64,000 nucleotides of DNA from Demequina mangrovi (GTDB lineage Bacteria; Actinomycetota; Actinomycetes; Actinomycetales; Demequinaceae). Made by a program: the position numbers and the translations under genes. Location of the stretch: positions 1 through 64,000 of the forward strand of contig NZ_BBLU01000003.1 in assembly GCF_000759715.1 (NCBI RefSeq), written 5' to 3'. Below the pieces are notes generated by a model. That model had not been told where the DNA came from and did no database searches. It saw only the letters and a list, made by a program, of their open reading frames with translations. Positions 1-64,000 of the stretch are shown one piece after another. Position 1 is the stretch's first letter, and the number at the start of each line of letters is the position of its first letter.

Positions 1-1287
1 GCCGCGGCCCGCGCCGCGACCGCCCGAGCGACGCCCGCGGCCGCCCGCGGGACGCGAGCCTCCGGGACGCGAGGTGTGGTGCGCCTGCGGCGCGGCGGCG
101 GTGCTCGGCGCGACGTGCGCCGCGACCTCGCCGATGAGCCGGACCACCGGGGCCGAGGCCGCGCTCACGGCCTCGGGGCGCACGGTGATCTTGGCCTTCT
201 TGAGCAGCAGGTCGGTCTCCTTGCGCTGCTCGGGCATCACGACGGTGACGACGTCGCCGGCGGAGCCGGCACGCGCGGTGCGGCCCGAGCGGTGCAGGTA
301 GGCCTTGTGCTCGGCCGGCGGGTCGACGTGGACCACGAGCTCGACGCCGTCGACGTGGACGCCGCGCGCCGCGACGTCCGTCGCGACCAGCACGCGCACG
401 CCGTCGCCCGCGAAGGCCGCGAGGTTCCGGTCGCGAGCGTTCTGCGACAGGTTTCCGTGGAGGTCCACGGCCGGGATGCCGGCGGCGGTGAGCTGCTTCG
501 CGAGCTTCTTCGCCTGGTGCTTGGTGCGCGTGAAGAGGATGCGGCGCGACGTGCCCGAGGCGAGCGCGTGCACCAGGTCCTTCTTCGCGTCCGCGCCCGC
601 GACGTGGAACACGTGGTGGGTCATCGCCTCGACGGGGCTCGACGCATCGTCCACGGAGTGCATGACCGGGTCGGTGAGGAAGCGCTTGACCAGCTTGTCG
701 ACGCCGTTGTCCAGCGTCGCGGAGAACAGCAGGCGCTGGCCGCGCTGCGGCGTCTTCGACATGATGCGCGTGACGCCGGGGAGGAAGCCGAGGTCGGCCA
801 TGTGGTCGGCCTCGTCCAGCACGGTGATCTCGACGCCGTCGAGCGAGACGTGGCCCTGACCCATGAGGTCCTCGAGGCGGCCGGGGCACGCGACGACGAT
901 GTCGACGCCGCGCTGGAGCGCCTGCTCCTGACGGCGCTGGCTCACGCCGCCGAAGATGGTGGCGGTGCGCATGCCGTACGCCGCGGCGAGCGGCGCGATC
1001 ACGGCGTCGATCTGGGTGGCGAGCTCACGGGTCGGCGCGAGGATGAGCGCGCGGGGACGGCCGGGCTTGGCGCGGCCCGAGCGCGAGCCCAGGCGCGAGG
1101 CGATCGGGATGGAGAAGGCGAGGGTCTTGCCGGAGCCGGTACGGCCCCGCCCGAGGACGTCACGGCCCGCGAGCGTGTCGGGGAGCGTGTCGACCTGGAT
1201 GGGGAACGCGTGGCGCTTGCCCTCCGCCTCGAGGACGTCGGTGAGGGGGGTGGGCACGCCGAGCTCGGCGAAGGTGGTGGAGGACAT
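1..1287 (-). CDS. DEAD-box RNA helicase (3' end outside window)
   Basis: ATP-dependent RNA helicase of the DEAD-box family, a cytoplasmic protein that remodels structured RNA in ribosome assembly, mRNA decay or cold adaptation. The start is the ATG at 1287. Visible motifs are Walker A GRTGSGKT (residues 48-55), PTRELA (85-90), DEAD (158-161), SAT (189-191) and HRSGRTARAG in the second RecA domain. The chain ends in a Gly/Arg-rich tail that is cut by the window edge, so the stop codon is not seen. Such RG-rich tails bind RNA non-specifically in this family. The subfamily (RhlE- or CsdA-like) cannot be settled. One GGACGATGC motif lies inside the gene at 644. Confidence 0.95.
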   Translation of the reverse strand, partial: MSSTTFAELGVPTPLTDVLEAEGKRHAFPIQVDTLPDTLAGRDVLGRGRTGSGKTLAFSIPIASRLGSRSGRAKPGRPRALILAPTRELATQIDAVIAPLAAAYGMRTATIFGGVSQRRQEQALQRGVDIVVACPGRLEDLMGQGHVSLDGVEITVLDEADHMADLGFLPGVTRIMSKTPQRGQRLLFSATLDNGVDKLVKRFLTDPVMHSVDDASSPVEAMTHHVFHVAGADAKKDLVHALASGTSRRILFTRTKHQAKKLAKQLTAAGIPAVDLHGNLSQNARDRNLAAFAGDGVRVLVATDVAARGVHVDGVELVVHVDPPAEHKAYLHRSGRTARAGSAGDVVTVVMPEQRKETDLLLKKAKITVRPEAVSAASAPVVRLIGEVAAHVAPSTAAAPQAHHTSRPGGSRPAGGRGRRSGGRGAGRG

Positions 1288-1451
1288 GGGTGCCTTTCTG
1301 GCGGCTTCCGGCGCGCGCGACACGGCGCATCACCGGATGAGGTGGCGAATCGCGGAGGTGTCCGCGCTCGTTCGCCGAAGAGAACTTCTCCGAGCCGCGC
1401 CGCCATGAAGGTCGGGCGCCGGCGAGAAGTGGAAGCAATCCGCGACGCAGG

Positions 1452-1469
1452 AGGGCCGTCGACGGCCCT
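1452..1469. terminator. Perfect 18-nt palindrome, likely terminator of the regulator operon
   Basis: A self-complementary 18-nt block (AGGGCCGTCGACGGCCCT) lies 60 bp beyond the response-regulator stop on the minus strand and 165 bp before the helicase start. It has no T-run, as is usual for hairpin terminators in high-GC actinobacteria. It could instead act in the long 5' leader of the helicase gene. Confidence 0.5.
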
Positions 1470-1528
1470 GCAAGTGGGTCAAGCGTACCAGGCCGGTCAT
1501 CGGCGCCCCCGGCGGGGACCGCGTCGCG

Positions 1529-2179
1529 TCAGACGATGCGTCGCTGCGCGGCCCAGTGCGCGAGCTCGTGCCGGTTGGACAGCTGGAGCTTGTGCAGCAC
1601 CTTGCCCACGTGCGTCTCGACCGTCTTGATCGAGATGAACAGCTTCTCGCCCACCTCGCGGTAGGTGTAGCCGCGCGCGATGAGACGCATGACCTCCTGC
1701 TCGCGCTCGGTGAGCTTGTCGAGGTCCTCGTCCACCGCCGCGACCTCGCCTCCGGCGGCGCCGAACGCGTCGAGCACGAAGCCCGCGAGGCGCGGCGAGA
1801 ACACCGCGTCCCCGCCTGCGACGCGACGCACCGCGTCTGAGAGGTCGGGGCCCGAGATCGACTTGGTGACGTAGCCGCGCGCGCCGGCGCGCACCGTCGC
1901 GACCACATCCTCGGCCGCATCGGACACCGACAGCGCGAGGACGCGCGGGGCGCCGGGACGATGCAGCACCTCGGCGAGCACGTCGAGCGCGCCTCCCCCG
2001 GTGCCGCCGGGCAGGTGCACGTCGAGGATCACCACCTGCGGCGCCTTCGCGACGATCTCGGCGACGGCGGACTCGACGTCGCGCGCCTCGCCGATCACCT
2101 CGATGTCGTCGTCGAGGCTCTCGCGAACCCCGACGCGGATGACGTCGTGGTCGTCCACGATCACCACGGATACGGTCAT
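1529..2179 (-). CDS. NarL/LuxR-family response regulator
   Basis: A 216-residue two-component response regulator that binds DNA when phosphorylated. The receiver domain carries the acidic pair VDDH near the N-terminus, the phospho-acceptor Asp53 in ILDVHLPG, and the conserved Lys in the GYVTKS segment. The C-terminal LuxR-type helix-turn-helix begins at LTEREQEV (about residue 155) and includes the ISIKTVETHVGKVLHKL recognition region. Its ATG overlaps the kinase stop (ATGA), so the two are translationally coupled. Likely targets are the divergent PspC-domain gene and its own operon, by analogy with Lia/Psp-type envelope-stress systems (inference). Confidence 0.92.
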   Translation of the reverse strand: MTVSVVIVDDHDVIRVGVRESLDDDIEVIGEARDVESAVAEIVAKAPQVVILDVHLPGGTGGGALDVLAEVLHRPGAPRVLALSVSDAAEDVVATVRAGARGYVTKSISGPDLSDAVRRVAGGDAVFSPRLAGFVLDAFGAAGGEVAAVDEDLDKLTEREQEVMRLIARGYTYREVGEKLFISIKTVETHVGKVLHKLQLSNRHELAHWAAQRRIV

Positions 2180-3195
2180 GGCTGCTCCTCCCGGGGCATC
2201 GTGATGGTCACCTCGGTGCGGCCGCCGGGCGCGGAGGAGATCTCCGCGGTGCCGCCGTGCCGCTCCACACGGTTGATGATGGAGTCGCGGATCCCGAGCC
2301 TGCCCGTCGGCACGGCGCCGGGGTCGAAGCCCGGCCCTCCGTCGCGCACGAACACCTCGAGCCCGCGCGCGGTCACCTCGGCGTACACCGAGTAGGGCGG
2401 CTCCGCGTGCCGCGCGGCGTTGAAGGTCGCCTCGCGCACCGCCTGCACCGCCGCCGCGAGCGCGGGCGTGGTGGGCGAGTCGCCGACCGTCACCACCTCG
2501 ACCTCGACGCTGTGCGCGTCCTCGACCTCCGCGACCACGGCGCCGAGCGCCGTCGCCACCGACTCGTCGTGCGAGAGCCGATCCTGGTACAGGTAGGCGC
2601 GCAGGTCCCGCTCCTGCGCGCGGGCGAGCCGCGCGACCGCCGCCGGATCGTCCGCCTTCGCGCGGATGAGGGTGAGCGTCTGGAGCACCGAGTCGTGCAG
2701 GTGCGCCGCGATCTCGGCGCGCTCGAACTCGCGCACGCGCCGCTCACGCTCGACGCCGACCTGCCGGATGAGCCGCAACCACCACGGCGCGAGCAGGAAC
2801 GCGAGCGCCGCGACGAGCACGAGAGGCAGCACCAGCGCCCGTACCAGCGGGTTCCAGTCCGGGTCCGCGGCCGCGAACCACCACAGCGCCCCGACCGACA
2901 GCAGCAGGCCCGCGCTCGCGCGCAGCCACGCGTCTCGGGAGAACAGCCCGCCGACGTCCGGCCTGCGCGCGTCGAGCTGAACCGCGTTCTCGAGCGGGCT
3001 CCACACCAGCACCACGCCCATGATGAAGACGAGCAGCGGCACCAGCCACCACGACAGGCGCGCCCACTCGTAGCGGTGGATCAGCATCGCCGCCGCGATC
3101 GCGAGCAGCACGCCCCCGACCAGCGCACGCCACCACTGCGCGGCCGTCGAGCGGCGCTCGAGGGGGTGCGCGAGGCGCGGCGCGGGAGCGGACAT
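2176..3195 (-). CDS. LiaS/DesK-type sensor histidine kinase
   Basis: Membrane sensor kinase of 339 residues, partner of the overlapping response regulator. Four hydrophobic segments lie in the first 137 residues (about 24-40, 46-66, 93-110 and 118-137), with almost no extracytoplasmic domain, so an intramembrane-sensing mode is plausible. The HisKA_3-type phosphorylation site is in HLHDSV (His167), followed by a HATPase domain with the N-box region REATFNAARHA and the G-box DGGPGFDP. The start is ATG 3195, preceded by an AAGGTGG ribosome-binding site. It diverges from the PspC-domain gene across a 159-bp spacer that contains a GGACGATGCG copy at 3241. Confidence 0.9.
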   Translation of the reverse strand: MSAPAPRLAHPLERRSTAAQWWRALVGGVLLAIAAAMLIHRYEWARLSWWLVPLLVFIMGVVLVWSPLENAVQLDARRPDVGGLFSRDAWLRASAGLLLSVGALWWFAAADPDWNPLVRALVLPLVLVAALAFLLAPWWLRLIRQVGVERERRVREFERAEIAAHLHDSVLQTLTLIRAKADDPAAVARLARAQERDLRAYLYQDRLSHDESVATALGAVVAEVEDAHSVEVEVVTVGDSPTTPALAAAVQAVREATFNAARHAEPPYSVYAEVTARGLEVFVRDGGPGFDPGAVPTGRLGIRDSIINRVERHGGTAEISSAPGGRTEVTITMPREEQP

Positions 3196-3354
3196 GGGAC
3201 CACCTTCGCACAGGGTTCGCGCGCCTCGCCTCGGCCGCTCGGACGATGCGCGGAACAGCGCCGCCGACCCAGGATCAGGGGTCGAATCAGGGGCTTCCCT
3301 CATGGCGCGCCGCGCGGGCCGGCGCGAGACTCGAAGAGGAGACGGAGGAACGAC

Positions 3355-5040
3355 ATGAGCGATCAGCAGACCCCGCCGCAGGAGGCAGGGTTCTTCACCA
3401 GCATCCGAGGCTGGGGCATCCGGCGCGGCGACGCGCACGTCCTGGGAGGGGTCGCGAGCGGCCTCGCCGAGCGGCTCGGGTGGTCGGTCGGATGGACCCG
3501 CGTGGCCGTCGTGGCGGCGGCTCTCCTCACGCACGGGCTGGGGCTGCTCGCCTATGCCGCGGCGTGGGCGCTGCTGCCGGACAGCCAGGGCCGCATCGTC
3601 GCCCAGGACTTCGGACGCGGCGTCCCCAACGTCGGCGCGCTCATCGGCATCGGGATCATCGGCGTGCTGGGCCTCATCGGGCTCAGCGACGGCAACACGT
3701 GGGGGTGGAACGGCGGCGGCTGGGACGGCGGTCCCGACGTCGGCGGCATCCTCCGCGGCTTCTTCGGCCTGGTCGCCGCGATGTTCACCCTCGCGGTCAT
3801 CGCCGGCGCGATCGCGCTCATCGTCTACCTGGTCCGCCGCAACCGGGACACCACCGGCACCGCGCAGCCGCGCAACCCCGCCGACGGCCCGCCCGTGTAC
3901 GCCGCGCCCCCGGCGTGGGCCGCCGATCGGCAGGCGCAGCGCGAGGCGTCGCGCCAGGCACGCGACGAGCGCCGCGACTACCGGCGTGCGCAGGCCTACG
4001 CCGCGGCCGATGAGGCCGTCGCCTCCGCGAACGCCGCCGCCGACGGTGCGGCAGCCGCCGCCCAGGAGGCCTCCGACGCCGCACGTCAGGCCGCTCAGCC
4101 GCCGTACACGTACGCCGGGCACACCGCCCCGCGCATGGCACCGCCCCGCCCCCCGCGCCCGCCGCGGGTGCCCGGACCCGGGCTGCCGTTCCACCTGCTC
4201 AACCTCGCGTGGTTCGCGCTCTCCGGCGCCGCGACGGCCTGGGCGGCGTGGCAGGGCGAGCTCGCGGTCAACGGGCTGGTCGCATGGTTCGCGCTGTACT
4301 TCACGGGGCTCGGCGTGCTCATCGCGATCGTCGCCCTCACCGGGCGCCGGCTGGGATTCCTCGCGGTGCTCTCCGCGCTGCTCCTGGTCCCGGCGATCGT
4401 CATGATCGCCCAGGCGGACGAGATCCGCGACGGCTGGGGCAACCGGTGGCTTCCGGGCATCGCGATCGAGGGCGAGGGCGACGAGGTCACCCGCGTGCGG
4501 ATCGGCGACAGCGGGATCGTGATCGACGAGGACGGCGTGCGGATCGGCGACGACGACATCGTCATCGACGACCAGGGGGTCCACCTCAACGGCGGCTCCG
4601 AGCCGACCACCGAGCCGTCCACGGCGGCCCCCGAGCCCTCGTCCACCGGCACCGCGTCGGCCGGGCCGGCGGAGGTGGACGCGATCGCCGCGCTCACGGA
4701 CGGCTACTCGCTGATCTTCGTGCCCTCCGCGTGCGACGACGACCTCACGGTCGACGCCGACGGGCACCCCACCGGACAGGTGTCGACCACGGGGCTCCTC
4801 GGGGAGCGCACGGTCGAGGCCACCACGTACAGCACCACCGTCGGCATCGACGAGGGCACCGGGATCGCGATCGACCTCGCGGACGACGAGTCCGTACGCG
4901 TCGTCTGGCCGCAGCGCGGCTTCGCGTGCGACGTCGCCGCGGGCGACGAGTTCGCCGCGGTCGCCCCCACCCACCCGCTGGTCCACATCGATCCGAGCCC
5001 GGCGGTCCGCTACATCGTCATCGAGGAGGTCGCATCATGA
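3355..5040 (+). CDS. PspC-domain membrane protein with acidic beta-repeat segment
   Basis: Protein of 561 residues. The N-terminus is a PspC domain (GGVASGLAERLGW, then hydrophobic stretches to residue about 75), followed by further membrane segments, an Ala/Gln/Arg-rich cytoplasmic linker (about residues 180-255), and three more membrane helices (about 280-355). After these comes an acidic repeat in which VRIGD.GIVIDEDG-like units of about 12 residues recur three times (about 380-420), then a Thr/Ser/Pro-rich linker and a C-terminal extracytoplasmic domain with two Cys. The start ATG 3355 has a GGAGG-type site. Divergence from the kinase/regulator pair suggests an envelope-stress sensor or modulator (inference). 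Confidence 0.85.
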   Translation: MSDQQTPPQEAGFFTSIRGWGIRRGDAHVLGGVASGLAERLGWSVGWTRVAVVAAALLTHGLGLLAYAAAWALLPDSQGRIVAQDFGRGVPNVGALIGIGIIGVLGLIGLSDGNTWGWNGGGWDGGPDVGGILRGFFGLVAAMFTLAVIAGAIALIVYLVRRNRDTTGTAQPRNPADGPPVYAAPPAWAADRQAQREASRQARDERRDYRRAQAYAAADEAVASANAAADGAAAAAQEASDAARQAAQPPYTYAGHTAPRMAPPRPPRPPRVPGPGLPFHLLNLAWFALSGAATAWAAWQGELAVNGLVAWFALYFTGLGVLIAIVALTGRRLGFLAVLSALLLVPAIVMIAQADEIRDGWGNRWLPGIAIEGEGDEVTRVRIGDSGIVIDEDGVRIGDDDIVIDDQGVHLNGGSEPTTEPSTAAPEPSSTGTASAGPAEVDAIAALTDGYSLIFVPSACDDDLTVDADGHPTGQVSTTGLLGERTVEATTYSTTVGIDEGTGIAIDLADDESVRVVWPQRGFACDVAAGDEFAAVAPTHPLVHIDPSPAVRYIVIEEVAS

Positions 5041-5387
5041 GCACCGACACCCTGCGCACCCGGCCGCGCCGCGGCATCGGCGAGCGCGTCACCGGAGTGA
5101 TCTGGGGCGCGATCGTCGCCACCACGGGCGGGCTGCTCATCGCAGCGCTGTCCGGTTACACGATCGACGTCGAGCTCGCCGCGATCATCGCGCTCAGCGC
5201 GCTCGGGGCTTGGCTCGTGGTCTCCGCGGTCGTGGTCGCGACGCGTCAGTCCCGCCGGGAGCGGGCGGCCTTCGAAGCGGCCAAGTCGCCGGGCCCGGAG
5301 CCCGAGGAGCCCGCGATGGCGCCGGCCGAGCCCACGGGCACCACAGGGCAGGCGTCTACCGAGCCCGAGGACCGCAAGGATCCCTGA
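5037..5387 (+). CDS. Small two-helix membrane protein in the PspC operon
   Basis: Hypothetical protein of 116 residues whose ATG overlaps the stop of the PspC-domain gene (ATGA), so it is translationally coupled to it. Two hydrophobic segments (about residues 20-40 and 45-65) are followed by an Arg-rich turn and a Pro/Glu-rich, acidic cytoplasmic tail. No family is recognised. The position implies a membrane partner or modulator of the PspC-type stress response. A strong bidirectional hairpin follows. Confidence 0.75.
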   Translation: MSTDTLRTRPRRGIGERVTGVIWGAIVATTGGLLIAALSGYTIDVELAAIIALSALGAWLVVSAVVVATRQSRRERAAFEAAKSPGPEPEEPAMAPAEPTGTTGQASTEPEDRKDP

Positions 5388-5420
5388 CTGGCCCGACATA
5401 CGGGTCGGCCCGGACACGCA

Positions 5421-5456
5421 GAAGGGGCGCCGCGCATGCATGCGCGGCGCCCCTTC
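5421..5456. terminator. Bidirectional terminator, 36-nt perfect palindrome
   Basis: Fully self-complementary block whose arms begin GAAGGGGCGCCGCGCATG. It sits between the converging PspC operon (plus) and guaA (minus, stop at 5463) and can terminate transcription from both sides. Confidence 0.85.
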
Positions 5457-5462
5457 AGGCGT

Positions 5463-7030
<1,568 letters not shown>

Positions 7031-7034
<4 letters not shown>

Positions 7035-7378
7035 TTCTGAACCTCCAGGGTGTCGAGGACCTCCGCGTGCACGCGGCGCTCGGCGAAGAACGACAGCAGC
7101 GGGACGATGCCGCCCGCGGCCATGTAGATGACGCGCGGGATGTCCCATCGCATCAGCAGCCACAGCTGCAGCACCGTGACCAGGTAGACCATGTAGACGA
7201 AGCCGTGGACCTGCGCGATGACGAACATCGTCGGGTCGAGCGTCTCCTTGAGCGACTCGAGGCCGGGCAGGTAGCGCAGCAGCCCGAGGAACACGACGAT
7301 GAGCAGCGCTCCGGTGACGAACGCCATGACGCGGTAGCGCGCCAGCGCGCCGGGGATCTTGCTGGAAGCGTCGCTCAC
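7031..7378 (-). CDS. DUF3817 integral membrane protein
   Basis: Membrane protein of 115 residues matching the DUF3817 family, with [10 protein letters not shown] at the start of helix one and the conserved [12 protein letters not shown] segment in helix two; three hydrophobic helices in all. The start is GTG 7378, overlapping the SURF1 stop by four bases; a longer upstream start would run into SURF1 coding sequence. DUF3817 genes often sit beside guaA in actinobacteria, but no function is established. Confidence 0.85.
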
Positions 7379-8160
7379 GCGTGGTCCTCTCCGGTGATCT
7401 GCGCATCGTCCCGGGTGTCCGGGCGCGCGCGTCCATTGTCGCGTATCCAGCGCATCGTGATGAACAGAGCGAAGGCGCCGAACAGCCACCACTCGAGCGC
7501 GTACGCGGCGGAGCGGAAGTTGAGCTCCGTGGTGGGCGGCAGCGGCTCGAGCGCCGTCCAGGTCTCGGTGCCGTCGTAGGACACGAGCAGGGCGGAGTAC
7601 ATCGGCGCGGGCCAGACCTGCGCGAGCTCCGAGGTCGCCATCGCTGAGGCCCAGAAGGTCCCGTCGGCGGGCGCGGACTCGGGAGCGGACGATGCGGTCG
7701 AGGCCTCGGGCGCCCGGAGGTACCCCTCGAGCGCGACCTCGGTGCCGGCGGCGTCGTCGGGCCCGGCCGGCTCGCCGTCCGCGCGCCAGCCCACGACCAC
7801 CGCGAGCGTCGCCTCCTCACCCGTGCCGGTCTGCTCGGCGGGCACCGTGAGCGCGCGCACCAGCATCTCGGCGGCCGTGCCGTCCACCTCGCGGCCGGTG
7901 ACCACGGCCGCGTCGACGTCGGCCCAGGTCCCGGTGACGGTGACCTGGCGGCCGATCGCCTCGCCCGCGGACTGCGCGGGGCTCAGCACCTCCGCGAGCG
8001 CGACGGCGGGATCGGGCTGCACGGTGCGCCCGGTGGTCGAGGCGCGCGACCACTGCCACCAGCCGAGTCCGCCGCACACCCCGACCGCGAGCGCCGCGAC
8101 GAGCACGGCGGCGATCACGCGGCCCCAGAGGATGGTGCCGCGTGCGTCCCGCCCCGTCAC
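7375..8160 (-). CDS. SURF1-family cytochrome oxidase biogenesis protein
   Basis: SURF1 proteins help insert haem into subunit I of aa3-type cytochrome oxidase. This 261-residue protein has the expected plan: an N-terminal membrane helix (about 14-35) ending in GWWQWSRA, a large extracytoplasmic domain with the VTVTGTWAD and VVVGWRADG strands, and a C-terminal helix beginning [18 protein letters not shown]. The start GTG 8160 overlaps the diguanylate cyclase stop. It implies an aerobic terminal oxidase elsewhere in the genome. Two GGACGATGC motifs (7403, 7687) fall inside in opposite orientations and different frames. Confidence 0.85.
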
Positions 8161-9326
8161 CGGCGCGGCCGCGTCGGGTTGCGGGAGGAGCCGGCCTCGC
8201 TCAGCGGGCGCATCCGGACGCAGTCGCGACCGGCCTGCTTCGCGTCGTACAGCGCGTCGTCGGCCCGCTTGACCACCCGGTGGCTCGCGCCGTCGCCCGT
8301 GCCGTCGGCCACGCCGACGGACACCGTGACGCGGTGCTCATGGTCGCCGCACGTGATGGGGCGCTCGCGAACGATCCTTCTCATGCGCTCCATCATGACG
8401 GCTGCATCGGCCAGCGTGGAATCGCCGAGGACCACGATGAACTCCTCGCCGCCCCAGCGCCCCAGCGCGTCGGTGACGCGGACCTGCCCGCGCAGGCGCT
8501 CGCCGAGATCCGCGAGCACACGGTCGCCGCACGCGTGGCCGTGCACGTCGTTGAGCTCCTTGAAGCGGTCGAGATCCGCGATCGCGACGCAGTAGGCGCG
8601 GCCCTCCGCGCCGCCAAGCTCCTCGAGGCGGGCCGCGATGGGGCGCCGGTTCGCGAGCCCGGTGAGGGGATCGGTGTTGGCGAGGTACTCGGCGCGGGCG
8701 GCGAGGCGCTCGGCCTCGGCCTTGGCGGCGCGCGCCCGATGCTGCGCGACCACCGACAGCAGGAACATCAGCGTCGCGGTCCCGACTGCGTTGGTCGCGA
8801 ACATGCCGGCCACGTCCTCCTCGCTGCCGTACGGGCCCACGCCCTCGGTCGCGAGCTGCGCGTACAGGAAGGCGGTGCCTGTGACGGCGGCGAAGAACCA
8901 CCGCCATCCGCGCTGATCCTCGGTGAACATGAGGAACACCAGCTGCGACGCGGTGATGAGGTAGAAGTGATGGCCCGACGCCCATCCCATGAGCGCCGCC
9001 ATGTAGACCATCCCGGTGGTCGCGACGGCGAGGTACAGCACCGCGGCCGCGAGCTGGCGCCCGCGGTGCACCAGCGCCAGCACGGCGAGGAACGCGAGGA
9101 TCGAGGCGCCGTTGAGCCACGGCAGCGGGCCCGCGGCGACCTCGGGGTCGGTGAGGTAGGTCAGCGTGAAGAGCAGCGTGGTGACCACCGACACGACCGC
9201 GAAGGTGTTGACGGTGCCGGCCGCGCTTCCCGCGGGCCCGGTCAGGCCGCCGGCCCGGCGCTCGAAGAACGTCGACAGCGCTGCGGGCACGCGCGAGACG
9301 CGCTCCTCGGGCTCCCCCGGACCCAT
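8157..9326 (-). CDS. Membrane diguanylate cyclase (GGDEF)
   Basis: Makes cyclic di-GMP from two GTP. The protein has 389 residues: about six hydrophobic segments (about 45-200), a short helical linker rich in Ala and Arg, and a C-terminal GGDEF domain with the signature GGEEF. The sequence RVTD lies five residues before GGEEF, matching the RxxD inhibitory site, so product inhibition is expected. There is no EAL domain. The ATG at 9326 has a GGGGAGG site. It heads the operon that ends with guaA and so couples a GTP-consuming signalling enzyme to GMP synthesis. Confidence 0.92.
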   Translation of the reverse strand: MGPGEPEERVSRVPAALSTFFERRAGGLTGPAGSAAGTVNTFAVVSVVTTLLFTLTYLTDPEVAAGPLPWLNGASILAFLAVLALVHRGRQLAAAVLYLAVATTGMVYMAALMGWASGHHFYLITASQLVFLMFTEDQRGWRWFFAAVTGTAFLYAQLATEGVGPYGSEEDVAGMFATNAVGTATLMFLLSVVAQHRARAAKAEAERLAARAEYLANTDPLTGLANRRPIAARLEELGGAEGRAYCVAIADLDRFKELNDVHGHACGDRVLADLGERLRGQVRVTDALGRWGGEEFIVVLGDSTLADAAVMMERMRRIVRERPITCGDHEHRVTVSVGVADGTGDGASHRVVKRADDALYDAKQAGRDCVRMRPLSEAGSSRNPTRPRR

Positions 9327-9468
9327 CGCGCCTCCCCTCGGCCGTGCCCCGCATCAGGCCTGGCACGTACGGTCCTGCCCCTCAGCGGGACCGCTCGACG
9401 TCCAGCCTACCGACCCCCGCGGACGATGCGCCTCTCACGAGCGTGCGAAGGGTGCCACAGGCCCCTCA

Positions 9469-9490
9469 GGACCTTCGGCCGCGAAGGTCC
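9469..9490. promoter_or_regulatory. Inverted repeat upstream of pta
   Basis: Perfect 8-bp arms (GGACCTTC and GAAGGTCC) with a 6-nt loop, ending 25 bp before the pta start. It could be a regulator-binding site or a leader hairpin. The 189-bp spacer also holds a GGACGATGCG copy at 9421. Confidence 0.4.
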
Positions 9491-9515
9491 CGGTCATTCG
9501 TGGAACCATAGGGGC

Positions 9516-11594
9516 GTGGCACGAAGCATCTACATCGCATCGGCCGAAGGCGACACCGGGAAATCGACGATCGCGCTCGGCATCACCAATCTCCTCGCGA
9601 AGCAGGTAGGACGGGTCGGGATCTTCCGACCCGTCGCCCGCGTCGCCGACGGATCCGACTACGTCCTGCAGCTGCTGCTGGGACACGACAGCATCGACCT
9701 CTCGTACGAGCAGGCCATCGGCGTCACGTACGACGATGTCCACGCCGACCCCGAGAAGGCCCTCGCGACCATCGTGTCGCGCTATCACGAGGTCGAGCGC
9801 AGGTGCGACGCCGTGGTGATCGTGGGCACCGACTACACGGACGTCTCCGCGGCCGCGGAGCTCGAGTTCAACGGACGCGTCGCCGCGAACCTCGGCGCCC
9901 CCGTGGTGCTCGTGGTGCACGGTAACGAGCGCACGCCCGCCGAGGTCGCGCAGGTCATCGACCAGGCGCGCCTCGAGCTCGTGGGCTCGCACGCCCACAT
10001 CGCCGGCATCTTCGTCAACCGCTGCAACGTCGACGACGTCGACGCGATCGGCGCGCTGCTGCCCGAGGGCCTGCGCCTCGGCGTGCTGCCCGAGGACCCG
10101 CTGCTCATCGCGCCGTCGATGAACCAGCTGGTCGACGCCATCGAGGGCACGCTCGTCACGGGCGACCCGGCGCTGCTGTCGCGCGAGTCGCGCGGGATCA
10201 TGGTCGGCGCGATGACCACGTCGAACCTGCTCGACCGGCTCGAGGACGGCTCGGTCGTCATCGTCCCCGGCGACCGCTCCGACACGGTGCTGGCGCTGCT
10301 CGCGGCGCACGGCGCCGAGGGCTTCCCCGCGCTGTCCGGCGTGATCCTCACCGGCGGGCTCGAGCCGCGCTCGGCCGTCCGCCGCCTGCTCGAGGGCCTC
10401 AGCTCCCCGCTGCCGGTCATCCGCACCGAGCTCGACACGTTCGAGACGGCCCGCCGCTGCTCGGCGACCAAGGGCCGCCTGTCGCGCGAGAGCCAGCTCA
10501 AGGTCGACACCGCGCTGGCGATGTTCGAGCAGCGCGTCGACACCGACAAGCTGCGCGGCGTCCTCGACGTGGCCCGCACCGACGTCATCACGCCGCTGAT
10601 GTTCGAGTACGACCTGCTCGACCGCGCCCGCTCGGACAAGCAGCACATCGTGCTCCCCGAGGGGATGGACGACCGCATCCTGCGCGCCGCCTCGTCCCTG
10701 CTCACGCGCGACGTGGTCGAGCTCACCATCCTCGGCAACGAGCAGTCGATCCGGGCGCGCGCCGCGGAGCTGGGCCTCGAGCTCGACTCCGCGACCGTCA
10801 TCGACCCGACCGACCCCGAGCACGTCGAGCGCTTCGCGGCCGAGTACTACGAGATGCGCAAGGCCAAGGGCGCGACGCTCGAGGCCGCGCGCGACCGCGT
10901 CCAGGACGTGTCGTACTTCGGCACGATGATGGTCCAGCTGGGCCTCGCCGACGGCATGGTCTCGGGCGCCGCGCACACGACGGCGCACACGATCCTGCCG
11001 TCGTTCCAGATCATCAAGACCATCCCCGGCGTCTCCGTGGTCTCGTCGGTGTTCTTCATGTGCCTCGCGGACCGCGTCCTCGTCTACGGCGACTGCGCCG
11101 TCAACCCGGACCCCACGGCGGAGCAGCTCGCGGACATCGCGATCTCCTCGGCCGACACCGCCGCGCAGTTCGGCGTGGAGCCGAAGGTCGCGATGCTGTC
11201 CTACTCGACGGGCGAGTCCGGCTCGGGCTCCGACGTCGACAAGGTGCGCGAGGCGACCCGCCTGGTGAAGGAGCGCCGTCCCGACCTGCTGGTCGACGGG
11301 CCGATGCAGTACGACGCCGCGGTCGAGCCCTCGGTCGCACGCTCGAAGGCGCCGGACTCCCCCGTCGCGGGTCAGGCCACCGTGCTCGTCTTCCCCGACC
11401 TCAACACCGGCAACAACACCTACAAGGCTGTGCAGCGCTCCGCAGGGGCCGTCGCTGTCGGCCCCGTCCTGCAGGGCCTGCGCAAGCCGGTCAACGACCT
11501 CTCGCGCGGCGCGCTCGTGCAGGACATCGTCAACACGGTCGCGATCACCGCGATCCAGGCCCAGAACCTCGACTCCTCGGAAGGCAACGCGTGA
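9516..11594 (+). CDS. pta: Phosphate acetyltransferase, long form
   Basis: Interconverts acetyl-CoA and acetyl phosphate. The 692-residue chain is the long actinobacterial/proteobacterial form: an N-terminal BioD-like P-loop domain (EGDTGKST near residue 10), a central DRTGG domain (about 210-330), and a C-terminal PTA_PTB catalytic domain from about residue 370 (HIVLPEGMDDRILRA, GMVSGAAHTTAHT, SYSTGESGSG, FPDLNTGNNTYKA). The start GTG 9516 gives the expected N-terminus SIYIASAEGDTGKS. The stop overlaps the ackA GTG (GTGA), so the two are translationally coupled. Confidence 0.96.
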   Translation: MARSIYIASAEGDTGKSTIALGITNLLAKQVGRVGIFRPVARVADGSDYVLQLLLGHDSIDLSYEQAIGVTYDDVHADPEKALATIVSRYHEVERRCDAVVIVGTDYTDVSAAAELEFNGRVAANLGAPVVLVVHGNERTPAEVAQVIDQARLELVGSHAHIAGIFVNRCNVDDVDAIGALLPEGLRLGVLPEDPLLIAPSMNQLVDAIEGTLVTGDPALLSRESRGIMVGAMTTSNLLDRLEDGSVVIVPGDRSDTVLALLAAHGAEGFPALSGVILTGGLEPRSAVRRLLEGLSSPLPVIRTELDTFETARRCSATKGRLSRESQLKVDTALAMFEQRVDTDKLRGVLDVARTDVITPLMFEYDLLDRARSDKQHIVLPEGMDDRILRAASSLLTRDVVELTILGNEQSIRARAAELGLELDSATVIDPTDPEHVERFAAEYYEMRKAKGATLEAARDRVQDVSYFGTMMVQLGLADGMVSGAAHTTAHTILPSFQIIKTIPGVSVVSSVFFMCLADRVLVYGDCAVNPDPTAEQLADIAISSADTAAQFGVEPKVAMLSYSTGESGSGSDVDKVREATRLVKERRPDLLVDGPMQYDAAVEPSVARSKAPDSPVAGQATVLVFPDLNTGNNTYKAVQRSAGAVAVGPVLQGLRKPVNDLSRGALVQDIVNTVAITAIQAQNLDSSEGNA

Positions 11595-12727
11595 GCGTCA
11601 ACTACACGGGCATCGCCCTCGTCCTCAACTGCGGTTCCAGCTCGATCAAGTACCAGGTGGTGGACACCACCCAGGACGCGCCGCTCGCGTCCGGCCTGGT
11701 CGAGCGCGTGACCGACCACAACGAGGGCGTGCGCCAGATCATCGCCGACCTCTCGCAGCCCGGCTCCGGCGTGGATCTCTCGACCCTCACGGTCGTGGGC
11801 CACCGCGTCGTCCAGGGCGGCTCGGAGTTCACGGCCCCGACCGTCGTCACCGACGAGGTCGAGGACCACATCGCCAAGCTGTCGACGCTCGCGCCGCTGC
11901 ACAACCCGGCGAACCTCGCGGGCATCACCGCGGCCCGCGCGGCCTTCCCCGAGATCCCCCACGTGGTGGTCTTCGACACCGCGTTCCACGCGACGCTGCC
12001 CGAGGCCGCGTACACGTACGCGATCGACCGTCGCGTCGCCGAGGAGCACGGCGTGCGCCGCTACGGCTTCCACGGCACCTCGCACGCGTACGTCTCCCGC
12101 GAGACCGCGCGCCTCATGGGCAAGGCGCCCGAGGACGTCAACATCATCGTGCTCCACCTCGGCAACGGCGCCTCCGCGTGCGCCGTCCAGGGCGGCCGCT
12201 CGGTCGACACGTCGATGGGCCTCACCCCGCTCGAGGGCCTCGTCATGGGCACGCGCTCGGGCGACATCGACCCCGCCGTCGTGATGCACCTGGGCCGCAC
12301 CGCCGGCATGGACGTCGACGAGGTCGACGCGCTGCTCAACCGCCAGTCCGGCATGCTCGGGCTCACCGGCTACTCGGACATGCGCGACGTGTGGACCGCC
12401 GCCGACCAGGGCGACGCCGCCGCGAAGCTGGGCCTCGAGGTCTACGGCCGCCGCATCAAGGGCTACATCGGCAAGTACCTCGCCGAGATGGGCAGCGTCG
12501 ACGCGATCGTCTTCACCGCGGGCGTGGGCGAGAACGACCACGGCGTGCGCGAGCTCGCCACCAAGGGCCTCGCGGGCCTCGGCATCGAGCTCGACCTCGA
12601 GCGCAACGACGGCCGCAAGAAGCAGGCCACGCTCGTCTCGACCGACGCGTCGCCGGTCCAGATCTGGGTGGTGCCCACCAACGAGGAGCGCGAGATCGCG
12701 CTGCAGTCGGTGGCCGCGGTCTCGTAG
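11591..12727 (+). CDS. ackA: Acetate kinase
   Basis: Converts acetyl phosphate and ADP to acetate and ATP. The protein has 378 residues, normal for the family. Visible signatures are VLNCGSSSIKY near the N-terminus, the catalytic-loop region RRYGFHGTSH, the phosphate-binding HLGNGAS, and FTAGVGEN near the C-terminus. It overlaps pta by four bases and is followed by a hairpin terminator. With Xfp encoded just downstream it completes the phosphoketolase route to acetate and ATP. Confidence 0.97.
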   Translation: MSVNYTGIALVLNCGSSSIKYQVVDTTQDAPLASGLVERVTDHNEGVRQIIADLSQPGSGVDLSTLTVVGHRVVQGGSEFTAPTVVTDEVEDHIAKLSTLAPLHNPANLAGITAARAAFPEIPHVVVFDTAFHATLPEAAYTYAIDRRVAEEHGVRRYGFHGTSHAYVSRETARLMGKAPEDVNIIVLHLGNGASACAVQGGRSVDTSMGLTPLEGLVMGTRSGDIDPAVVMHLGRTAGMDVDEVDALLNRQSGMLGLTGYSDMRDVWTAADQGDAAAKLGLEVYGRRIKGYIGKYLAEMGSVDAIVFTAGVGENDHGVRELATKGLAGLGIELDLERNDGRKKQATLVSTDASPVQIWVVPTNEEREIALQSVAAVS

Positions 12728-12741
12728 GCCACGCATCATCC

Positions 12742-12778
12742 ACGAGGGCCGGTCTCCCGCAAGGGGGCCGGCCCTCGT
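12742..12778 (+). terminator. Terminator of pta-ackA
   Basis: An 11-bp perfect GC-rich stem (ACGAGGGCCGG with its complement) around a 15-nt loop, starting 15 bp after the ackA stop. Confidence 0.75.
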
Positions 12779-12805
12779 CGCGTCTCCGGCGGTCCAGCCC
12801 CCTGC

Positions 12806-12852
12806 GAGGTGCTCAGCGCCCGTTCCGATCGAATCCGGGCACTCAGCACCTC
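12806..12852. repeat. Imperfect inverted repeat between ackA and xfp
   Basis: Arms of 17 nt (GAGGTGCTCAGCGCCCG and CGGGCACTCAGCACCTC) pair at 15 of 17 positions around a 13-nt loop. It is too long for a simple operator and follows a separate terminator. The core resembles the AGCGCCC/AGCGTCC element seen at other intergenic sites in this window. Confidence 0.5.
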
Positions 12853-12923
12853 ACAGCGCGCCAAGTCTCCACCGCGAAGTTCACCCGCATTTCTCCTCCC
12901 GGTCGGGACCTTCGCCGCGCCGT

Positions 12924-12935
12924 GTGAACGTTCAC
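12924..12935. promoter_or_regulatory. Candidate LacI-type operator before xfp
   Basis: Perfect 12-bp palindrome GTGAACGTTCAC with a central CG, the form of LacI-family operators, ending 37 bp before the xfp start. A half-site-like GTTCAC lies about 45 bp further upstream. A weak TACCCG box follows at 12954. Repression by a sugar-responsive regulator would suit phosphoketolase (inference). Confidence 0.5.
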
Positions 12936-12972
12936 CATGGAATGCTGAACGCATACCCGAACTGGAGGAGAA

Positions 12973-15429
12973 ATGGCACCGATGCCCTGGTCCCCCCGCA
13001 CTGCGGATTCCGTCAGCGACGCCGAGGTCGAGGCCATCGACCTGTGGTGGCGCACGGCGAACTACATGTCGGTGGGGCAGATCTACCTGCTGGACAACCC
13101 GCTGCTCCGTGAGCCGCTGCACCGCGATCACGTGAAGAAGCGCCTCGTGGGCCACTGGGGCACCACGCCGGGCCTCAACTTCATCTACACGCACCTCAAC
13201 CGCATGATCACGTCGCGTCAGCAGCCGACGATGTACATCATCGGCCCCGGCCACGGCGGCCCCGGCCTGGTGGCCGCGAGCTACCTCGAGGGCACCTACA
13301 ACGAGACCTACCCGGAGATCTCCGAGGACGAGCGCGGCCTGCAGCGCCTGTTCAAGCAGTTCTCGTTCCCGGGCGGAATCCCGTCGCACGTCGCGCCGGA
13401 GACCCCCGGCTCGATCCACGAGGGCGGCGAGCTCGGCTACGCCCTCAGCCACGCGTACGGCGCGGCCTTCGACAACCCGGACCTGCTGGTCGCGGCGGTC
13501 GTCGGCGACGGCGAGGCCGAGACCGGCCCGCTCGCCACGTCCTGGCACTCGAACAAGTTCATCAACCCGGCCACCGACGGCGTGGTCCTCCCGATCCTGC
13601 ACCTCAACGGCTACAAGATCGCGAACCCGACGCTCCTCGCCCGCATCGGCGACGAGGAGCTCGAGGCGCTCATGGTGGGCTACGGCCACAAGCCGCACTT
13701 CTTCACCGCCGGCTTCGACGAGGAGTCGCCCGAGTCCTTCCACCGCCGCTACGCGGAGCTGATGGACGTGGTGATGGACGAGATCGCCGCGATCAAGGCC
13801 GAGGCCAAGGAGAACCCGAACATGGAGCGCCCGAAGTGGCCCATGATCGTGCTCCGCACCCCCAAGGGCTGGACCTGCCCGCCCAGCATCGACGGCAAGC
13901 GCACCGAGAACTCGTGGCGCGCGCACCAGGTGCCGCTGTCCAACGCCCGCGACACCGACGACCACCTCCACACCCTCGAGGCGTGGCTCCAGTCGTACGG
14001 CCCGGACGACCTCTTCGACGAGAACGGCGTGGTCCGCCCCGCGGTGCTCGGCACGGTCCCCGAGGGCGAGCTGCGCATGTCGGCCCGCCCCGAGGCCAAC
14101 GGCGGCCTGCTCATGCAGGACCTCGTGATGCCCGACTACCGCGACTACGCGGTGGACGTGCCGGCCCCCGGCGCGGAGATCGGCGAGGCGACCCGCACGC
14201 TCGGCGACTTCCTCAAGGGCGTCATGGAGCGCAACCCCGACAACTTCCGCATCTTCGCGCCCGACGAGCTCGCCTCGAACCGCATCCAGGCGGTCCTCGA
14301 TGTGACCCAGAAGGTGTGGAACGCGGAGATCGACCCGGACGACGGCCCGATGGGCCACAACGGCCGCGTCGTGGAGATGCTCTCCGAGCACCAGTGCCAG
14401 GGCTGGCTCGAGGCCTACAACCTCACCGGCCGCCACGGCCTGTTCACCTCGTACGAGGCCTTCATCCACATCGTCGACTCGATGTTCAACCAGCACGCGA
14501 AGTGGCTCAAGGTCGCCCACGAGCTGCCGTGGCGCCGGCCCATCCCGTCGCTCAACTACCTGCTGTCGAGCCACGTGTGGCGCCAGGACCACAACGGCTT
14601 CTCGCACCAGGACCCGGGCTTCATCGACCACGTGGTGAACAAGAAGGCCGAGGTGGTGCGCGTGTACCTCCCCGCCGACGCGAACACCCTGCTCGCGACC
14701 TACGACCACTGCCTGCGCTCGCGCGACAAGGTCAACGTCGTGGTCGCCGGCAAGCAGCCCCAGGCCCAGTGGCTCACCATCGAGGAGGCGGAGAACCACT
14801 TCGCCCGCGGCGCCGGCATCTGGGAGTTCGCCTCCAACGTGCCGCTCGGCGAGGAGCCCGACGTGGTCATGGCCGGCATCGGCGACGTGCCCACGATGGA
14901 GGTGCTCGCGGCGATCGACATCATCCGCGAGGAGCTGCCCGAGCTCAAGGTGCGCATGGTCAACGTGGTCGACCTCATGCGTCTGCAGCCGGAGAAGGAG
15001 CACCCGCACGGCATGTCCGACCGGGAGTTCGACCAGCTGTTCACCACGGACAAGCCGATCATCATGAACTACCACGGCTACCCGTGGCTCATCCACCGCC
15101 TCACGTACCGTCGCAACGGGCACGAGAACCTGCACGTGCGCGGCTTCAAGGAGGAGGGCACCACCACGTCGCCGTTCGACATGGCGATGGTCAACGACAT
15201 CGACCGCTACCACCTGGTCATGGATGTCATCGACCGCGTGCCGGGCCTCGGCACCCGCGCCGCCGTCCTGCGCCAGAAGCTGCAGGACAAGCGCTTCGAG
15301 GCCCAGCGCTACGCCTACGAGACCGGCGCCGACCTCCCCGAGGTCGCCGAGTGGGTCTGGTCCGGCGCCGGCACCGAGGTGCAGGCCAAGCTCTCGGGCG
15401 CGCTCGCGACCGACGGCGACAACGAGTAG
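12973..15429 (+). CDS. xfp: Xylulose-5-phosphate/fructose-6-phosphate phosphoketolase
   Basis: A thiamine-diphosphate enzyme cleaving xylulose 5-phosphate or fructose 6-phosphate with phosphate to acetyl phosphate plus an aldose phosphate. The 818-residue length fits the XFP family. Features seen include [18 protein letters not shown] near the N-terminus, [10 protein letters not shown], the ThDP-binding [19 protein letters not shown], and the C-terminal domain with [15 protein letters not shown]. The start ATG 12973 follows GGAGGAG. Together with pta-ackA upstream it yields acetate and ATP. Dual substrate use is the family norm, not proven here. Confidence 0.96.
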
Positions 15430-15450
15430 GGACTCCTCTCCCGACGCTCA

Positions 15451-15490
15451 GGGGGACGATGTGCGGGCCGCGACCCGCGCATCGTCCCCC
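15451..15490 (+). terminator. Terminator of xfp built from paired GGACGATG-type motifs
   Basis: A 17-bp stem with one G-U pair: the left arm begins GGGGGACGATGTGCGGG and the right arm ends CGCATCGTCCCCC, followed by TTTCGCTT. The arms are one near-match and one exact inverted copy of the window-wide 9-mer. Confidence 0.85.
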
Positions 15491-15552
15491 TTTCGCTTGC
15501 CCGGCGCAGAATGCCGGTGACCTCCGTCCCGGCGGACCGCCGCGCATCGTCC

Positions 15553-15558
15553 TAGGTT
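15553..15558 (+). promoter_or_regulatory. -10 box TAGGTT, 6 nt before start
   Basis: TANNNT box ending 6 nt before ATG 15565, a leaderless arrangement. It directly abuts a CGCATCGTCC motif (15543-15552). A GGAGG also lies in the gap, too close to act as a normal ribosome-binding site. Confidence 0.5.
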
Positions 15559-15564
15559 GGAGGC

Positions 15565-16524
15565 ATGCTCGCCGCCTACGCCGCCCGCTTCAGCCCCGAC
15601 GACCCCGTGAGCGCCCTCGAGGTGGGCGACCGCCCCGCTCCCGAGGAGCGCGAGCATTGGACCACCGTGTCCGTGCGCGCCGCGTCGATCAACCACCACG
15701 ACGTGTGGTCGCTGCGCGGAGTCGGGCTCGCGGAGGCGCAGCTGCCGATGATCCTCGGCTGCGACGCCGCCGGCGTGACCCCCGACGGGGCCGAGGTGGT
15801 GGTCCACGGCGTGATCGGCGCGGACGGTCACGGCGTCGGGCCGCGCGAGCCGCGCAGCATCCTCTCGGAGCGCTACCCCGGCACGCTGGCCGAGCAGGTC
15901 GCCGTCCCCACCGCGAACCTGCTCCCCAAGCCCCCGGAGCTCAGCTTCGAGGAGGCGGCCTGCCTGCCCACGGCCTGGCTCACCGCGTACCGGATGCTGT
16001 TCCACGGCGCGGATCTCAAGCCGGGGGAGTCGGTGCTGGTCCAGGGTGCCGGAGGCGGCGTCGCGAGCGCCGCGATCGCGCTGGGCGCGGCCGCGGGCCT
16101 CGAGGTGTTCGCCACCTCGCGCTCGGAGGCCAAGCGCGAGGCCGCGCTCGGGATGGGCGCGGTCGGCGCCGTCGAGCCGGGCGCGCGGCTCCCGAAGCGG
16201 GTGGACGCCGTGATCGAGACCGTGGGCAAGGCGACGTGGAAGCACTCGATCGCGAGCGTCCGCAACGGCGGCACCATCGCGATCGCGGGCCACACCACCG
16301 GCGACCCCGACCCCGCCCTGCTCACGCGGGTGTTCTTCCACGAGCTCCGCATCCAGGGCGTCACGATGGGCACGCGCGAGGATCTGGCCGCGCTCATGGC
16401 CTTCCTGGTGCGGACCGGGCTGCGGCCGACCATCGACTCGGTGCACCCGCTCGCGCAGGCCCGCGAGGCGGTCGCCCGCGTGGTGTCGGGCGAGCAGGTG
16501 GGCAAGGTCGTCGTCACCGCCTGA
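15565..16524 (+). CDS. Zinc-type alcohol dehydrogenase/quinone oxidoreductase-like protein
   Basis: MDR-superfamily NAD(P)H-dependent oxidoreductase of 319 residues. The GroES-like N-terminal half has SINHHDVWSLRG and ILGCDAAG. The Rossmann half has VLVQGAGGGVASAAIALG, a glycine motif typical of quinone oxidoreductases, and ends in VGKVVVT. No structural-zinc Cys cluster is present, which favours a quinone-reductase or enal-reductase-like enzyme over a zinc alcohol dehydrogenase. The substrate cannot be named. It is probably leaderless. Confidence 0.85.
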   Translation: MLAAYAARFSPDDPVSALEVGDRPAPEEREHWTTVSVRAASINHHDVWSLRGVGLAEAQLPMILGCDAAGVTPDGAEVVVHGVIGADGHGVGPREPRSILSERYPGTLAEQVAVPTANLLPKPPELSFEEAACLPTAWLTAYRMLFHGADLKPGESVLVQGAGGGVASAAIALGAAAGLEVFATSRSEAKREAALGMGAVGAVEPGARLPKRVDAVIETVGKATWKHSIASVRNGGTIAIAGHTTGDPDPALLTRVFFHELRIQGVTMGTREDLAALMAFLVRTGLRPTIDSVHPLAQAREAVARVVSGEQVGKVVVTA

Positions 16525-16536
16525 CCTCCTCGGGTC

Positions 16537-16596
16537 GGGACGCTCAGTACTGCTGCGCGCTCGCCTCGGCGCTCCCGCGGGACGCTCAGTCCTGCT
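16537..16596. repeat. Direct repeat, two copies of an 18-nt GGGACGCTCAGT element
   Basis: Copies GGGACGCTCAGTACTGCT (16537-16554) and GGGACGCTCAGTCCTGCT (16579-16596) differ at one base and are 42 nt apart, in the spacer between two converging genes. The core GGGACGCTCA recurs in the nested inverted repeats at 41501-41639. Confidence 0.7.
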
Positions 16597-16982
16597 CAGC
16601 CCTTGAGGCCCCGGCGTGTCGCGATCCACCCGGAGACGACGCGCCAGCCGATGAGGGACACCGCGAGGAACGTGCCGGCGACGATGACGAAGGACACCTG
16701 GACGCCCTGACCGCTCGCCGCGCGCAGGAGCATGCCGCCCGCCAGCGTCGACGCCCACACCGCGAGCCCGGTGCGTCGCCAGTCGCAGGGGCGCCTCCAC
16801 GCCCTCGCGAGCACCCACCCGATCCCTGCGCCCGCGAGGAACGGCCACGCGGTGGTCGCGAGGCCGGAGCCGCCGGGCCCGAGGATCCCTTCGTCGTGGC
16901 TCGCACGCCCGATCGCGGAGAACACCACGATCGCACCCGCGTCGAGCGCCGCGGCGCCGATGGCCGCCTGCCGGAGGTTCAC
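16596..16982 (-). CDS. DUF3054 membrane protein
   Basis: Membrane protein of 128 residues with four hydrophobic helices. It matches DUF3054, with DAGAIVVFSAIGRASHDEG near the N-terminus, WPFLAGAGIGWVLAR, and a Gly-rich third helix. The start GTG 16982 overlaps the amidotransferase stop (GTGA), giving translational coupling. No function is known for the family. Confidence 0.85.
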   Translation of the reverse strand: MNLRQAAIGAAALDAGAIVVFSAIGRASHDEGILGPGGSGLATTAWPFLAGAGIGWVLARAWRRPCDWRRTGLAVWASTLAGGMLLRAASGQGVQVSFVIVAGTFLAVSLIGWRVVSGWIATRRGLKG

Positions 16983-17671
16983 GCCGCGCTCCCGTCGCCG
17001 CCGCGCAGCCATTCCCTGATCATGAGGATCCCGGCGACGGCCGCATCGTCCCCCACCTCGCGGGAGCGCTCGCGCAGGCCGCGCGGCGAGATCCCCAGGG
17101 CGCGAAGCTCGCCGGTGTGCCCGATCAGCCAGCGCTCGATGCGCTCGGCGTCGACCTCGGGGTGGAACTGCAGGGCCAGCGCCGAGCCGTGGACGAACGC
17201 CTGGCACGGCGTCGCGGCGGTGGAGGCGAGCACGGCGGCGCCGGAGGGAGGGACGATGCGGTCGCCGTGCCAATGCAGCACGGGCGCCCCGGCGAGGTGG
17301 CGCAGCGGAGTGCCGGCGGCCTCGGGCGCGAGGTCGATGCCGCCCCACCCGACCTCGGGCTCGCCGGGCTCGACGCGGCCGCCGAGCGCGTGCGCGAGCA
17401 GCTGCGCGCCCAGGCACACCGCCAGCGTCGGCAGGCCGGACCGCACCCGGCTCGCGAGCAGCGCGGACTCCTCGGCGAGCGTGGGGTAGTCGTCGACGTC
17501 GCCGACGCCGATCGGGCCGCCGAGGACGACGCCGAGGTCCGCGGAGAGGAAGGGCGCGAGGTCGTCGACCCCGGCATCGAGGTAGACGACCTCGTAGCCG
17601 TGGGCCGCGATCTCCGCCTCCCAGATCCCGAGGTCCTCGAACGCGACGTGGCGGATGGCGACGCATCTCAT
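16979..17671 (-). CDS. Class I glutamine amidotransferase-like protein
   Basis: Stand-alone GATase1 domain of 230 residues. The nucleophile is in LAVCLGAQLLA, the catalytic His/Glu pair is in LQFHPEVD, and the oxyanion region is LGGPIGVGD. Such free-standing proteins resemble the GMP-synthase amidotransferase domain and include gamma-glutamyl hydrolases of polyamine or amino-acid catabolism; the substrate here is unknown. It is translationally coupled to the DUF3054 gene downstream. Confidence 0.88.
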   Translation of the reverse strand: MRCVAIRHVAFEDLGIWEAEIAAHGYEVVYLDAGVDDLAPFLSADLGVVLGGPIGVGDVDDYPTLAEESALLASRVRSGLPTLAVCLGAQLLAHALGGRVEPGEPEVGWGGIDLAPEAAGTPLRHLAGAPVLHWHGDRIVPPSGAAVLASTAATPCQAFVHGSALALQFHPEVDAERIERWLIGHTGELRALGISPRGLRERSREVGDDAAVAGILMIREWLRGGDGSAA

Positions 17672-17677
17672 GCCGCG

Positions 17678-17683
17678 AGCCTA
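17678..17683 (-). promoter_or_regulatory. -10 box TAGGCT, 6 nt before start
   Basis: TANNNT box with a 6-nt gap (CGCGGC) to ATG 17671; no ribosome-binding site fits, so a leaderless mRNA is likely. Confidence 0.55.
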
Positions 17684-17859
17684 GGTCCTCCCGCCGCCGT
17701 CGACGGCCCACGCGGGGCGCGTGCGCACCTGCGGATCCGGACGTGGCCGCGCTCAGCGATCGCGTCGCCGCGCTCGCGCCGCGCCCGCCGCTGGATGAGG
17801 ATGCCTGATATGAGCGCGACGTCCCCCCAGCACGGTCCGCAGGCGAGCGGGAGCCTCCG

Positions 17860-19233
17860 ATGCCCCTGAGCGCCTTCGACCTGTACTCCGTCGGCATCGG
17901 CCCCTCGTCCTCGCACACCGTCGGGCCGATGCGGGCCGCGAGGACCTTCGTCGAGGCCCTCGCGGCCGAGGGAGCCCTGGCCCGTACGGTCCGCGTGCGC
18001 GCCGAGCTGTTCGGCTCGCTCGGTGCGACCGGCCGCGGGCACGGCTCCGACAACGCGGTGATCCTCGGACTCGAGGGCGAGGATCCCGCCACGGTCGACA
18101 CCGATCGCGCGGCGACGCGGGTCGAGTCCGTCCGTGCCGAGGGGACGCTGCTGCTCGGCGGCGCGCATCCCGTGAGGTTCGTCCCGCAGACCGACCTGCT
18201 CCTGCATCGGCGCCGGTCCCTCCCGACGCACCCCAACGGCATGCGCTTCACCGCGTACGCGGCCGACGGCGGCGTGGTGCTCGAGCGCGAGTACTACTCG
18301 GTGGGCGGCGGCTTCGTGGTCGACGGCGACACGCGCGGCAGCGATCCGCTGGTGCAGGACGACACCCCGCTGCCGTTCCACTTCACCAGCGGGGACGAGC
18401 TCCTCGCGATCTGCCGCCGCGAGGGCCTGTCGGTGAGCGACGTCATGCTCCGCAACGAGCTCGCGTGGCGCACCGAGGACGAGGTGCGCGCCGGCCTCCT
18501 GCACCTGTGGGAGGTCATGGCGGACTGCGTGCGCGAGGGCTGCGAGCGCGACGGCGCGCTGCCCGGCGGGCTCGAGGTCCCCCGCCGTGCCCCGGCGCTG
18601 CTCGCCGACCTCCGTGGGCGCGAGCAGGGCAAGGACCCCCTCGACGTCGTGGACTGGGTGAGCCTGTACGCGCTCGCCGTCAACGAGCAGAACGCGGCCG
18701 GCGGCCGCATCGTCACCGCGCCCACCAACGGCGCCGCCGGGATCATCCCCGCGGTGCTGCACTACTACTGGCGGTTCGTGCCCGACGCGAGTGAGGAGGG
18801 CATCGTCCGCTTCCTGCTCGCCGCCGCCGCGATCGGCATCGTCATCAAGGAGAACGCCTCGATCTCGGGCGCCGAGGTCGGCTGCCAGGGCGAGGTGGGC
18901 TCCGCGTGCGCGATGGCCGCGGCGGGCCTCGCGGAGGTGCTCGGCGGCTCCCCCGAGCAGGTCGAGAACGCGGCGGAGGTGGGCGTCGAGCACAACCTGG
19001 GCCTCACGTGCGATCCGATCGGCGGGCTGGTGCAGATCCCGTGCATCGAGCGCAACGCGGTCGCCTCGATCAAGGCGATCACGGCGGCCCGCCTCGCGCT
19101 CCGGGGATCAGGGGTGCACAAGGTGAGCCTCGACTCCGCGGTGAGGACGATGCGCGACACCGGCCGCGACATGCACAAGAAGTACAAGGAGACCTCGAGG
19201 GGCGGCCTGGCGGTCAACGTCATCGAGTGCTGA
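17860..19233 (+). CDS. sdaA: L-serine ammonia-lyase, single-chain [4Fe-4S] type
   Basis: Deaminates L-serine to pyruvate and ammonia. The 457-residue protein joins the beta domain ([18 protein letters not shown] at the N-terminus) and the alpha domain in one chain. Cluster-ligand cysteines are visible in [14 protein letters not shown] and in [19 protein letters not shown]. The start ATG 17860 has a GGGAGCC site. The enzyme class is oxygen-sensitive. A GGACGATGCG copy at 19145 is read here as the conserved VRTMRDTG segment, a frame different from most other coding copies. Confidence 0.95.
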
Positions 19234-19265
19234 CAGGTGCGCTGTCTCTTGGCACCATCGATCTC

Positions 19266-19685
19266 ATGACCTCCGCGATGGACCTCCACGGACCCGCCCA
19301 CGTGGCCCGCTACCTCGAGACCGACGGCGCCGACGGGCACGACTGGCGCCGCGGCACCACCGTCCTGCTTCTCACCACCATCGGCCGCAAGAGCGGCGAA
19401 GCGCGCACCAGCCCGCTGATCTACCGCGAGTGGGGCGATGCGTACCTCGTCGTCGCGTCCAAGGGCGGGGCCGATGCGCCGCCGGCGTGGTTCCTCAACC
19501 TCGCCGCGAACCCGGACGTGACGGTGCAGATCAGGGCCGAGAGGTTCGCGGCACGGGCCCGTACCGCCACTGCCGAGGAGAAGCCCGCGATGTGGGGCGC
19601 CATGGTCGAGGCGTGGCCCGACTACGACTCCTACCAGGCCGGCACCGAGCGCGAGATCCCCGTGGTGGTGCTCGAGCGCACGTAG
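19266..19685 (+). CDS. Deazaflavin (F420)-dependent nitroreductase-family protein
   Basis: Protein of 139 residues of the DDN/F420H2-dependent reductase family, recognised by TTIGRKSGEARTSPLIY, YLVVASKGGADAPPAWFLNL and NPDVTVQI. These small split-barrel proteins bind F420 or sometimes other flavins and reduce quinones or nitro compounds. The start ATG 19266 follows the sdaA stop by 32 bp, and an earlier in-frame start would run into sdaA. Whether this organism makes F420 cannot be seen in the window. Confidence 0.9.
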   Translation: MTSAMDLHGPAHVARYLETDGADGHDWRRGTTVLLLTTIGRKSGEARTSPLIYREWGDAYLVVASKGGADAPPAWFLNLAANPDVTVQIRAERFAARARTATAEEKPAMWGAMVEAWPDYDSYQAGTEREIPVVVLERT

Positions 19686-19741
19686 CCGCCCGCCTCCCCC
19701 GGTGCCGAGGAGTGTGGCGGAGCCCCGGGACCGGGCGCGAC

Positions 19742-19747
19742 TACCCT
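19742..19747 (+). promoter_or_regulatory. -10 box TACCCT, 6 nt before start
   Basis: TANNNT box ending 6 nt before GTG 19754. The same TACCCT hexamer precedes the dehydrogenase at 23134. Confidence 0.55.
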
Positions 19748-19753
19748 TGTGTG

Positions 19754-21622
<1,869 letters not shown>

Positions 21623-21723
21623 GATCGCCTACCAACCCTGCCCCGGGGTCAGGGTCGCGACCTCGGTCCCGCGCGCGGCGCCCGTCGCTGATGCTTAATG
21701 GACTCACCCGAAGGAGAGTCCCC

Positions 21724-23079
21724 GTGAGCGAACGCACCGTCCCGATCGCAGGCATGACCTGCGCGGCGTGCGAGCGCACCGTGACCGCGGCGGTGCTGGG
21801 CCTCCCCGGGATCGAGTCCGCGAGCGCGGATCGACGCGCGGGCCGCCTTGCCATCGCGGGCCGCAGCCTCCCCTCCGACGCCGACGTGGACGCCGCGCTC
21901 GCGGACACCCCGTACTCGGTCGGCACGCGCCCGTGGCTCAACCGCGACCCCTTCGTGTGGCGCGACCTCCTGGTCGCAGTCGCGGTCGTCGGGATGCTCG
22001 CGGCGGCCGCCTGGACGCTCGGGCTCGCCTCCCGCGTGCAGGACCTCACCTCCGGCGCCTCCGCGGGCTCGGCGGTGGTGGTGCTCGGACTCGGTGTCGC
22101 GGCCTCGGTGTCGACATGCATGGCCCTGGTCGGCGGGCTCGTGGTCTCGCTCGCGGCGTCGGTCCCGTCGCGCGCCTCCGGCATCGCCCGACTGCGCCCG
22201 CATCTCGCCTTTAACGGCGGGCGGATCGTGGGGTTCACCGCGCTCGGCGCGGTCATCGGGCTCGTGGGCCGCTCGCTCGCGCCGTCGGGGCTCCTGCTCG
22301 CCGTCGTGGTCCTGCTCGCGGCGTCGGTCATGGCCATCGTGGGGGTCCGCCTCACCGAGACCTCGCCTCGGGTCGCCGCCTGGCAGCTCTCGCTGCCGGG
22401 CCGCTGGGGCGCCTGGGTGCGCGGCGCCTCGGCGGACGATGCGCGGGGCGGTACGCCGCGCGCGCTCGGCATGGGCGCCGCGACCTTCTTCCTGCCGTGC
22501 GGGTTCACGCAGGCGGTGCAGGTGTACGCGCTGTCCACGGGGAGCGCCCGCGAGGGCGCACTGGTCATGGGCCTGTTCGCGATCGGCACCACGCCGGGCC
22601 TGCTCGCCGCAGGTGCGGCTGCCGGGGCCGCCGCAACGTCCCGCCGTCCTGGGGCCGGGCGCGTGCTGAGGGGCATCGGCGTCGCCGTGATCGCGTTCGC
22701 GCTGGTGACGGCCTCCGGCGCGATCACGCAGCTGGCTCCGGGCCTCGGCACGACCGCCGTGACCGCCACCGAGCGCACCCCGAACGTGAGCGACGTCGGC
22801 GGTGTCCAGCACGTCACGACCCAGGTGGTGGACGACGGCTACTCGCCGGCGACCACGGTGGTCTATGTCGACGAGCCCGTCGCGTGGACGCTCGAGCCGG
22901 TCTACCAGGGCTGCCAGAGCGCGATCGACGCGCCATCGCTCGGGCTCGACCGGCTGATGGTGCTGTTCGACGCGGAGACGGTGGAGTTCACGCCGACGGA
23001 GACGGGGACCTACCGGTACTCGTGCGCGATGGGGATGTACACCGGCGAGTTCGTCGCGATCGAGCGGCCCGACCCCTGA
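21724..23079 (+). CDS. HMA - TauE/DsbD-like - cupredoxin fusion membrane protein
   Basis: Protein of 451 residues combining three parts. An N-terminal heavy-metal-associated domain carries GMTCAACERT (CxxC near residue 15). A six-helix sulfite-exporter/DsbD-like region follows (about 75-340), with PCGFTQAVQVY in the second half. The C-terminal cupredoxin-like domain has Cys/Met ligands in QGCQSAI and YSCAMGMYTG. The combination indicates copper capture, membrane transfer and delivery. The start GTG 21724 follows GGAGA; ATG 21691 is an alternative. There is no P-type ATPase or chaperone beside it. Confidence 0.85.
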   Translation: MSERTVPIAGMTCAACERTVTAAVLGLPGIESASADRRAGRLAIAGRSLPSDADVDAALADTPYSVGTRPWLNRDPFVWRDLLVAVAVVGMLAAAAWTLGLASRVQDLTSGASAGSAVVVLGLGVAASVSTCMALVGGLVVSLAASVPSRASGIARLRPHLAFNGGRIVGFTALGAVIGLVGRSLAPSGLLLAVVVLLAASVMAIVGVRLTETSPRVAAWQLSLPGRWGAWVRGASADDARGGTPRALGMGAATFFLPCGFTQAVQVYALSTGSAREGALVMGLFAIGTTPGLLAAGAAAGAAATSRRPGAGRVLRGIGVAVIAFALVTASGAITQLAPGLGTTAVTATERTPNVSDVGGVQHVTTQVVDDGYSPATTVVYVDEPVAWTLEPVYQGCQSAIDAPSLGLDRLMVLFDAETVEFTPTETGTYRYSCAMGMYTGEFVAIERPDP

Positions 23080-23120
23080 CCTCTCGGGCACGCGGCAACA
23101 CCCGCGACACACGGCCCGCG

Positions 23121-23126
23121 TACCCT
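23121..23126 (+). promoter_or_regulatory. -10 box TACCCT, 7 nt before start
   Basis: TANNNT box ending 7 nt before ATG 23134, indicating a leaderless transcript. Confidence 0.6.
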
Positions 23127-23133
23127 TTTCCGC

Positions 23134-24204
23134 ATGGATGTCGCGATCGTCGGAGCCACCGGGGACATCGGCCGGGCGATCTGCGGATCCCTGATCGAGC
23201 ACGGTGAGCTGGGGCCCACGAGCCGTCTGCAGCTGGTCGGACGGGAGGGCGGCGCCTCGGGCGACGCGATCCACGGGCTGCGCGTCGACCTCATCGACGC
23301 GCACGACGAGCGCGCGCCCCACATCGACGTCGCGACCCGACCCGAGGACGTGGTCGCCGACGTCATCGTCATCGCCGCCGGCGCCACCGTGCCGACGGGG
23401 ACCGGCCAGGTGGTCGACCGCGACAAGCTCGCCGAGGGCAACCGGCGCTTGTTCGAGCAGTACGCCGACGCCCTCGCCGCGCACGGCTCCGGCCACGAGG
23501 TCGTGATCGTCGTCTCCAACCCGGTCGAGCTCGCGGTCGAGGTCTTCGCGCGCCGCCTAGGCCGCCACCGCGTCATCGGCATGGGCGCATGGCTCGACAC
23601 GCTGCGCTTCCGCCGCGAGATCGCGGCGACGCTGGGGATCCGCCGCCAACGGGTGGGCGGCTTCGTCGCGGGCCAGCACGGCGACCGGATGGTGCCGCTG
23701 TGGTCGAGCGTGCGGCTCCGCGGCCTCGACCCGGACGAGCGCGCCGAGATCGTCGACCGCCTGCGCGGCGAGCGGACCCTCGCCTCGTTCCGCTCCGAGG
23801 TGACCGCCGCGAAGCAGCGCGTCGCCGGGGAGCCGGACGTCCGTGGGGCCTTCGCCGCGATCGACACCTACCCGCCGGACATCCAGGCGGTGATCCGGCC
23901 CTACCTCACGCACCAGAGCGGCGCCAAGACCGCGTACGGCACCGCCAATGCGACCGTCGACCTCATCCGCACGGTGCTCGACGGCCGCGACATCGTGGTG
24001 GCCGGCCAGGTGCTGCTCGACGGCGAGATCGAGCTGGGCGGGATCCCGTGGCGCGGGGTGCTGGGCGTGCCCGTCGCGGTCGGCCCCGAGGGCTGGTCGA
24101 AGGTGCTGCTCGACGACCTCGCTCCCGACGAGACGCGCGTGCTGTGGGAGGTCGCCCAGTCCATCAACGAGTCCCTGGTCGCATGGGGAGGCGGTGCGCG
24201 ATGA
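23134..24204 (+). CDS. Lactate/malate dehydrogenase-family protein, atypical
   Basis: NAD-dependent 2-hydroxyacid dehydrogenase fold of 356 residues. The N-terminus has GATGDIG, then VSNPVE (conserved Asn), LDTLRFR (substrate-binding Arg171 region) and the catalytic His in GQHGDRMVPLWS. The active-site loop reads ATVPTGTGQVVDRDKL, in which the position of the MDH Arg or LDH Gln that selects the substrate is not recognisable. The reaction may therefore differ from both (inference). It is translationally coupled to an ACT-like partner. Confidence 0.82.
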   Translation: MDVAIVGATGDIGRAICGSLIEHGELGPTSRLQLVGREGGASGDAIHGLRVDLIDAHDERAPHIDVATRPEDVVADVIVIAAGATVPTGTGQVVDRDKLAEGNRRLFEQYADALAAHGSGHEVVIVVSNPVELAVEVFARRLGRHRVIGMGAWLDTLRFRREIAATLGIRRQRVGGFVAGQHGDRMVPLWSSVRLRGLDPDERAEIVDRLRGERTLASFRSEVTAAKQRVAGEPDVRGAFAAIDTYPPDIQAVIRPYLTHQSGAKTAYGTANATVDLIRTVLDGRDIVVAGQVLLDGEIELGGIPWRGVLGVPVAVGPEGWSKVLLDDLAPDETRVLWEVAQSINESLVAWGGGAR

Positions 24205-24656
24205 GCACGATCACCCAGCGCTGGTTCGCCTTCATCGAGGTCGAGGACCGCTCCGGCGCGTCCGCAGCCCTCACCGGGGTCTTCTCCGAGCGGGGCGTGA
24301 GCTTCGGCTCGGTGTCGACGCTCGACGTGCACGACGGCCGCGGCACCATGTCGGTCGAGTTCGCGGCGTCCGAGCGCCTCGCGCAGGTGCTGGTCCGCAC
24401 GCTCGAGCGGCTCGCGGTCGTGGTGTCGGTGGCGCTCGTCCGGGCGGACGATGCGGGCGTGAGGGCCGTCGCGGTCCTCACCGGGATCCCGTCCGAGCCC
24501 GAGGTGCCCGCCGAGGTGAGCGTGCATCGTCACGACGACGCCGCCGGAGGGATCACGATGCTCGTGGGCCCGCTGCCGTCCGTGAGCGCGGCCGTCGCTG
24601 AGCTGCGCCCGCGCGGGGCCACCGTCCAGGCGCTCACGGTCCTGCCCCCGCGCTGA
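24201..24656 (+). CDS. ACT-like regulatory protein coupled to the dehydrogenase
   Basis: Protein of 151 residues whose ATG overlaps the dehydrogenase stop (ATGA). The N-terminal 75 residues (FIEVEDRSGASAALTGVF, RGVSFGSVSTL) have the beta-alpha-beta look of an ACT domain as in acetolactate synthase small subunits; the C-terminal half may be a second, weaker copy. It probably binds an amino acid or effector and could regulate the neighbouring dehydrogenase (inference). A GGACGATGCG copy encodes the ADDAG segment. Confidence 0.7.
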   Translation: MSTITQRWFAFIEVEDRSGASAALTGVFSERGVSFGSVSTLDVHDGRGTMSVEFAASERLAQVLVRTLERLAVVVSVALVRADDAGVRAVAVLTGIPSEPEVPAEVSVHRHDDAAGGITMLVGPLPSVSAAVAELRPRGATVQALTVLPPR

Positions 24657-24674
24657 GGCTCCCGGCGCCGGCGA

Positions 24675-24730
24675 CCGTCAGCGCCCCATGGCGCGCACGC
24701 GAGGCGCGAGAGCGCCCGTCAGCGCCCCAT
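24675..24730. repeat. Direct repeat, two copies of CCGTCAGCGCCCCAT
   Basis: Identical 15-mers at 24675-24689 and 24716-24730, 41 nt apart, in the spacer between converging genes. The period and position resemble the 42-nt repeat at 16537-16596. Confidence 0.7.
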
Positions 24731-24771
24731 TCGGGGGAGCGGTGCCGTCGCCAGCCCCGGACGGGCCGAGA

Positions 24772-25896
24772 TCAGCCCGCCTGGTACGGGCTGACCACGA
24801 TGTCGACGCGCTGGAACTCCTTGAGGTCCGAGTAGCCGGTGGTGGCCATCGACCGGCGCAGCGCGCCCATGAGGTTCGACGTGCCGTCGGCGTGCGTGCC
24901 GGGGCCGAAGAGGATCTCGTCGAGGGTGCCCGTCGTGCCCACGTGGACGCGCTCGCCGCGCGGCAGCTCCGAGTGGTGCGCCTCGGGACCCCAGTGGAAG
25001 CCGGCGCCGGGCGCCTCCTCTGCGCGCGCGAGCGCCGCGCCGAGCATGATCGCGTCCGCGCCGCACGCGATCGCCTTGACGATGTCGCCCGAGCGGCCCA
25101 GGCCGCCGTCCGCGATGACGTGCACGTAGCGGCCGCCCGACTCGTCGAGGTAGTCGCGACGCGCGGCGGCGACGTCGGACACCGCGGTCGCCATGGGCGC
25201 GTGGATGCCGAGCGTGGTGCGCGTGGTCTGCGCCGCACCGCCGCCGAAGCCGACAAGCACGCCCGCCGCGCCGGTGCGCATGAGGTGCAGGGCCGCCTGG
25301 TAGGTCGAGGCGCCGCCGACGATCACGGGGACGTCGAGGTCGTAGATGAACTTCTTGAGGTTGAGCGGCTCGGCGCCGTCGGAGACGTGCTCGGCGGACA
25401 CCGTGGTGCCGCGGATGACGAAGAGGTCCACGCCGGCCTTGAGCACCGTCTCGTAGTGCTCCTGCGTGCGCTGCGGGCTGAGCGCGCCCGCCACGACCAC
25501 GCCGGCCGCGCGGATCTCCTGGAGGCGCGCGGTGATGAGCTCGTCCTTGATGGGCTCGCGGTAGAGCTCCTGCATGCGCGCGGTGGCGTCCGCCGGATCC
25601 AGAGCGGCGATCTCCTCGAACACCGCGGCGGGGTCCTCGTACCGGGTCCACAGGCCCTCGAGGTCGAGCACGCCGAGGCCGCCGGCGTTGCCGAGAGCGA
25701 TCGCCGTCGCCGGGCTCATCACGGAGTCCATGGGCGCGCCGATGACGGGGATCTCGAACTGGAAGGCGTCGATCTGCCAGCCGAGGCTCACCACCTTCGG
25801 GTCGCGCGTGCGCCGCGAGGGCACCACCGCGATGTCGTCGAAGGAATAGGCGCGGCGTCCGCGCTTGCCGCGGCCGATCTCGATCTCGTTGCTCAC
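24772..25896 (-). CDS. guaB3: GuaB3-family IMP dehydrogenase-related protein
   Basis: TIM-barrel protein of 374 residues in the IMPDH/GMP-reductase superfamily, the actinobacterial GuaB3 type (N-terminal EIEIGRGKRGRRAYSFDDI). It lacks the CBS pair. In place of the IMPDH loop with the catalytic Cys (GSICTTR in the GuaB of this window) it has GFGGGAAQTTRTTLG, with no Cys there. This is a family trait, so the activity is not ordinary IMP dehydrogenase; GMP-reductase-like or regulatory roles are possible. The start GTG 25896 is preceded by a TAGGCT box. Confidence 0.9.
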   Translation of the reverse strand: MSNEIEIGRGKRGRRAYSFDDIAVVPSRRTRDPKVVSLGWQIDAFQFEIPVIGAPMDSVMSPATAIALGNAGGLGVLDLEGLWTRYEDPAAVFEEIAALDPADATARMQELYREPIKDELITARLQEIRAAGVVVAGALSPQRTQEHYETVLKAGVDLFVIRGTTVSAEHVSDGAEPLNLKKFIYDLDVPVIVGGASTYQAALHLMRTGAAGVLVGFGGGAAQTTRTTLGIHAPMATAVSDVAAARRDYLDESGGRYVHVIADGGLGRSGDIVKAIACGADAIMLGAALARAEEAPGAGFHWGPEAHHSELPRGERVHVGTTGTLDEILFGPGTHADGTSNLMGALRRSMATTGYSDLKEFQRVDIVVSPYQAG

Positions 25897-25904
25897 GGGC
25901 CACT

Positions 25905-25910
25905 AGCCTA
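25905..25910 (-). promoter_or_regulatory. -10 box TAGGCT, 8 nt before guaB3
   Basis: TANNNT box with an 8-nt gap to GTG 25896; a leaderless or very short-leader transcript. Confidence 0.45.
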
Positions 25911-26003
25911 TCGCCCGTACACCTGCGCACACACGGGACGATGCGGGACCCGCCTGTGGACAGGTGTGCGCCGGGTGTCGGACGGGCGTGCCAGGCTAGG
26001 ACC

Positions 26004-26771
26004 ATGAGCTGGCTCGACGAGACCATGGTGGGCTTCGACACCGAGACGACGGGCGTGTCCACCGCGACCGACCGCATCGTCACCGCGGCGGTGATCACGC
26101 GACGCGGGGACGAGGTCACCACCCGCACGTGGCTGATCGACCCGGGGGTCGACATCCCGGCCTCCGCGAGCGCGGTGCACGGCATCTCGACGGAGAAGGC
26201 GCGCGCCGAGGGCGTCCAGCCCCCGGAGGCGCTCGAGGAGATCGCGTCGCTGCTGGCGGAGGCGCTCGACGCGGGCTTCCCGGTGGTGGCCTTCAACGCG
26301 CAGTTCGACCTCACGCTGCTCGAGCACGAGCTCGCGCGCCACGGGCTGCCCTCGCTCGCCTCGCGTCTCGACCGCGAGGAGGTGCGCCCGGTGATCGACC
26401 CGCTGGTGCTGGACCGCAAGCTCGATCAGTACCGCAAGGGCAAGCGCAAGCTCATCGACCTGTGCACGCTGTACGCGGTCAAGGTGGATGCGGACGATCT
26501 CCACGCCGCGGATGCGGACGTCCTCGCGACGCTCGACCTTGTCCAGGCGCTCGCCTCGGCCCACCCGACCATGCGGGAGACCTCCCTGGACTCGCTGCAC
26601 GACCTCCAGGCCGCCGCCCACCACGACTGGGCCGTCCGCTTCGGCGCATGGCTCAAGTCGAAGGGCACCACGGACGACCTGCCCGACCCGATCTGGCCCG
26701 TGGCCGCCCCCGCGCTCGCGCTGGCCTCGCCGGGTGGCGCAGACGAGGGCGGCGCCGGCCTGCTCTTCTAA
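26004..26771 (+). CDS. DnaQ-like DEDDh 3'-5' exonuclease
   Basis: Single exonuclease domain of about 180 residues plus a C-terminal region, 255 residues in all. ExoI is FDTETTGV, ExoII is VAFNAQFDLTLL, and ExoIII is the HAADADVLAT segment with the DEDDh His. It is related to the epsilon proofreading subunit, but in actinobacteria such proteins usually act as accessory nucleases, so a replication role is not implied. The start ATG 26004 gives a normal N-terminus; an upstream ATG at 25941 would add 21 residues of no family match. Confidence 0.9.
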   Translation: MSWLDETMVGFDTETTGVSTATDRIVTAAVITRRGDEVTTRTWLIDPGVDIPASASAVHGISTEKARAEGVQPPEALEEIASLLAEALDAGFPVVAFNAQFDLTLLEHELARHGLPSLASRLDREEVRPVIDPLVLDRKLDQYRKGKRKLIDLCTLYAVKVDADDLHAADADVLATLDLVQALASAHPTMRETSLDSLHDLQAAAHHDWAVRFGAWLKSKGTTDDLPDPIWPVAAPALALASPGGADEGGAGLLF

Positions 26772-26789
26772 TCCGCCGAAGGGCGCGAG

Positions 26790-26817
26790 CCGTCGGACGA
26801 GGCGCATCGTCCGGCGG
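26790..26817 (+). terminator. Hairpin terminator containing the GGACGATGC motif
   Basis: An 11-bp stem with one G-U pair (CCGTCGGACGA against TCGTCCGGCGG) and a 6-nt loop, 19 bp after the exonuclease stop. The right half is an exact inverted motif copy (26804-26812). Confidence 0.7.
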
Positions 26818-26923
26818 GACTGTACGCGCGGGCCATGCCCGAGCCTTCCGCTCGCCCTCGCGGCGGTCAGCGACGCCCGGATCCGGGGATAGTGTCGGAG
26901 GACACACCTACCCGGAGGTCACA

Positions 26924-28201
26924 ATGACGTGGTCCACCACGGAGGCCGCCGCCCCTACAGGGGCCGGCCCTCTCACCGATGCGCTCTCCCAGCTCGACAA
27001 CGCGCTGGAGCACCTCGGCATCAACGGCGGCATCAAGAAGATGCTCACCACCCCGCGACGCGAGCTCATGGTGAGCGTCCCGCTGCGCCGCGATGACGGC
27101 TCGATCGCCGTCTACTCGGGCTACCGGGTGCAGCACAACTTCTCGCGCGGCCCCGCCAAGGGCGGCCTGCGCTACTCCCCCTCGGTCGACCTCGACGAGG
27201 TGCGCGCGCTCGCCATGTGGATGACATGGAAGTGCGCGCTCGTCGACGTGCCGTACGGCGGCGCGAAGGGCGGCATCGCCATCGATCCACGCGAGCACTC
27301 GCAGGCCGAGCTCGAGCGCGTCACCCGCCGCTACACCTCGGAGATCCTGCCCATCATCGGCCCGACCAAGGACATCCCGGCGCCGGACATCGGCACCGAC
27401 GAGCGCACGATGGCGTGGATGATGGACACCTACTCCGCCGCGATGGGCCACACCGTGCCGGGCGTGGTGACGGGCAAGCCCGTGAGCCTCGGCGGCTCGT
27501 ACGGACGCGCCTCGGCGACGTCGCGCGGGGTCGCGCACATCGCGCTGATGGCGCTCGCCGCACGCGGGATGGACCCGTCGCGGACCACCGCCTCGGTGCA
27601 GGGCTTCGGCAAGGTCGGCCGGGACGCCGCGCGCTTCCTCGCCGCCGCGGGGGTCAAGGTGCTCGCGGTGAGCGACATCGACGGCGCGGTGTACGACGAG
27701 CGCGGGCTCGACATCGGTCGCCTGTCCGAGCACGCGGAGCGCCACGGCTCGGTCGAGGGCTTCGAGGGCACCGAGGCGATCGACCCCGCCTCCATCCTCA
27801 CGCTCGACGTCGACCTCGTGGTCCCGGCTGCAGTCGAGGGGGTCCTCACCGCCGAGAACGCCGGTCGGGTGCGGGCGAGCATCGTGGTCGAGGGCGCGAA
27901 CGGCCCCACCACGCGCGAGGCCGATGCGATCCTCAACGACGCCGGGGTCCTCGTGGTGCCGGACATCCTGGCGAACGCGGGCGGCGTGGTCGTGTCGTAC
28001 TTCGAGTGGGTGCAGGCGAACCAGGCGTACCAGTGGTCGGAACGCGACGTGAATGACCGGCTCGAGGAGCGCATGACGCGCGCGTGGCACGACGTGGTCG
28101 ACTACGCGGGCGCGCACGGGCTCTCGTACCGCGAGGCGGCCACGGCCCTCGCGGTCCAGCGCGTCACGGAGGCCCATCGCCTGCGGGGCCTCTACCCCTG
28201 A
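26924..28201 (+). CDS. gdhA: Glutamate dehydrogenase
   Basis: Interconverts glutamate and 2-oxoglutarate plus ammonia with NAD(P). It has 425 residues, the compact hexameric RocG/GudB-like class. Signatures are RVQHNFSRGPAKGGLRYSP (substrate-binding Lys), CALVDVPYGGAKGGI with the catalytic Lys region, PAPDIGTDERTMAWMMD, and the Rossmann motif VQGFGKVGRDAARFL. The start ATG 26924 follows CCGGAGGTCACA. The coenzyme cannot be fixed by eye. A 19-bp inverted repeat follows the stop. Confidence 0.95.
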   Translation: MTWSTTEAAAPTGAGPLTDALSQLDNALEHLGINGGIKKMLTTPRRELMVSVPLRRDDGSIAVYSGYRVQHNFSRGPAKGGLRYSPSVDLDEVRALAMWMTWKCALVDVPYGGAKGGIAIDPREHSQAELERVTRRYTSEILPIIGPTKDIPAPDIGTDERTMAWMMDTYSAAMGHTVPGVVTGKPVSLGGSYGRASATSRGVAHIALMALAARGMDPSRTTASVQGFGKVGRDAARFLAAAGVKVLAVSDIDGAVYDERGLDIGRLSEHAERHGSVEGFEGTEAIDPASILTLDVDLVVPAAVEGVLTAENAGRVRASIVVEGANGPTTREADAILNDAGVLVVPDILANAGGVVVSYFEWVQANQAYQWSERDVNDRLEERMTRAWHDVVDYAGAHGLSYREAATALAVQRVTEAHRLRGLYP

Positions 28202-28212
28202 CCCCGGTCGAC

Positions 28213-28288
28213 TCCCAATGACAGATGTGACGGGTGGGACTGACGTCGGCGAGCACGCCGGTCACATCTGTCACATCTGTCATTGGGA
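28213..28288. repeat. Long inverted repeat between converging genes
   Basis: Perfect 19-bp arms beginning TCCCAATGACAGATGTGAC (28213-28231) and mirrored at 28270-28288, with a 38-nt loop that contains an extra GTCACATCT copy. The arms are much less GC-rich than the surroundings. It may act as a bidirectional terminator for gdhA and the TSUP gene, or be a small miniature element. Confidence 0.75.
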
Positions 28289-28297
28289 ATCGGAGGG

Positions 28298-29047
28298 CTA
28301 GGCGAGGAGGTAGCGGACCAGCATCCCCACGCTCATCACCACGATGAGCACGCGCAGCACCACGGGGTTCACCTTGAACAGCACGTGCGAGGCGACGTAG
28401 GAGCCCACCAGCTGGCCGCCGATCATCGCGCCGCCGACCGCCCACGCGATCTGCCCCGCGAAGGCGAAGACCAGCAGAGACGCGACGTTGGTCGCGAAGT
28501 TGAGCGTCTTGGCCACCGCGGTCGACCGCACGAGCGACTGCGCCCGCAGCGTCACGCCCGCGAGCGCGAAGAGCGAGCCCGTGCCGGGCCCGAAGGCGCC
28601 GTCGTACGCGCCGATCGCCGGCACCACGGTCGCCTCGTAGGGCGCGGCCGACATCCGCTCACGGTCGGGCGGCTGATGCGCCTTGGGCACGAAGGCGAAG
28701 TAGGCGGCGATCACCGCGAGCACCACGGGGATGATGACCCGCAGCGGCTCGGGGTCCGCGAACTGGATGGCCACCGAGCCCGCGACGGACCCGAGGAAGG
28801 CCCAGAGCATCGGCCAGCGCGCATCGGACCATCGCACGCGACGGCGGCGGATCACCTGCCACGTCGCCATGCCGGTGCCGAAGGACCCCTGGAGCTTGTT
28901 GGTGCCGAGCGCCTGCAGCGGAGGCACCCCCGCGAGGAGCAGGGCGGGCAGCGTCAGCAGCCCGCCCCCTCCCGCGAGCGTGTCGAGGAACCCCGCCAGC
29001 AGCGCGACGACCGCCAGGATCGCGAGCGTCTGCCAGGCGAGGTCCAC
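28298..29047 (-). CDS. TSUP (TauE/SafE) family membrane permease
   Basis: Membrane protein of 249 residues with about eight hydrophobic helices in two repeats. The conserved N-terminal GFLDTLAGGGGLLTLPALL and the second-repeat segment GAYDGAFGPGTGSLFAL mark the TSUP family, which exports small anions such as sulfite or organosulfonates. The GTG start lies 16 bp past the guaB stop, so it is probably co-transcribed with guaB. The substrate is not identifiable. Confidence 0.88.
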   Translation of the reverse strand: MDLAWQTLAILAVVALLAGFLDTLAGGGGLLTLPALLLAGVPPLQALGTNKLQGSFGTGMATWQVIRRRRVRWSDARWPMLWAFLGSVAGSVAIQFADPEPLRVIIPVVLAVIAAYFAFVPKAHQPPDRERMSAAPYEATVVPAIGAYDGAFGPGTGSLFALAGVTLRAQSLVRSTAVAKTLNFATNVASLLVFAFAGQIAWAVGGAMIGGQLVGSYVASHVLFKVNPVVLRVLIVVMSVGMLVRYLLA

Positions 29048-29062
29048 GCGCGGGCCGCGGCG

Positions 29063-30586
<1,524 letters not shown>

Positions 30587-30676
30587 AGTGCCGCGAAGAG
30601 GGCCGACAGCACGGCCCCGGCGCCCTCGTATCGGCGCCGCACCGGTCGACGGCGCGCGCGGACGGCCGAACGCCAG

Positions 30677-30696
30677 AAGTAAGGCTCGCCTCACTT
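30677..30696. promoter_or_regulatory. Candidate DtxR/IdeR-like iron box
   Basis: AAGTAAGGC and GCCTCACTT pair at 8 of 9 positions around TC. The AGGCTNGCCT core resembles actinobacterial iron-regulator boxes. It lies about 100 bp upstream of guaB and 320 bp upstream of the WhiB-like gene; which gene it serves is unknown. Confidence 0.3.
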
Positions 30697-30713
30697 CGAG
30701 CCGCCTCGCCGCG

Positions 30714-30727
30714 TGAGAGCGCTCACA
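30714..30727. promoter_or_regulatory. Candidate LacI-type operator (CebR/CelR-like)
   Basis: TGAGAGCGCTCACA matches 12 of 14 positions of the TGGGAGCGCTCCCA operator known for CebR/CelR regulators, with the GAGCGCTC centre intact. Confidence 0.3.
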
Positions 30728-31018
30728 GGAGAACGGGCGGCAAAGTGCCTGGTAGATCGAATTTTGTCGGACAATACGTCGCGATTGCCGTCACGCTTCC
30801 CCCTGGAGGCAATTGACACGCGTAAAAAAGTGACGGGAATTGGTCAAATCGGGCCTTCCCATCCACCAGGGACGATGTTATGAATGGCGGTGGGGGGACG
30901 TGAACGGCACCGGCCACAAGCCGACTGTCGGACACATGAGAAGGACGACCAGCAACGATTCTGAGCGGCAATGGCGCCGCTCGTGGGGAGAATCGAGACA
31001 ACCCAAAAAGGGGGCGCG

Positions 31019-31309
31019 ATGGAGGCCGTGGCGAAACTGCCCGCACCTACTCAGGACCAGTGGGAGTGGCAGTACGAAGGTTCATGCCGGGACGCCGATC
31101 CCGACCTGTTCTTCCACCCGGAGGGCGAACGAGGGGCGGCGCGTCGACGCCGCGCCGAGACCGCCAAGGAGTACTGCGCAGGATGCCCGGTGCTCGACAC
31201 GTGCCGCGAGCGCTCGCTCCAGGCACGCGAGCCGTTCGGGGTCTGGGGCGGGCTGAGCGAGGATGAGCGTCACGCGATCCTCGCCGGGCGCCTCAAGCAG
31301 GCCAGCTGA
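31019..31309 (+). CDS. WhiB-family iron-sulfur transcription factor, WhiB3-like
   Basis: Wbl protein of 96 residues that binds a [4Fe-4S] cluster and partners the principal sigma factor. Cluster ligands are Cys23, Cys53, Cys56 and Cys62; the turn GVWGG is at 74-78, followed by a basic C-terminus. The DPDLFFHPEGERG sequence before the second Cys resembles the WhiB3 class, linked to redox and nutrient sensing in other actinobacteria. ATG 31019 lies after GGGGGCG; an in-frame ATG at 30971 would add 16 residues outside the usual family start. Confidence 0.92.
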   Translation: MEAVAKLPAPTQDQWEWQYEGSCRDADPDLFFHPEGERGAARRRRAETAKEYCAGCPVLDTCRERSLQAREPFGVWGGLSEDERHAILAGRLKQAS

Positions 31310-31314
31310 CAGAC

Positions 31315-31355
31315 GCGAACGCCGCATCGTCCATGGAGGACGATGCGGCGTTCGC
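31315..31355 (+). terminator. Terminator made of two inverted exact GGACGATGCG copies
   Basis: A perfect 18-bp stem with a 5-nt loop (ATGGA), starting 6 bp after the WhiB-like stop. The arms contain exact CGCATCGTCC (31323-31332) and GGACGATGCG (31338-31347) copies extended by 8 further paired bases each. Confidence 0.88.
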
Positions 31356-31397
31356 ATGTCACAGGTCGGCGCAGCGGGCGCCGACCCGGGAACGACG

Positions 31398-31429
31398 ACG
31401 GGCCCCGGGGCTGACGCCCCGAGGCCCGT
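31398..31429 (-). terminator. Terminator of groES
   Basis: A 14-bp stem with one mismatch and a TGAC loop, 17 bp past the groES stop, in the gap between converging genes. No motif copy is present in this one. Confidence 0.75.
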
Positions 31430-31445
31430 GCGAAGAAGCGGCTTG

Positions 31446-31739
31446 TCAGCCGACGATGGCGAGCAGGTCGCGCGCCGAGAGGATGAGGTACTCCTCACCG
31501 GCGTACTTGACCTCGGTGCCGCCGTACTTGCTGTAGATCACCTTGTCGCCGACGGTGACGTCGACGGGGACACGGTTGCCGTTGTCGTCGATGCGACCCG
31601 GGCCCACCGCCACGACCTCGCCCTCCTGGGGCTTCTCCTTGGCGGTGTCAGGGATCACGAGGCCGGACGCCGTCGTGGTCTCGGCCGCGGCGGCCTTGAC
31701 AACAACCTTGTCCTCCAGAGGCTTGATGGAGACCGACAC
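31446..31739 (-). CDS. groES: Co-chaperonin GroES
   Basis: Heptameric lid of the GroEL chaperonin, 97 residues from GTG 31739, giving the standard N-terminus [12 protein letters not shown]. An in-frame GTG at 31751 would add four residues. The mobile-loop segment [21 protein letters not shown] and the C-terminal [13 protein letters not shown] are typical. No groEL follows; the next gene downstream is convergent, so groEL must lie elsewhere. Transcription is controlled by the CIRCE element upstream. Confidence 0.96.
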
Positions 31740-31841
31740 TGCGGACCTCACCTTCCGTACTCGAAGTATGTGGGTGCGGATCCGCGGGATCGCCGTCGCG
31801 GGGGTCGATCCTGGATCCGCGCTCGTGAGAGCACCCTCAAT

Positions 31842-31868
31842 CTAGCACTCGGGACACGAGAGTGCTAA
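31842..31868 (-). promoter_or_regulatory. CIRCE element (HrcA operator) over the groES promoter
   Basis: CTAGCACTC, nine bases, GAGTGCTAA matches the CIRCE consensus except at the outermost base pair. A TAGATT -10 box (31839-31844, minus) overlaps its edge, so HrcA binding would block groES transcription and release it on heat stress. Confidence 0.92.
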
Positions 31869-31908
31869 CGAGCGTCGGAGCGTCTCCGGCGGGTGAGATG
31901 ATCCGGGG

Positions 31909-33078
31909 ATGGACCCCGTCACCGCTCGCCTCACGGTGAGCGAGGCCTGCCTCGAGCTCGCCGCCTCGCTGCGCGACGTCGCCCCGCGCGACGCCCTCGC
32001 CGTGTCGGGCCGGCTGAGGAGGGAGGGCCACGCACCGGCGCTGGTCGCGGCCGCGCTCACGCTCGCGGAGCTGCGCGAGGAGGCCCGCCCCCGCCTCGGC
32101 GACGCGGTCGACGCGATGGCCTTCCATCGCGCAGGGCTCGAGCAGGCCTCACGCGCGGCCGTCTCCCGGCTCCACGCCGCACGCTTCGCGGAGGCCCACT
32201 GCCGCAAGGTCGCCGACCTCACGGCGGGCCTCGGCACGGACGCCATGGCGATCGCGCGACGCGGCCTCGGCGTGGTCGCGTTCGAGGCGGACGAGGCCAC
32301 CGCGGTGCTCGCCGCCCACAACCTCTCCCCGTGGCCGCTCGCCCGGGTGGTGCACGGCGACTCGCTCGCCGGGCTCGCCTCCGTGACGGTCGACGGGATC
32401 TTCGCCGACCCGGCGCGACGGAACGCGCGAGGGCGACGGCACGATCCGGCCGACTACTCCCCGCGGCTCGACGCGGTGCTCGACCTCCGACACGAGGTGC
32501 GCGCGCTCGGCGTGAAGGCCGGCCCCGCGCTCCCCCACGAGGCGATCCCCGAGGACATGGAGGCGCAGTGGGTGAGCATCGACGGCGACGTGGTCGAGGT
32601 CGGGCTCTGGGCGGGCGACGCGGCCCGCCGCACGGGGCACGCGGCGCTCGTGATCCGCGGCGACGAGGAGCATGAGATCGCGGGGCCGACGGACCGCGCC
32701 GGCTCGGGCCCGCTGGGCGAGTGGCTGCTCGAGCCTGACGGCGCGGTGATCCGCGCGGGGCTGATCGGCGTGCTCGCCGACGAGCTCGACGCCCACCTCG
32801 TGGACCCGTCCATCGCCTACCTCACCGCCGACGTGCCGGTCGAGACGCCGTTCGCGCGGGCCTACCGCGTCCTCGAGCGCCTGCCGCTCGACGTCAAGGC
32901 CCTCGCCAGGGAGCTGCGCAGCCGCGACGTCGGCACCGTCGACATCAAGAAGCGAGGCGTCGACCTCACCCCGGAGCAGCTGCGCCCGCGCCTCAGGCTC
33001 AAGGGATCACAGCGCGCGACGCTCGTGCTCACGCGCCTCGAGGGGCGCCACGCCGCACTGCTCGTCGAGCCCGCGTAG
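31909..33078 (+). CDS. Class I SAM-dependent methyltransferase with THUMP-like C-terminus
   Basis: Protein of 389 residues. A Rossmann methyltransferase core has the motif I region ADLTAGLGTDAMAIA, an acidic partner VAFEADE, and FADPARR (the motif IV-like DPAR). It is preceded by an N-terminal helical segment and followed by a C-terminal THUMP-like domain (VDIKKRGVDLTPEQLRPRL). Such proteins are common in actinobacteria and are thought to modify RNA, but the target is not established. It diverges from groES, and the CIRCE lies in the shared spacer. Confidence 0.85.
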   Translation: MDPVTARLTVSEACLELAASLRDVAPRDALAVSGRLRREGHAPALVAAALTLAELREEARPRLGDAVDAMAFHRAGLEQASRAAVSRLHAARFAEAHCRKVADLTAGLGTDAMAIARRGLGVVAFEADEATAVLAAHNLSPWPLARVVHGDSLAGLASVTVDGIFADPARRNARGRRHDPADYSPRLDAVLDLRHEVRALGVKAGPALPHEAIPEDMEAQWVSIDGDVVEVGLWAGDAARRTGHAALVIRGDEEHEIAGPTDRAGSGPLGEWLLEPDGAVIRAGLIGVLADELDAHLVDPSIAYLTADVPVETPFARAYRVLERLPLDVKALARELRSRDVGTVDIKKRGVDLTPEQLRPRLRLKGSQRATLVLTRLEGRHAALLVEPA

Positions 33079-33131
33079 CGCGCCCCGGAGAGGGCCCTCG
33101 ACCGGCCCCGCGCTCGCCTCGCCGCACAACG

Positions 33132-33161
33132 TCCACCATGCGGTGGAAATTGGTTTAGCAT
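33132..33161 (+). promoter_or_regulatory. Putative promoter/operator of the sulfatase gene
   Basis: A perfect inverted repeat TCCACC-ATGC-GGTGGA (33132-33147) lies just before a TAGCAT -10-like box (33156-33161), in a locally AT-rich stretch 64 bp before the ATG. The repeat would overlap a -35 region, suitable for repression. Confidence 0.4.
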
Positions 33162-33224
33162 CTTTCACCAGCATGCGGCGCGCGTTCGGCGCCGCGCTGA
33201 GAGATGAAGCACGAGAGGACGACG

Positions 33225-34835
33225 ATGTCATCAGCAACGCCCCCGGAGGGCACGCCCGAGAACGCCGCGCAGGCCGGCGCCGAGCAGGCCCCGGTCGAGC
33301 GGGCAGCCGCCGAGCAGACCTCGGCTGAGCAGGCAGCCGCCGAGACCACCACCGTCGAGACGCCGGCCAAGCGCAGCCGCGGCAAGCGCATCCTCAAGGC
33401 GACCGGCCTGACGCTCGCGCTGCCCGGCGCCGCCGTGGTGGCCGGCGGCGGATACGTCGCGGTCAAGGCGCTCACCTCCAGCCCCGACAACTCGCCCGAG
33501 CACGAGGCGTCCAAGGACGAGTACCTCGACGCGCTCGCCGGCACCACGTCCTCGGGCGAGGCGCCCAACGTGCTGCTCGTCTACTACGACGACCTCGGCT
33601 ACGAGGACCTGGGCTTCATGGGCGAGACGCCCATCAAGACGCCGAACCTCGACTCCCTCGCCGAGGACGGCGCGGTGCTGACGAACTACCACTCGCCGTC
33701 GGCAGTGTGCACGCCGTCGCGCGCCGCCATGCTGACCGGGCGCCTCGCGCCCCGCGCCGGCGTCCCCGAGGTGCTGTTCCCCAGCTCCGGCGCGATGAAC
33801 CTCATGAACGTCATGGCGGACGCGCACGGGCTCACGCAGGCCGAGATCACCATCCCCGACGTCCTCCAGGCGTCGGGCTACGACACGGGCATGATCGGCA
33901 AGTGGCACATCGGCGACACCGAGGGCTCGAAGCCGAACGACTTCGGCTTCGACTCGTTCCTCGGCTCGCTGTACTCGAACGACATGGCGCCGTTCTCGAT
34001 CTACCAGGACGAGGAGGTGCTGCTCGAGACCGTCGACCAGACCGAGCTCGACGCGTTCTACACGGACGCCGCGGTCGACTTCATCGGCGACGCCGCCGAG
34101 TCCGACGACCCGTTCTTCCTGTACTTCGCCCACAACTTCCCGCACGAGCCCCTGTTCGCGGCGGAGGAGAACGAGGGCCGCTCCGACGCCGGCCTGTACG
34201 GCGACATCGTCGAGGGCCTCGACGACGGCATCGGCCGCATCGTCGACGAGCTCGAGGCCACCGACCAGCTCGACAACACGATCATCATCGTCACGAGCGA
34301 CAACGGCCCGTGGTTCCAGGGCGACGCGGGCGACAACCGCGGCCGCAAGGGCATGGTCTACGAGGGCGGCCAGCTGGTGCCGTTCCTCGTCCACTGGCCC
34401 GACGGCGTCGAGGGCGGTCAGACGATCGACACCATGACCATGGGCACCGACCTCATGCCGACCCTGCTGGACTGGCTCGACATCGAGGCACCCACGGACC
34501 GCGTTCTCGACGGCTCGTCCATGGCGCCGCTGCTCGCGGGCGAGAGCGACGAGGTCAGCGAGTACTACTACTACTACGCCGGCAGCGAGCTGATGGCGGT
34601 CAGCGACGGCCGGTACAAGTACCACGCGCGCACGCCGTACCTCTACACGATGAGCGGCGACACGTTCACCATCGGTGCGCACGTGAAGGGTCCCTGGCTG
34701 TTCGACCTCGAGGCCGACCCGAGCGAGTCGTACGACATCCTCGACAGCAACCCCGAGAAGGCCGCCGAGCTCGCGGCTGAGCTCGAGCGCAAGAACGCCG
34801 AGATGGAGGAGAACCTCCGCGGCTGGGTCTCCTGA
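33225..34835 (+). CDS. Type I (Cys-type) sulfatase, membrane-anchored
   Basis: Hydrolyses sulfate esters, probably of a polysaccharide. It has 536 residues from ATG 33225 (AGAGGA site); ATG 33204 is an alternative. An Ala/Glu-rich N-terminal region of about 50 residues precedes a basic patch and one hydrophobic segment (about 56-80), so the catalytic domain lies outside the membrane. Metal-binding Asp122-Asp123 are followed by the CxPxR motif with Cys162 in CTPSR, the residue converted to formylglycine. The alkaline-phosphatase-fold signatures GKWHIG and TSDNGPWFQ follow. The next gene encodes the maturase. Confidence 0.92.
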   Translation: MSSATPPEGTPENAAQAGAEQAPVERAAAEQTSAEQAAAETTTVETPAKRSRGKRILKATGLTLALPGAAVVAGGGYVAVKALTSSPDNSPEHEASKDEYLDALAGTTSSGEAPNVLLVYYDDLGYEDLGFMGETPIKTPNLDSLAEDGAVLTNYHSPSAVCTPSRAAMLTGRLAPRAGVPEVLFPSSGAMNLMNVMADAHGLTQAEITIPDVLQASGYDTGMIGKWHIGDTEGSKPNDFGFDSFLGSLYSNDMAPFSIYQDEEVLLETVDQTELDAFYTDAAVDFIGDAAESDDPFFLYFAHNFPHEPLFAAEENEGRSDAGLYGDIVEGLDDGIGRIVDELEATDQLDNTIIIVTSDNGPWFQGDAGDNRGRKGMVYEGGQLVPFLVHWPDGVEGGQTIDTMTMGTDLMPTLLDWLDIEAPTDRVLDGSSMAPLLAGESDEVSEYYYYYAGSELMAVSDGRYKYHARTPYLYTMSGDTFTIGAHVKGPWLFDLEADPSESYDILDSNPEKAAELAAELERKNAEMEENLRGWVS

Positions 34836-34844
34836 CCCGAGCGT

Positions 34845-34888
34845 GAACGATGCGGCCGTCCACGGCGACGTGGGCGGCCGCATCGTGC
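34845..34888 (+). terminator. Hairpin after the sulfatase gene, near-copies of the 9-mer
   Basis: A 12-bp perfect stem ACGATGCGGCCG/CGGCCGCATCGT within arms that are one-mismatch copies of GGACGATGCG (34845-34854, 34879-34888), 9 bp past the stop. The sulfatase and maturase genes are therefore probably transcribed separately. Confidence 0.65.
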
Positions 34889-34930
34889 TTCCCGGACCTC
34901 CGGTCCCGCCTCACCCCGCCCCCCTCCCCG

Positions 34931-34936
34931 TAGAAT
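34931..34936 (+). promoter_or_regulatory. -10 box TAGAAT, 9 nt before the maturase gene
   Basis: A near-consensus -10 hexamer with a 9-nt gap to ATG 34946; a leaderless or very short-leader transcript. Confidence 0.5.
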
Positions 34937-34945
34937 TGTCACCGT

Positions 34946-36220
34946 ATGTCCGATTCGCCCGCGCCCCAGAGCCCCGTCGTCGTCGCCGTCCCCGGCCTGG
35001 ACCCGCTGACCGCCGGCGGGCGCCGCAGGCTGCCGTTCACGGTCCTGGCCAAGCCGACCGGCGCGGCGTGCAACCTCGACTGCACGTACTGCTTCTTCCT
35101 GTCCAAGGAGCTGCTGTACGACGGCGACGGCCAGCGCATGACCGAGGCCGGCCTCGAGTCCTACCTCGCGAACCTGCTGCGCTCGCAGCCCGACGGCGAG
35201 GTCGAGATCGCGTGGCAGGGCGGCGAGCCGACGATGCGCGGGATCCCGTTCTTCCGGCGCGCTGTCGAGCTCGCGGAGCAGCTGCGCCGCCCTCAGCAGA
35301 CCGTGCGGCACACGCTGCAGACCAACGGCACCCTGCTGGACGATGCGTGGGGCGAGTTCCTCGCGGCGAACGGCTTCCTCATCGGGCTGAGCGTCGACGG
35401 GCCCGCGCACCTGCACGACGCCTACCGCGTCAACAAGGCCGGGAGGGCGACGCACGCGCAGGTGATGCGCGGGCACGAGATCCTCCGGCGCCACGGCGTC
35501 GAGTACAACATCCTCTGCACCGTGCACGCGGCCAACCAGGACCACGGGCTCGAGGTGTACCGCTACTTCCGCGACACCCTCGGCGCGCGGCACGTGCAGT
35601 TCATCCCGATCGTCGAGCGCGTGACCCGGGAGCAGCTCCCGATCGCGGAGCAGGGCTGGAAGGACGGCAACGGCACCCGCATCCTCTACCGCCAGGAGGG
35701 TGACGCGGTCACGTCGCGGAGCGTGGACCCGGCGGCGTGGGGCGAGTTCCTCGCGACGATCTTCGACGAGTGGGCCGCACACGACGTCGGCACAGTCTTC
35801 GTTCAGCACTTCGACGTCATGCTCGGCAACGCGCTCGGCCAGTACTCGATGTGCGTGCACGCGCCCGAGTGCGGCGGCGCGCTCGCGGTGGAGCACTCCG
35901 GCGACGTGTACGCGTGCGATCACTTCGTCGAGCCGGGATACAAGCTCGGCAACGTCGCGGAGCGGTCGCTGCAGTCGATGCTCCAGTCGCCCGAGCAGCG
36001 CGCCTTCGGCCAGGCCAAGCGCACCGGCCTGCCGCGGCAGTGCGCGGAATGCCCCGTGCGATGGGCCTGCCACGGCGGCTGCCCCAAGGATCGCTTCGAC
36101 ACCACGGCCGACGGCGAGCCCGGCCTCAACCACCTGTGCCCCGGGTACTTCCGGTTCTTCTCGCACGCCGCGCCGACCATCCGCCGCATGGCGGAGCTGG
36201 TGGGACCGACGCTGGGCTAG
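34946..36220 (+). CDS. Anaerobic sulfatase-maturating enzyme (radical SAM, SPASM)
   Basis: Oxidises the sulfatase active-site Cys (or Ser) to formylglycine without oxygen. It has 424 residues. The radical-SAM cluster motif is CxxxCxxC at Cys42, Cys46 and Cys49, and the SAM-binding WQGGEPT follows. The C-terminal SPASM/twitch part has further Cys in HAPECGG, YACDHF, QCAECPVRWACHGGCPKDR and LCPGY for two auxiliary clusters. The adjacent Cys-type sulfatase is the obvious client. The product of the next gene converges, and the two stops share the palindrome CTAG. Confidence 0.94.
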   Translation: MSDSPAPQSPVVVAVPGLDPLTAGGRRRLPFTVLAKPTGAACNLDCTYCFFLSKELLYDGDGQRMTEAGLESYLANLLRSQPDGEVEIAWQGGEPTMRGIPFFRRAVELAEQLRRPQQTVRHTLQTNGTLLDDAWGEFLAANGFLIGLSVDGPAHLHDAYRVNKAGRATHAQVMRGHEILRRHGVEYNILCTVHAANQDHGLEVYRYFRDTLGARHVQFIPIVERVTREQLPIAEQGWKDGNGTRILYRQEGDAVTSRSVDPAAWGEFLATIFDEWAAHDVGTVFVQHFDVMLGNALGQYSMCVHAPECGGALAVEHSGDVYACDHFVEPGYKLGNVAERSLQSMLQSPEQRAFGQAKRTGLPRQCAECPVRWACHGGCPKDRFDTTADGEPGLNHLCPGYFRFFSHAAPTIRRMAELVGPTLG

Positions 36221-36507
36221 CCTGCCGGCTGCTCCTTGAGGAGCTTGGACACCATCTGCTGACTGGTGCCCACCTCGCGCGCGATCGCGCTCTGGGACAT
36301 CCCGGTCGAGGCGAGCTCGCGAATCCGCGCCTTGACGTCGTCGGTCAGCGTCCCGGACCGCTTCGACGGCCCGCCGCGGCGACCCGTCATGATCGAGTCG
36401 ACGCTCGCCTTCGAGATCCCGAGCGCCTCGGCGACGTCGATGCGTCGCTCCCCCGCCTCGACGCGACGCCGCACCTCCGCGACCTGGGCCTCCGTGATCC
36501 GTGCCAT
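36217..36507 (-). CDS. Small helix-turn-helix protein with two HTH units
   Basis: Basic protein of 96 residues with two helix-turn-helix segments, one near 22-40 (DVAEALGISKASVDSI) and one near 70-90 (SQSAIAREVGTSQQMVSKLL), both of the Hin-resolvase/sigma70-region-4-like type. There is no catalytic domain, so it is not a recombinase. It is probably a DNA-binding regulator with unknown targets. The stop overlaps the maturase stop on the other strand. Confidence 0.7.
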   Translation of the reverse strand: MARITEAQVAEVRRRVEAGERRIDVAEALGISKASVDSIMTGRRGGPSKRSGTLTDDVKARIRELASTGMSQSAIAREVGTSQQMVSKLLKEQPAG

Positions 36508-36513
36508 GAGGCC

Positions 36514-36519
36514 AGCCTA
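36514..36519 (-). promoter_or_regulatory. -10 box TAGGCT, 6 nt before the HTH gene
   Basis: TAGGCT with gap GGCCTC to ATG 36507; a leaderless arrangement. Confidence 0.55.
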
Positions 36520-36524
36520 GGCAC

Positions 36525-37130
36525 TCAGGCGCCGGCGACGAGCGACACCGCGAGCACCGCCATCACGGCCGCGATCGCGCCGTCGAGCACCCTCCACGCG
36601 CCCGGGCGCGCCAGGACCCCGGACAGCAGGCGCGCGCCGAAGCCGAGGCCCGCGAACCACAGCGCGCTGCCCGTCACAGCCCCGGCGGCGAAGAGCCAGC
36701 GCGCCTCGTGCGTCGACGCCACCGTCCCCAGCAGCACCACGGTGTCGAGGTAGACGTGCGGGTTGAGCCAGGTCAGCGCGAGGCACGTGGCGGCGACCGC
36801 GCCGGACGATGCGGCGGCCGCCGGGGCATCGTGCGCGTCGAGCGTCTCGCCTGCGGGACGGAGCGCACGCCGGGCCGCGAGCGCGGCGTAGCCCAGCAGG
36901 AAGGCGGCGCCCGCCCACCGTGCGCCTGACACGAGCCACGGCACGTTCTCCACAGCCGCGCCGACCCCGGCGACGCCCGCCGCGATGAGCACGGCGTCCG
37001 AGAGCGTGCAGATCGTCACCACCAGCAGCACGTGCTCGCGGCGGAGCCCCTGGCGCAGCACGAAGACGTTCTGGGCCCCGATCGCGACGATCAGCGAGAG
37101 CCCGAGCCCGAGCCCGACGAGGTAGGTCAT
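36525..37130 (-). CDS. lysE: LysE/ArgO-family amino-acid exporter
   Basis: Membrane exporter of basic amino acids, 201 residues, about six hydrophobic helices. The N-terminal IGAQNVFVLRQGLRREHV and the central TWLNPHVYLDTVVLLG are family hallmarks. It diverges from the LysR-type gene, the classical lysE/lysG arrangement in which the regulator activates export when lysine or arginine accumulates. Specificity for lysine versus arginine is not decided. Confidence 0.92.
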   Translation of the reverse strand: MTYLVGLGLGLSLIVAIGAQNVFVLRQGLRREHVLLVVTICTLSDAVLIAAGVAGVGAAVENVPWLVSGARWAGAAFLLGYAALAARRALRPAGETLDAHDAPAAAASSGAVAATCLALTWLNPHVYLDTVVLLGTVASTHEARWLFAAGAVTGSALWFAGLGFGARLLSGVLARPGAWRVLDGAIAAVMAVLAVSLVAGA

Positions 37131-37136
37131 GGCGAC

Positions 37137-37142
37137 ACGTTA
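37137..37142 (-). promoter_or_regulatory. -10 box TAACGT, 6 nt before lysE
   Basis: TANNNT box with gap GTCGCC to ATG 37130. Confidence 0.5.
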
Positions 37143-37153
37143 TCCGCAGGTTC

Positions 37154-37179
37154 TCCACAGCACTATTAACAATTGTGGA
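37154..37179. promoter_or_regulatory. Inverted repeat in the lysE/lysG divergent promoter
   Basis: TCCACA and TGTGGA arms with a 14-nt AT-rich centre lie between the two divergent -10 boxes; a candidate LysG (LysR-type) binding site. Confidence 0.5.
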
Positions 37180-37187
37180 CTGTGCAT

Positions 37188-37193
37188 TAGCGT
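37188..37193 (+). promoter_or_regulatory. -10 box TAGCGT, 7 nt before lysG
   Basis: TANNNT box with a 7-nt gap to ATG 37201; no ribosome-binding site is visible in the gap. Confidence 0.5.
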
Positions 37194-37200
37194 TGCTTAT

Positions 37201-38082
37201 ATGAAGATCCCCGCCGACCTCGCGCAGACGCTGGCTGCCGTCGTCGACGAGGGGTCGCTCGAGGCCGCGGCACGCACGCTCCACGTCACCCAGCCCGCCG
37301 TGAGCCAGCGCATCGCGACGCTCGAGCGGCTCACGGGGCAGGTGCTCCTCATCCGCTCGCGCCCTGCCCGCGCCACCGAGGCGGGCGAGGCCGTGGTGCG
37401 CTACGGACGTCAGGTCTCCCTGCTCGAGTCCGAGGCGGCATCGACGCTCGGCATCCCCGAGGACCGCCCCGCGCCGCTGCGGATCGCCGTGAACGCGGAC
37501 TCGCTCGCGACCTGGCTGCTCGCGCCCCTCGCACGCGTCGCACCCGAGCTGGGCAGCACGGTCCACCTTCACCGCGAGGACGAGTCCTACACGGCCGAGC
37601 TCCTCGCCCAGGGCGCGGTGGTGGCGGCGGTCACCACGCGCGCGGCCGCCGTCCCCGGGTGCACGGTGACGGCGCTCGGGCGCATGGCCTACCGCGCGGT
37701 CGCCGCGCCGGGCTTCGCGGCGCGCTGGTTCCCCGACGGCGCGACGGACGAGGCGCTCCGCCTGGCCCCCGTGGTCGACTTCGACCGCCGCGACGACCTG
37801 CAGAGCCGCTGGCTCGACGCGCGTTCCCCCGGGGCGGCGCCCCCGCGCCACCAGGTCCCGTCCTCGGCGGAGTTCGCCCAGGCCATCGCGCTCGGCCTGG
37901 GGTGGGGCCTGCTGCCGCCGTCCCAGCGCACGGGCCACGCGCTGGTGGACCTCGGCGAGCCGTCGCTCGAGGTCGCGCTCCACTGGCAGCAGTGGCGCGT
38001 CCACTCGGCGGACCTCACCGCGGTCGCCGAGGCGGTCGCCCAGGAGGCCCGGAGCACGCTCGAGCCGCTCAGCCCCCGCTGA
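37201..38082 (+). CDS. lysG: LysR-family regulator of the LysG/ArgP group
   Basis: Transcriptional regulator of 293 residues. The N-terminal winged HTH has SLEAAARTLHVTQPAVSQRI (about 17-36) and the wing region LERLTGQVLLIRS; the C-terminal effector domain includes LGLGWGLLP. Sequence and divergence from lysE indicate the LysG/ArgP group sensing basic amino acids. Its 3' end overlaps the nagZ 3' end by 14 bp on the other strand, so transcripts converge with no terminator between. Confidence 0.9.
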   Translation: MKIPADLAQTLAAVVDEGSLEAAARTLHVTQPAVSQRIATLERLTGQVLLIRSRPARATEAGEAVVRYGRQVSLLESEAASTLGIPEDRPAPLRIAVNADSLATWLLAPLARVAPELGSTVHLHREDESYTAELLAQGAVVAAVTTRAAAVPGCTVTALGRMAYRAVAAPGFAARWFPDGATDEALRLAPVVDFDRRDDLQSRWLDARSPGAAPPRHQVPSSAEFAQAIALGLGWGLLPPSQRTGHALVDLGEPSLEVALHWQQWRVHSADLTAVAEAVAQEARSTLEPLSPR

Positions 38083-39712
38083 CCGCGCACACGGGGTACG
38101 GGGCGTCGCCCATGTCGACGGGCCAGGAGCCGCCGGGCTCGGCCTCTCCGACCAGCACCCGCGTGAGGCCCGCGAGCGCCGCGCGCGAGGAACCGTAGGT
38201 CGCGACGTACGCCCGCGCATCGGAGCCGAAGAGCCCCCACGGGTCGCCGAGAGAGACCACCACGTCCGCGGTCGCCGCGGTGCGCCCCGAGGACACCAGC
38301 GCGACGGACGTGCCGCGCTCGCCCACCTCGACCCCCGCGGCCTCGAGCATCCGCGAGAGGGTGCGCCGCGCCTCGTCCGATCCGGAGACGATCCGCGCAC
38401 GCCGGCCCACGAGCGGCGTCTCGCAGTCCGCCGTCGCGACCGTGGTGCCGGCGATCGCCAGGGCACGGCCGTAGGCCGGCTCCGGACCGGACGCATCGAG
38501 GCCGCCCGCCCACCGCATGAGCAGGATCGACCTCGCGGCCGCCTCGTCGAGCCGGGCGCGCGCAAGGCCGCCGTCGCGTACCGCCGCGACCACCGCGCGG
38601 ATCGCCGCATCGGCGTCGGCGGGCATGACGAGCACGTCGGCGCCGGCGGCGAGCGCGTCGACCGCCGCCTCGCCCGCGGCGCGGCCGGACGTCACCGCGC
38701 CCATGTTCAGCGCATCGGTCACGGCGGCTCCCGTGAAGCCGAGCTCCTCTCGCAGGTACGCGTACGCCTCGTGCTCGAGCGTCGCGGGGCCGTCGCCCCA
38801 CGCGGGCACCGCGATGTGGCCGACCATGACCGCCGGCGCGCCCGCATCGATCGCCGCGGCGAAGGGCTCGAGATCGGTGCGCGCGAGCGCCTTGAGGCCC
38901 CGCTCCTGCACCGGCAGCGCCTCGTGCGAGTCGACGGTGACGGAGCCGTGGCCGGGGAAGTGCTTGATCACCGGGATCACGCCGCCGCCGAGGTAGCCCT
39001 CGACCGCCGCGGTCACGGTGCGCGCGACCTCCGCCGGGTCGGAGCCGGCGCTGCGCGAGCGGATGATCGGGTCGGCGGGTCCGATGGTGACGTCCGCGAC
39101 CGGCGCGAGGTCGACGTTGACGCCCAGCGCGCGGAGGTCCGCCCCCTGCGAGGCGTACGCCGCGGTCACCGCCGCCTTGTCGGTCGCCGCGCCCGCGGCC
39201 ATGAAGCCGGGCAGGCTCGGCACCGCGCTCGCGAGGCGCGACACCACGCCGCCTTCCTCGTCGGCGGAGACCCACACGGGCCAGGTCCTGTCGTCCGCCT
39301 GCTGCACGCCGGCGGCCAGCGCCGCGACCGCCTCCGCTGAGGGCGCGGCGCCGCCCATGAGGATCACGCCGCCGGCGTGGGTCTCGCGCACGAGCGCCGC
39401 CGCGGCGTCCGGATCCGACGAGTAGAGGTCGAGGATCATCACCTGGCCCGCCGCACGGCGCAGCGGCAGCGCCTGCGCGGTCGCGAGCGCGTCCTCCCAC
39501 TCCTCGACGGTCGGCCCCCAGGCGAGGGTCTCGACCGGCGCCTCGGTGGGCGTGGGCGAGGGGGTCGGCGTGGACGAGGCGCGCGCCTCGGCGGGGGGCG
39601 TGGCGACCGTCGCGACGGGCGAGGCCGCCTCCGGGGACGCGGCCGCATCGTCCCCCTGCGACGTGCACCCCGCGAGCAGGGCCACCGCAGCGAGGACCGC
39701 GGCGATGCGCAT
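38069..39712 (-). CDS. nagZ: Lipoprotein beta-N-acetylhexosaminidase, glycoside hydrolase family 3
   Basis: Probably releases GlcNAc from peptidoglycan fragments outside the cytoplasm. It has 547 residues. A lipoprotein signal ends in LLAGC (lipid-modified Cys16), then a Ser/Thr/Pro-rich linker, then the GH3 domain with VIKHFPGHGSVTVDSH (catalytic His/Asp loop of NagZ enzymes) and TDALNMGAV (nucleophile Asp). A C-terminal domain of about 130 residues follows. The ATG overlaps the tsaD stop by one base (TGATG). Confidence 0.9.
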   Translation of the reverse strand: MRIAAVLAAVALLAGCTSQGDDAAASPEAASPVATVATPPAEARASSTPTPSPTPTEAPVETLAWGPTVEEWEDALATAQALPLRRAAGQVMILDLYSSDPDAAAALVRETHAGGVILMGGAAPSAEAVAALAAGVQQADDRTWPVWVSADEEGGVVSRLASAVPSLPGFMAAGAATDKAAVTAAYASQGADLRALGVNVDLAPVADVTIGPADPIIRSRSAGSDPAEVARTVTAAVEGYLGGGVIPVIKHFPGHGSVTVDSHEALPVQERGLKALARTDLEPFAAAIDAGAPAVMVGHIAVPAWGDGPATLEHEAYAYLREELGFTGAAVTDALNMGAVTSGRAAGEAAVDALAAGADVLVMPADADAAIRAVVAAVRDGGLARARLDEAAARSILLMRWAGGLDASGPEPAYGRALAIAGTTVATADCETPLVGRRARIVSGSDEARRTLSRMLEAAGVEVGERGTSVALVSSGRTAATADVVVSLGDPWGLFGSDARAYVATYGSSRAALAGLTRVLVGEAEPGGSWPVDMGDAPYPVCAVSGG

Positions 39713-40749
39713 CAGACCGTGATGGTCGACAGCGGCATCGAGGAGTCGACGCCGATGCCGAGCGTGCTGGGCTTCACGCCCGCCTCGACCACGGCGGAGC
39801 CGAGCGCGGCGATCATCGCGCCGTTGTCGGTGCAGTAGCGCAGCGGCGGGATGCGGACGTCGATGCCCGCCGCCTCGCCGCGCGCCTGCGCGAGCTCGCG
39901 CAGCTGGCTGTTGGCGGAGAAGCCGCCGCCGATGACGAGGGTCTCGACGTCGTGCTCGCGGCATGCGTTGAGGGTCTTGGTCACCAGGACGTCGGCGACC
40001 GCGGCGGCGAAGCTCGCGCACACGTCCTCGACGGGGATGTCCTGGCCCGAGGCGCGGCGGGCCTCGACCCAGCGCGCGACGGCGGTCTTGAGCCCGGAGA
40101 AGGAGAAGTCGTAGGCGTGGTGGACCATGTCCTTGGGCCGCGACAGGCCGCGCGGGAACGGGATCGCCTCGGGATCGCCCTCGCGCGCGAGGCGGTCGAC
40201 GTGCGGGCCGCCCGGGTACGGCAGGCCCAGCAGGCGCCCGACCTTGTCGAAGGCCTCGCCCGCCGCATCGTCCAGCGTGTGGCCCAGCTCGGTGACGTTG
40301 GTCGCGATGTCGTCGACCATGAGCAGCGACGTGTGCCCGCCCGAGACCACGAGCGCCATGGTGCGGTCCGGGAACCGCCCATGCACCAGCTGGTCGACGG
40401 CCGCGTGGCCGATGACGTGGTTGACGCCGTAGAGCGGGCGTCCGAGGCCGAGCGACAGCGCCTTCGCGGCGGAGACGCCGACGGTCAGCGAGCCGACCAG
40501 CCCGGGGCCCGAGGCCACCGCGACCGCGTCGACGTCGGAGAGCGTGCGGCCGGCGCGGCTCAGCGCCTCGTCGAGCGTGGGCACCACGGCCTCGAGATGC
40601 GCGCGCGACGCGACCTCGGGGACGATGCCGCCGAAGCGCGCGTGCTCGTCCATGCTGGACGCGACGACGTCGGCGAGCAGCTCGCCGTCCTCCACGAGCG
40701 CGACGCCCGTCTCATCGCAGGTGCTCTCGAGTCCCAGTACCAATGCCAC
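39712..40749 (-). CDS. tsaD: tRNA N6-threonylcarbamoyladenosine transferase subunit
   Basis: Kae1/TsaD, which transfers the threonylcarbamoyl group to A37 of ANN-decoding tRNAs with TsaB and TsaE. It has 345 residues. Visible are the N-terminal [11 protein letters not shown], the metal-binding HVIGH (HxxxH), VSGGHTSL, and [11 protein letters not shown]. Unlike many actinobacteria, tsaD is separated from tsaB/tsaE/rimI here by a nitroreductase gene on the other strand. The start GTG 40749 has a TACAGT box 6 nt upstream. Confidence 0.97.
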
Positions 40750-40755
40750 GGGTCA

Positions 40756-40761
40756 ACTGTA
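40756..40761 (-). promoter_or_regulatory. -10 box TACAGT, 6 nt before tsaD
   Basis: TANNNT box with gap TGACCC to GTG 40749; a leaderless arrangement. Confidence 0.55.
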
Positions 40762-40831
40762 GTCGCGCGTGCGGGCGGCTCCCGCGGTCGGGACCTCGGC
40801 CCGTAGCGAGCATGTGTCAAAGAAGGGGATC

Positions 40832-41470
40832 ATGGTGGGCATGACCTCCCCGGACCTCTCCACGTCGACCATGACCGCCTTCACCCTCGACACCGACGCC
40901 CGCGAGGCGCTCTTCACCTCCGCGCGCTCCGCGATCGCCTTCGACGACCGCCCGGTCGAGCCCGAGCTGGTGACCCGCGCCTGGGACCTCGCGAAGTGGG
41001 GCCCGTCGAGCATGAACACGCAGCCGCTGCGGCTCGTGGTCGCGCGCTCCGAGGCGGCCCGCGCCGCCGTCATCGACGCCGCGATGCCCGGCAACCGCCC
41101 CAAGCTCGAGCAGGCGCCGCTGCTGCTCATCGCCGCGCGCGACGACCGCTTCCACGACCAGCACGAGATCACCGCGCCCGGCTTCGCCGGCTTCCACGAG
41201 CGCTTCGAGACCAACCCCGAGATGCGCGCCTCGCTCGCGGCCTCGGGCGCGATGCTCCAGCTCGGCTACCTCATCATCGCGCTGCGCGCCGAGGGCCTGG
41301 CCCTGCGCCCCTACGGCGGCTTCGACAGCGCCGCGCTCGACGCGGCGCTCATGCCCGCGGGCTGGGGCTCCGAGGTGCTGCTCGGCGTCGGCTATCCGGC
41401 GCCCGGCGACCACGGCGCGGGCGAGCGTCGCGGCCGCATCCCGGCCGAGCTGGGCATCCGCGAGCTCTGA
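40832..41470 (+). CDS. Nitroreductase-family flavoprotein (RutE/HadB-like)
   Basis: FMN-dependent NAD(P)H oxidoreductase of 212 residues. FDDRPVEPELVTRAWDLAKWGPSSMNTQPLR is the FMN-binding N-terminal region, and a GWGSEVLLGVGYPA segment ends the fold. The wording of the motifs resembles malonic-semialdehyde reductase RutE proteins, but no pyrimidine-catabolism genes are nearby, so the substrate is open. The start ATG 40832 follows AGAAGGGG; ATG 40841 is possible. It sits alone between tsaD and the rimI-tsaB group. Confidence 0.82.
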   Translation: MVGMTSPDLSTSTMTAFTLDTDAREALFTSARSAIAFDDRPVEPELVTRAWDLAKWGPSSMNTQPLRLVVARSEAARAAVIDAAMPGNRPKLEQAPLLLIAARDDRFHDQHEITAPGFAGFHERFETNPEMRASLAASGAMLQLGYLIIALRAEGLALRPYGGFDSAALDAALMPAGWGSEVLLGVGYPAPGDHGAGERRGRIPAELGIREL

Positions 41471-41500
41471 CCCTCGCGGCCCCTTCACCAACCCGCTCCT

Positions 41501-41639
41501 CGGCCGGGACGCTCACCACGCTTTTCAGCGCGATCCGGCGCCGCACGGGACGTTCACCTGCAGCCGGTCCAGCGCCCGACAGATGAGCGTCCCGTGCGAG
41601 GCCGAACAGTCGAAGAAAGCATGGTGAGTGTCCCGGCCG
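41501..41639. repeat. Nested inverted repeats with four GGGACGYTCA cores
   Basis: Outer arms 41501-41524 and 41616-41639 (24 nt, 22 match) enclose inner arms 41542-41556 and 41584-41598 (15 nt, 14 match). Each arm contains GGGACGCTCA or a one-base variant: 41506, 41547, and inverted at 41584 and 41625. The structure fills the spacer between two converging genes and could fold into one long cruciform-like hairpin. Confidence 0.8.
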
Positions 41640-41661
41640 ATCCGAGGGGGGATCGCTGGGG

Positions 41662-42123
41662 TCAGTGCTCGGGCTCGTAGCCTCGCAGCGCGACCCTCAT
41701 CACCAGCGCGTCCACGCCCTCGGGCTGGTAGTACTTCCGGCGCACCCGGACGTCCTCGAAGCCGTGCGCGCGGTACAGCCCGAGCGCGGCCTCGTTGGTG
41801 ACCGCGACCTCGAGCCACGCGTCGCCCACGCCCTCGACCCGCGCCTCCGCGAGGAAGTCCTCGAGCAGCGCGCGCCCGAGCCCTCGCCCGCGCATCTCGG
41901 GCAGCACCGCGAGGTTCATGAGGTGGAAGGCGTCGCCGTCGTAGCCGTAGACGGAGTAGCCCGCGAGGGCGCCGTCGACCTCGAGGCCGCGGTAGCGCGC
42001 GAAGCCGTAGCGGTAGTCATGCGTGATGAGCTCGCGCGACCACGCGGACGCGCCGAAGAGCTCCCGCTCCACCTCCGCCATCCACGGCAGGTCGGCCTCC
42101 GTGAGATCGCGCAGGGAGATCAC
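41662..42123 (-). CDS. rimI: Ribosomal-protein-S18-type alanine N-acetyltransferase
   Basis: GNAT acetyltransferase of 153 residues. The acetyl-CoA loop region is NLAVLPEMRGRGLGRALL, and LEVAVTNEAALGLYRAHGF is the RimI-type C-terminal motif. Family members acetylate the N-terminal Ala of S18, or other protein N-termini. The start GTG 42123 overlaps the tsaB stop (GTGA). Conserved neighbours tsaB, tsaE and alr support the assignment. Confidence 0.92.
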   Translation of the reverse strand: MISLRDLTEADLPWMAEVERELFGASAWSRELITHDYRYGFARYRGLEVDGALAGYSVYGYDGDAFHLMNLAVLPEMRGRGLGRALLEDFLAEARVEGVGDAWLEVAVTNEAALGLYRAHGFEDVRVRRKYYQPEGVDALVMRVALRGYEPEH

Positions 42124-42728
42124 GCCGAGGGCACCCCGTGGATGTCGGGACGGCGCAGGTACAGCGGCTCGGTGGACATGTCCGAGCCCGCCTCGCGCGC
42201 CCGATCCGCCGCGCCGACGAGGAGCGCCGGGTCGGGGTCGCCCTCGACCGCCCCGGGGAACGCCTCGGGGTACAGCAGCGCGCCGCGGCCCACCACGGAG
42301 CCGAGCACCGGCACGTCGCCGGGGAAGGACACCTCGGGGCCGGCGACCCGCACGCCGTCGCGGTAGGTGGCCCAGTAGACCTCCTTGCGGCGGGCGTCCG
42401 CGACCACGGTCACCTCGCCGGACGATTCGGCGCCGATCGCGTCGAGCGAGCACACGCCCTCGACGGGGACGCCCCAGACATGGCCGAGCATCCGCGCCGT
42501 CATGAGGCCCACCCGCAGTCCGGTGAAGGGCGCGGGACCCGTCCCGACGACGATGCGCGCGACGTCCCCGCGCGCGACGCCCGCCTCCGTGAGGACCTCC
42601 TCGACGAGCCCCGAGAGGAGCTCGGCGTGGCCGCGCGGGTTGAACTCGGACCGTCGGGCGAGCACGTCGCCGGAAGCGGAGACGAGCGCGACGGCGATGG
42701 CGGACGAGGTGTCGATGGCGAGGATCAC
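42120..42728 (-). CDS. tsaB: t6A biosynthesis protein TsaB
   Basis: TsaD paralogue of 202 residues that scaffolds TsaD and TsaE in tRNA t6A37 synthesis. The N-terminal ILAIDTSSAIAVAL and VVGTGPAPFTGLRVGLMTARM are typical; the metal-binding His pair of TsaD is absent, as expected for the non-catalytic partner. It starts with GTG 42728, four bp after the tsaE stop. Confidence 0.95.
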   Translation of the reverse strand: MILAIDTSSAIAVALVSASGDVLARRSEFNPRGHAELLSGLVEEVLTEAGVARGDVARIVVGTGPAPFTGLRVGLMTARMLGHVWGVPVEGVCSLDAIGAESSGEVTVVADARRKEVYWATYRDGVRVAGPEVSFPGDVPVLGSVVGRGALLYPEAFPGAVEGDPDPALLVGAADRAREAGSDMSTEPLYLRRPDIHGVPSA

Positions 42729-42732
42729 GGGA

Positions 42733-43230
42733 CTAGCCTACGAGCGCGACGCCGGCCCACCGGTCGCCGTGGGTGGTGAAGGTGACGGTGCGGAGGCCCT
42801 CGTCGGGGCGCTCCATGTCGACCTCGCCGCCGTGCTCGCGGTCGATCACCACGTGGATGCGATCGGTCGACAGCTGCTCGGCCTTGTCCTCGCCCCACTC
42901 GACCACGGTCACCGACGAGTCGACGGTCGCGTCGAGGTCGAGGTCGTCGAGCTCGGCCAGCGAGTTGAGCCGGTACGCGTCGACGTGGATGAGCGCGGGG
43001 CCGCCCACCTCGGACGGGTGCGTGCGCGCGATGATGAACGTCGGGCTCGCCACGGGCCCGCGCACGCCGATCGCGGCGCCGAGCCCCTGCGTGAAGGTCG
43101 TCTTGCCCGCGCCGAGGTCGCCGGAGAGGATGACGACGTCGCCCTCACGCAGATGCGGCGCGAGCACGTCGCGCGCGAGGGCGCGCATGGCGTCGCCGTC
43201 GGCGGCGGTGAACGTGAACGATGCGGTCAT
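42733..43230 (-). CDS. tsaE: t6A biosynthesis ATPase TsaE
   Basis: ATPase of 165 residues needed for turnover of the TsaBD complex. The P-loop is GDLGAGKTT, then FIIARTHP with the switch-like region, HVDAYRL and VVEWGEDKAEQL. The start ATG 43230 overlaps the alr stop (ATGA). A longer frame upstream lies inside alr and is rejected. Confidence 0.95.
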   Translation of the reverse strand: MTASFTFTAADGDAMRALARDVLAPHLREGDVVILSGDLGAGKTTFTQGLGAAIGVRGPVASPTFIIARTHPSEVGGPALIHVDAYRLNSLAELDDLDLDATVDSSVTVVEWGEDKAEQLSTDRIHVVIDREHGGEVDMERPDEGLRTVTFTTHGDRWAGVALVG

Positions 43231-44333
43231 GCGGGGTGCTTCTCCTTCAGTCCGCCGAAGCGGCACACGATCTCATAGTCGATGGTGCCCGCCGCGGCCG
43301 CCCATGCGCGAGCCGAGGGCCCGTCGGCGCCGATGAGCACCACCTCGTCGCCCGCGCGCTCGGTCGCCTCGGGGCCCAGGTCGAGCACCACCTGGTCCAT
43401 GCAGACGCGCCCGACGATGCGGAGCTCGCGCCCCCCGATCGCGACCGGTCCGCGGCCGGCACCCGCCGAGCGGAAGATCCCGTCCGCGTAGCCGGCGGTC
43501 ACCAGGCCGAGGCGGGTGTCGCGCGGCGTCGTGTACTCGTGGCCGTAGCTGACGCCCTCGCCCGCGGGCACGTCCTTGACGAGCGCGAGCGACGCGGTCA
43601 CCCGCATCGCCGGCTCGAGGCCCCAGTCATCCCCCGGCGGGGAAGGCACGGGCGGCAGTCCGTAGACCGCGATGCCCGGGCGCACGAGGTCGAAGTGCAG
43701 GTCGGGCCGGGTGAGCGTCGCGGCGGAGTTCGCGAGGTGGCGCACCTCGAGCGCGATCCCCCGCTCCTCGATCACCGCGAGCGCGGCGCGGAAGATGTCC
43801 GCCTGGCGGTCGATGGTCGGGTCGCCGGGGCGGTCCGCCCACGCGAAGTGGGACCACGCGCCGACGATCTCCACCGCATCGTCCGCCGCGAGCGCCGCGT
43901 CGAGCAGCGCCGGCAGGCCCTCGGGGCGCACGCCTTCGCGCGACAGCCCGGTGTCGATCGCGACGTGGAGGCGGGCGCGCTCGCCCGACATCCGGGCGGC
44001 GGCGACGATGGTGTCGAGGACCTCGAGCGAGGAGACGCTGAGATCCACGCCCGCGCGGATGAGCCCGCGCGCGGGGAGCTCGGGGCTGTACAGCCAGCAC
44101 AGCAGACGGCCGGTGTCGCCGGCGGCGCGCAGCGCGAGCGCCTCGTCGGGCTGGGCCACGCCGAGCCACGTCGCGCCGCCCGCGCGGGCCGCCGCGGCGG
44201 CGCCCACGAGCCCGTGGCCGTACGCATCGGCCTTCACGACGGCCATGACCGCGGCGGTCGGCGCCATCGCGACCAGCCGCGAGACGTTGCGCTCGATCGC
44301 GCCGTGGTCCACCGACACCTTCAGACGGGACAT
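43227..44333 (-). CDS. alr: Alanine racemase
   Basis: PLP enzyme making D-alanine for peptidoglycan, 368 residues. The PLP-binding Lys34 is in AVVKADAYGHG, and the catalytic Tyr is in the GEGVSYGHEY segment of the C-terminal beta domain. The ATG at 44333 overlaps the acpS stop by one base (TGATG). It sits between tsaE and acpS, a common actinobacterial order. A GGACGATGCG copy encodes ADDAVE at 43876. Confidence 0.96.
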   Translation of the reverse strand: MSRLKVSVDHGAIERNVSRLVAMAPTAAVMAVVKADAYGHGLVGAAAAARAGGATWLGVAQPDEALALRAAGDTGRLLCWLYSPELPARGLIRAGVDLSVSSLEVLDTIVAAARMSGERARLHVAIDTGLSREGVRPEGLPALLDAALAADDAVEIVGAWSHFAWADRPGDPTIDRQADIFRAALAVIEERGIALEVRHLANSAATLTRPDLHFDLVRPGIAVYGLPPVPSPPGDDWGLEPAMRVTASLALVKDVPAGEGVSYGHEYTTPRDTRLGLVTAGYADGIFRSAGAGRGPVAIGGRELRIVGRVCMDQVVLDLGPEATERAGDEVVLIGADGPSARAWAAAAGTIDYEIVCRFGGLKEKHPA

Positions 44334-44686
44334 CAACCCTCCCCGATCACCACGGCGGAGGCGATCCCCGCATCGTGCGACAGCGATACGTGCAGCGACG
44401 TCATGCCGAGCGCGGCGACGCGCTCCGCGACCGTGCCCGACACCTCGAGGACGGGCGCGCCGCCCGGGCCGCGCAGCACCTCGCAGTCCTGCCAGCTCAG
44501 CCCCGCGGGCGCGCCGAGCGCCTTCGCGAGCGCCTCCTTGGCGGCCCAGTTCGCGGCGAGGCTCGCGTGGCCCAGGTGCCGCTCGGCGGGTGTGAAGACG
44601 CGCTCGAGGAATCCCGGCGAGCGCTCGAGGGCGTCCTCGAACCGGGAGATCTCGACCACGTCGATGCCCAGACCCAGGATCGCCAT
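44333..44686 (-). CDS. acpS: Holo-[acyl-carrier-protein] synthase
   Basis: Transfers 4'-phosphopantetheine from CoA to ACP. It has 117 residues, normal for trimeric AcpS. The Mg-binding GIDVVEISRFE, FTPAE and WAAKEALAKALG motifs are present, and SLHVSLSHDAGIASA ends the fold. It starts at ATG 44686, three bp after the glmS stop. Confidence 0.95.
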   Translation of the reverse strand: MAILGLGIDVVEISRFEDALERSPGFLERVFTPAERHLGHASLAANWAAKEALAKALGAPAGLSWQDCEVLRGPGGAPVLEVSGTVAERVAALGMTSLHVSLSHDAGIASAVVIGEG

Positions 44687-44688
44687 GT

Positions 44689-46554
44689 CTACTCGACGGT
44701 GACGGACTTGGCGAGGTTGCGCGGCTGGTCGACGTCGTAGCCCTTGGCCGCGGCCAGCTCGAGCGCGAAGATCTGCAGCGGCACGACCGAGAGCAGCGGC
44801 GTCATGAGCACGGGCGCAGCCGGTACATAGAAGACCTGCTCGGCGTAGTTGTCCGCCTCGGTGTCGCCTTCCTCCGCGATCACGAACGTCCGGGCGCCGC
44901 GCGCACGGACCTCCTGGACGTTGGAGATCACCTTGGAATGCAGCGACTCGCGACCGCGTGGGCTCGGCAGCACGATGAACACCGGCTGCCCCTCCTCGAC
45001 CAGCGCGATCGGCCCGTGCTTGAGCTCGCCGGCGGCGAAGCCCTCGGCGTGGATGTACGCGAGCTCCTTGAGCTTGAGGGCTCCCTCGAGCGCGACGGGG
45101 AAGCCGACGTGGCGCCCGAGGAACAGTACCGTGCGCTCGTCCGCCATGGTGCGCGCGAGCTCGCGGATCGGCTCCGAGGCGTCGAGCACGCGCTGGACCT
45201 TGGCGGGAATCGCGTCGAGCTGCTCGAGGAGCGCCTCGATCTCGTCGGGAAACTTGTTGCCCCGGAGCTCCGCGAGGTAGATGCCCAGCAGGTATCCCGC
45301 CGTGATCTGCGCGAGGAACGCCTTGGTCGACGCGACCGCGATCTCGGGCCCGGCGCGGGTGTAGAGCACCGCATCGGCCTCGCGGGCGATGGTGGAGCCC
45401 TGCGCGTTGACGACGCCGATGACCGTCGCGCCCTGCTGCTGCGCGTGGCGCACGGCCATGATGGTGTCCATCGTCTCGCCGGACTGACTGACGGCCACCA
45501 CGAGAGTCTTGATCGACACGATGGGGTCGCGGTAGCGGAACTCGTGGGCGAGCTCGACCTCGACAGGGATCCGCGTCCAATGCTCGATGGCATACCGCGC
45601 AGTGAGGCCCGCGTACGACGCGGTGCCGCACGCCACGATGATGATCTTGTCGATGGACTTGAGGACGTACTCGTCGATCATTCCACCGTCGAGCTGGAGC
45701 CGGCCCTTCTCATCGATACGACCACGAAGCGTGTCCGCGACGGCCGTAGGCTGATCGTGGATCTCCTTCTCCATGAAGGTCGCGAAGCCGCCCTTCTGCG
45801 CCGCGGAGGCGTCCCAGTCCACGTGGTACGGCTCGCGGTCGACCACCAGGCCGGCGCTGTCCGTGATGGTGACACGGTCGGGCGTGATCTCCACGATCTC
45901 GTCCTGGTGCAGCTCGAGCGCGGTGCGCGTGTGCTCGATGAACGCGACCACGTCGGAGCCGAGGAAGTTCTCCCCGTCGCCCAGGCCGATGACGAGCGGG
46001 CTGTTGCGGCGCGCGCCCACCACGGCGCGGGGCTCGTGCGCATCGACCGCGAGGAGCGTGAACGCACCCTCGAGGCGGCGGGTGATCGCGCGCATCGCGT
46101 CCGCGAGCGAGCTGCCGCGGAGGACCTCACGAGCGAGCAGGTGGCCCGCGACCTCGGTGTCCGTCTCGGAGAGGAACTTGACGCCGTCGGACTCGAGCTC
46201 GGCCCGAAGCGCCGCGAAGTTCTCGATGATGCCGTTGTGGATGATCGCGATGCGCCCTCCCGCGGCGAGATGCGGGTGGGCGTTCGCATCGGTCGGGGCG
46301 CCATGCGTCGCCCACCGGGTGTGCCCGATCGCTGCGGTCCCGGCCGGGATGGGACGCTCGGCGAGCTCCTTCTCGAGGTTGACGAGCTTGCCCGACTTCT
46401 TGCGCATCCCGACGTGCTCTGGATCGCCCGTGACGACAGCGACGCCGGCCGAGTCGTAGCCGCGGTACTCCAACCTCGCGAGGCCCGACATCACCACGCC
46501 CTGAGGGCGGGCTCCGGGCGCGCCCGAGCCTGCATATCCAACGATTCCACACAT
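44689..46554 (-). CDS. glmS: Glutamine-fructose-6-phosphate aminotransferase
   Basis: Makes glucosamine 6-phosphate from fructose 6-phosphate and glutamine, the first step to UDP-GlcNAc. It has 621 residues. Catalytic Cys2 (MCGIVGYAG) follows the initiator Met, with the N-terminal amidotransferase domain (GHTRWATHG, HNGIIENF) and two SIS isomerase domains (ACGTASYAG, SQSGETMDT), ending in the usual PRNLAKSVTVE. glmM later in the window is the next pathway step. A TAGACT box lies 7 nt before the ATG. No glmS-ribozyme-like leader can exist with so short a leader. Confidence 0.97.
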   Translation of the reverse strand: MCGIVGYAGSGAPGARPQGVVMSGLARLEYRGYDSAGVAVVTGDPEHVGMRKKSGKLVNLEKELAERPIPAGTAAIGHTRWATHGAPTDANAHPHLAAGGRIAIIHNGIIENFAALRAELESDGVKFLSETDTEVAGHLLAREVLRGSSLADAMRAITRRLEGAFTLLAVDAHEPRAVVGARRNSPLVIGLGDGENFLGSDVVAFIEHTRTALELHQDEIVEITPDRVTITDSAGLVVDREPYHVDWDASAAQKGGFATFMEKEIHDQPTAVADTLRGRIDEKGRLQLDGGMIDEYVLKSIDKIIIVACGTASYAGLTARYAIEHWTRIPVEVELAHEFRYRDPIVSIKTLVVAVSQSGETMDTIMAVRHAQQQGATVIGVVNAQGSTIAREADAVLYTRAGPEIAVASTKAFLAQITAGYLLGIYLAELRGNKFPDEIEALLEQLDAIPAKVQRVLDASEPIRELARTMADERTVLFLGRHVGFPVALEGALKLKELAYIHAEGFAAGELKHGPIALVEEGQPVFIVLPSPRGRESLHSKVISNVQEVRARGARTFVIAEEGDTEADNYAEQVFYVPAAPVLMTPLLSVVPLQIFALELAAAKGYDVDQPRNLAKSVTVE

Positions 46555-46561
46555 GGGTCCG

Positions 46562-46567
46562 AGTCTA
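46562..46567 (-). promoter_or_regulatory. -10 box TAGACT, 7 nt before glmS
   Basis: TAGACT with gap CGGACCC to ATG 46554, the same hexamer as at guaB; leaderless. Confidence 0.6.
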
Positions 46568-46639
46568 GATGCCGCCCCCGCGCCCCGAGCGCACCGGCGG
46601 CCGCGGCAGCGCCGCTCATCGTCGCCGGGCACGATGCGC

Positions 46640-46645
46640 CACAAT
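46640..46645 (+). promoter_or_regulatory. -10-like box CACAAT, 6 nt before coaA
   Basis: CACAAT (TACAAT with the first base changed) ends 6 nt before GTG 46652. Confidence 0.35.
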
Positions 46646-46651
46646 GGGCGG

Positions 46652-47608
46652 GTGAACGAGGCGCGACGGTCCGACGCAGGCACCCCGTACGTCACCCTCA
46701 CGCGGGACGAGTGGGCGGCGCTCGCGGACGCGACCCCGCTGCCGCTCACCGCGGAGGACGTGGCGCGCGTGCGCGGCCTCGGCGACCCGATCGACATCGA
46801 CGAGGTCGACCGGATCTACCGCCCGCTGTCGCGGCTGCTCGACCTCTACTCCGGGGCGACCGGCCTGCTGCACGGCGCGACCAGCAGCTTCCTGGGCGAG
46901 CGCGCCTCGCGCACGCCGTTCGTCATCGGCGTCGCGGGCTCGGTCGCGGTCGGCAAGTCCACCACCGCGCGCCTGCTGCGCGAGCTCATGGCGCGGTGGC
47001 CCAGCTCGCCTCACGTCGAGCTCGTCACGACCGACGGCTTCCTCTACCCCAACGCGGTGCTGGCCGAGCGCGACCTCATGGCGCGCAAGGGCTTCCCCGA
47101 GTCCTTCGACCGGCGCGCGCTGCGCGACTTCATCCTCAAGGTGAAGTCGGGCGCGCCCGAGGTCCGCGCCCCGGTGTACTCGCACCAGGTCTACGACATC
47201 GTCCCCGATCAGGAGGTCGTGGTCCGCCAGCCGGACGTCCTCATCATCGAGGGGCTCAACGTGCTTCAGACGGCCCTCACCCGCGAGCCCGGGGCGTCGC
47301 AGCTCGCGGTGAGCGACTTCTTCGACGTGTCGATCTACGTCGACGCGCACCCCGACGACATCCGGCGCTGGTACATCGAGCGCTTCCTCGCGCTGCGCGA
47401 GTCGGCGTTCGCGAAGCCCGACTCGTACTTCCACTCGTACTCGACGCTCACCGACGACCAGGCCCGGGCGGTCGCGGGTCAGGTGTGGGACACCGTCAAC
47501 GCGCCGAACCTCGCGCGCAACATCGCGCCCACCCGTTCGCGCGCGACCATCATCCTGAGCAAGGGCCCCGACCACCGCGTCGAGTCGGTGCGGCTGCGCA
47601 AGCTCTGA
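46652..47608 (+). CDS. coaA: Pantothenate kinase type I
   Basis: Phosphorylates pantothenate, the first step of CoA synthesis. It has 318 residues. The P-loop GSVAVGKST is at 96-104, with the TTDGFLYPN, RKGFPESFD and IIEGLNVLQ segments typical of CoaA. The start GTG 46652 is set by spacing to the CACAAT box; an upstream ATG at 46634 (MRHNGRV) is possible. It diverges from glmS, and CoA supply suits the neighbouring acpS. Confidence 0.95.
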   Translation: MNEARRSDAGTPYVTLTRDEWAALADATPLPLTAEDVARVRGLGDPIDIDEVDRIYRPLSRLLDLYSGATGLLHGATSSFLGERASRTPFVIGVAGSVAVGKSTTARLLRELMARWPSSPHVELVTTDGFLYPNAVLAERDLMARKGFPESFDRRALRDFILKVKSGAPEVRAPVYSHQVYDIVPDQEVVVRQPDVLIIEGLNVLQTALTREPGASQLAVSDFFDVSIYVDAHPDDIRRWYIERFLALRESAFAKPDSYFHSYSTLTDDQARAVAGQVWDTVNAPNLARNIAPTRSRATIILSKGPDHRVESVRLRKL

Positions 47609-47629
47609 AGCGGCCGCGCGCCGTCGAAC

Positions 47630-48373
47630 TCAGTCCCTCTCGGCGTCGCCGCCGTCCTGGGCGCGGCGCTCGCGGCGGGTGGGCCGCACCTCGAGCTCGC
47701 CGGTGAGCAGGCGCTCCTCGATCTGCGCCGAGAGGTCGGGCATCTCGGGCTCCGCGAAGCCGAGGCGCGCGAGGATCTTGTCGATGAGGATGCCCATGAC
47801 GACGCCGCCGACCACGCCCACCGTGATGGACACGAGCAGGTTGTCGAAGATCGAGCCGGCCCAGATCCCGAGCGCCGTCCCGTAGGTCGCCCAGATCACC
47901 GCGGCGACCGCGTCGACGATCATGAACCACTGCCGCGGGTAGCCGAGCGCCCCCGCGGTGAGGTTGACCGCGACCCTGCCCATGGGGATGAAGCGCGCCG
48001 CGATGATGAACGTGGTGCCCCGCCGCTCGAGCGTGCTCTCCGCCCAGTCGAGGGTCTTGCGCATCCCCGCGCGGGCGAAGAACGGATGCTTGCGCACGTC
48101 GAACTTGGAGCCGAGCAGGTAGGCGAGCTGGTCGCCGCACCAGGCGCCGGCCGCCGCGAAGATCCACACGAGCCACACCCACGGCGTCCCCGTCTGCTTC
48201 CACGCGGTGGCCGTGGCGATCACCACGGACTCGGACGGGACCACCGGGAACACGCCGTCGACCAGGGAGAGCAGGAAGACGCTCGGGTAGATCCAGAGCG
48301 ACTCCATGAGGGACTCGACCCAGATCTCCAGTTCCCCGATCCAGTCGGTCAGCAGGTGCCAGAGCTCGTTCAC
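47630..48373 (-). CDS. DedA-family membrane protein
   Basis: Membrane protein of 247 residues with about five hydrophobic segments. The VFPVVPSESVVI, GDQLAYLLGSKF and FIIAARFIPMGRVAVNLTAG segments with conserved Arg and Gly mark the DedA/SNARE-associated family, linked to phospholipid flipping and membrane homeostasis. It ends in a charged Arg/Glu tail. The start GTG 48373 follows GGGAGA. It converges on coaA with only 21 bp between the stops. Confidence 0.88.
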   Translation of the reverse strand: MNELWHLLTDWIGELEIWVESLMESLWIYPSVFLLSLVDGVFPVVPSESVVIATATAWKQTGTPWVWLVWIFAAAGAWCGDQLAYLLGSKFDVRKHPFFARAGMRKTLDWAESTLERRGTTFIIAARFIPMGRVAVNLTAGALGYPRQWFMIVDAVAAVIWATYGTALGIWAGSIFDNLLVSITVGVVGGVVMGILIDKILARLGFAEPEMPDLSAQIEERLLTGELEVRPTRRERRAQDGGDAERD

Positions 48374-48452
48374 GCGCTCAGTCTCCCAGGTATCGCCCGC
48401 CTCGGGCGATGGGGGGACCACCTGATCCGCGCATCCGCGAGGACGAGGCGGT

Positions 48453-49814
48453 TCAGAGCGCGAGTCGCGTGCGGACCACGTCCGCGAGGGCGTCCGCGTG
48501 ACGCTGCGCGTCCTCCGCGGTCGCCGCCTCGACCATCACGCGCACCAACGGCTCGGTGCCCGAGGGCCGCAGCAGCACGCGGCCGGTGTCGCCGAGGTCG
48601 CGGCGTGCGGACGCGACGGCCGCCTGGAGCTCGAGGTCCGTGTAGACGCGGGTGCGGTCCGCGTTGCGCACGTTCACCAGCACCTGCGGCAGCGACTCGA
48701 TGCCCGCGCACAGACCCTGGAGCGAGCCGTGGGCGGCGACCTGCGAGGCGACCAGCAACGCGGTGAGCACGCCGTCTCCCGTGGTCGCATGCTCGGCCAC
48801 GATGACGTGCCCGGACTGCTCGCCGCCGAGCGTGTAGCCGCCCTCGCGCATGGCCTCGAGCACGTACCGGTCGCCCACGGCCGCCTCGACCATGTCGATG
48901 CCTGCCCGGCGCATCGCGATGTGGAGACCGAGGTTGCTCATCACCGTCGCGACGAGCGTCGAGTGGTACAGCGCCCCGGCGTCGCGCATCGCGATCGCGA
49001 GGAGGCCCATGATCTGGTCGCCGTCGACGATCGCCCCGGTGTGGTCGACCGCGAGGCAGCGGTCGGCGTCGCCGTCGAAGGCGACGCCCAGGTCGGCGCC
49101 GTGCTCGACCACCGAGGCCTGGAGCGGCCCGAGGTGCGTGGAGCCCACGCCGTCGTTGATGTTGAGCCCGTCGGGAGCGGCGTGGATCGCGGTGACGCGC
49201 GCGCCCGCGGCCTCGAGGGCGGCGGGGCCCACGATCGAGGCGGCGCCGTGCGCCGCGTCGGCGACGATGTGCACGCCCGAGAGCGGCGTGTCGCCGCCGG
49301 CGAAGGTGCGGACGGCAGCGACCACGTGGTCGACGTACTCGTCGGCGAGGTGCGCGGAGGGGACGATGCGCCCGACCTCGGCACCGGTGGGGCGGGACCA
49401 GTCCTCGCCCACGCGCGCCTCGATGGCCGCCTCGACCGCATCGTCGAGCTTGTGGCCTCCGCGCGCGAAGAACTTGATGCCGTTGTCCGGCATCGGGTTG
49501 TGGGACGCGGAGATCACCACGCCCAGGTCCGCCCCGGTGGAGGCGGTCAGGTACGCCACCGCGGGGGTGGGCACCACGCCGAGGTCGAGCACGTCGACCC
49601 CCGCGGAAGCAAGACCGGCCGCGACAGCCGCCCCCAGGAACTCGCCTGAGATGCGGGTGTCGCGGCCGATGACGGCCACGGGACGGTGACCGGAGAACTC
49701 GCCCCGCTCCCCCAGGACGTGAGCCGCGGCGACCGCGAGGTCGACCGCAAGCTCCGCCGTGAGGTCCCGGTTGGCAAGGCCCCGGACACCGTCCGTGCCG
49801 AAAAGTCGCGCCAT
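48453..49814 (-). CDS. glmM: Phosphoglucosamine mutase
   Basis: Converts GlcN-6-P to GlcN-1-P for UDP-GlcNAc. It has 453 residues. The N-terminal [11 protein letters not shown] is typical, the phosphoserine is Ser104 in [13 protein letters not shown], metal binding is in AFDGDADRC, sugar binding in GGEQSGH, and phosphate binding in [12 protein letters not shown]. The ATG 49814 is preceded by TAATCT 7 nt upstream, which overlaps the rpsI stop, so a promoter inside the operon is possible. Confidence 0.97.
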
Positions 49815-49821
49815 GCGCGAG

Positions 49822-49827
49822 AGATTA
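49822..49827 (-). promoter_or_regulatory. -10 box TAATCT, 7 nt before glmM
   Basis: TANNNT box with gap CTCGCGC to ATG 49814, overlapping the rpsI stop codon; may give a separate leaderless glmM transcript. Confidence 0.4.
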
Positions 49828-50310
49828 ACGCTTCGAGTACTGAGGCGCGCGGCGGGCCTTCTTGAGACCGGCCTTCTTGCGCTCGACGACGCGGGCGTCA
49901 CGGGTGAGGAAGCCGGCCTTCTTGAGGGCCGGACGGTTGTTCTCCTCGTCGATCTCGTTCAGCGCGCGGGACACGCCGAGACGGAGCGCACCGGCCTGAC
50001 CCGAGGGACCGCCACCGTGGATGCGGGCGTGCACGTCGAACTTGCCCTCGATGTCGAGGAGCGCGAACGGCGAGTTCACCAGCTGCTGGTGGACCTTGTT
50101 CGGGAAGTAGTCCTCGATGTCGCGACCGTTGATGGTCCACTTGCCGGTGCCGGGCACCAGGCGGACGCGGGCGACGGCCTCCTTGCGACGGCCGAGGCCG
50201 GCGCCGGGGGCGAGGTTGGTGACACCCTTGCCGCGCTCGGCAACGGTCTCGGTGGTGTACTCGGACGGGGTCTCGTTCTCGACCTCGGTGGTCACATCTG
50301 CCACTTTCAT
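49825..50310 (-). CDS. rpsI: 30S ribosomal protein S9
   Basis: Small-subunit protein contacting P-site tRNA. It has 161 residues: about 30 acidic/Thr-rich extra residues at the N-terminus, then the S9 core from [13 protein letters not shown], ending in the tRNA-contacting APQYSKR. The start chosen is ATG 50310 (AAGGAT site); GTG 50304 is possible. It is paired with rplM as in most bacteria. Confidence 0.96.
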
Positions 50311-50332
50311 CAATCCTTAACTGCTGCGGCGC

Positions 50333-50776
50333 TTACTGCGCGACCTGGGAGATCTCGAAGACCTCGGGCTGCTGCGCGGCGTGCGGGTGCTCCGCGCCGG
50401 CGTAGACCTTGAGGTGCTTGAGCTGGGCGGCGCCGAGCTTGGTCTTGGGCAGCATGCCCTTGACCGCGTTCTCGATCACGCGACGGGGGTTCTTCTCGAG
50501 CAGCTCGCCGATCGGGACGGCCGAGAGACCGCCCGGGAAGCCCGAGTGGCGGTAGACCATCTTGTCGGTGAGCTTGTTGCCCGAGAGGGCCACCTTCTCA
50601 GCGTTGATGACGATGACGAAGTCACCGCCGTCGACGTGGGGCGCAAAGGTCGCCTTGTGCTTGCCGCGGAGCAGCGAAGCGGCCTGGGAGGCCAGACGAC
50701 CGAGGACCACGTCAGTAGCGTCGATGACGTACCAGTTCTTGGTGACGTCACCCGGCTTGGGAGAAAACGTACGCAC
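50333..50776 (-). CDS. rplM: 50S ribosomal protein L13
   Basis: Early-assembling large-subunit protein of 147 residues. Segments [31 protein letters not shown] and GMLPKTKLG are characteristic. It starts with GTG 50776, heads the rplM-rpsI pair, and is driven by its own promoter about 130 bp upstream. The long leader may carry L13-mediated control as in other bacteria (inference). Confidence 0.96.
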
Positions 50777-50902
50777 TGTGAAGCCTTACTTCTACTCGTT
50801 CTGGTGGACGATGCTTGATGGGCATCGCGAAGCAATCGGTCGGCGGGTCCTGCGGCGGCGAGTGGGAGGCACCGTCCACGAGGGAACGCACAACGACGCA
50901 CC

Positions 50903-50931
50903 ATCATACGCTCCCGGGCCGCGAATCTCAA
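50903..50931 (-). promoter_or_regulatory. Sigma70-type promoter of rplM
   Basis: TTGAGA (50926-50931), 17-bp spacer, TATGAT (50903-50908) on the minus strand, 127 bp before the rplM start. The leader contains a GGACGATGC copy (50806-50814) next to GGGCATC, able to pair as a small hairpin. Confidence 0.75.
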
Positions 50932-50958
50932 TCCGAGGGTCCCGGGTCAGCGCGTCGG

Positions 50959-51813
50959 TCACGGGAGGGTGCGACGCCCTCGGGTAGCCTCGGCGCGCTC
51001 CGCGAGCAGCGCATCGTCCGGATACGCCACCTCCTCGAGCGTGAGCCCGTGCGCGGGGGCGACCGCGATCGCCTGCGACCGCGTCTCGGAGGCCGCGACG
51101 GCGGCCAGCCAGCCGAGGTCGCGGCGGCCCTCCCCCACGGTCAGCAGCGCGCCCACGAGCGAGCGCACCATCGAGTGGCAGAAGGCGTCGGCGCGCACCG
51201 TCGCGACCACGAGCCCGGCGTCGGGTCCGTCCGTCTCGCGACGCCAGCTCAGCTCGAGCAGGTCGCGGATGGTGGTGGCGCCCTCGCGCCCGCGGCAGAA
51301 GGCCGCGAAGTCGCGCAGCCCGAGCAGCGTGGATGAGGCGCCGTTGAGCGCGTCGACGTCGAGCGGCCGGCTCACGCGCACCACGTGGCGGCGGCGCAGC
51401 ACGTCGGGGACGGCGTCGGTGACACGGTAGGCGTAGCGGCGCTGGGTCGCGGAGAAGCGCGCGTCGAAGCCCTCGGGGGCCACGCGCACGTCGCGGATCA
51501 CCACATCGTCGGGGAGCACGCCGTCGAGGCGGCTGAGCAGACCCTCGGCCGGGGTCCGCTGCGCGCGGCCGGGCATCCGCGCCCAGGCCTGCTGCTCGAT
51601 GTCGACGTGCGCGACCTGTCCGCGCGCGTGGACGCCGGCATCGGTGCGACCGGCGACGGTCACGCGGGGGTACGCGTCCTGGCGGACGATGCGCACGAGG
51701 GCGTCCTCGAGGACGCCCTGGACGGTCCGCAGCCCGGGCTGGGTGGCCCAGCCGGAGAAGTCGGTGCCGTCGTAGGAAAGGTCGAGGCGGGCCCGCACAG
51801 TCTCAGGGAGCAT
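50959..51813 (-). CDS. truA: tRNA pseudouridine(38-40) synthase
   Basis: Isomerises U38-U40 in the anticodon arm. It has 284 residues. [17 protein letters not shown] starts the fold, the catalytic Asp is in [16 protein letters not shown], and [15 protein letters not shown] is the C-terminal motif. It follows rplQ, the usual actinobacterial order. Two GGACGATGC copies (51011, 51684) are read in different frames, as PDDAL and VRIVR. Confidence 0.96.
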
Positions 51814-51852
51814 GTGCGGACCCGCCTCGGGTTGCCTTGGTGGAAGGCGAGG

Positions 51853-52368
51853 TTACTTGGCCTCGTCGGCAGCCGGGGCCTCAGCGGCCTCGGTCTCCTC
51901 GACGACGGTCTCCTCGGCGACGGGCGCCTCCTCGACCTTCTCGGCCTTCTTCGGCGCAGCCTTCTTGGTGGCCTTCTCGGCCTCCTTAGCGACGGCCTTC
52001 TTGGCGGGGGCACCGAACTCGACGAGCTCGATCACGGCCATGGGGGCGTTGTCGCCCTTGCGGAAGCCGGTCTTGGTGATGCGGGTGTAGCCGCCGTCAC
52101 GCTCGGCGAAGCCGGGGCCGATCTCGGTGAAGAGCTTGTGGACGACGCCCTTGTCCGAGATGATCCCGAGCACCTTGCGGCGCGAGGCGAGGTCGCCGCG
52201 CTTCGCGAAGGTGATGAGACGCTCGGCGTGCGGGCGCAGGCGCTTGGCCTTGGTCACGGTGGTGGTGATACGGCCGTGCTCGAACAGGCTCTGCGAGAGG
52301 TTCGCGAGCATCTGACGCTCGTGCGCGGGGCCGCCGCCCAGGCGGGCGCCCTTGGTGGGGGTAGGCAT
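51853..52368 (-). CDS. rplQ: 50S ribosomal protein L17 with long charged tail
   Basis: L17 core of about 118 residues ([20 protein letters not shown] to [14 protein letters not shown]) plus a C-terminal extension of about 53 residues that is first Lys/Ala-rich and then Glu/Ala-rich, total 171. The extension is low complexity and likely disordered. It follows rpoA by 18 bp as in the standard alpha operon. Confidence 0.96.
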
Positions 52369-52386
52369 GATTGAGAATTCTCCTTG

Positions 52387-53373
52387 TTACTCGTCGCTGC
52401 CCGAGAAGTAGACGGAGGAGCCGTTGTCGTACTCGACGGCGCCGTCCTTCAGGGAGAAGCCCAGCTCGGCGAGCTTCTCCTTGACCTCGGTGATCGACTT
52501 CTGGCCGAAGTTGCGGATGTCCATGAGATCCGCCTCGGACCGCGCGGTGAGCTCACCCACGGTGTGGATGCCCTCACGCTTGAGGCAGTTGTAGGACCGC
52601 TGCGTGAGGTTGAGCTCCTCGATCGGCTGGTTGTAGTCCTCCTCGAGCGACTCGTCCGTCTCGGACGGGCCGATCTCGATGCCCTCGGCGGCCTCGTTGA
52701 GGCCACGGGCGAGCGAGAAGAGCTCGACGAGCGTCGCACCCGCCGACGCGACGGCGTCGCGGGGCGAGATCGAGTTCTTGGTCTCGACGTCGATGACCAG
52801 CTCGTCGAAGTCCGTGCGCTGCGCGACACGGGTGGCCTCGACCTTGTAGGTCACCTTGAGGACGGGCGAGTAGATCGAGTCGACGGGGATCTGGCCGATC
52901 TCCGCGTCGTAGCTCTTGTTCATCGCCGCAGGAACGTAACCGCGCCCGCGCTCGACCGTGAGCTCCACCTCGAACTTCGCCTTCGCGTTGAGCGTCGCGA
53001 TGTGGAGGTCCGGGTTGTGGATCTCGACGCCGGCCGGGGGCTGGATGTCAGCACCGGTGACGACGCCCGCGCCCGACTTGCGCAGGTACATCACGACGGG
53101 CTCGTCGTTCTCCGACGAGACCACGAGGTTCTTGAGGTTGAGCAGGATCTCGGTCACGTCCTCCTTCACACCGTCGATGGTGGTGAACTCGTGGAGGACG
53201 CCCTCGAAGCGCACCGACGTCACGGCCGCGCCCGGGATGGACGACAGGAGCGTGCGGCGGAGCGAGTTGCCGAGCGTGTAGCCGAAGCCGGGCTCGAGCG
53301 GCTTGAGCGAGAACTGCGAACGGTTCTCCGAGATGACCTTCTCGGTCAGCGTGGGACGCTGTGCGATCAGCAC
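52387..53373 (-). CDS. rpoA: RNA polymerase alpha subunit
   Basis: Assembly subunit of RNA polymerase, 328 residues from GTG 53373 (AAAGGA site). The in-frame ATG at 53394 would add MLGKETT. The N-terminal domain has [25 protein letters not shown], and the C-terminal domain contains the promoter-UP-binding region [17 protein letters not shown] and [15 protein letters not shown]. It ends in an acidic tail. It sits directly after rpsK with no rpsD between. Confidence 0.97.
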
Positions 53374-53470
53374 GGTTGTTTCCTTTCCGAGCATCCGCTA
53401 TCTGATGCTCGAGGGTTCCCTGCCGGGATCGGTCCGGAAGGGGCCAGAAGCTGGAAATGGGGTGTGGTCA

Positions 53471-53495
53471 CGGGCCGATGCGTCGCATCGGCCCG
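53471..53495. terminator. Hairpin between rpsK and rpoA
   Basis: Two perfect 12-nt arms (CGGGCCGATGCG and its complement) around one base. It is rich in one-mismatch forms of the 9-mer. It may be an attenuator or processing site rather than a full terminator, as rpoA follows. Confidence 0.5.
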
Positions 53496-53529
53496 CGACC
53501 GTGAGCGCGGGCTCACCCGCGCGGGCGTG

Positions 53530-53919
53530 CTAGTTGCGGCGGCGCTTCGGGGGGCGGCAGCCGTTGTGCGCCTGCGGGGTGACGTCCTTGATGGAGGTCA
53601 CCTCGAGGCCGGCGGCCGTGAGCGAGCGGATCGCGGTGTCGCGGCCCGAGCCCGGGCCCTTGACGAACACGTCGACCTTGCTCATGCCGGCGTCGGTGGC
53701 GCGGCGAGCAGCGGCCTCGGCGGCCATCTGCGCGGCGTACGGGGTCGACTTGCGCGAACCCTTGAAGCCGACCTGGCCCGACGACGACCACGACACGACG
53801 GCACCCGAGGGGTCCGTGATCGAGATGATCGTGTTGTTGAAGGTGGACTTGATGTGCGCCTGACCGTGCGCGACGGTCTTCTTGATCTTCTTGCGCGGCT
53901 TGCGAGTAGGAGCGGCCAT
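53530..53919 (-). CDS. rpsK: 30S ribosomal protein S11
   Basis: Platform protein of 129 residues with a basic N-terminus ([18 protein letters not shown]), [10 protein letters not shown], and the conserved end [17 protein letters not shown]. It lies 3 bp after rpsM. The next gene is rpoA; rpsD, often found between them, is absent. Confidence 0.97.
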
Positions 53920-53922
53920 GTC

Positions 53923-54291
53923 TTACTTCTTCTTTCCGGCGACGGTCTTCTTGGGGCCCTTGCGAGTGCGCGCGTTGGTCTTCGTGCGCTGACCGCGGAC
54001 GGGCATGCCACGGCGGTGGCGGAGACCCTGGTAGTTGCCGATCTCGACCTTGCGGCGGATGTCGGCGGTCACCTCGCGGCGCAGGTCGCCCTCGACGGTG
54101 AAGTTGGCCTCGATGTAGTCGCGGATCGCGACGAGCTGCTCGTCCGTCGCGTCCTTGACGCGAAGGTCGGAGGAGATGCCGGTGGCGGCGAGGATCTCCT
54201 GCGAGCGGGTACGGCCGATGCCGTAGATGTAGGTGAGTGCGATCTCCATGCGCTTGTCGCGCGGGATGTCGACTCCGACGATGCGTGCCAT
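53923..54291 (-). CDS. rpsM: 30S ribosomal protein S13
   Basis: Head protein contacting tRNA and 23S rRNA, 122 residues. It begins [25 protein letters not shown]; the C-terminal tail has [27 protein letters not shown]. It is separated from rpmJ by 128 bp containing a hairpin. Confidence 0.97.
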
Positions 54292-54358
54292 TTCTGGTTC
54301 TACTCCATCAGTAGTCGGAGGTCTGACGCTCGACCGCCCCGCTGCTGTCTAGAGCGGG

Positions 54359-54378
54359 CCCCGGCCTCCGAGCCGGGG
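54359..54378. terminator. Hairpin between rpmJ and rpsM
   Basis: A 7-bp stem CCCCGGC/GCCGGGG with a 6-nt loop in the 128-bp gap. It is probably an attenuator or RNA-processing feature inside the operon. Confidence 0.35.
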
Positions 54379-54419
54379 GTTTGATGCATATGGTCGAACG
54401 AGGATGTTCTCGGGTGTGT

Positions 54420-54533
54420 CTAGCCCTGACGCTGCTTGTGGCGCAGGTTGTCGCAGATGACCATCACTCGGCCATTGCGTCGGATCACCTTGCACTTGTC
54501 GCAGATGGGCTTGACGCTGGGCTTAACCTTCAT
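54420..54533 (-). CDS. rpmJ: 50S ribosomal protein L36
   Basis: The smallest ribosomal protein, 37 residues, translated directly from the sequence: [19 protein letters not shown] to the end RHKQRQG. The zinc-binding pattern C-x2-C (ICDKCK) is followed by a third Cys in VICDN and the His in RHKQ, so this is the zinc-containing form. It lies between infA and rpsM as in most bacteria. Confidence 0.96.
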
Positions 54534-54581
54534 GGTTCTTTCCTGCGTCGATCAGGCACGCGCGCGCGCCGTCTCGACGAC

Positions 54582-54803
54582 TCACTTGTAGCGGTAGACG
54601 ATGCGGCCGCGGGACAGGTCGTACGGGCTGAGCTCCACCACCACGCGGTCCTCGGGGAGGATCCTGATGTAGTGCTGTCGCATCTTGCCGGAGATGTGAG
54701 CGAGCACCAGGTGCCCGTTCGTCAACTCCACTCGGAACGATGCGTTCGGCAGTGCTTCGACCACCACGCCCTCGACCTCGATGACGCCGTCCTTCTTAGC
54801 CAT
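54582..54803 (-). CDS. infA: Translation initiation factor IF-1
   Basis: OB-fold factor of 73 residues that binds the A-site of 30S during initiation. [38 protein letters not shown] and [12 protein letters not shown] are family-typical. The start ATG 54803 gives the standard N-terminus. It has its own strong promoter about 60 bp upstream. Confidence 0.97.
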
Positions 54804-54860
54804 GAACTCCGCTAACGTTGATTGACAGGGATGCGGGCGCGCAAAAACGCCCAACGGAAA

Positions 54861-54889
54861 ACTATACGGCAATCTTCCCCTGCTCTCAA
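54861..54889 (-). promoter_or_regulatory. Sigma70-type promoter of infA
   Basis: TTGAGA (54884-54889), 17-bp spacer, TATAGT (54861-54866) on the minus strand, in the only AT-rich patch of the region. A GC-rich 5-bp hairpin follows in the leader. The promoter separates infA from the LRV-like genes upstream. Confidence 0.8.
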
Positions 54890-55014
54890 CCGCGCGCAGG
54901 CAGCAGCGCGGGAGGCGGATCCCGTCGGCGCGTCTGGCGACGCGCGGCGCGGCGCTCGACGCCGCATCGTCCCCCGAGTCTACGGGACGGCGCGCGGCGT
55001 GACGACGGCGCGGC

Positions 55015-55320
55015 TCAGCGGAACGAGTTGCGCAGCCGCTGGACCGCGAGACCCGAGATGCGCGGGTCGCGGTGATCCGCGAGACGGCGCACCACCGACG
55101 AGGGGGTGCGGGGGTTGGCGAGCAGCGCGCCCAGGACGTCGAGGTTCACGTCGTGGCCGAGCGAGACGAGCGCACCCATGGGGCAGTCGGAGCGACCCGC
55201 GACGGCCGCGCGCACCGCCGCGTCGCGATGCACCGCGAGGGGGAGGAGCTCGGAGCCGGACACCCCGGGATCGAGAGCCCTCATGACGTCCTCCGACGAG
55301 CCGCTGACCGGAACCACCAC
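55015..55320 (-). CDS. LRV/HEAT-like repeat protein A
   Basis: Protein of 101 residues, the shortest of three tandem paralogues. About three helical repeats of 24-26 residues share [22 protein letters not shown] and [22 protein letters not shown] patterns. The start GTG 55320 has GGGGAGG six nt upstream; GTG 55335 is an alternative. No catalytic motif is visible, so protein-protein or protein-nucleic-acid scaffolding is likely (inference). Confidence 0.7.
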
Positions 55321-55455
55321 GTCGTACCTCCCCACGCTTGCCGTTGTAGGAAATATCTACCGGTGCGGCGGGGCGGTCTCAAACCCGTGTGAGGAATCAG
55401 ACATCACGTCATGTGTCAGACACATCGCACATCTCGCCGGAGGCGTCGCACCAGG

Positions 55456-56046
55456 TCAACGGGCGGGCCTCGGCCCGCTGCGGCCCACCTCGGGCCGCGG
55501 CGCGAGCGCCCGAGCGCGCCTCTCCCCCACGGGCGAGGACTGCTCCGCGTGGGCGCTCGGGCGCACGAAGGCCGGGCGCGTCGCCGTCTGCTCCACGGCT
55601 CCCGCGGCGGGCGACCCTCCGTCCAGCGCGCGCCGCGCGAGACGGGCGACGTCCGGACGCCGGTGGAGCGCGAGCGCCTCGAGCACCTGGCGCGGCGTGG
55701 CGGAGTTCCGCGCGAGCGCCTTGAGGACGGAGGCGTCCTTGTCGCGCGCGAGCTCCCCCGCGACCCCGATCGCGATGCCTGCGCACGAGGCCAGCGCGAC
55801 CCGCACCGACCCCCGCCTGTCATGCGCGAGCGTCGCCTGCAGCGCGACCGGGCAGTCGCGACGCGAGGCGACCGCCTCCCGCACCTCGACCTCTCGATGC
55901 GCGGCGAGCACCGCCATGCGCGAGCGGTCGAGGCCCTCCGCGCGCGCCTCGTTCACGAGCGCGCGCAGGGCGTCGTCCTGACGGTCGCCGGCCATGGGCA
56001 CGCCGGACGCCGCCATGAACGCCCGCGACCAGCCGTCGTCCGCCAC
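55456..56046 (-). CDS. LRV/HEAT-like repeat protein B
   Basis: Protein of 196 residues, paralogue of its neighbours. About four repeats of 26 residues lie in residues 45-150: VREAVASRRDCPVALQATLAHD, then VRVALASC, then VLKALARNSATPRQVLEALA. The C-terminus is Pro/Arg/Ala-rich and probably disordered. The start GTG 56046 follows GGGGGAGG. Like A and C it has a DCP tripeptide in the first repeat. Confidence 0.72.
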   Translation of the reverse strand: MADDGWSRAFMAASGVPMAGDRQDDALRALVNEARAEGLDRSRMAVLAAHREVEVREAVASRRDCPVALQATLAHDRRGSVRVALASCAGIAIGVAGELARDKDASVLKALARNSATPRQVLEALALHRRPDVARLARRALDGGSPAAGAVEQTATRPAFVRPSAHAEQSSPVGERRARALAPRPEVGRSGPRPAR

Positions 56047-56154
56047 CGCGCACCTCCCCCGCGTCAGGTAGCGCGATGCTAGGCGGCGGTGATGAGCGGA
56101 AACTGGACGACAGGTGTCTATCGGGTGAAGCGGACGCGAATGCTCGGTGTCGCG

Positions 56155-56742
56155 CTACGCGTCGACCGGCGGCAGGAAGCCTCGCACGGGAGCGGTGCGC
56201 ACCGGCTTGGGCGCCGACTCCTCCTCGGCACCCTCCTCCGAGGCGGCCGCCGCGGCCGCGCGCTCCGCGAGCATCGCGTCGCGACGCTCGCGCGACCGCT
56301 CGAACACCTGGTCGCGGAGCAGCTCGGGGGCGGTGCCCGTGGCGCCGCCGCGGTCGGCCTGGGCGTCCAGCGCGGCCACGGCGGCGTCGCGCACCGCGGC
56401 CTTCCTGCTCCCGGCCAGCGCATCGAGGATCTCCGACGTGGCGGTCGGGTTGCCCGCTGCCGCGATCAGCACCGTCTCCTGGCGGTCGCGCGAGAGATGC
56501 TCGAGCAGCGACTGCAGCACGCGGGGGTTCGCGGCCAGCGCCGCCCGCACCGGCGGAGCAGAGTCGTGCGCCAGCGTCACCATGAGGCCGAACGGGCAGT
56601 CCGGGCGCGCCGCGATCGCCTCGCGCACCACCGCGTTGCGGGAACCGCCGAGCTCGAGCATGCGCTCCTTGCTCAGACCCTCGTCGGACGCCTCCTGCAC
56701 CTCGTCGCTCGCACCGGGGGCATAGTTGAACCCTCGCGCCAT
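56155..56742 (-). CDS. LRV/HEAT-like repeat protein C
   Basis: Protein of 195 residues, first of three paralogues after map. Repeats of 26 residues run from about residue 35 (VVREAIAARPDCPFGLMVTLAHD, VRAALAANPRVLQSLLEHLSRD, VLIAAAGNPTATSEILDALAG), followed by an Ala/Glu/Arg-rich helix and a Pro/Val tail. The start ATG 56742 follows GGGAGGG; an earlier ATG at 56826 would add 28 residues without family support. The repeat pattern is closest to leucine-rich repeat variant (LRV) proteins. Confidence 0.72.
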   Translation of the reverse strand: MARGFNYAPGASDEVQEASDEGLSKERMLELGGSRNAVVREAIAARPDCPFGLMVTLAHDSAPPVRAALAANPRVLQSLLEHLSRDRQETVLIAAAGNPTATSEILDALAGSRKAAVRDAAVAALDAQADRGGATGTAPELLRDQVFERSRERRDAMLAERAAAAAASEEGAEEESAPKPVRTAPVRGFLPPVDA

Positions 56743-56884
56743 CGTGCCCTCCCTCAGCACGCCGGCATCCGGGTCGCCGGCTGAGACGACGCTAACGCCT
56801 CGCCTTTGCCCCCGCGTGGCCCCCACGTAACGGCCGTATGAACCCGTGAGAGATGGCTCACACCAGGGACGATGCTCGGATACG

Positions 56885-56914
56885 GCGCGAACGGGGCATG
56901 CCGCCCCGGCGCGC
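56885..56914 (-). terminator. Probable terminator of map
   Basis: GGGGC-ATGCC-GCCCC stem-loop extended by GCGCG/CGCGC across small bulges, immediately after the map stop. This would separate the spc operon from the repeat genes. Confidence 0.5.
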
Positions 56915-56916
56915 GG

Positions 56917-57726
56917 TCAGGGGGCGACGGGGGTGACGCCGAGAGGCGCGAGGCGCGAGGCGCCGCCGTCGGAGGCGGTGAGGACCCAGATGCCGTCCTC
57001 GTGCACCGCGACCGAGTGCTCCCAGTGCGCCGCCCGGGAGCCGTCGAGGGACACGACGGTCCACTCGTCGTTCAGCACGGCGGACTCGTCCGTGCCGATG
57101 ACCAGCATCGGCTCGATCGCCAGGCACATGCCCGGCTGCACGCGCGGGCTGCGCCCCCGGGTGCGGTAGTTGGGGACGTCCGGGGCCATGTGCATGGCGG
57201 TGCCGATGCCGTGGCCCACGTAGCCGTCGATCGGGTGGAGGCCCGCCTCGTCCGCGACGCGCTCGACCGCGGCGGACACGTCGGAGATGCGCGAAGCCGA
57301 GGCGAGCGCGGCGATCCCCGCCCACAGCGAGCGCTCGGTGGCCTTCACCAGCGCGGTGTCGGCGGCGGTCAGCGGCTCGCCCACGATGAAGCTGACGGCG
57401 CTGTCGCCGTGCCAGCCGTCGACGATCGCGCCGCAGTCGATCGAGACCACGTCGCCCGGCGCGAGCACGCGGTCGCCCGGGATCCCGTGGACCACCTCCT
57501 CGTTGACCGAGATGCAGACGGTCGCGGGGAAGCCGTGGTAGCCGAGGAAGTTCGAGGTCGCCCCCGCCTCCGCGATCACGGCGGCCGCAGCCGCATCGGC
57601 GGCCGACGTCGGCGCGCCCGCGACGCACGCGGCCTTCGCCGCGGCCAGGGCACGCTCGACGATGACGCCGGCCTGCGCCATGACCCGCATCTGCTCGCGG
57701 GTCTTCAGCTCGATACGGCCGGCCAT
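56917..57726 (-). CDS. map: Methionine aminopeptidase type I
   Basis: Removes the initiator Met from new proteins. It has 269 residues. The metal-binding pair is in VSIDCGAIVDGWHGDSAV (two Asp), the His in GHGIG, and the Glu in AIEPML and in the WEHSVAVHEDG segment. It starts 6 bp after the adk stop, so it is co-transcribed with adk and secY. Confidence 0.96.
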   Translation of the reverse strand: MAGRIELKTREQMRVMAQAGVIVERALAAAKAACVAGAPTSAADAAAAAVIAEAGATSNFLGYHGFPATVCISVNEEVVHGIPGDRVLAPGDVVSIDCGAIVDGWHGDSAVSFIVGEPLTAADTALVKATERSLWAGIAALASASRISDVSAAVERVADEAGLHPIDGYVGHGIGTAMHMAPDVPNYRTRGRSPRVQPGMCLAIEPMLVIGTDESAVLNDEWTVVSLDGSRAAHWEHSVAVHEDGIWVLTASDGGASRLAPLGVTPVAP

Positions 57727-57732
57727 CTCAGG

Positions 57733-58295
57733 TCAGCGCGAGACTGCGGCGACGAGCCGGTCGGTGACCTCGTCGATCTCGCCGAGGCCGTCGACCTGCA
57801 CCAGCAGGCCCTTGCCCGCGTAGAACGCGGTGAGCGGAGCGGTCGACGTCGAGTAGACCTCGAGGCGCTTGCGGATCACCGGCTCGGTGTCGTCCGCACG
57901 GCCCTCGATCTCGGCGCGCTTGAGCAGGCGCGCGGTGACCTCGTCGAAGTCCGCGGTGATCTCGATCGCGACGTCGAGCTCGACGCCGAGGTCGGCGAGC
58001 ATCGTGTCGAGCTCGACCGCCTGCTCGGGGTTGCGGGGGTAGCCGTCGAGCAGGAAGCCCGCGGCCGCATCGTCCTCGGCGAGACGCGCGCGCACCATGG
58101 CGTTCGTGACCTCGTCCGGGACCAGCTGGCCCGCGTTCATGTACTCCTGCGTCTTGCGGCCGAGCTCCGTGCCGCCCTTGACGTTGGCACGGAAGATGTC
58201 GCCGGTGGAGATGGCCGGAACGCCGAAGCGCTCGGTGAGGCGGGCCGCCTGGGTGCCCTTGCCTGCACCGGGGGGACCGAGAAGAACTGCGCGCA

Positions 58296-58296
<1 letters not shown>
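57733..58296 (-). CDS. adk: Adenylate kinase
   Basis: Equilibrates ATP, ADP and AMP. It has 187 residues, the short form without the zinc-type LID insertion. The P-loop is GPPGAGKGT (7-15), with AISTGDIFRANV, GFLLDGYPRNPEQA and the LID Arg region. The ATG 58296 overlaps the secY stop by one base (TAATG). A GGACGATGCG copy encodes EDDAAA at 58067. Confidence 0.97.
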
Positions 58297-59594
<1,298 letters not shown>

Positions 59595-59673
59595 TGGTCC
59601 TCCATGGGATTTGAGTCAGGACGAGGATACGCGACCGGGCCCGTCCTCACGGACGGGCCCGGTGCGATCACTT

Positions 59674-60357
59674 CTAGCCCTCGTTGACCGAGCCGCCAGC
59701 GGCCTCGATCTTGGTCTTCGCGGACTGCGAGACCTTGTCGGCGTCGACGAGCGTCACCTTGACGGAGATCTCGCCCTCACCGAGGACCTTGACGGGCTGG
59801 TTGCGGCGCACCGCACCCTTGGCCACGAGGTCCGCCTTGGTCACGTCGCCGCCCTTGGGGAACAGCTCGGAGAGCTGGCCCACGTTGACGACCTGGTAGT
59901 AGACCTTGAAGGGGCTCTTGAAGCCGCGCAGCTTCGGGATGCGCATGTGGATGGGCGTCTGACCACCCTCGAAGCGCTCCGGAACCTGGTAGCGGGCACC
60001 CGTGCCCTTGGTGCCGCGACCCGCGGTCTTACCCTTGGACGCCTCACCACGACCCACACGGGTCTTCTTGGTGTGCGAGCCGGGGGCGGGACGGAGGTGG
60101 TGCACCTTGAGGGTGTTCACCTTCTCCTCGGGCTCCTCCACCTTGGCCGCGGCCTTCTTGGCAGCAGGCTTCTTGGCGGCGGGCTTCGCCTCGTCCGTCG
60201 CGGCGTCGGCCTTCTTCGCAGCAGGCTTCTTCGCGGCGGGCTTCTTCGCGGCGGGCTTGTCGGCTGCGGCCTTCGCCGGAGCCTTCTTGGCGGCCGGCTT
60301 CTTGGCGGGAGCAGCCTTCTCGGCGGTCTCCTCGGCCGGCGTGTTGGCGTCAGCCAT
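59674..60357 (-). CDS. rplO: 50S ribosomal protein L15 with long N-terminal Lys/Ala/Pro tail
   Basis: A normal L15 core of about 147 residues ([23 protein letters not shown] onward) is preceded by about 80 residues made of [11 protein letters not shown]-type repeats, total 227. The tail looks like a histone-H1-type basic disordered region. ATG 60357 overlaps the rpmD stop by one base, so the tail is almost certainly translated; no start codon with a ribosome-binding site is evident near the core. Confidence 0.95.
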
Positions 60358-60539
60358 CAGTCAACCTCCTCAACGGTGACCAGGTGGTCCACCGCCTTGA
60401 CCATCCCGCGGATCTCGGGACGGTCCTCCTTCACGACGATGTCGCCGATGCGCTTGAGGCCCAGCGTGCGCAGGGTCTCGCGGTGCTGCGGCTTGGTGCC
60501 GATCGCCGACTTCTTCTGAACGACCTTGAGTCGTGCCAT
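60357..60539 (-). CDS. rpmD: 50S ribosomal protein L30
   Basis: Protein of 60 residues: [30 protein letters not shown] is the typical N-terminal two-thirds. It is placed between rpsE and rplO in the spc operon, two bp after the rpsE stop. Confidence 0.96.
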
Positions 60540-60541
60540 GA

Positions 60542-61111
60542 CTACTTCACCCCCGCTGCCTGGGCGCGGAGCATCGCGGCCGGGGCCACGTCCTCCACAG
60601 CCTTGCCGCGACGGGCCGCGACGGCCTCGGGGCGCTCGAGGCGCTTGAGGGCGTCGACGGTCGCGTGCACGATGTTGATCGCGTTGGACGAGCCGAGCGA
60701 CTTGCTCAGCACGTCGTGGATGCCGGCGCACTCGAGCACCGCGCGCACCGGACCACCGGCGATCACACCGGTACCCGGGGACGCGGGGCGCAGGAACACG
60801 ACGCCCGCAGCCGCCTCACCCTGGACAGCGTGGGGGATGGTGCCCTGGATACGGGGGACGCGGAAGAAGTTGCGCTTGGCCTCCTCGACACCCTTCGAGA
60901 TCGCGGCCGGCACCTCCTTCGCCTTGCCGTAGCCGATGCCCACGTTGCCCTCGCCGTCGCCGACGACCACGAGCGCGGTGAAGCTGAAGCGACGACCGCC
61001 CTTCACGACCTTGGCGACGCGGTTGATGGTGACGACGCGCTCGACGAACTTGTTCTCCGGCTCGTTGTCGCGACGGTTCCCGCCGCGACGGCCGCTGTTG
61101 TTGTCAGCCAT
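60542..61111 (-). CDS. rpsE: 30S ribosomal protein S5
   Basis: Decoding-fidelity protein of 189 residues. A polar Asn/Arg/Gly-rich N-terminus precedes the core [28 protein letters not shown], and [14 protein letters not shown] and [19 protein letters not shown] are conserved. Confidence 0.97.
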
Positions 61112-61137
61112 AAGTCTTCCTCACTCCTGGCCACGCC

Positions 61138-61509
61138 CTAGAGGGCGAGGCCCGCCTCTCGGGCGCCGTCGGCCACAGCCGCCACGCGACCGTGGTACTT
61201 GTTGCCGCCACGGTCGAACACGACGGCCTCGATGCCCGCAGCCTTCGCGCGCTCGGCGACGAGCTCGCCGACCTTGGAGGCCTTGGCCGTCTTGTCGCCG
61301 TCCAGCGCGCGGATGTCGGCCTCGAGGGTCGACGCCGACACGAGGGTCTTGCCGACCGTGTCGTCCACGATCTGCGCGACCATGTGACGGCTCGAGCGGG
61401 TGACGACGAGGCGGGGACGAGCAGCGGTGCCGGAGATCTTCTTGCGCAGGCGGAAGTGGCGACGCTTGCGCTGGATCGCCTTGCCCTTGCCCTTGATTGC
61501 GATACCCAT
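61138..61509 (-). CDS. rplR: 50S ribosomal protein L18
   Basis: 5S-rRNA-binding protein of 123 residues, with a basic N-terminus and the [20 protein letters not shown] and [26 protein letters not shown] segments. It lies between rplF and rpsE. Confidence 0.97.
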
Positions 61510-61512
61510 GTC

Positions 61513-62049
61513 TTACTTACCCGTCTTTCCTGCCTTGCGGCGAACCTGCTCGCCGGCGTAGCGGACGCCCTTGCCCTTGTACGGCTCGGGCTTGCGAATC
61601 TTGCGGATGTTCGCCGCAACCTCGCCCACCTGCTGCTTGCTGATGCCCGCGACGGTGAACTTGGTGGGGCCCTCGACCGAGAAGGTGATGCCCTCCGGCG
61701 GGGTCACGACGACCGGGTGCGAGAAGCCGAGCGCGAACTCGAGGTCCGAGCCCTTGAGCGCGACGCGGTAACCCGTGCCGACGATCTCGAGCTTCTTCTC
61801 GTAGCCGGCAGTGACACCGGTGACCATGTTCGCGATCAGGGTGCGGGTCAGGCCGTGGAGCGACTTCGAGAGACGCTCGTCGTTCGGGCGCTTGACCTCG
61901 AGGCCCTCATCGCCCTTCTCGACCGTGATGGGCGAGGCGACCGAGTGCGTGAGGGTGCCCTTGGGGCCCTTCACGACGACGTCGGCGCCGTCGATGGTGA
62001 CGTCCACTCCGGCGGGAACCGGAACGGCGATCTTGCCAATGCGTGACAT
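61513..62049 (-). CDS. rplF: 50S ribosomal protein L6
   Basis: Protein of 178 residues with two related alpha/beta domains. It begins [20 protein letters not shown], and the second domain ends in the conserved [25 protein letters not shown]. Confidence 0.97.
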
Positions 62050-62068
62050 ATGTCGTTCTCCTTTCCGG

Positions 62069-62467
62069 TTACCAGACGAACGCGACGACCTCGCCGCCGA
62101 CGCCCTTCTTCTCGGCCTCGCGGTCGGTCAGCAGACCGGAGGAGGTGGACAGGATGGCAACGCCGAGGCCGCCGAGCACCTTGGGCAGGTTCGTCGACTT
62201 GGCGTACACGCGAAGGCCGGGCTTCGACACACGGCGCACACCGGCGAGCGAACGCTCGCGGTTGGGGCCGTACTTCAGCGTGAGGGTGAGGGTCTTGCCG
62301 ACCTCGGCGTCCGCCGTGGCGGAGCCGGAGATGTAGCCCTCGGACTCCAGGATCTTGGCGATGTTCGCCTTGAGCTTGGAGTGCGGCATCGACACGGTCT
62401 CGTGGTACGCCGCGTTAGCGTTGCGCAGACGCGTGAGCATGTCTGCGATGGGGTCAGTCATCGTCAT
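62069..62467 (-). CDS. rpsH: 30S ribosomal protein S8
   Basis: 16S-rRNA central-domain binder of 132 residues: [16 protein letters not shown] and the C-terminal [28 protein letters not shown] are hallmarks. In many bacteria it represses its own operon. Confidence 0.97.
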
Positions 62468-62524
62468 GAGTCTTGAACTCTTCCTCGCCGTGGTTTCCCC
62501 GAAGGGGACCTGTGGCGTAGTGGT

Positions 62525-62710
62525 TTACCAGCTGCTCTTGGTGATGCCGGGAAGCTCACCGCGGTGAGCCATCTCGCGGAAGCACACGCGGCAGAGGCCG
62601 AACTTGCGGTACACCGAGTGCGGACGGCCGCACTTCTGGCACCGGGTGTAGGCGCGGACGGCGAACTTCTGCTTGCCGGCGGCCTTGTTCTTCAGCGCAG
62701 TCTTGGCCAT
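62525..62710 (-). CDS. rpsN: 30S ribosomal protein S14, zinc-binding type
   Basis: Protein of 61 residues, the short type Z form with two C-x2-C pairs (CQKC and CRVC). It lies between rplE and rpsH, the usual place. Confidence 0.97.
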
Positions 62711-62713
62711 GTC

Positions 62714-63274
62714 CTACTTCTCCTTGAACGGGAAGCCCAGCTGCTTGAGCAGCGAGCGGCCCTCGTCGTCGGTGGTGGCGGACGTCACCACGGTGATGTC
62801 CATGCCGCGCACGCGGTCGATCTTGTCCTGGTCGATCTCGTGGAACATCGACTGCTCGGTGAGACCGAAGGTGTAGTTGCCGTTGCCGTCGAACTGCTTG
62901 GGGCTGAGGCCGCGGAAGTCACGGATGCGGGGAAGCGCCACCGAGACCAGGCGGTCGAGGAACTCCCACATGCGGTCGCCGCGCAGCGTGACGTGCGCGC
63001 CGATCGGCTGGCCCTCGCGCAGCTTGAACTGCGCGATGGACTTGCGGGCCTTGGTGACCTGCGGCTTCTGACCGGTGATGGCGGTCAGGTCCGCGATGGC
63101 GCCCTCGATGAGCTTCGAGTCCTTCGCGGCGTCGCCCACACCCATGTTGACGACGACCTTGACGAGGCCGCCGACCTGGTTGATGTTCTCGTGGCCGAAC
63201 TCCTCGCGCAGCTGCGCGATGACCTCGTTGCGGTACTTCTCCTTGAGGCGCGGAGTGGTGGTCGCGGCTGCCAT
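62714..63274 (-). CDS. rplE: 50S ribosomal protein L5
   Basis: 5S-rRNA/P-site tRNA contact protein of 186 residues. [33 protein letters not shown] and [20 protein letters not shown] are conserved. Its ATG overlaps the rplX stop by one base. Confidence 0.97.
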
Positions 63275-63612
63275 CAGACGTCCTTACCCGAGCGCTTGGC
63301 GACACGCACACGCTTGGTGCGGGTGCGACCGTCCTGCTCGACCTCTTCCGTGCGGTAGCCCACACGGGTGCCCTTCTTGGTCTCCGGGTCCACGAGCATC
63401 ACGTTCGAGATGTGGATCGCGGCCTCGACGGTCACGAGGCCACCCTCGGCGTTGTCGCGGCGGGTACCCGGCTTGATGTGCTTGGTGACACGCTGGATGC
63501 CCTCGACGACCACGCGCTCGCGCTCGGGGTCGACCGACAGCACGCGGCCCTGCTGACCGCGGTCACGGCCGGCGATGACGACCACGAGGTCGTCCTTCTT
63601 GATCTTCGCCAT
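63274..63612 (-). CDS. rplX: 50S ribosomal protein L24
   Basis: Assembly-initiator protein of 112 residues with an N-terminal KOW motif ([21 protein letters not shown]) and [14 protein letters not shown]. Its ATG overlaps the rplN stop by one base. Confidence 0.97.
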
Positions 63613-63983
63613 CAGATGACCTCCGGTGCCAGCGAGATGATCTTCATGAACTTCTTGTCGCGCAGCTCGCGGCCCACGGGGCCGAAGATGCGGGTGCCAC
63701 GGGGGTCACCCTCGAGGTTCTTGAGGATCACCGCAGCGTTCTCGTCGAAGCGGATGTACGAACCGTCGGGACGGCGACGCTCCTTGGTGGTACGCACGAC
63801 GACCGCCTTGACGACATCACCCTTCTTGACGTTGCCGCCGGGGATAGCGTCCTTGACGGTGGCGACGATGATGTCGCCGATGCCGGCGTAGCGACGGTGC
63901 GAGCCGCCGAGCACGCGGATGCAGAGGACTTCCTTCGCACCCGTGTTGTCGGCGACGCGGAGTCGCGACTCCTGCTGAATCAT
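63612..63983 (-). CDS. rplN: 50S ribosomal protein L14
   Basis: Protein of 123 residues: [27 protein letters not shown] and [28 protein letters not shown]. It is complete, with an AGGAG site at 63989-63993 on the minus strand. The upstream genes of the spc/S10 cluster lie beyond the window edge. Confidence 0.97.
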
Positions 63984-64000
63984 GTCTTTCTCCTGTCGTC

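Follow-up and report, generated by a model that had tools for sequence, protein, structure and literature searches.

We find that the genome of Demequina mangrovi is rich in a short word, the 10-mer GGACGATGCG with the 9-mer GGACGATGC, and we suggest that this word works like a DNA uptake sequence, a reading to which we give a probability of roughly two in three. GGACGATGCG is not filed as a DUS or a USS. The word would be the self-tag of a Demequina DNA-uptake system. Competent cells would prefer to bind or import DNA carrying GGACGATGCG, and recombination biased by uptake would spread the copies and maintain them genome-wide. The word would be read during uptake rather than in another DNA transaction. 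A palindrome made of two facing copies directly past a stop codon could fold in the RNA, and such palindromes might be kept and extended as a 3′-end element, that is, as a terminator or a stabiliser of the mRNA end. The hairpin at 31315–31355 of the window (the whole stretch of 64,000 nucleotides from D. mangrovi that was analysed) would be one such case.

With somewhat more reserve we think that this genus of the Actinomycetota probably evolved its uptake-sequence system independently, that the system comprises at least four dialects and has no precedent in a monoderm or in any family other than the Neisseriaceae and Pasteurellaceae, and that its receptor is not a variable minor pilin of the pilus locus. 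Papers in the open-access literature searched place uptake sequences only in the Neisseriaceae and Pasteurellaceae (PMC12616744, PMC7811141), so that an earlier description elsewhere is possible. That literature yielded no data on uptake or transformation in Demequina, and the 9-mer as a text string turned up only in unrelated papers on primers, aptamers and the like. If the reading is true, uptake specificity arose once more, this time in a different phylum and in cells which lack an outer membrane. The origin of uptake sequences, dialect switching and species isolation would then become testable in environmental bacteria, and adding the word would be a practical key for the transformation of actinobacteria which are hard to manipulate.

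Abundance, placement and conservation of the word

In the window GGACGATGC is present 35 times where 2.0 copies are expected. Pattern searches, from which all genome-wide counts derive, give 1,261 copies in the whole genome of 2.97 Mb, 619 forward and 642 reverse, and only 15 for the reversed-pattern control. Gene context was read in a sample of 464 kb from seven contigs with a home-made gene caller. In this sample GGACGATGC is the top over-represented 9-mer (z 35.6) and GGACGATGCG the top over-represented 10-mer (z 41.1); the word has 205 copies vs 25.4 expected. A G follows at position 10 in 72% of the cases and the flanks show no other conservation. Among the one-mismatch variants of GGACGATGC enrichment is found mostly at positions 1–3.

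Most of the sampled copies, namely 160 of 205 (78%), lie inside genes. The density is nevertheless 2.5 times higher in non-coding DNA, with 0.94 copies per kb vs 0.38 in coding DNA. Because synonymous-codon shuffling within genes gives only 35.5 copies vs the 160 observed and because five of the six reading frames are enriched for the word (the sixth has zero copies), codon use or a favoured peptide fails as an explanation. Codon or peptide bias was thus ruled out as the origin of the word.

The sites are also conserved. Across 12 related species the aligned word is intact in 41 of 70 coding cases (59%) vs 33% for matched neighbouring 9-mers, and in 28 of 45 non-coding cases (62%) vs 9% for the controls; as these comparisons share sites and ancestry, their p-values overstate independence. 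The intergenic gap, however, is roughly sixfold and large.

Inverted pairs and hairpins at gene ends

Two copies within 30 bases of each other face each other at 19 places in the genome and have the opposite arrangement at 21. This makes 40 inverted pairs vs 15 direct pairs, where the chance odds of both are about equal (inverted excess, p 0.001). The context was read for 30 of the inverted pairs, of which 20 are intergenic although only 10% of the genome is non-coding. Eighteen pairs lie past at least one stop codon, including eight between convergent genes; the rest are found between divergent genes (2) and within genes (10). All 12 pairs with a stem of at least 13 bp are intergenic and come after a stop, and the pairs inside genes have stems of 9–12 bp. 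Long stems are confined to the gaps behind stop codons; therefore it appears that the pairing was lengthened only where a 3′-end hairpin could serve. Most motif hairpins are missing a T-tract, and close inverted pairs hold only about 80 of the 1,261 copies. The sequence-only reading of the window had recognised the Neisseria design, an abundant uptake-like word with inverted pairs at gene ends, here with a different word, and had proposed a genome-wide search for such pairs and their position after stops. Both the pair excess and the placement behind stops agree with it.

The longest perfect hairpin of the window has the letters GCGAACGCCGCATCGTCC-ATGGA-GGACGATGCGGCGTTCGC and begins five bases after the whiB stop codon TGA at 31307–31309 (Table 1). 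Folding of the RNA from 31308 to 31375 yields −43.3 kcal/mol (z −7.1), a value equalled by none of 200 shuffles. Coordinates, fold and the Pfam match of the upstream gene confirm what had been read from the letters, that is, an inverted exact motif pair forming an 18-bp perfect hairpin behind a WhiB-like gene. The name terminator, which had been given to this hairpin, is only partly supported. One trait of intrinsic terminators, a stable GC-rich hairpin directly after the stop, is present. Past the stem, however, the U-tract is absent (the tail reads ATGTCACAGG), a simple terminator scan does not pick up the site, and a second hairpin lies before groES. Nearly all Demequina examined retain a GC-rich hairpin equivalent to this second one, downstream of the motif hairpin. 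It is the missing T-tract together with this genus-wide conservation which weakens the name. Matches to Rfam families or tRNAs were not found within the window.

Among 12 clade relatives the whiB site has both arms exact in seven, with differing outer stems. In the remaining relatives there is one exact arm (two species), degenerate arms (one), an unrelated hairpin (one) or nothing (one). Demequina outside the clade do not have the motif hairpin at whiB. Since the arms are restricted to the clade and the downstream GC-rich hairpin is kept nearly throughout, the motif hairpin appears to be superimposed on a pre-existing whiB gene end, and the second hairpin is the likelier ancestral bidirectional terminator.

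Table 1. Copies of the word, hairpins and neighbouring genes in the window
Feature	Position	Strand	Remarks
Span of the 35 copies of GGACGATGC	644..58075	.	20 forward, 15 reverse
Hairpin	15451..15490	.	one intact 9-mer (15479–15487) and one GGACGATGT arm
Weaker hairpin	26790..26817	.	one intact 9-mer (26804–26812)
whiB-like gene, 5′ of the motif hairpin	31019..31309	+	PF02467, E 8e-24
Perfect inverted repeat, two facing copies of GGACGATGC	31315..31355	.	18 bp pairs, 5-nt loop
GGACGATGC, left arm of the hairpin	31324..31332	-	
GGACGATGC, right arm of the hairpin	31338..31346	+	
Second GC-rich hairpin in the whiB–groES gap	31398..31429	.	intergenic sequences, 25 related loci
groES, convergent with whiB	31446..31751	-	PF00166, E 1.5e-36
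Strong hairpin	34845..34888	.	one-mismatch arms GAACGATGC / GCATCGTGC, no exact 9-mer
11-bp perfect hairpin	53471..53495	.	GGCCGATGC/GCATCGGCC, inverted pair of a sister dialect

Four more sites of the window had been listed as related hairpins, the last of them as a looser one. All of them do form hairpins and, together with the one behind whiB, five of five are intergenic. An exact 9-mer is missing at 34845–34888, and the pair at 53471–53495 is built from the sister dialect word. Between genes there are also perfect hairpins without any word, at 5421–5456 (16 bp) and 59634–59663 (13 bp), which are ordinary terminator-like elements.

Dialects and competence genes in Demequina

Sixteen of 44 Demequina genomes are rich in GGACGATGCG (dialect A) and contain 929–1,864 copies of GGACGATGC, compared to about 50–280 in the others. 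Across the order, 396 genomes from 109 genera were scanned, and none outside Demequina exceeds 400 copies of GGACGATGC. A de novo word search in the other Demequina returned GGCCGATGCG, GGCCGATGCC, GCCCGACGCT and GCCGACGCT, and the core CGAYGC is common to all Demequina words. Genome-wide, GGCCGATGC reaches up to 2,018 copies (control 110) and CCCGACGCT has 988 copies in one genome (control 46); GCCGACGCT, found in genome G003, and a weak signal in genome G018 come from small samples. The words of the other dialects, too, mostly have a higher density outside coding DNA and occur as inverted pairs.

The dialects follow phylogeny. A three-protein tree groups the named GGACGATGCG species into a single clade (SH-aLRT 100) and places the GGCCGATGCG species and the GGCCGATGCC species in separate parts of another clade. 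The genome of D. mangrovi contains 488 copies of GGCCGATGC vs 124 of the control, including the inverted pair at 53471–53495, which suggests that these copies are relics of an earlier dialect. At nine dialect A sites which could be aligned to species of dialects B and C, the B word stands at the orthologous place just once. Two alignable sites have the A word in both species, probably due to coding constraint. No abundant word was found in two Demequina genomes, both with ComEC, ComEA and PilM; here a loss of specificity is possible. Small samples of two genomes from the sister genus gave no word of this kind. One genome from another family of the same order carries a longer abundant motif, approximately GG[A/C]CGATGCCGTC, which has CGATGC in common with the Demequina core; it may be either an uptake word related to those of Demequina or a repeat element of greater length.

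The pilus and competence genes are present throughout. D. mangrovi encodes a type IVa pilus locus with PilB, PilT, PilC, prepilins, a PilD-like peptidase, PilM and genes at the positions of PilN and PilO, and the cluster was confirmed by Pfam. The comEA–comEC genes adjoin this locus. ComEC, ComEA, PilM and prepilins were detected in 41 of 41 good Demequina genomes. D. mangrovi has only three N_methyl prepilins, all within the pilus locus, and its minor pilins PilV, PilW and PilX are present in only one of two kinds of pilus locus. Because both kinds occur side by side among the genomes of dialect A and among those of dialect C, the variable minor pilins are probably not the reader of the word. 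None of the minor pilins of the locus tracks the dialect, and as candidates for the receptor they are thus unsupported. The mixture of locus kinds suggests that the locus has been exchanged between Demequina species.

Alternative readings and known systems

Chi sites are likewise short, over-represented, lineage-specific words, and a Chi-like recombination word, read in repair by a nuclease of the RecBCD, AddAB or AdnAB type, would share with the Demequina word also the genome-wide distribution and the common core, as the Chi word varies by lineage. The orientation of Chi words is tied to replication. The Demequina word, however, has no polarity. Its strand balance along the sampled contigs shows no heterogeneity (21 stretches, chi2 14.8, 21 df, p 0.83) and its orientation relative to the genes is balanced (83 sense, 77 antisense). 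In addition it is enriched between genes and forms inverted pairs. On strand symmetry we rejected the Chi or KOPS reading, and in our view a Chi-like word is quite unlikely. The conserved sites and the higher density between genes could also be expected if the word were bound by a protein that organises the chromosome or regulates genes, be it a nucleoid-associated protein, a guide for FtsK or SMC, or a widespread transcription factor. This we regard as unlikely, since 78% of the sampled copies are within genes, the strands are used equally, the spacing is close to random (CV 0.94), polarity is absent and the inverted pairs favour 3′ ends, with just two of 30 between divergent genes.

It could further be argued that the word is solely the common stem word of a family of 3′-end hairpins and that the single copies are remnants, as every inverted pair with a long stem follows a stop. 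The distribution of the single copies already contradicts this very improbable reading, given how few copies are in close inverted pairs and how many occupy coding sequence, where five frames contain them. A mobile or amplified repeat of the REP or MITE type, or a codon or peptide artefact, would account for the high copy number and has hardly any likelihood. The flanks are unconserved past one extra G, and for this missing conservation an origin as repeat element was rejected; the number of copies in 4-kb stretches is close to a Poisson distribution (index 0.93). For the artefact, it is the synonymous-codon shuffles, exceeded in five frames, that speak against it.

An uptake sequence, the reading which we favour, can be compared with the systems already described. 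Natural competence in the Actinomycetota is represented by Micrococcus luteus, which relies on ComEA/ComEC and a type IV filament, components that Demequina also encodes; its pili are of the Flp/Tad type, unlike the type IVa pilus locus of Demequina, and an uptake sequence is not mentioned in the part of that paper considered here (PMC4322843). The USS of the Pasteurellaceae (PMC1626085, PMC7811141) resembles the Demequina word as a 9-mer core which occurs in genes and in intergenic DNA and which has variants in subclades. It differs in the word itself (AAGTGCGGT) and in the phylum, and the Demequina 9-mer has one extra conserved base beside it.

The closest parallels are to the DUS of the Neisseriaceae, whose dialects have an invariant core and are congruent with phylogeny (Frye et al. 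2013, PMC3630211; Treangen et al. 2008, PMC2397512). Both systems have an abundant 10-mer on both strands which is denser between genes and which forms inverted pairs where genes end. In both, the lineages have dialects around an invariant core, and ComEA/ComEC accompany a type IV pilus. The DUS is GCCGTCTGAA with the core CTG, whereas the Demequina word is GGACGATGCG with the core CGAYGC and belongs to a monoderm genus of another phylum, where the word density is lower and the hairpins are mostly without T-tracts. The DUS receptor is the minor pilin ComP; the dialect of a Demequina genome is not matched by the minor pilins at its pilus locus. At the sequence level, all features of the DUS but the word itself are seen in Demequina.

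Follow-up and report, generated by a model that had tools for sequence, protein, structure and literature searches.

RESULTS

The locus between map and infA

The window, 64,000 nucleotides of the 2.97-Mb genome of Demequina mangrovi, contains three consecutive ORFs on the minus strand between two genes, which we take to be map and infA following the first-pass annotation. The features are listed in the direction of transcription.

56917 to 57726, minus strand: map (methionine aminopeptidase), upstream flank, from the ORF list and a conserved match beside the cluster
56789 to 56842, minus strand: ORF1 promoter array and −10 site, four 11-bp units, a 4-bp gap, and TAGCGT
56155 to 56742, minus strand: ORF1, 195-aa LRV protein with four helix pairs, a long helix (138 to 171), and the tail RTAPVRGF
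56076 to 56129, minus strand: ORF2 promoter array and −10 site, four 11-bp units, a 4-bp gap, and TAGCAT
55456 to 56046, minus strand: ORF2, 196-aa LRV-like protein, a repeat part followed by a fast-evolving tail
55015 to 55320, minus strand: ORF3, 101-aa LRV protein with three helix pairs and a conserved C-terminal AVQRLRNxFR, no direct-repeat array
54861 to 54889, minus strand: sigma70-like boxes of infA itself, TTGAGA-17-TATAGT
54582 to 54803, minus strand: infA (IF-1), downstream flank

The three ORFs, which had been called from the open reading frames, are real coding sequences because their dN/dS values in five genome pairs were 0.16 to 0.34 (ORF1), 0.21 to 0.46 (ORF2), and 0.04 to 0.36 (ORF3). 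The highest ORF3 value came from a single pair, with 0.04 to 0.15 in the other four, and map yielded 0.07 to 0.17. The LRV genes are under purifying selection, which acts on ORF3 about as strongly as on map in four of the five pairs. Separated by part, the repeat regions of ORF1 and ORF2 reached 0.11 to 0.32 and the tails 0.16 to 1.02. ORF3 was initially read as 55015 to 55335, starting at a GTG five codons upstream of the start shared with the relatives. The start that yields 55015 to 55320 is more likely to be the correct one, judged by a start codon and Shine-Dalgarno sequence common to the relatives. The N-terminal motifs, MARGFNYAPGAS in ORF1 and DDGWSRAFMAASGV in ORF2, are conserved across most of the family.

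Protein family and fold

The first-pass annotation had described the products as LRV-like repeat proteins, and profile and structure searches bear this out. ORF1 passed the curated cutoff of Pfam LRV_2 (PF25591; 31.4 bits, cutoff 27) and ORF3 that of LRV (PF01816; 27 bits, cutoff 21.6); ORF2 reached 16.8 bits against LRV, below the cutoff of 21.6. At an E value of ≤0.01, LRV matched 23 and LRV_2 27 of the 32 ORF1-type proteins, 8 and 6, respectively, of the 10 ORF2-type proteins, and LRV matched 16 of 18 ORF3-type proteins. The best profile match of the ORF1- and ORF3-type alignments was 1LRV (E values of 0.0014 and 0.00078). AlphaFold2 models, which cover ORF1 and ORF3, displayed helix pairs with a 26-residue period that start at residues 25, 51, 77, and 103 of ORF1 and 22, 48, and 74 of ORF3. 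The ORF1 model (mean pLDDT 88, and 96 to 98 for each block of ten residues between 21 and 130) has the shape of a HEAT-like solenoid followed by the long helix 138 to 171 and a low-confidence tail. Both models thus form a solenoid of paired short helices with one pair per repeat. LRV proteins are composed of alternating alpha and 3-10 helices, and the DSSP summaries of the two models give helices only as H. ORF1 to ORF3 are paralogous LRV (HEAT-like) solenoid proteins, a confirmed family assignment, and probably cytosolic.

In the fold searches, 1LRV was the Foldseek match of rank 1 for the ORF3 model (probability 0.99, TMq 0.63, rmsd 5.8), albeit with an E value of 0.3, and was not among the 50 fold-search matches listed for the ORF1 model. 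AlkD2 (4x8q) appeared at Foldseek rank 28 for ORF1 (E value of 0.054), and none of the three ORFs had a Pfam match to an AlkD-like family. The best VIA-align match of the ORF1 model was 3ltm_B (Z 14.0, rmsd 4.1, 128 aligned residues, 20% identity). The model is a helical solenoid like other HEAT/ARM proteins, for instance, the alphaRep designs or the PP2A A subunit, but this arrangement is common and many HEAT-like chains tie, so that nothing specific follows. NCBIfam profiles gave nothing over their cutoffs for ORF1 to ORF3. Defence or phage families were rejected (no PADLOC or PHROG match at an E value of ≤1), as was a known structured RNA between 54300 and 57800 (no Rfam match at an E value of ≤0.1).

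Compared to known LRV proteins, ORF1 to ORF3 are short, with three to four helix-pair repeats, a 26-residue period, and extra tails, and the Demequina genes differ by being clustered paralogues with pstS-like promoters. The Azotobacter LRV protein possesses an iron-sulphur part and an N-terminal cysteine cluster. Such a cluster is not present here: ORF1, ORF2, and ORF3 contain 1, 2, and 1 cysteine residues, and the sole C..C among 76 LRV proteins scanned was in G017_2, a protein with an overcalled N terminus. The DCP tripeptide that had been pointed out in the first repeat of each protein is indeed present in ORF1, ORF2, and ORF3 but is not invariant. It was found in 53 of the 74 locus proteins from 25 genomes, and the other 21 have a different tripeptide at this position (DLP in 9, DVP in 3, DIP in 2, and others), so that the DCP cysteine does not define the family. 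Among the papers listed by a literature search, the titles and abstract openings pointed to none on the function of bacterial LRV proteins, and its listings contained no functional work on those between map and infA of Demequina.

Paralogues and a second locus

The proposed duplication and divergence of the three genes agrees with a tree of 82 LRV proteins. Supported groups were the ORF3 type (96/95) and a middle type of 100 to 105 aa (100/91); the ORF2 type was weaker (78/59), and the ORF1 type did not form one group. A second LRV locus exists in Demequinaceae around xseB- and xseA-like genes (L104:4304-6596, L105, L106:5857-6441, L109, L110), with two LRV paralogues in four of the five stretches; the surrounding genes are presumably fumC, a sugar kinase gene, xseB, xseA, and ispH. 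The second-locus paralogue of G001 ends with RPTRQAPVRGF, similar to the tail of ORF1, and an AP[VI]RGF tail is present in 16 of the 28 ORF1-type proteins. The DNA pattern for APVRGF matched only ORF1 in its own genome, so that a list of partners could not be derived. A scan of five stretches from the xse locus gave no match over 2 bits to the phosphate-type array described below.

A distant LRV protein is encoded, with a single copy each, by 24 of 31 genomes of another family of the order and by 21 of 21 good ones. Its gene (G027 copy at L111:4565-5182; L146 to L169) is also present in genomes of 0.8 to 0.9 Mb, and 9 of the 24 genomes have rplM and rpsI no more than 1.5 kb away from it.

Distribution and synteny

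Among the 44 Demequina genomes, 25 were examined at this locus, and all 25 contain one to six LRV genes between map and infA, co-directional with both, in intervals of 756 to 5,812 bp. The ORF1 type is present in 24 of these genomes, the ORF2 type in 19, and the ORF3 type in 21. Their occurrence in every one of the 25 genomes examined led us to reject a recent random insertion. A profile of ORF3 types matched 47 of 47 Demequinaceae genomes from three genera, and 28 of 30 LRV loci from named records belong to Demequina or Demequinaceae. In these 30 loci, map is upstream in 29 and infA downstream in 29 (L081 is without map, and L065 ends early). In the other Demequinaceae genera, the map-infA interval of G059 contains two LRV genes, and G058 and G060 have one and two LRV genes, respectively, before infA, with no map match in either stretch. 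LRV paralogues appear to have become established between map and infA at an early stage of Demequinaceae. Neither an unrelated known family with an established function nor absence from close relatives, which the first-pass annotation had named as evidence against its proposal, was found. The start of the last LRV gene is uncertain in G001, G004, and G012 (L022, L025, and L033), with a long open frame and a possible N-terminal extension.

That infA closely follows map elsewhere, as had been stated, is true for half of 14 genomes from other families of the order, with match-to-match gaps of 165 to 373 bp in 7, but not for the other 7. Five of them have a gap of 1.3 to 9 kb with no match to ORF1 to ORF3, and the remaining two, G027 and G035, have their best matches to map and infA at nonadjacent places. 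In the four long gaps checked of these five, from four other families, unrelated genes were found, such as those for an LGFP-repeat protein, MauE/DoxX, a peptidase S58, an alpha/beta hydrolase, and LuxR-type regulators. In Demequina G009 (L030:2328-6512), the last LRV gene and infA are separated by an insert that encodes a ricin-type lectin-domain protein as well as a signal-peptidase S26. Since unrelated genes occur at the site in other families and in G009, the map-infA interval looks like a permissive spot, filled with LRV genes in Demequinaceae.

Promoters of the LRV genes and of infA

Upstream of ORF1, the units TTCAT/GTTAC/GCCAC/GCAAA at positions 56842 to 56799 are followed by the −10 site TAGCGT at 56794 to 56789; upstream of ORF2, the units TTCAC/GACAC/TCCAG/CTCAT at 56129 to 56086 are followed by TAGCAT at 56081 to 56076. 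The promoter sets comprised 70 of the 74 LRV genes; G001_4, G004_4, G007_4, and G012_4, with unsure starts, were left out. In the 70 upstream regions, pentamer pairs with a spacer of 6, and consequently an 11-bp phase, occurred 20 times in sense and never in antisense orientation, and at most 2 pairs had any other spacer from 3 to 11; the pentamer set was chosen after looking at the sequences, and all array counts come from related sequences and are not independent. With one close clade collapsed, 10 phased pairs in 52 regions remained. A general 5-mer autocorrelation indicated a spacing of 11 for ORF2 (16 versus 4.8), and this spacing was not clear for ORF1 or ORF3; a clear signal emerged from the pentamer set and from alignment on the −10 site.

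Boxes with the sequence TAG[CA][CGA]T were present in 16 of 28 ORF1 and 11 of 18 ORF2 regions compared to 2.0 and 1.5 in shuffles, and in 4 of 24 regions before ORF3 versus 2.4 in shuffles. The array plus −10 site was aligned in 18 of the 28 ORF1 and 11 of the 18 ORF2 regions by taking the candidate −10 site with the best unit score per region in a fixed 48-base frame, so that the frame and the 4-bp spacing were imposed, and this alignment was likewise chosen with the sequences in view. The resulting consensus was approximately TTCAC/GTTAC/GCCAC/GCAAA for ORF1 (18 regions) and KTCACC/GACACC/GNCAGC/CTCACC for ORF2 (11 regions). The joint LRV matrix was trained on 26 of the 29 aligned rows, with the poor ORF1 rows G005_1, G012_1, and G019_1 dropped. 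An ORF1-trained matrix recovered 15 of 18 ORF2 regions above 99% of the shuffles, an ORF2-trained matrix recovered 16 of 28 ORF1 regions at this level, and the ORF1 promoter of the window scored 16.3 bits with the matrix trained on ORF2-type promoters alone.

Upstream of infA, boxes resembling TTGAGA-17-TATAGT were located at −84 to −90 in all 25 genomes, and 23 of these genomes matched them in 9 or more of the 12 bases (shuffles, 0.6%). Sigma70-like boxes of this quality preceded 1 of 28 ORF1, 0 of 18 ORF2, and 1 of 24 ORF3 genes. Dependence on transcription shared with infA was rejected from these sequences, given that infA has its own boxes in all 25 genomes.

Similarity to pstS and GDPD promoters

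A PHO box consists of two direct repeats of 11 nt, with the sequence GTTCACC in Streptomyces coelicolor, and GlpQ/UgpQ belong to the common phosphate-starvation enzymes (PMC4415409). With the matrix from 26 LRV promoters, an array in 11-bp register with the −10 site was detected upstream of pstS at all 30 loci, which are the best-scoring 30 of 42 genomes with a pstS match; 29 of these best 30 of 42 exceeded the 95% level set by 67 control upstream regions, and 27 exceeded every control. The corresponding value for the infA regions was 3 of 25. Among the same best 30 of 42 and with the −10 site removed, the joint matrix placed 24 above the 95% level and 12 above all controls, a matrix from ORF2 only 29 and 20, and a matrix from ORF1 only 8 and 6, with 23 in register; the ORF1-only matrix with the −10 site gave 25 of 30. 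Conversely, with a matrix trained on pstS, 18 of 18 ORF2, 11 of 28 ORF1, and 6 of 24 ORF3 regions exceeded the 95% level of the controls. The ORF2 promoter of the window was above all 67 controls, and its ORF1 promoter was not among the 11. All ORF3 scores but one (G024_2) were negative with the pstS-trained matrix, and the best of the 24 ORF3 scores with the LRV-trained matrix, −6.5, was about the control 95% level of −6.6. ORF2-type and, less clearly, ORF1-type promoter arrays resemble the pstS array of the same genus, as shown by computation, with most of this signal contributed by ORF2; the array in the ORF2 promoter is PHO-box-like, and ORF3 lacks such an array.

A strict four-unit pattern based on the LRV promoters matched 27 times in 17 of the 44 Demequina genomes, compared to 2 matches of the reversed control, and had no match in the other 27 genomes. 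Twenty-three matches were, judged by position, at LRV genes, 3 were before GDPD genes in three genomes, and 1 was before the gene for a secreted LTD-domain protein. A distance of 7 bp separates the end of the GDPD arrays from the called start, so that only a near-leaderless transcript would be compatible with them. In a scan of 0.90 Mb of Demequinaceae context, both strands counted, 45 matches of >4 bits were at called ORF1 or ORF2 genes, partly by construction because the species overlap with the training set. Of 7 other matches, 4 fit ORF2 promoters with overcalled starts, 2 are unexplained, and the seventh coincided with an ORF1 promoter but had the reverse orientation. In genera outside the training set, the region before the first LRV gene scored 26.9 bits in G059 and 13.6 bits in G060, and the LRV-trained matrix found no array before the LRV gene of the held-out genome G058.

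Two-unit KTYAC-N6-KTYAC sites occur 32 times in the genome of D. mangrovi versus 6 times for the reversed control. Some of them precede phoU, its divergent histidine kinase gene, and pstS, and a gene for an OmpR-type regulator is located between the kinase gene and pstS, near phoU. Such sites are also present before several genes for secreted or binding proteins (GH53, NMT1-like, DUF4349), which are perhaps targets of MtrA or GlnR.

DISCUSSION

The explanation that we favor, with somewhat better than even confidence, is that the products of ORF1 and ORF2 are LRV adaptors induced by phosphate starvation under control of PhoP, with ORF3 probably as the constitutive member of the set. The promoters share with those of the Pho-regulon genes pstS and glpQ/ugpQ the 11-bp units in register with the −10 site, although the resemblance is weaker for ORF1 than for ORF2, and the LRV products are repeat proteins without a known enzymatic or transport role. 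Phosphate limitation would activate the two-component pair beside pstS, and the regulator would occupy the arrays and, judging from their geometry, recruit the polymerase to the −10 site. ORF1 and ORF2 would then accumulate when phosphate runs out. More tentatively, both may function as adaptors whose tail (RTAPVRGF for ORF1) and solenoid groove would hold protein partners, and might in this way reset some process during phosphate limitation. This adaptor role is suggested because of the fold class and of the conservation of the tail motif in ORF1-type proteins. A constitutive ORF3 is probable because it is constrained like map and has no array.

Naming the regulator needs to consider that binding sites of related regulators look alike. 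GlnR sites are similar direct repeats. MtrA sites share 11-bp direct repeats with PhoP sites (PMC13189361, PMC5650626). We therefore infer PhoP from the architecture shared with pstS and GDPD genes, which is firmer for ORF2 than for ORF1, and the fitting regulator gene between phoU with its kinase and pstS supports the array as a PHO box that a PhoP-type regulator would bind. If MtrA or GlnR, also of the OmpR family, bound the arrays instead, the LRV genes would be part of envelope or osmotic responses or of nitrogen responses. Many of the 32 two-unit sites, which are before genes not evidently related to phosphate, are consistent with this alternative, as is the ORF1 array, by itself a weak match to pstS. 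It is nevertheless rather unlikely, since the longer array in register with the −10 site is common to pstS in all of the best 30 of 42 loci and also precedes GDPD genes in three genomes.

The position in a core translation cluster had led the first-pass annotation to suggest a link to translation or nascent chains, with proteins that bind the ribosome or act together with IF-1 or Map. The co-directional arrangement in all 25 Demequina genomes examined, the constraint on ORF3 similar to that on map in four of five pairs, and the distant LRV gene adjoining rplM-rpsI in 9 of 24 genomes of another family would agree with a position that reflects function. The suggestion nonetheless found no support: infA possesses its own boxes in all 25 genomes, pstS-like promoters precede ORF2 and, with less clarity, ORF1, the site is occupied by unrelated genes in G009 as well as in other families, related LRV genes exist beside xseA/xseB, and no rplM was found within the 1.5-kb flanks in 15 of the 24 genomes. 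We regard a role in translation as improbable, and the LRV proteins more likely belong to phosphate stress. A combined version, in which starvation-induced LRV adaptors encoded within the ribosomal gene cluster attach by groove and tail to the ribosome or to a factor of initiation or processing and thereby link protein synthesis to the supply of phosphate, ORF3 being the constitutive core and ORF1 and ORF2 being exchange partners made during starvation, seems very improbable. There is also little probability that the genes are lineage-specific paralogues of a duplication-prone family without a dedicated role in a permissive intergenic spot. Copy numbers from one to six with no type being universal, the fast evolution of the tails, and the other inserts taken up by the spot fit this possibility, but the repeat parts are under purifying selection, most of the family retains the N-terminal motifs, and arrays are found in three genera.

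Little work has been devoted to the LRV family of bacterial repeat proteins, for which the conserved phosphate-type promoter provides a testable condition. The map-infA case is also a warning against inferring function from the place of a gene in a ribosomal cluster. If phosphate control of ORF1 and ORF2 were confirmed, adaptor-like repeat proteins would join the transporters and scavenging enzymes in the Pho regulon of Demequinaceae.
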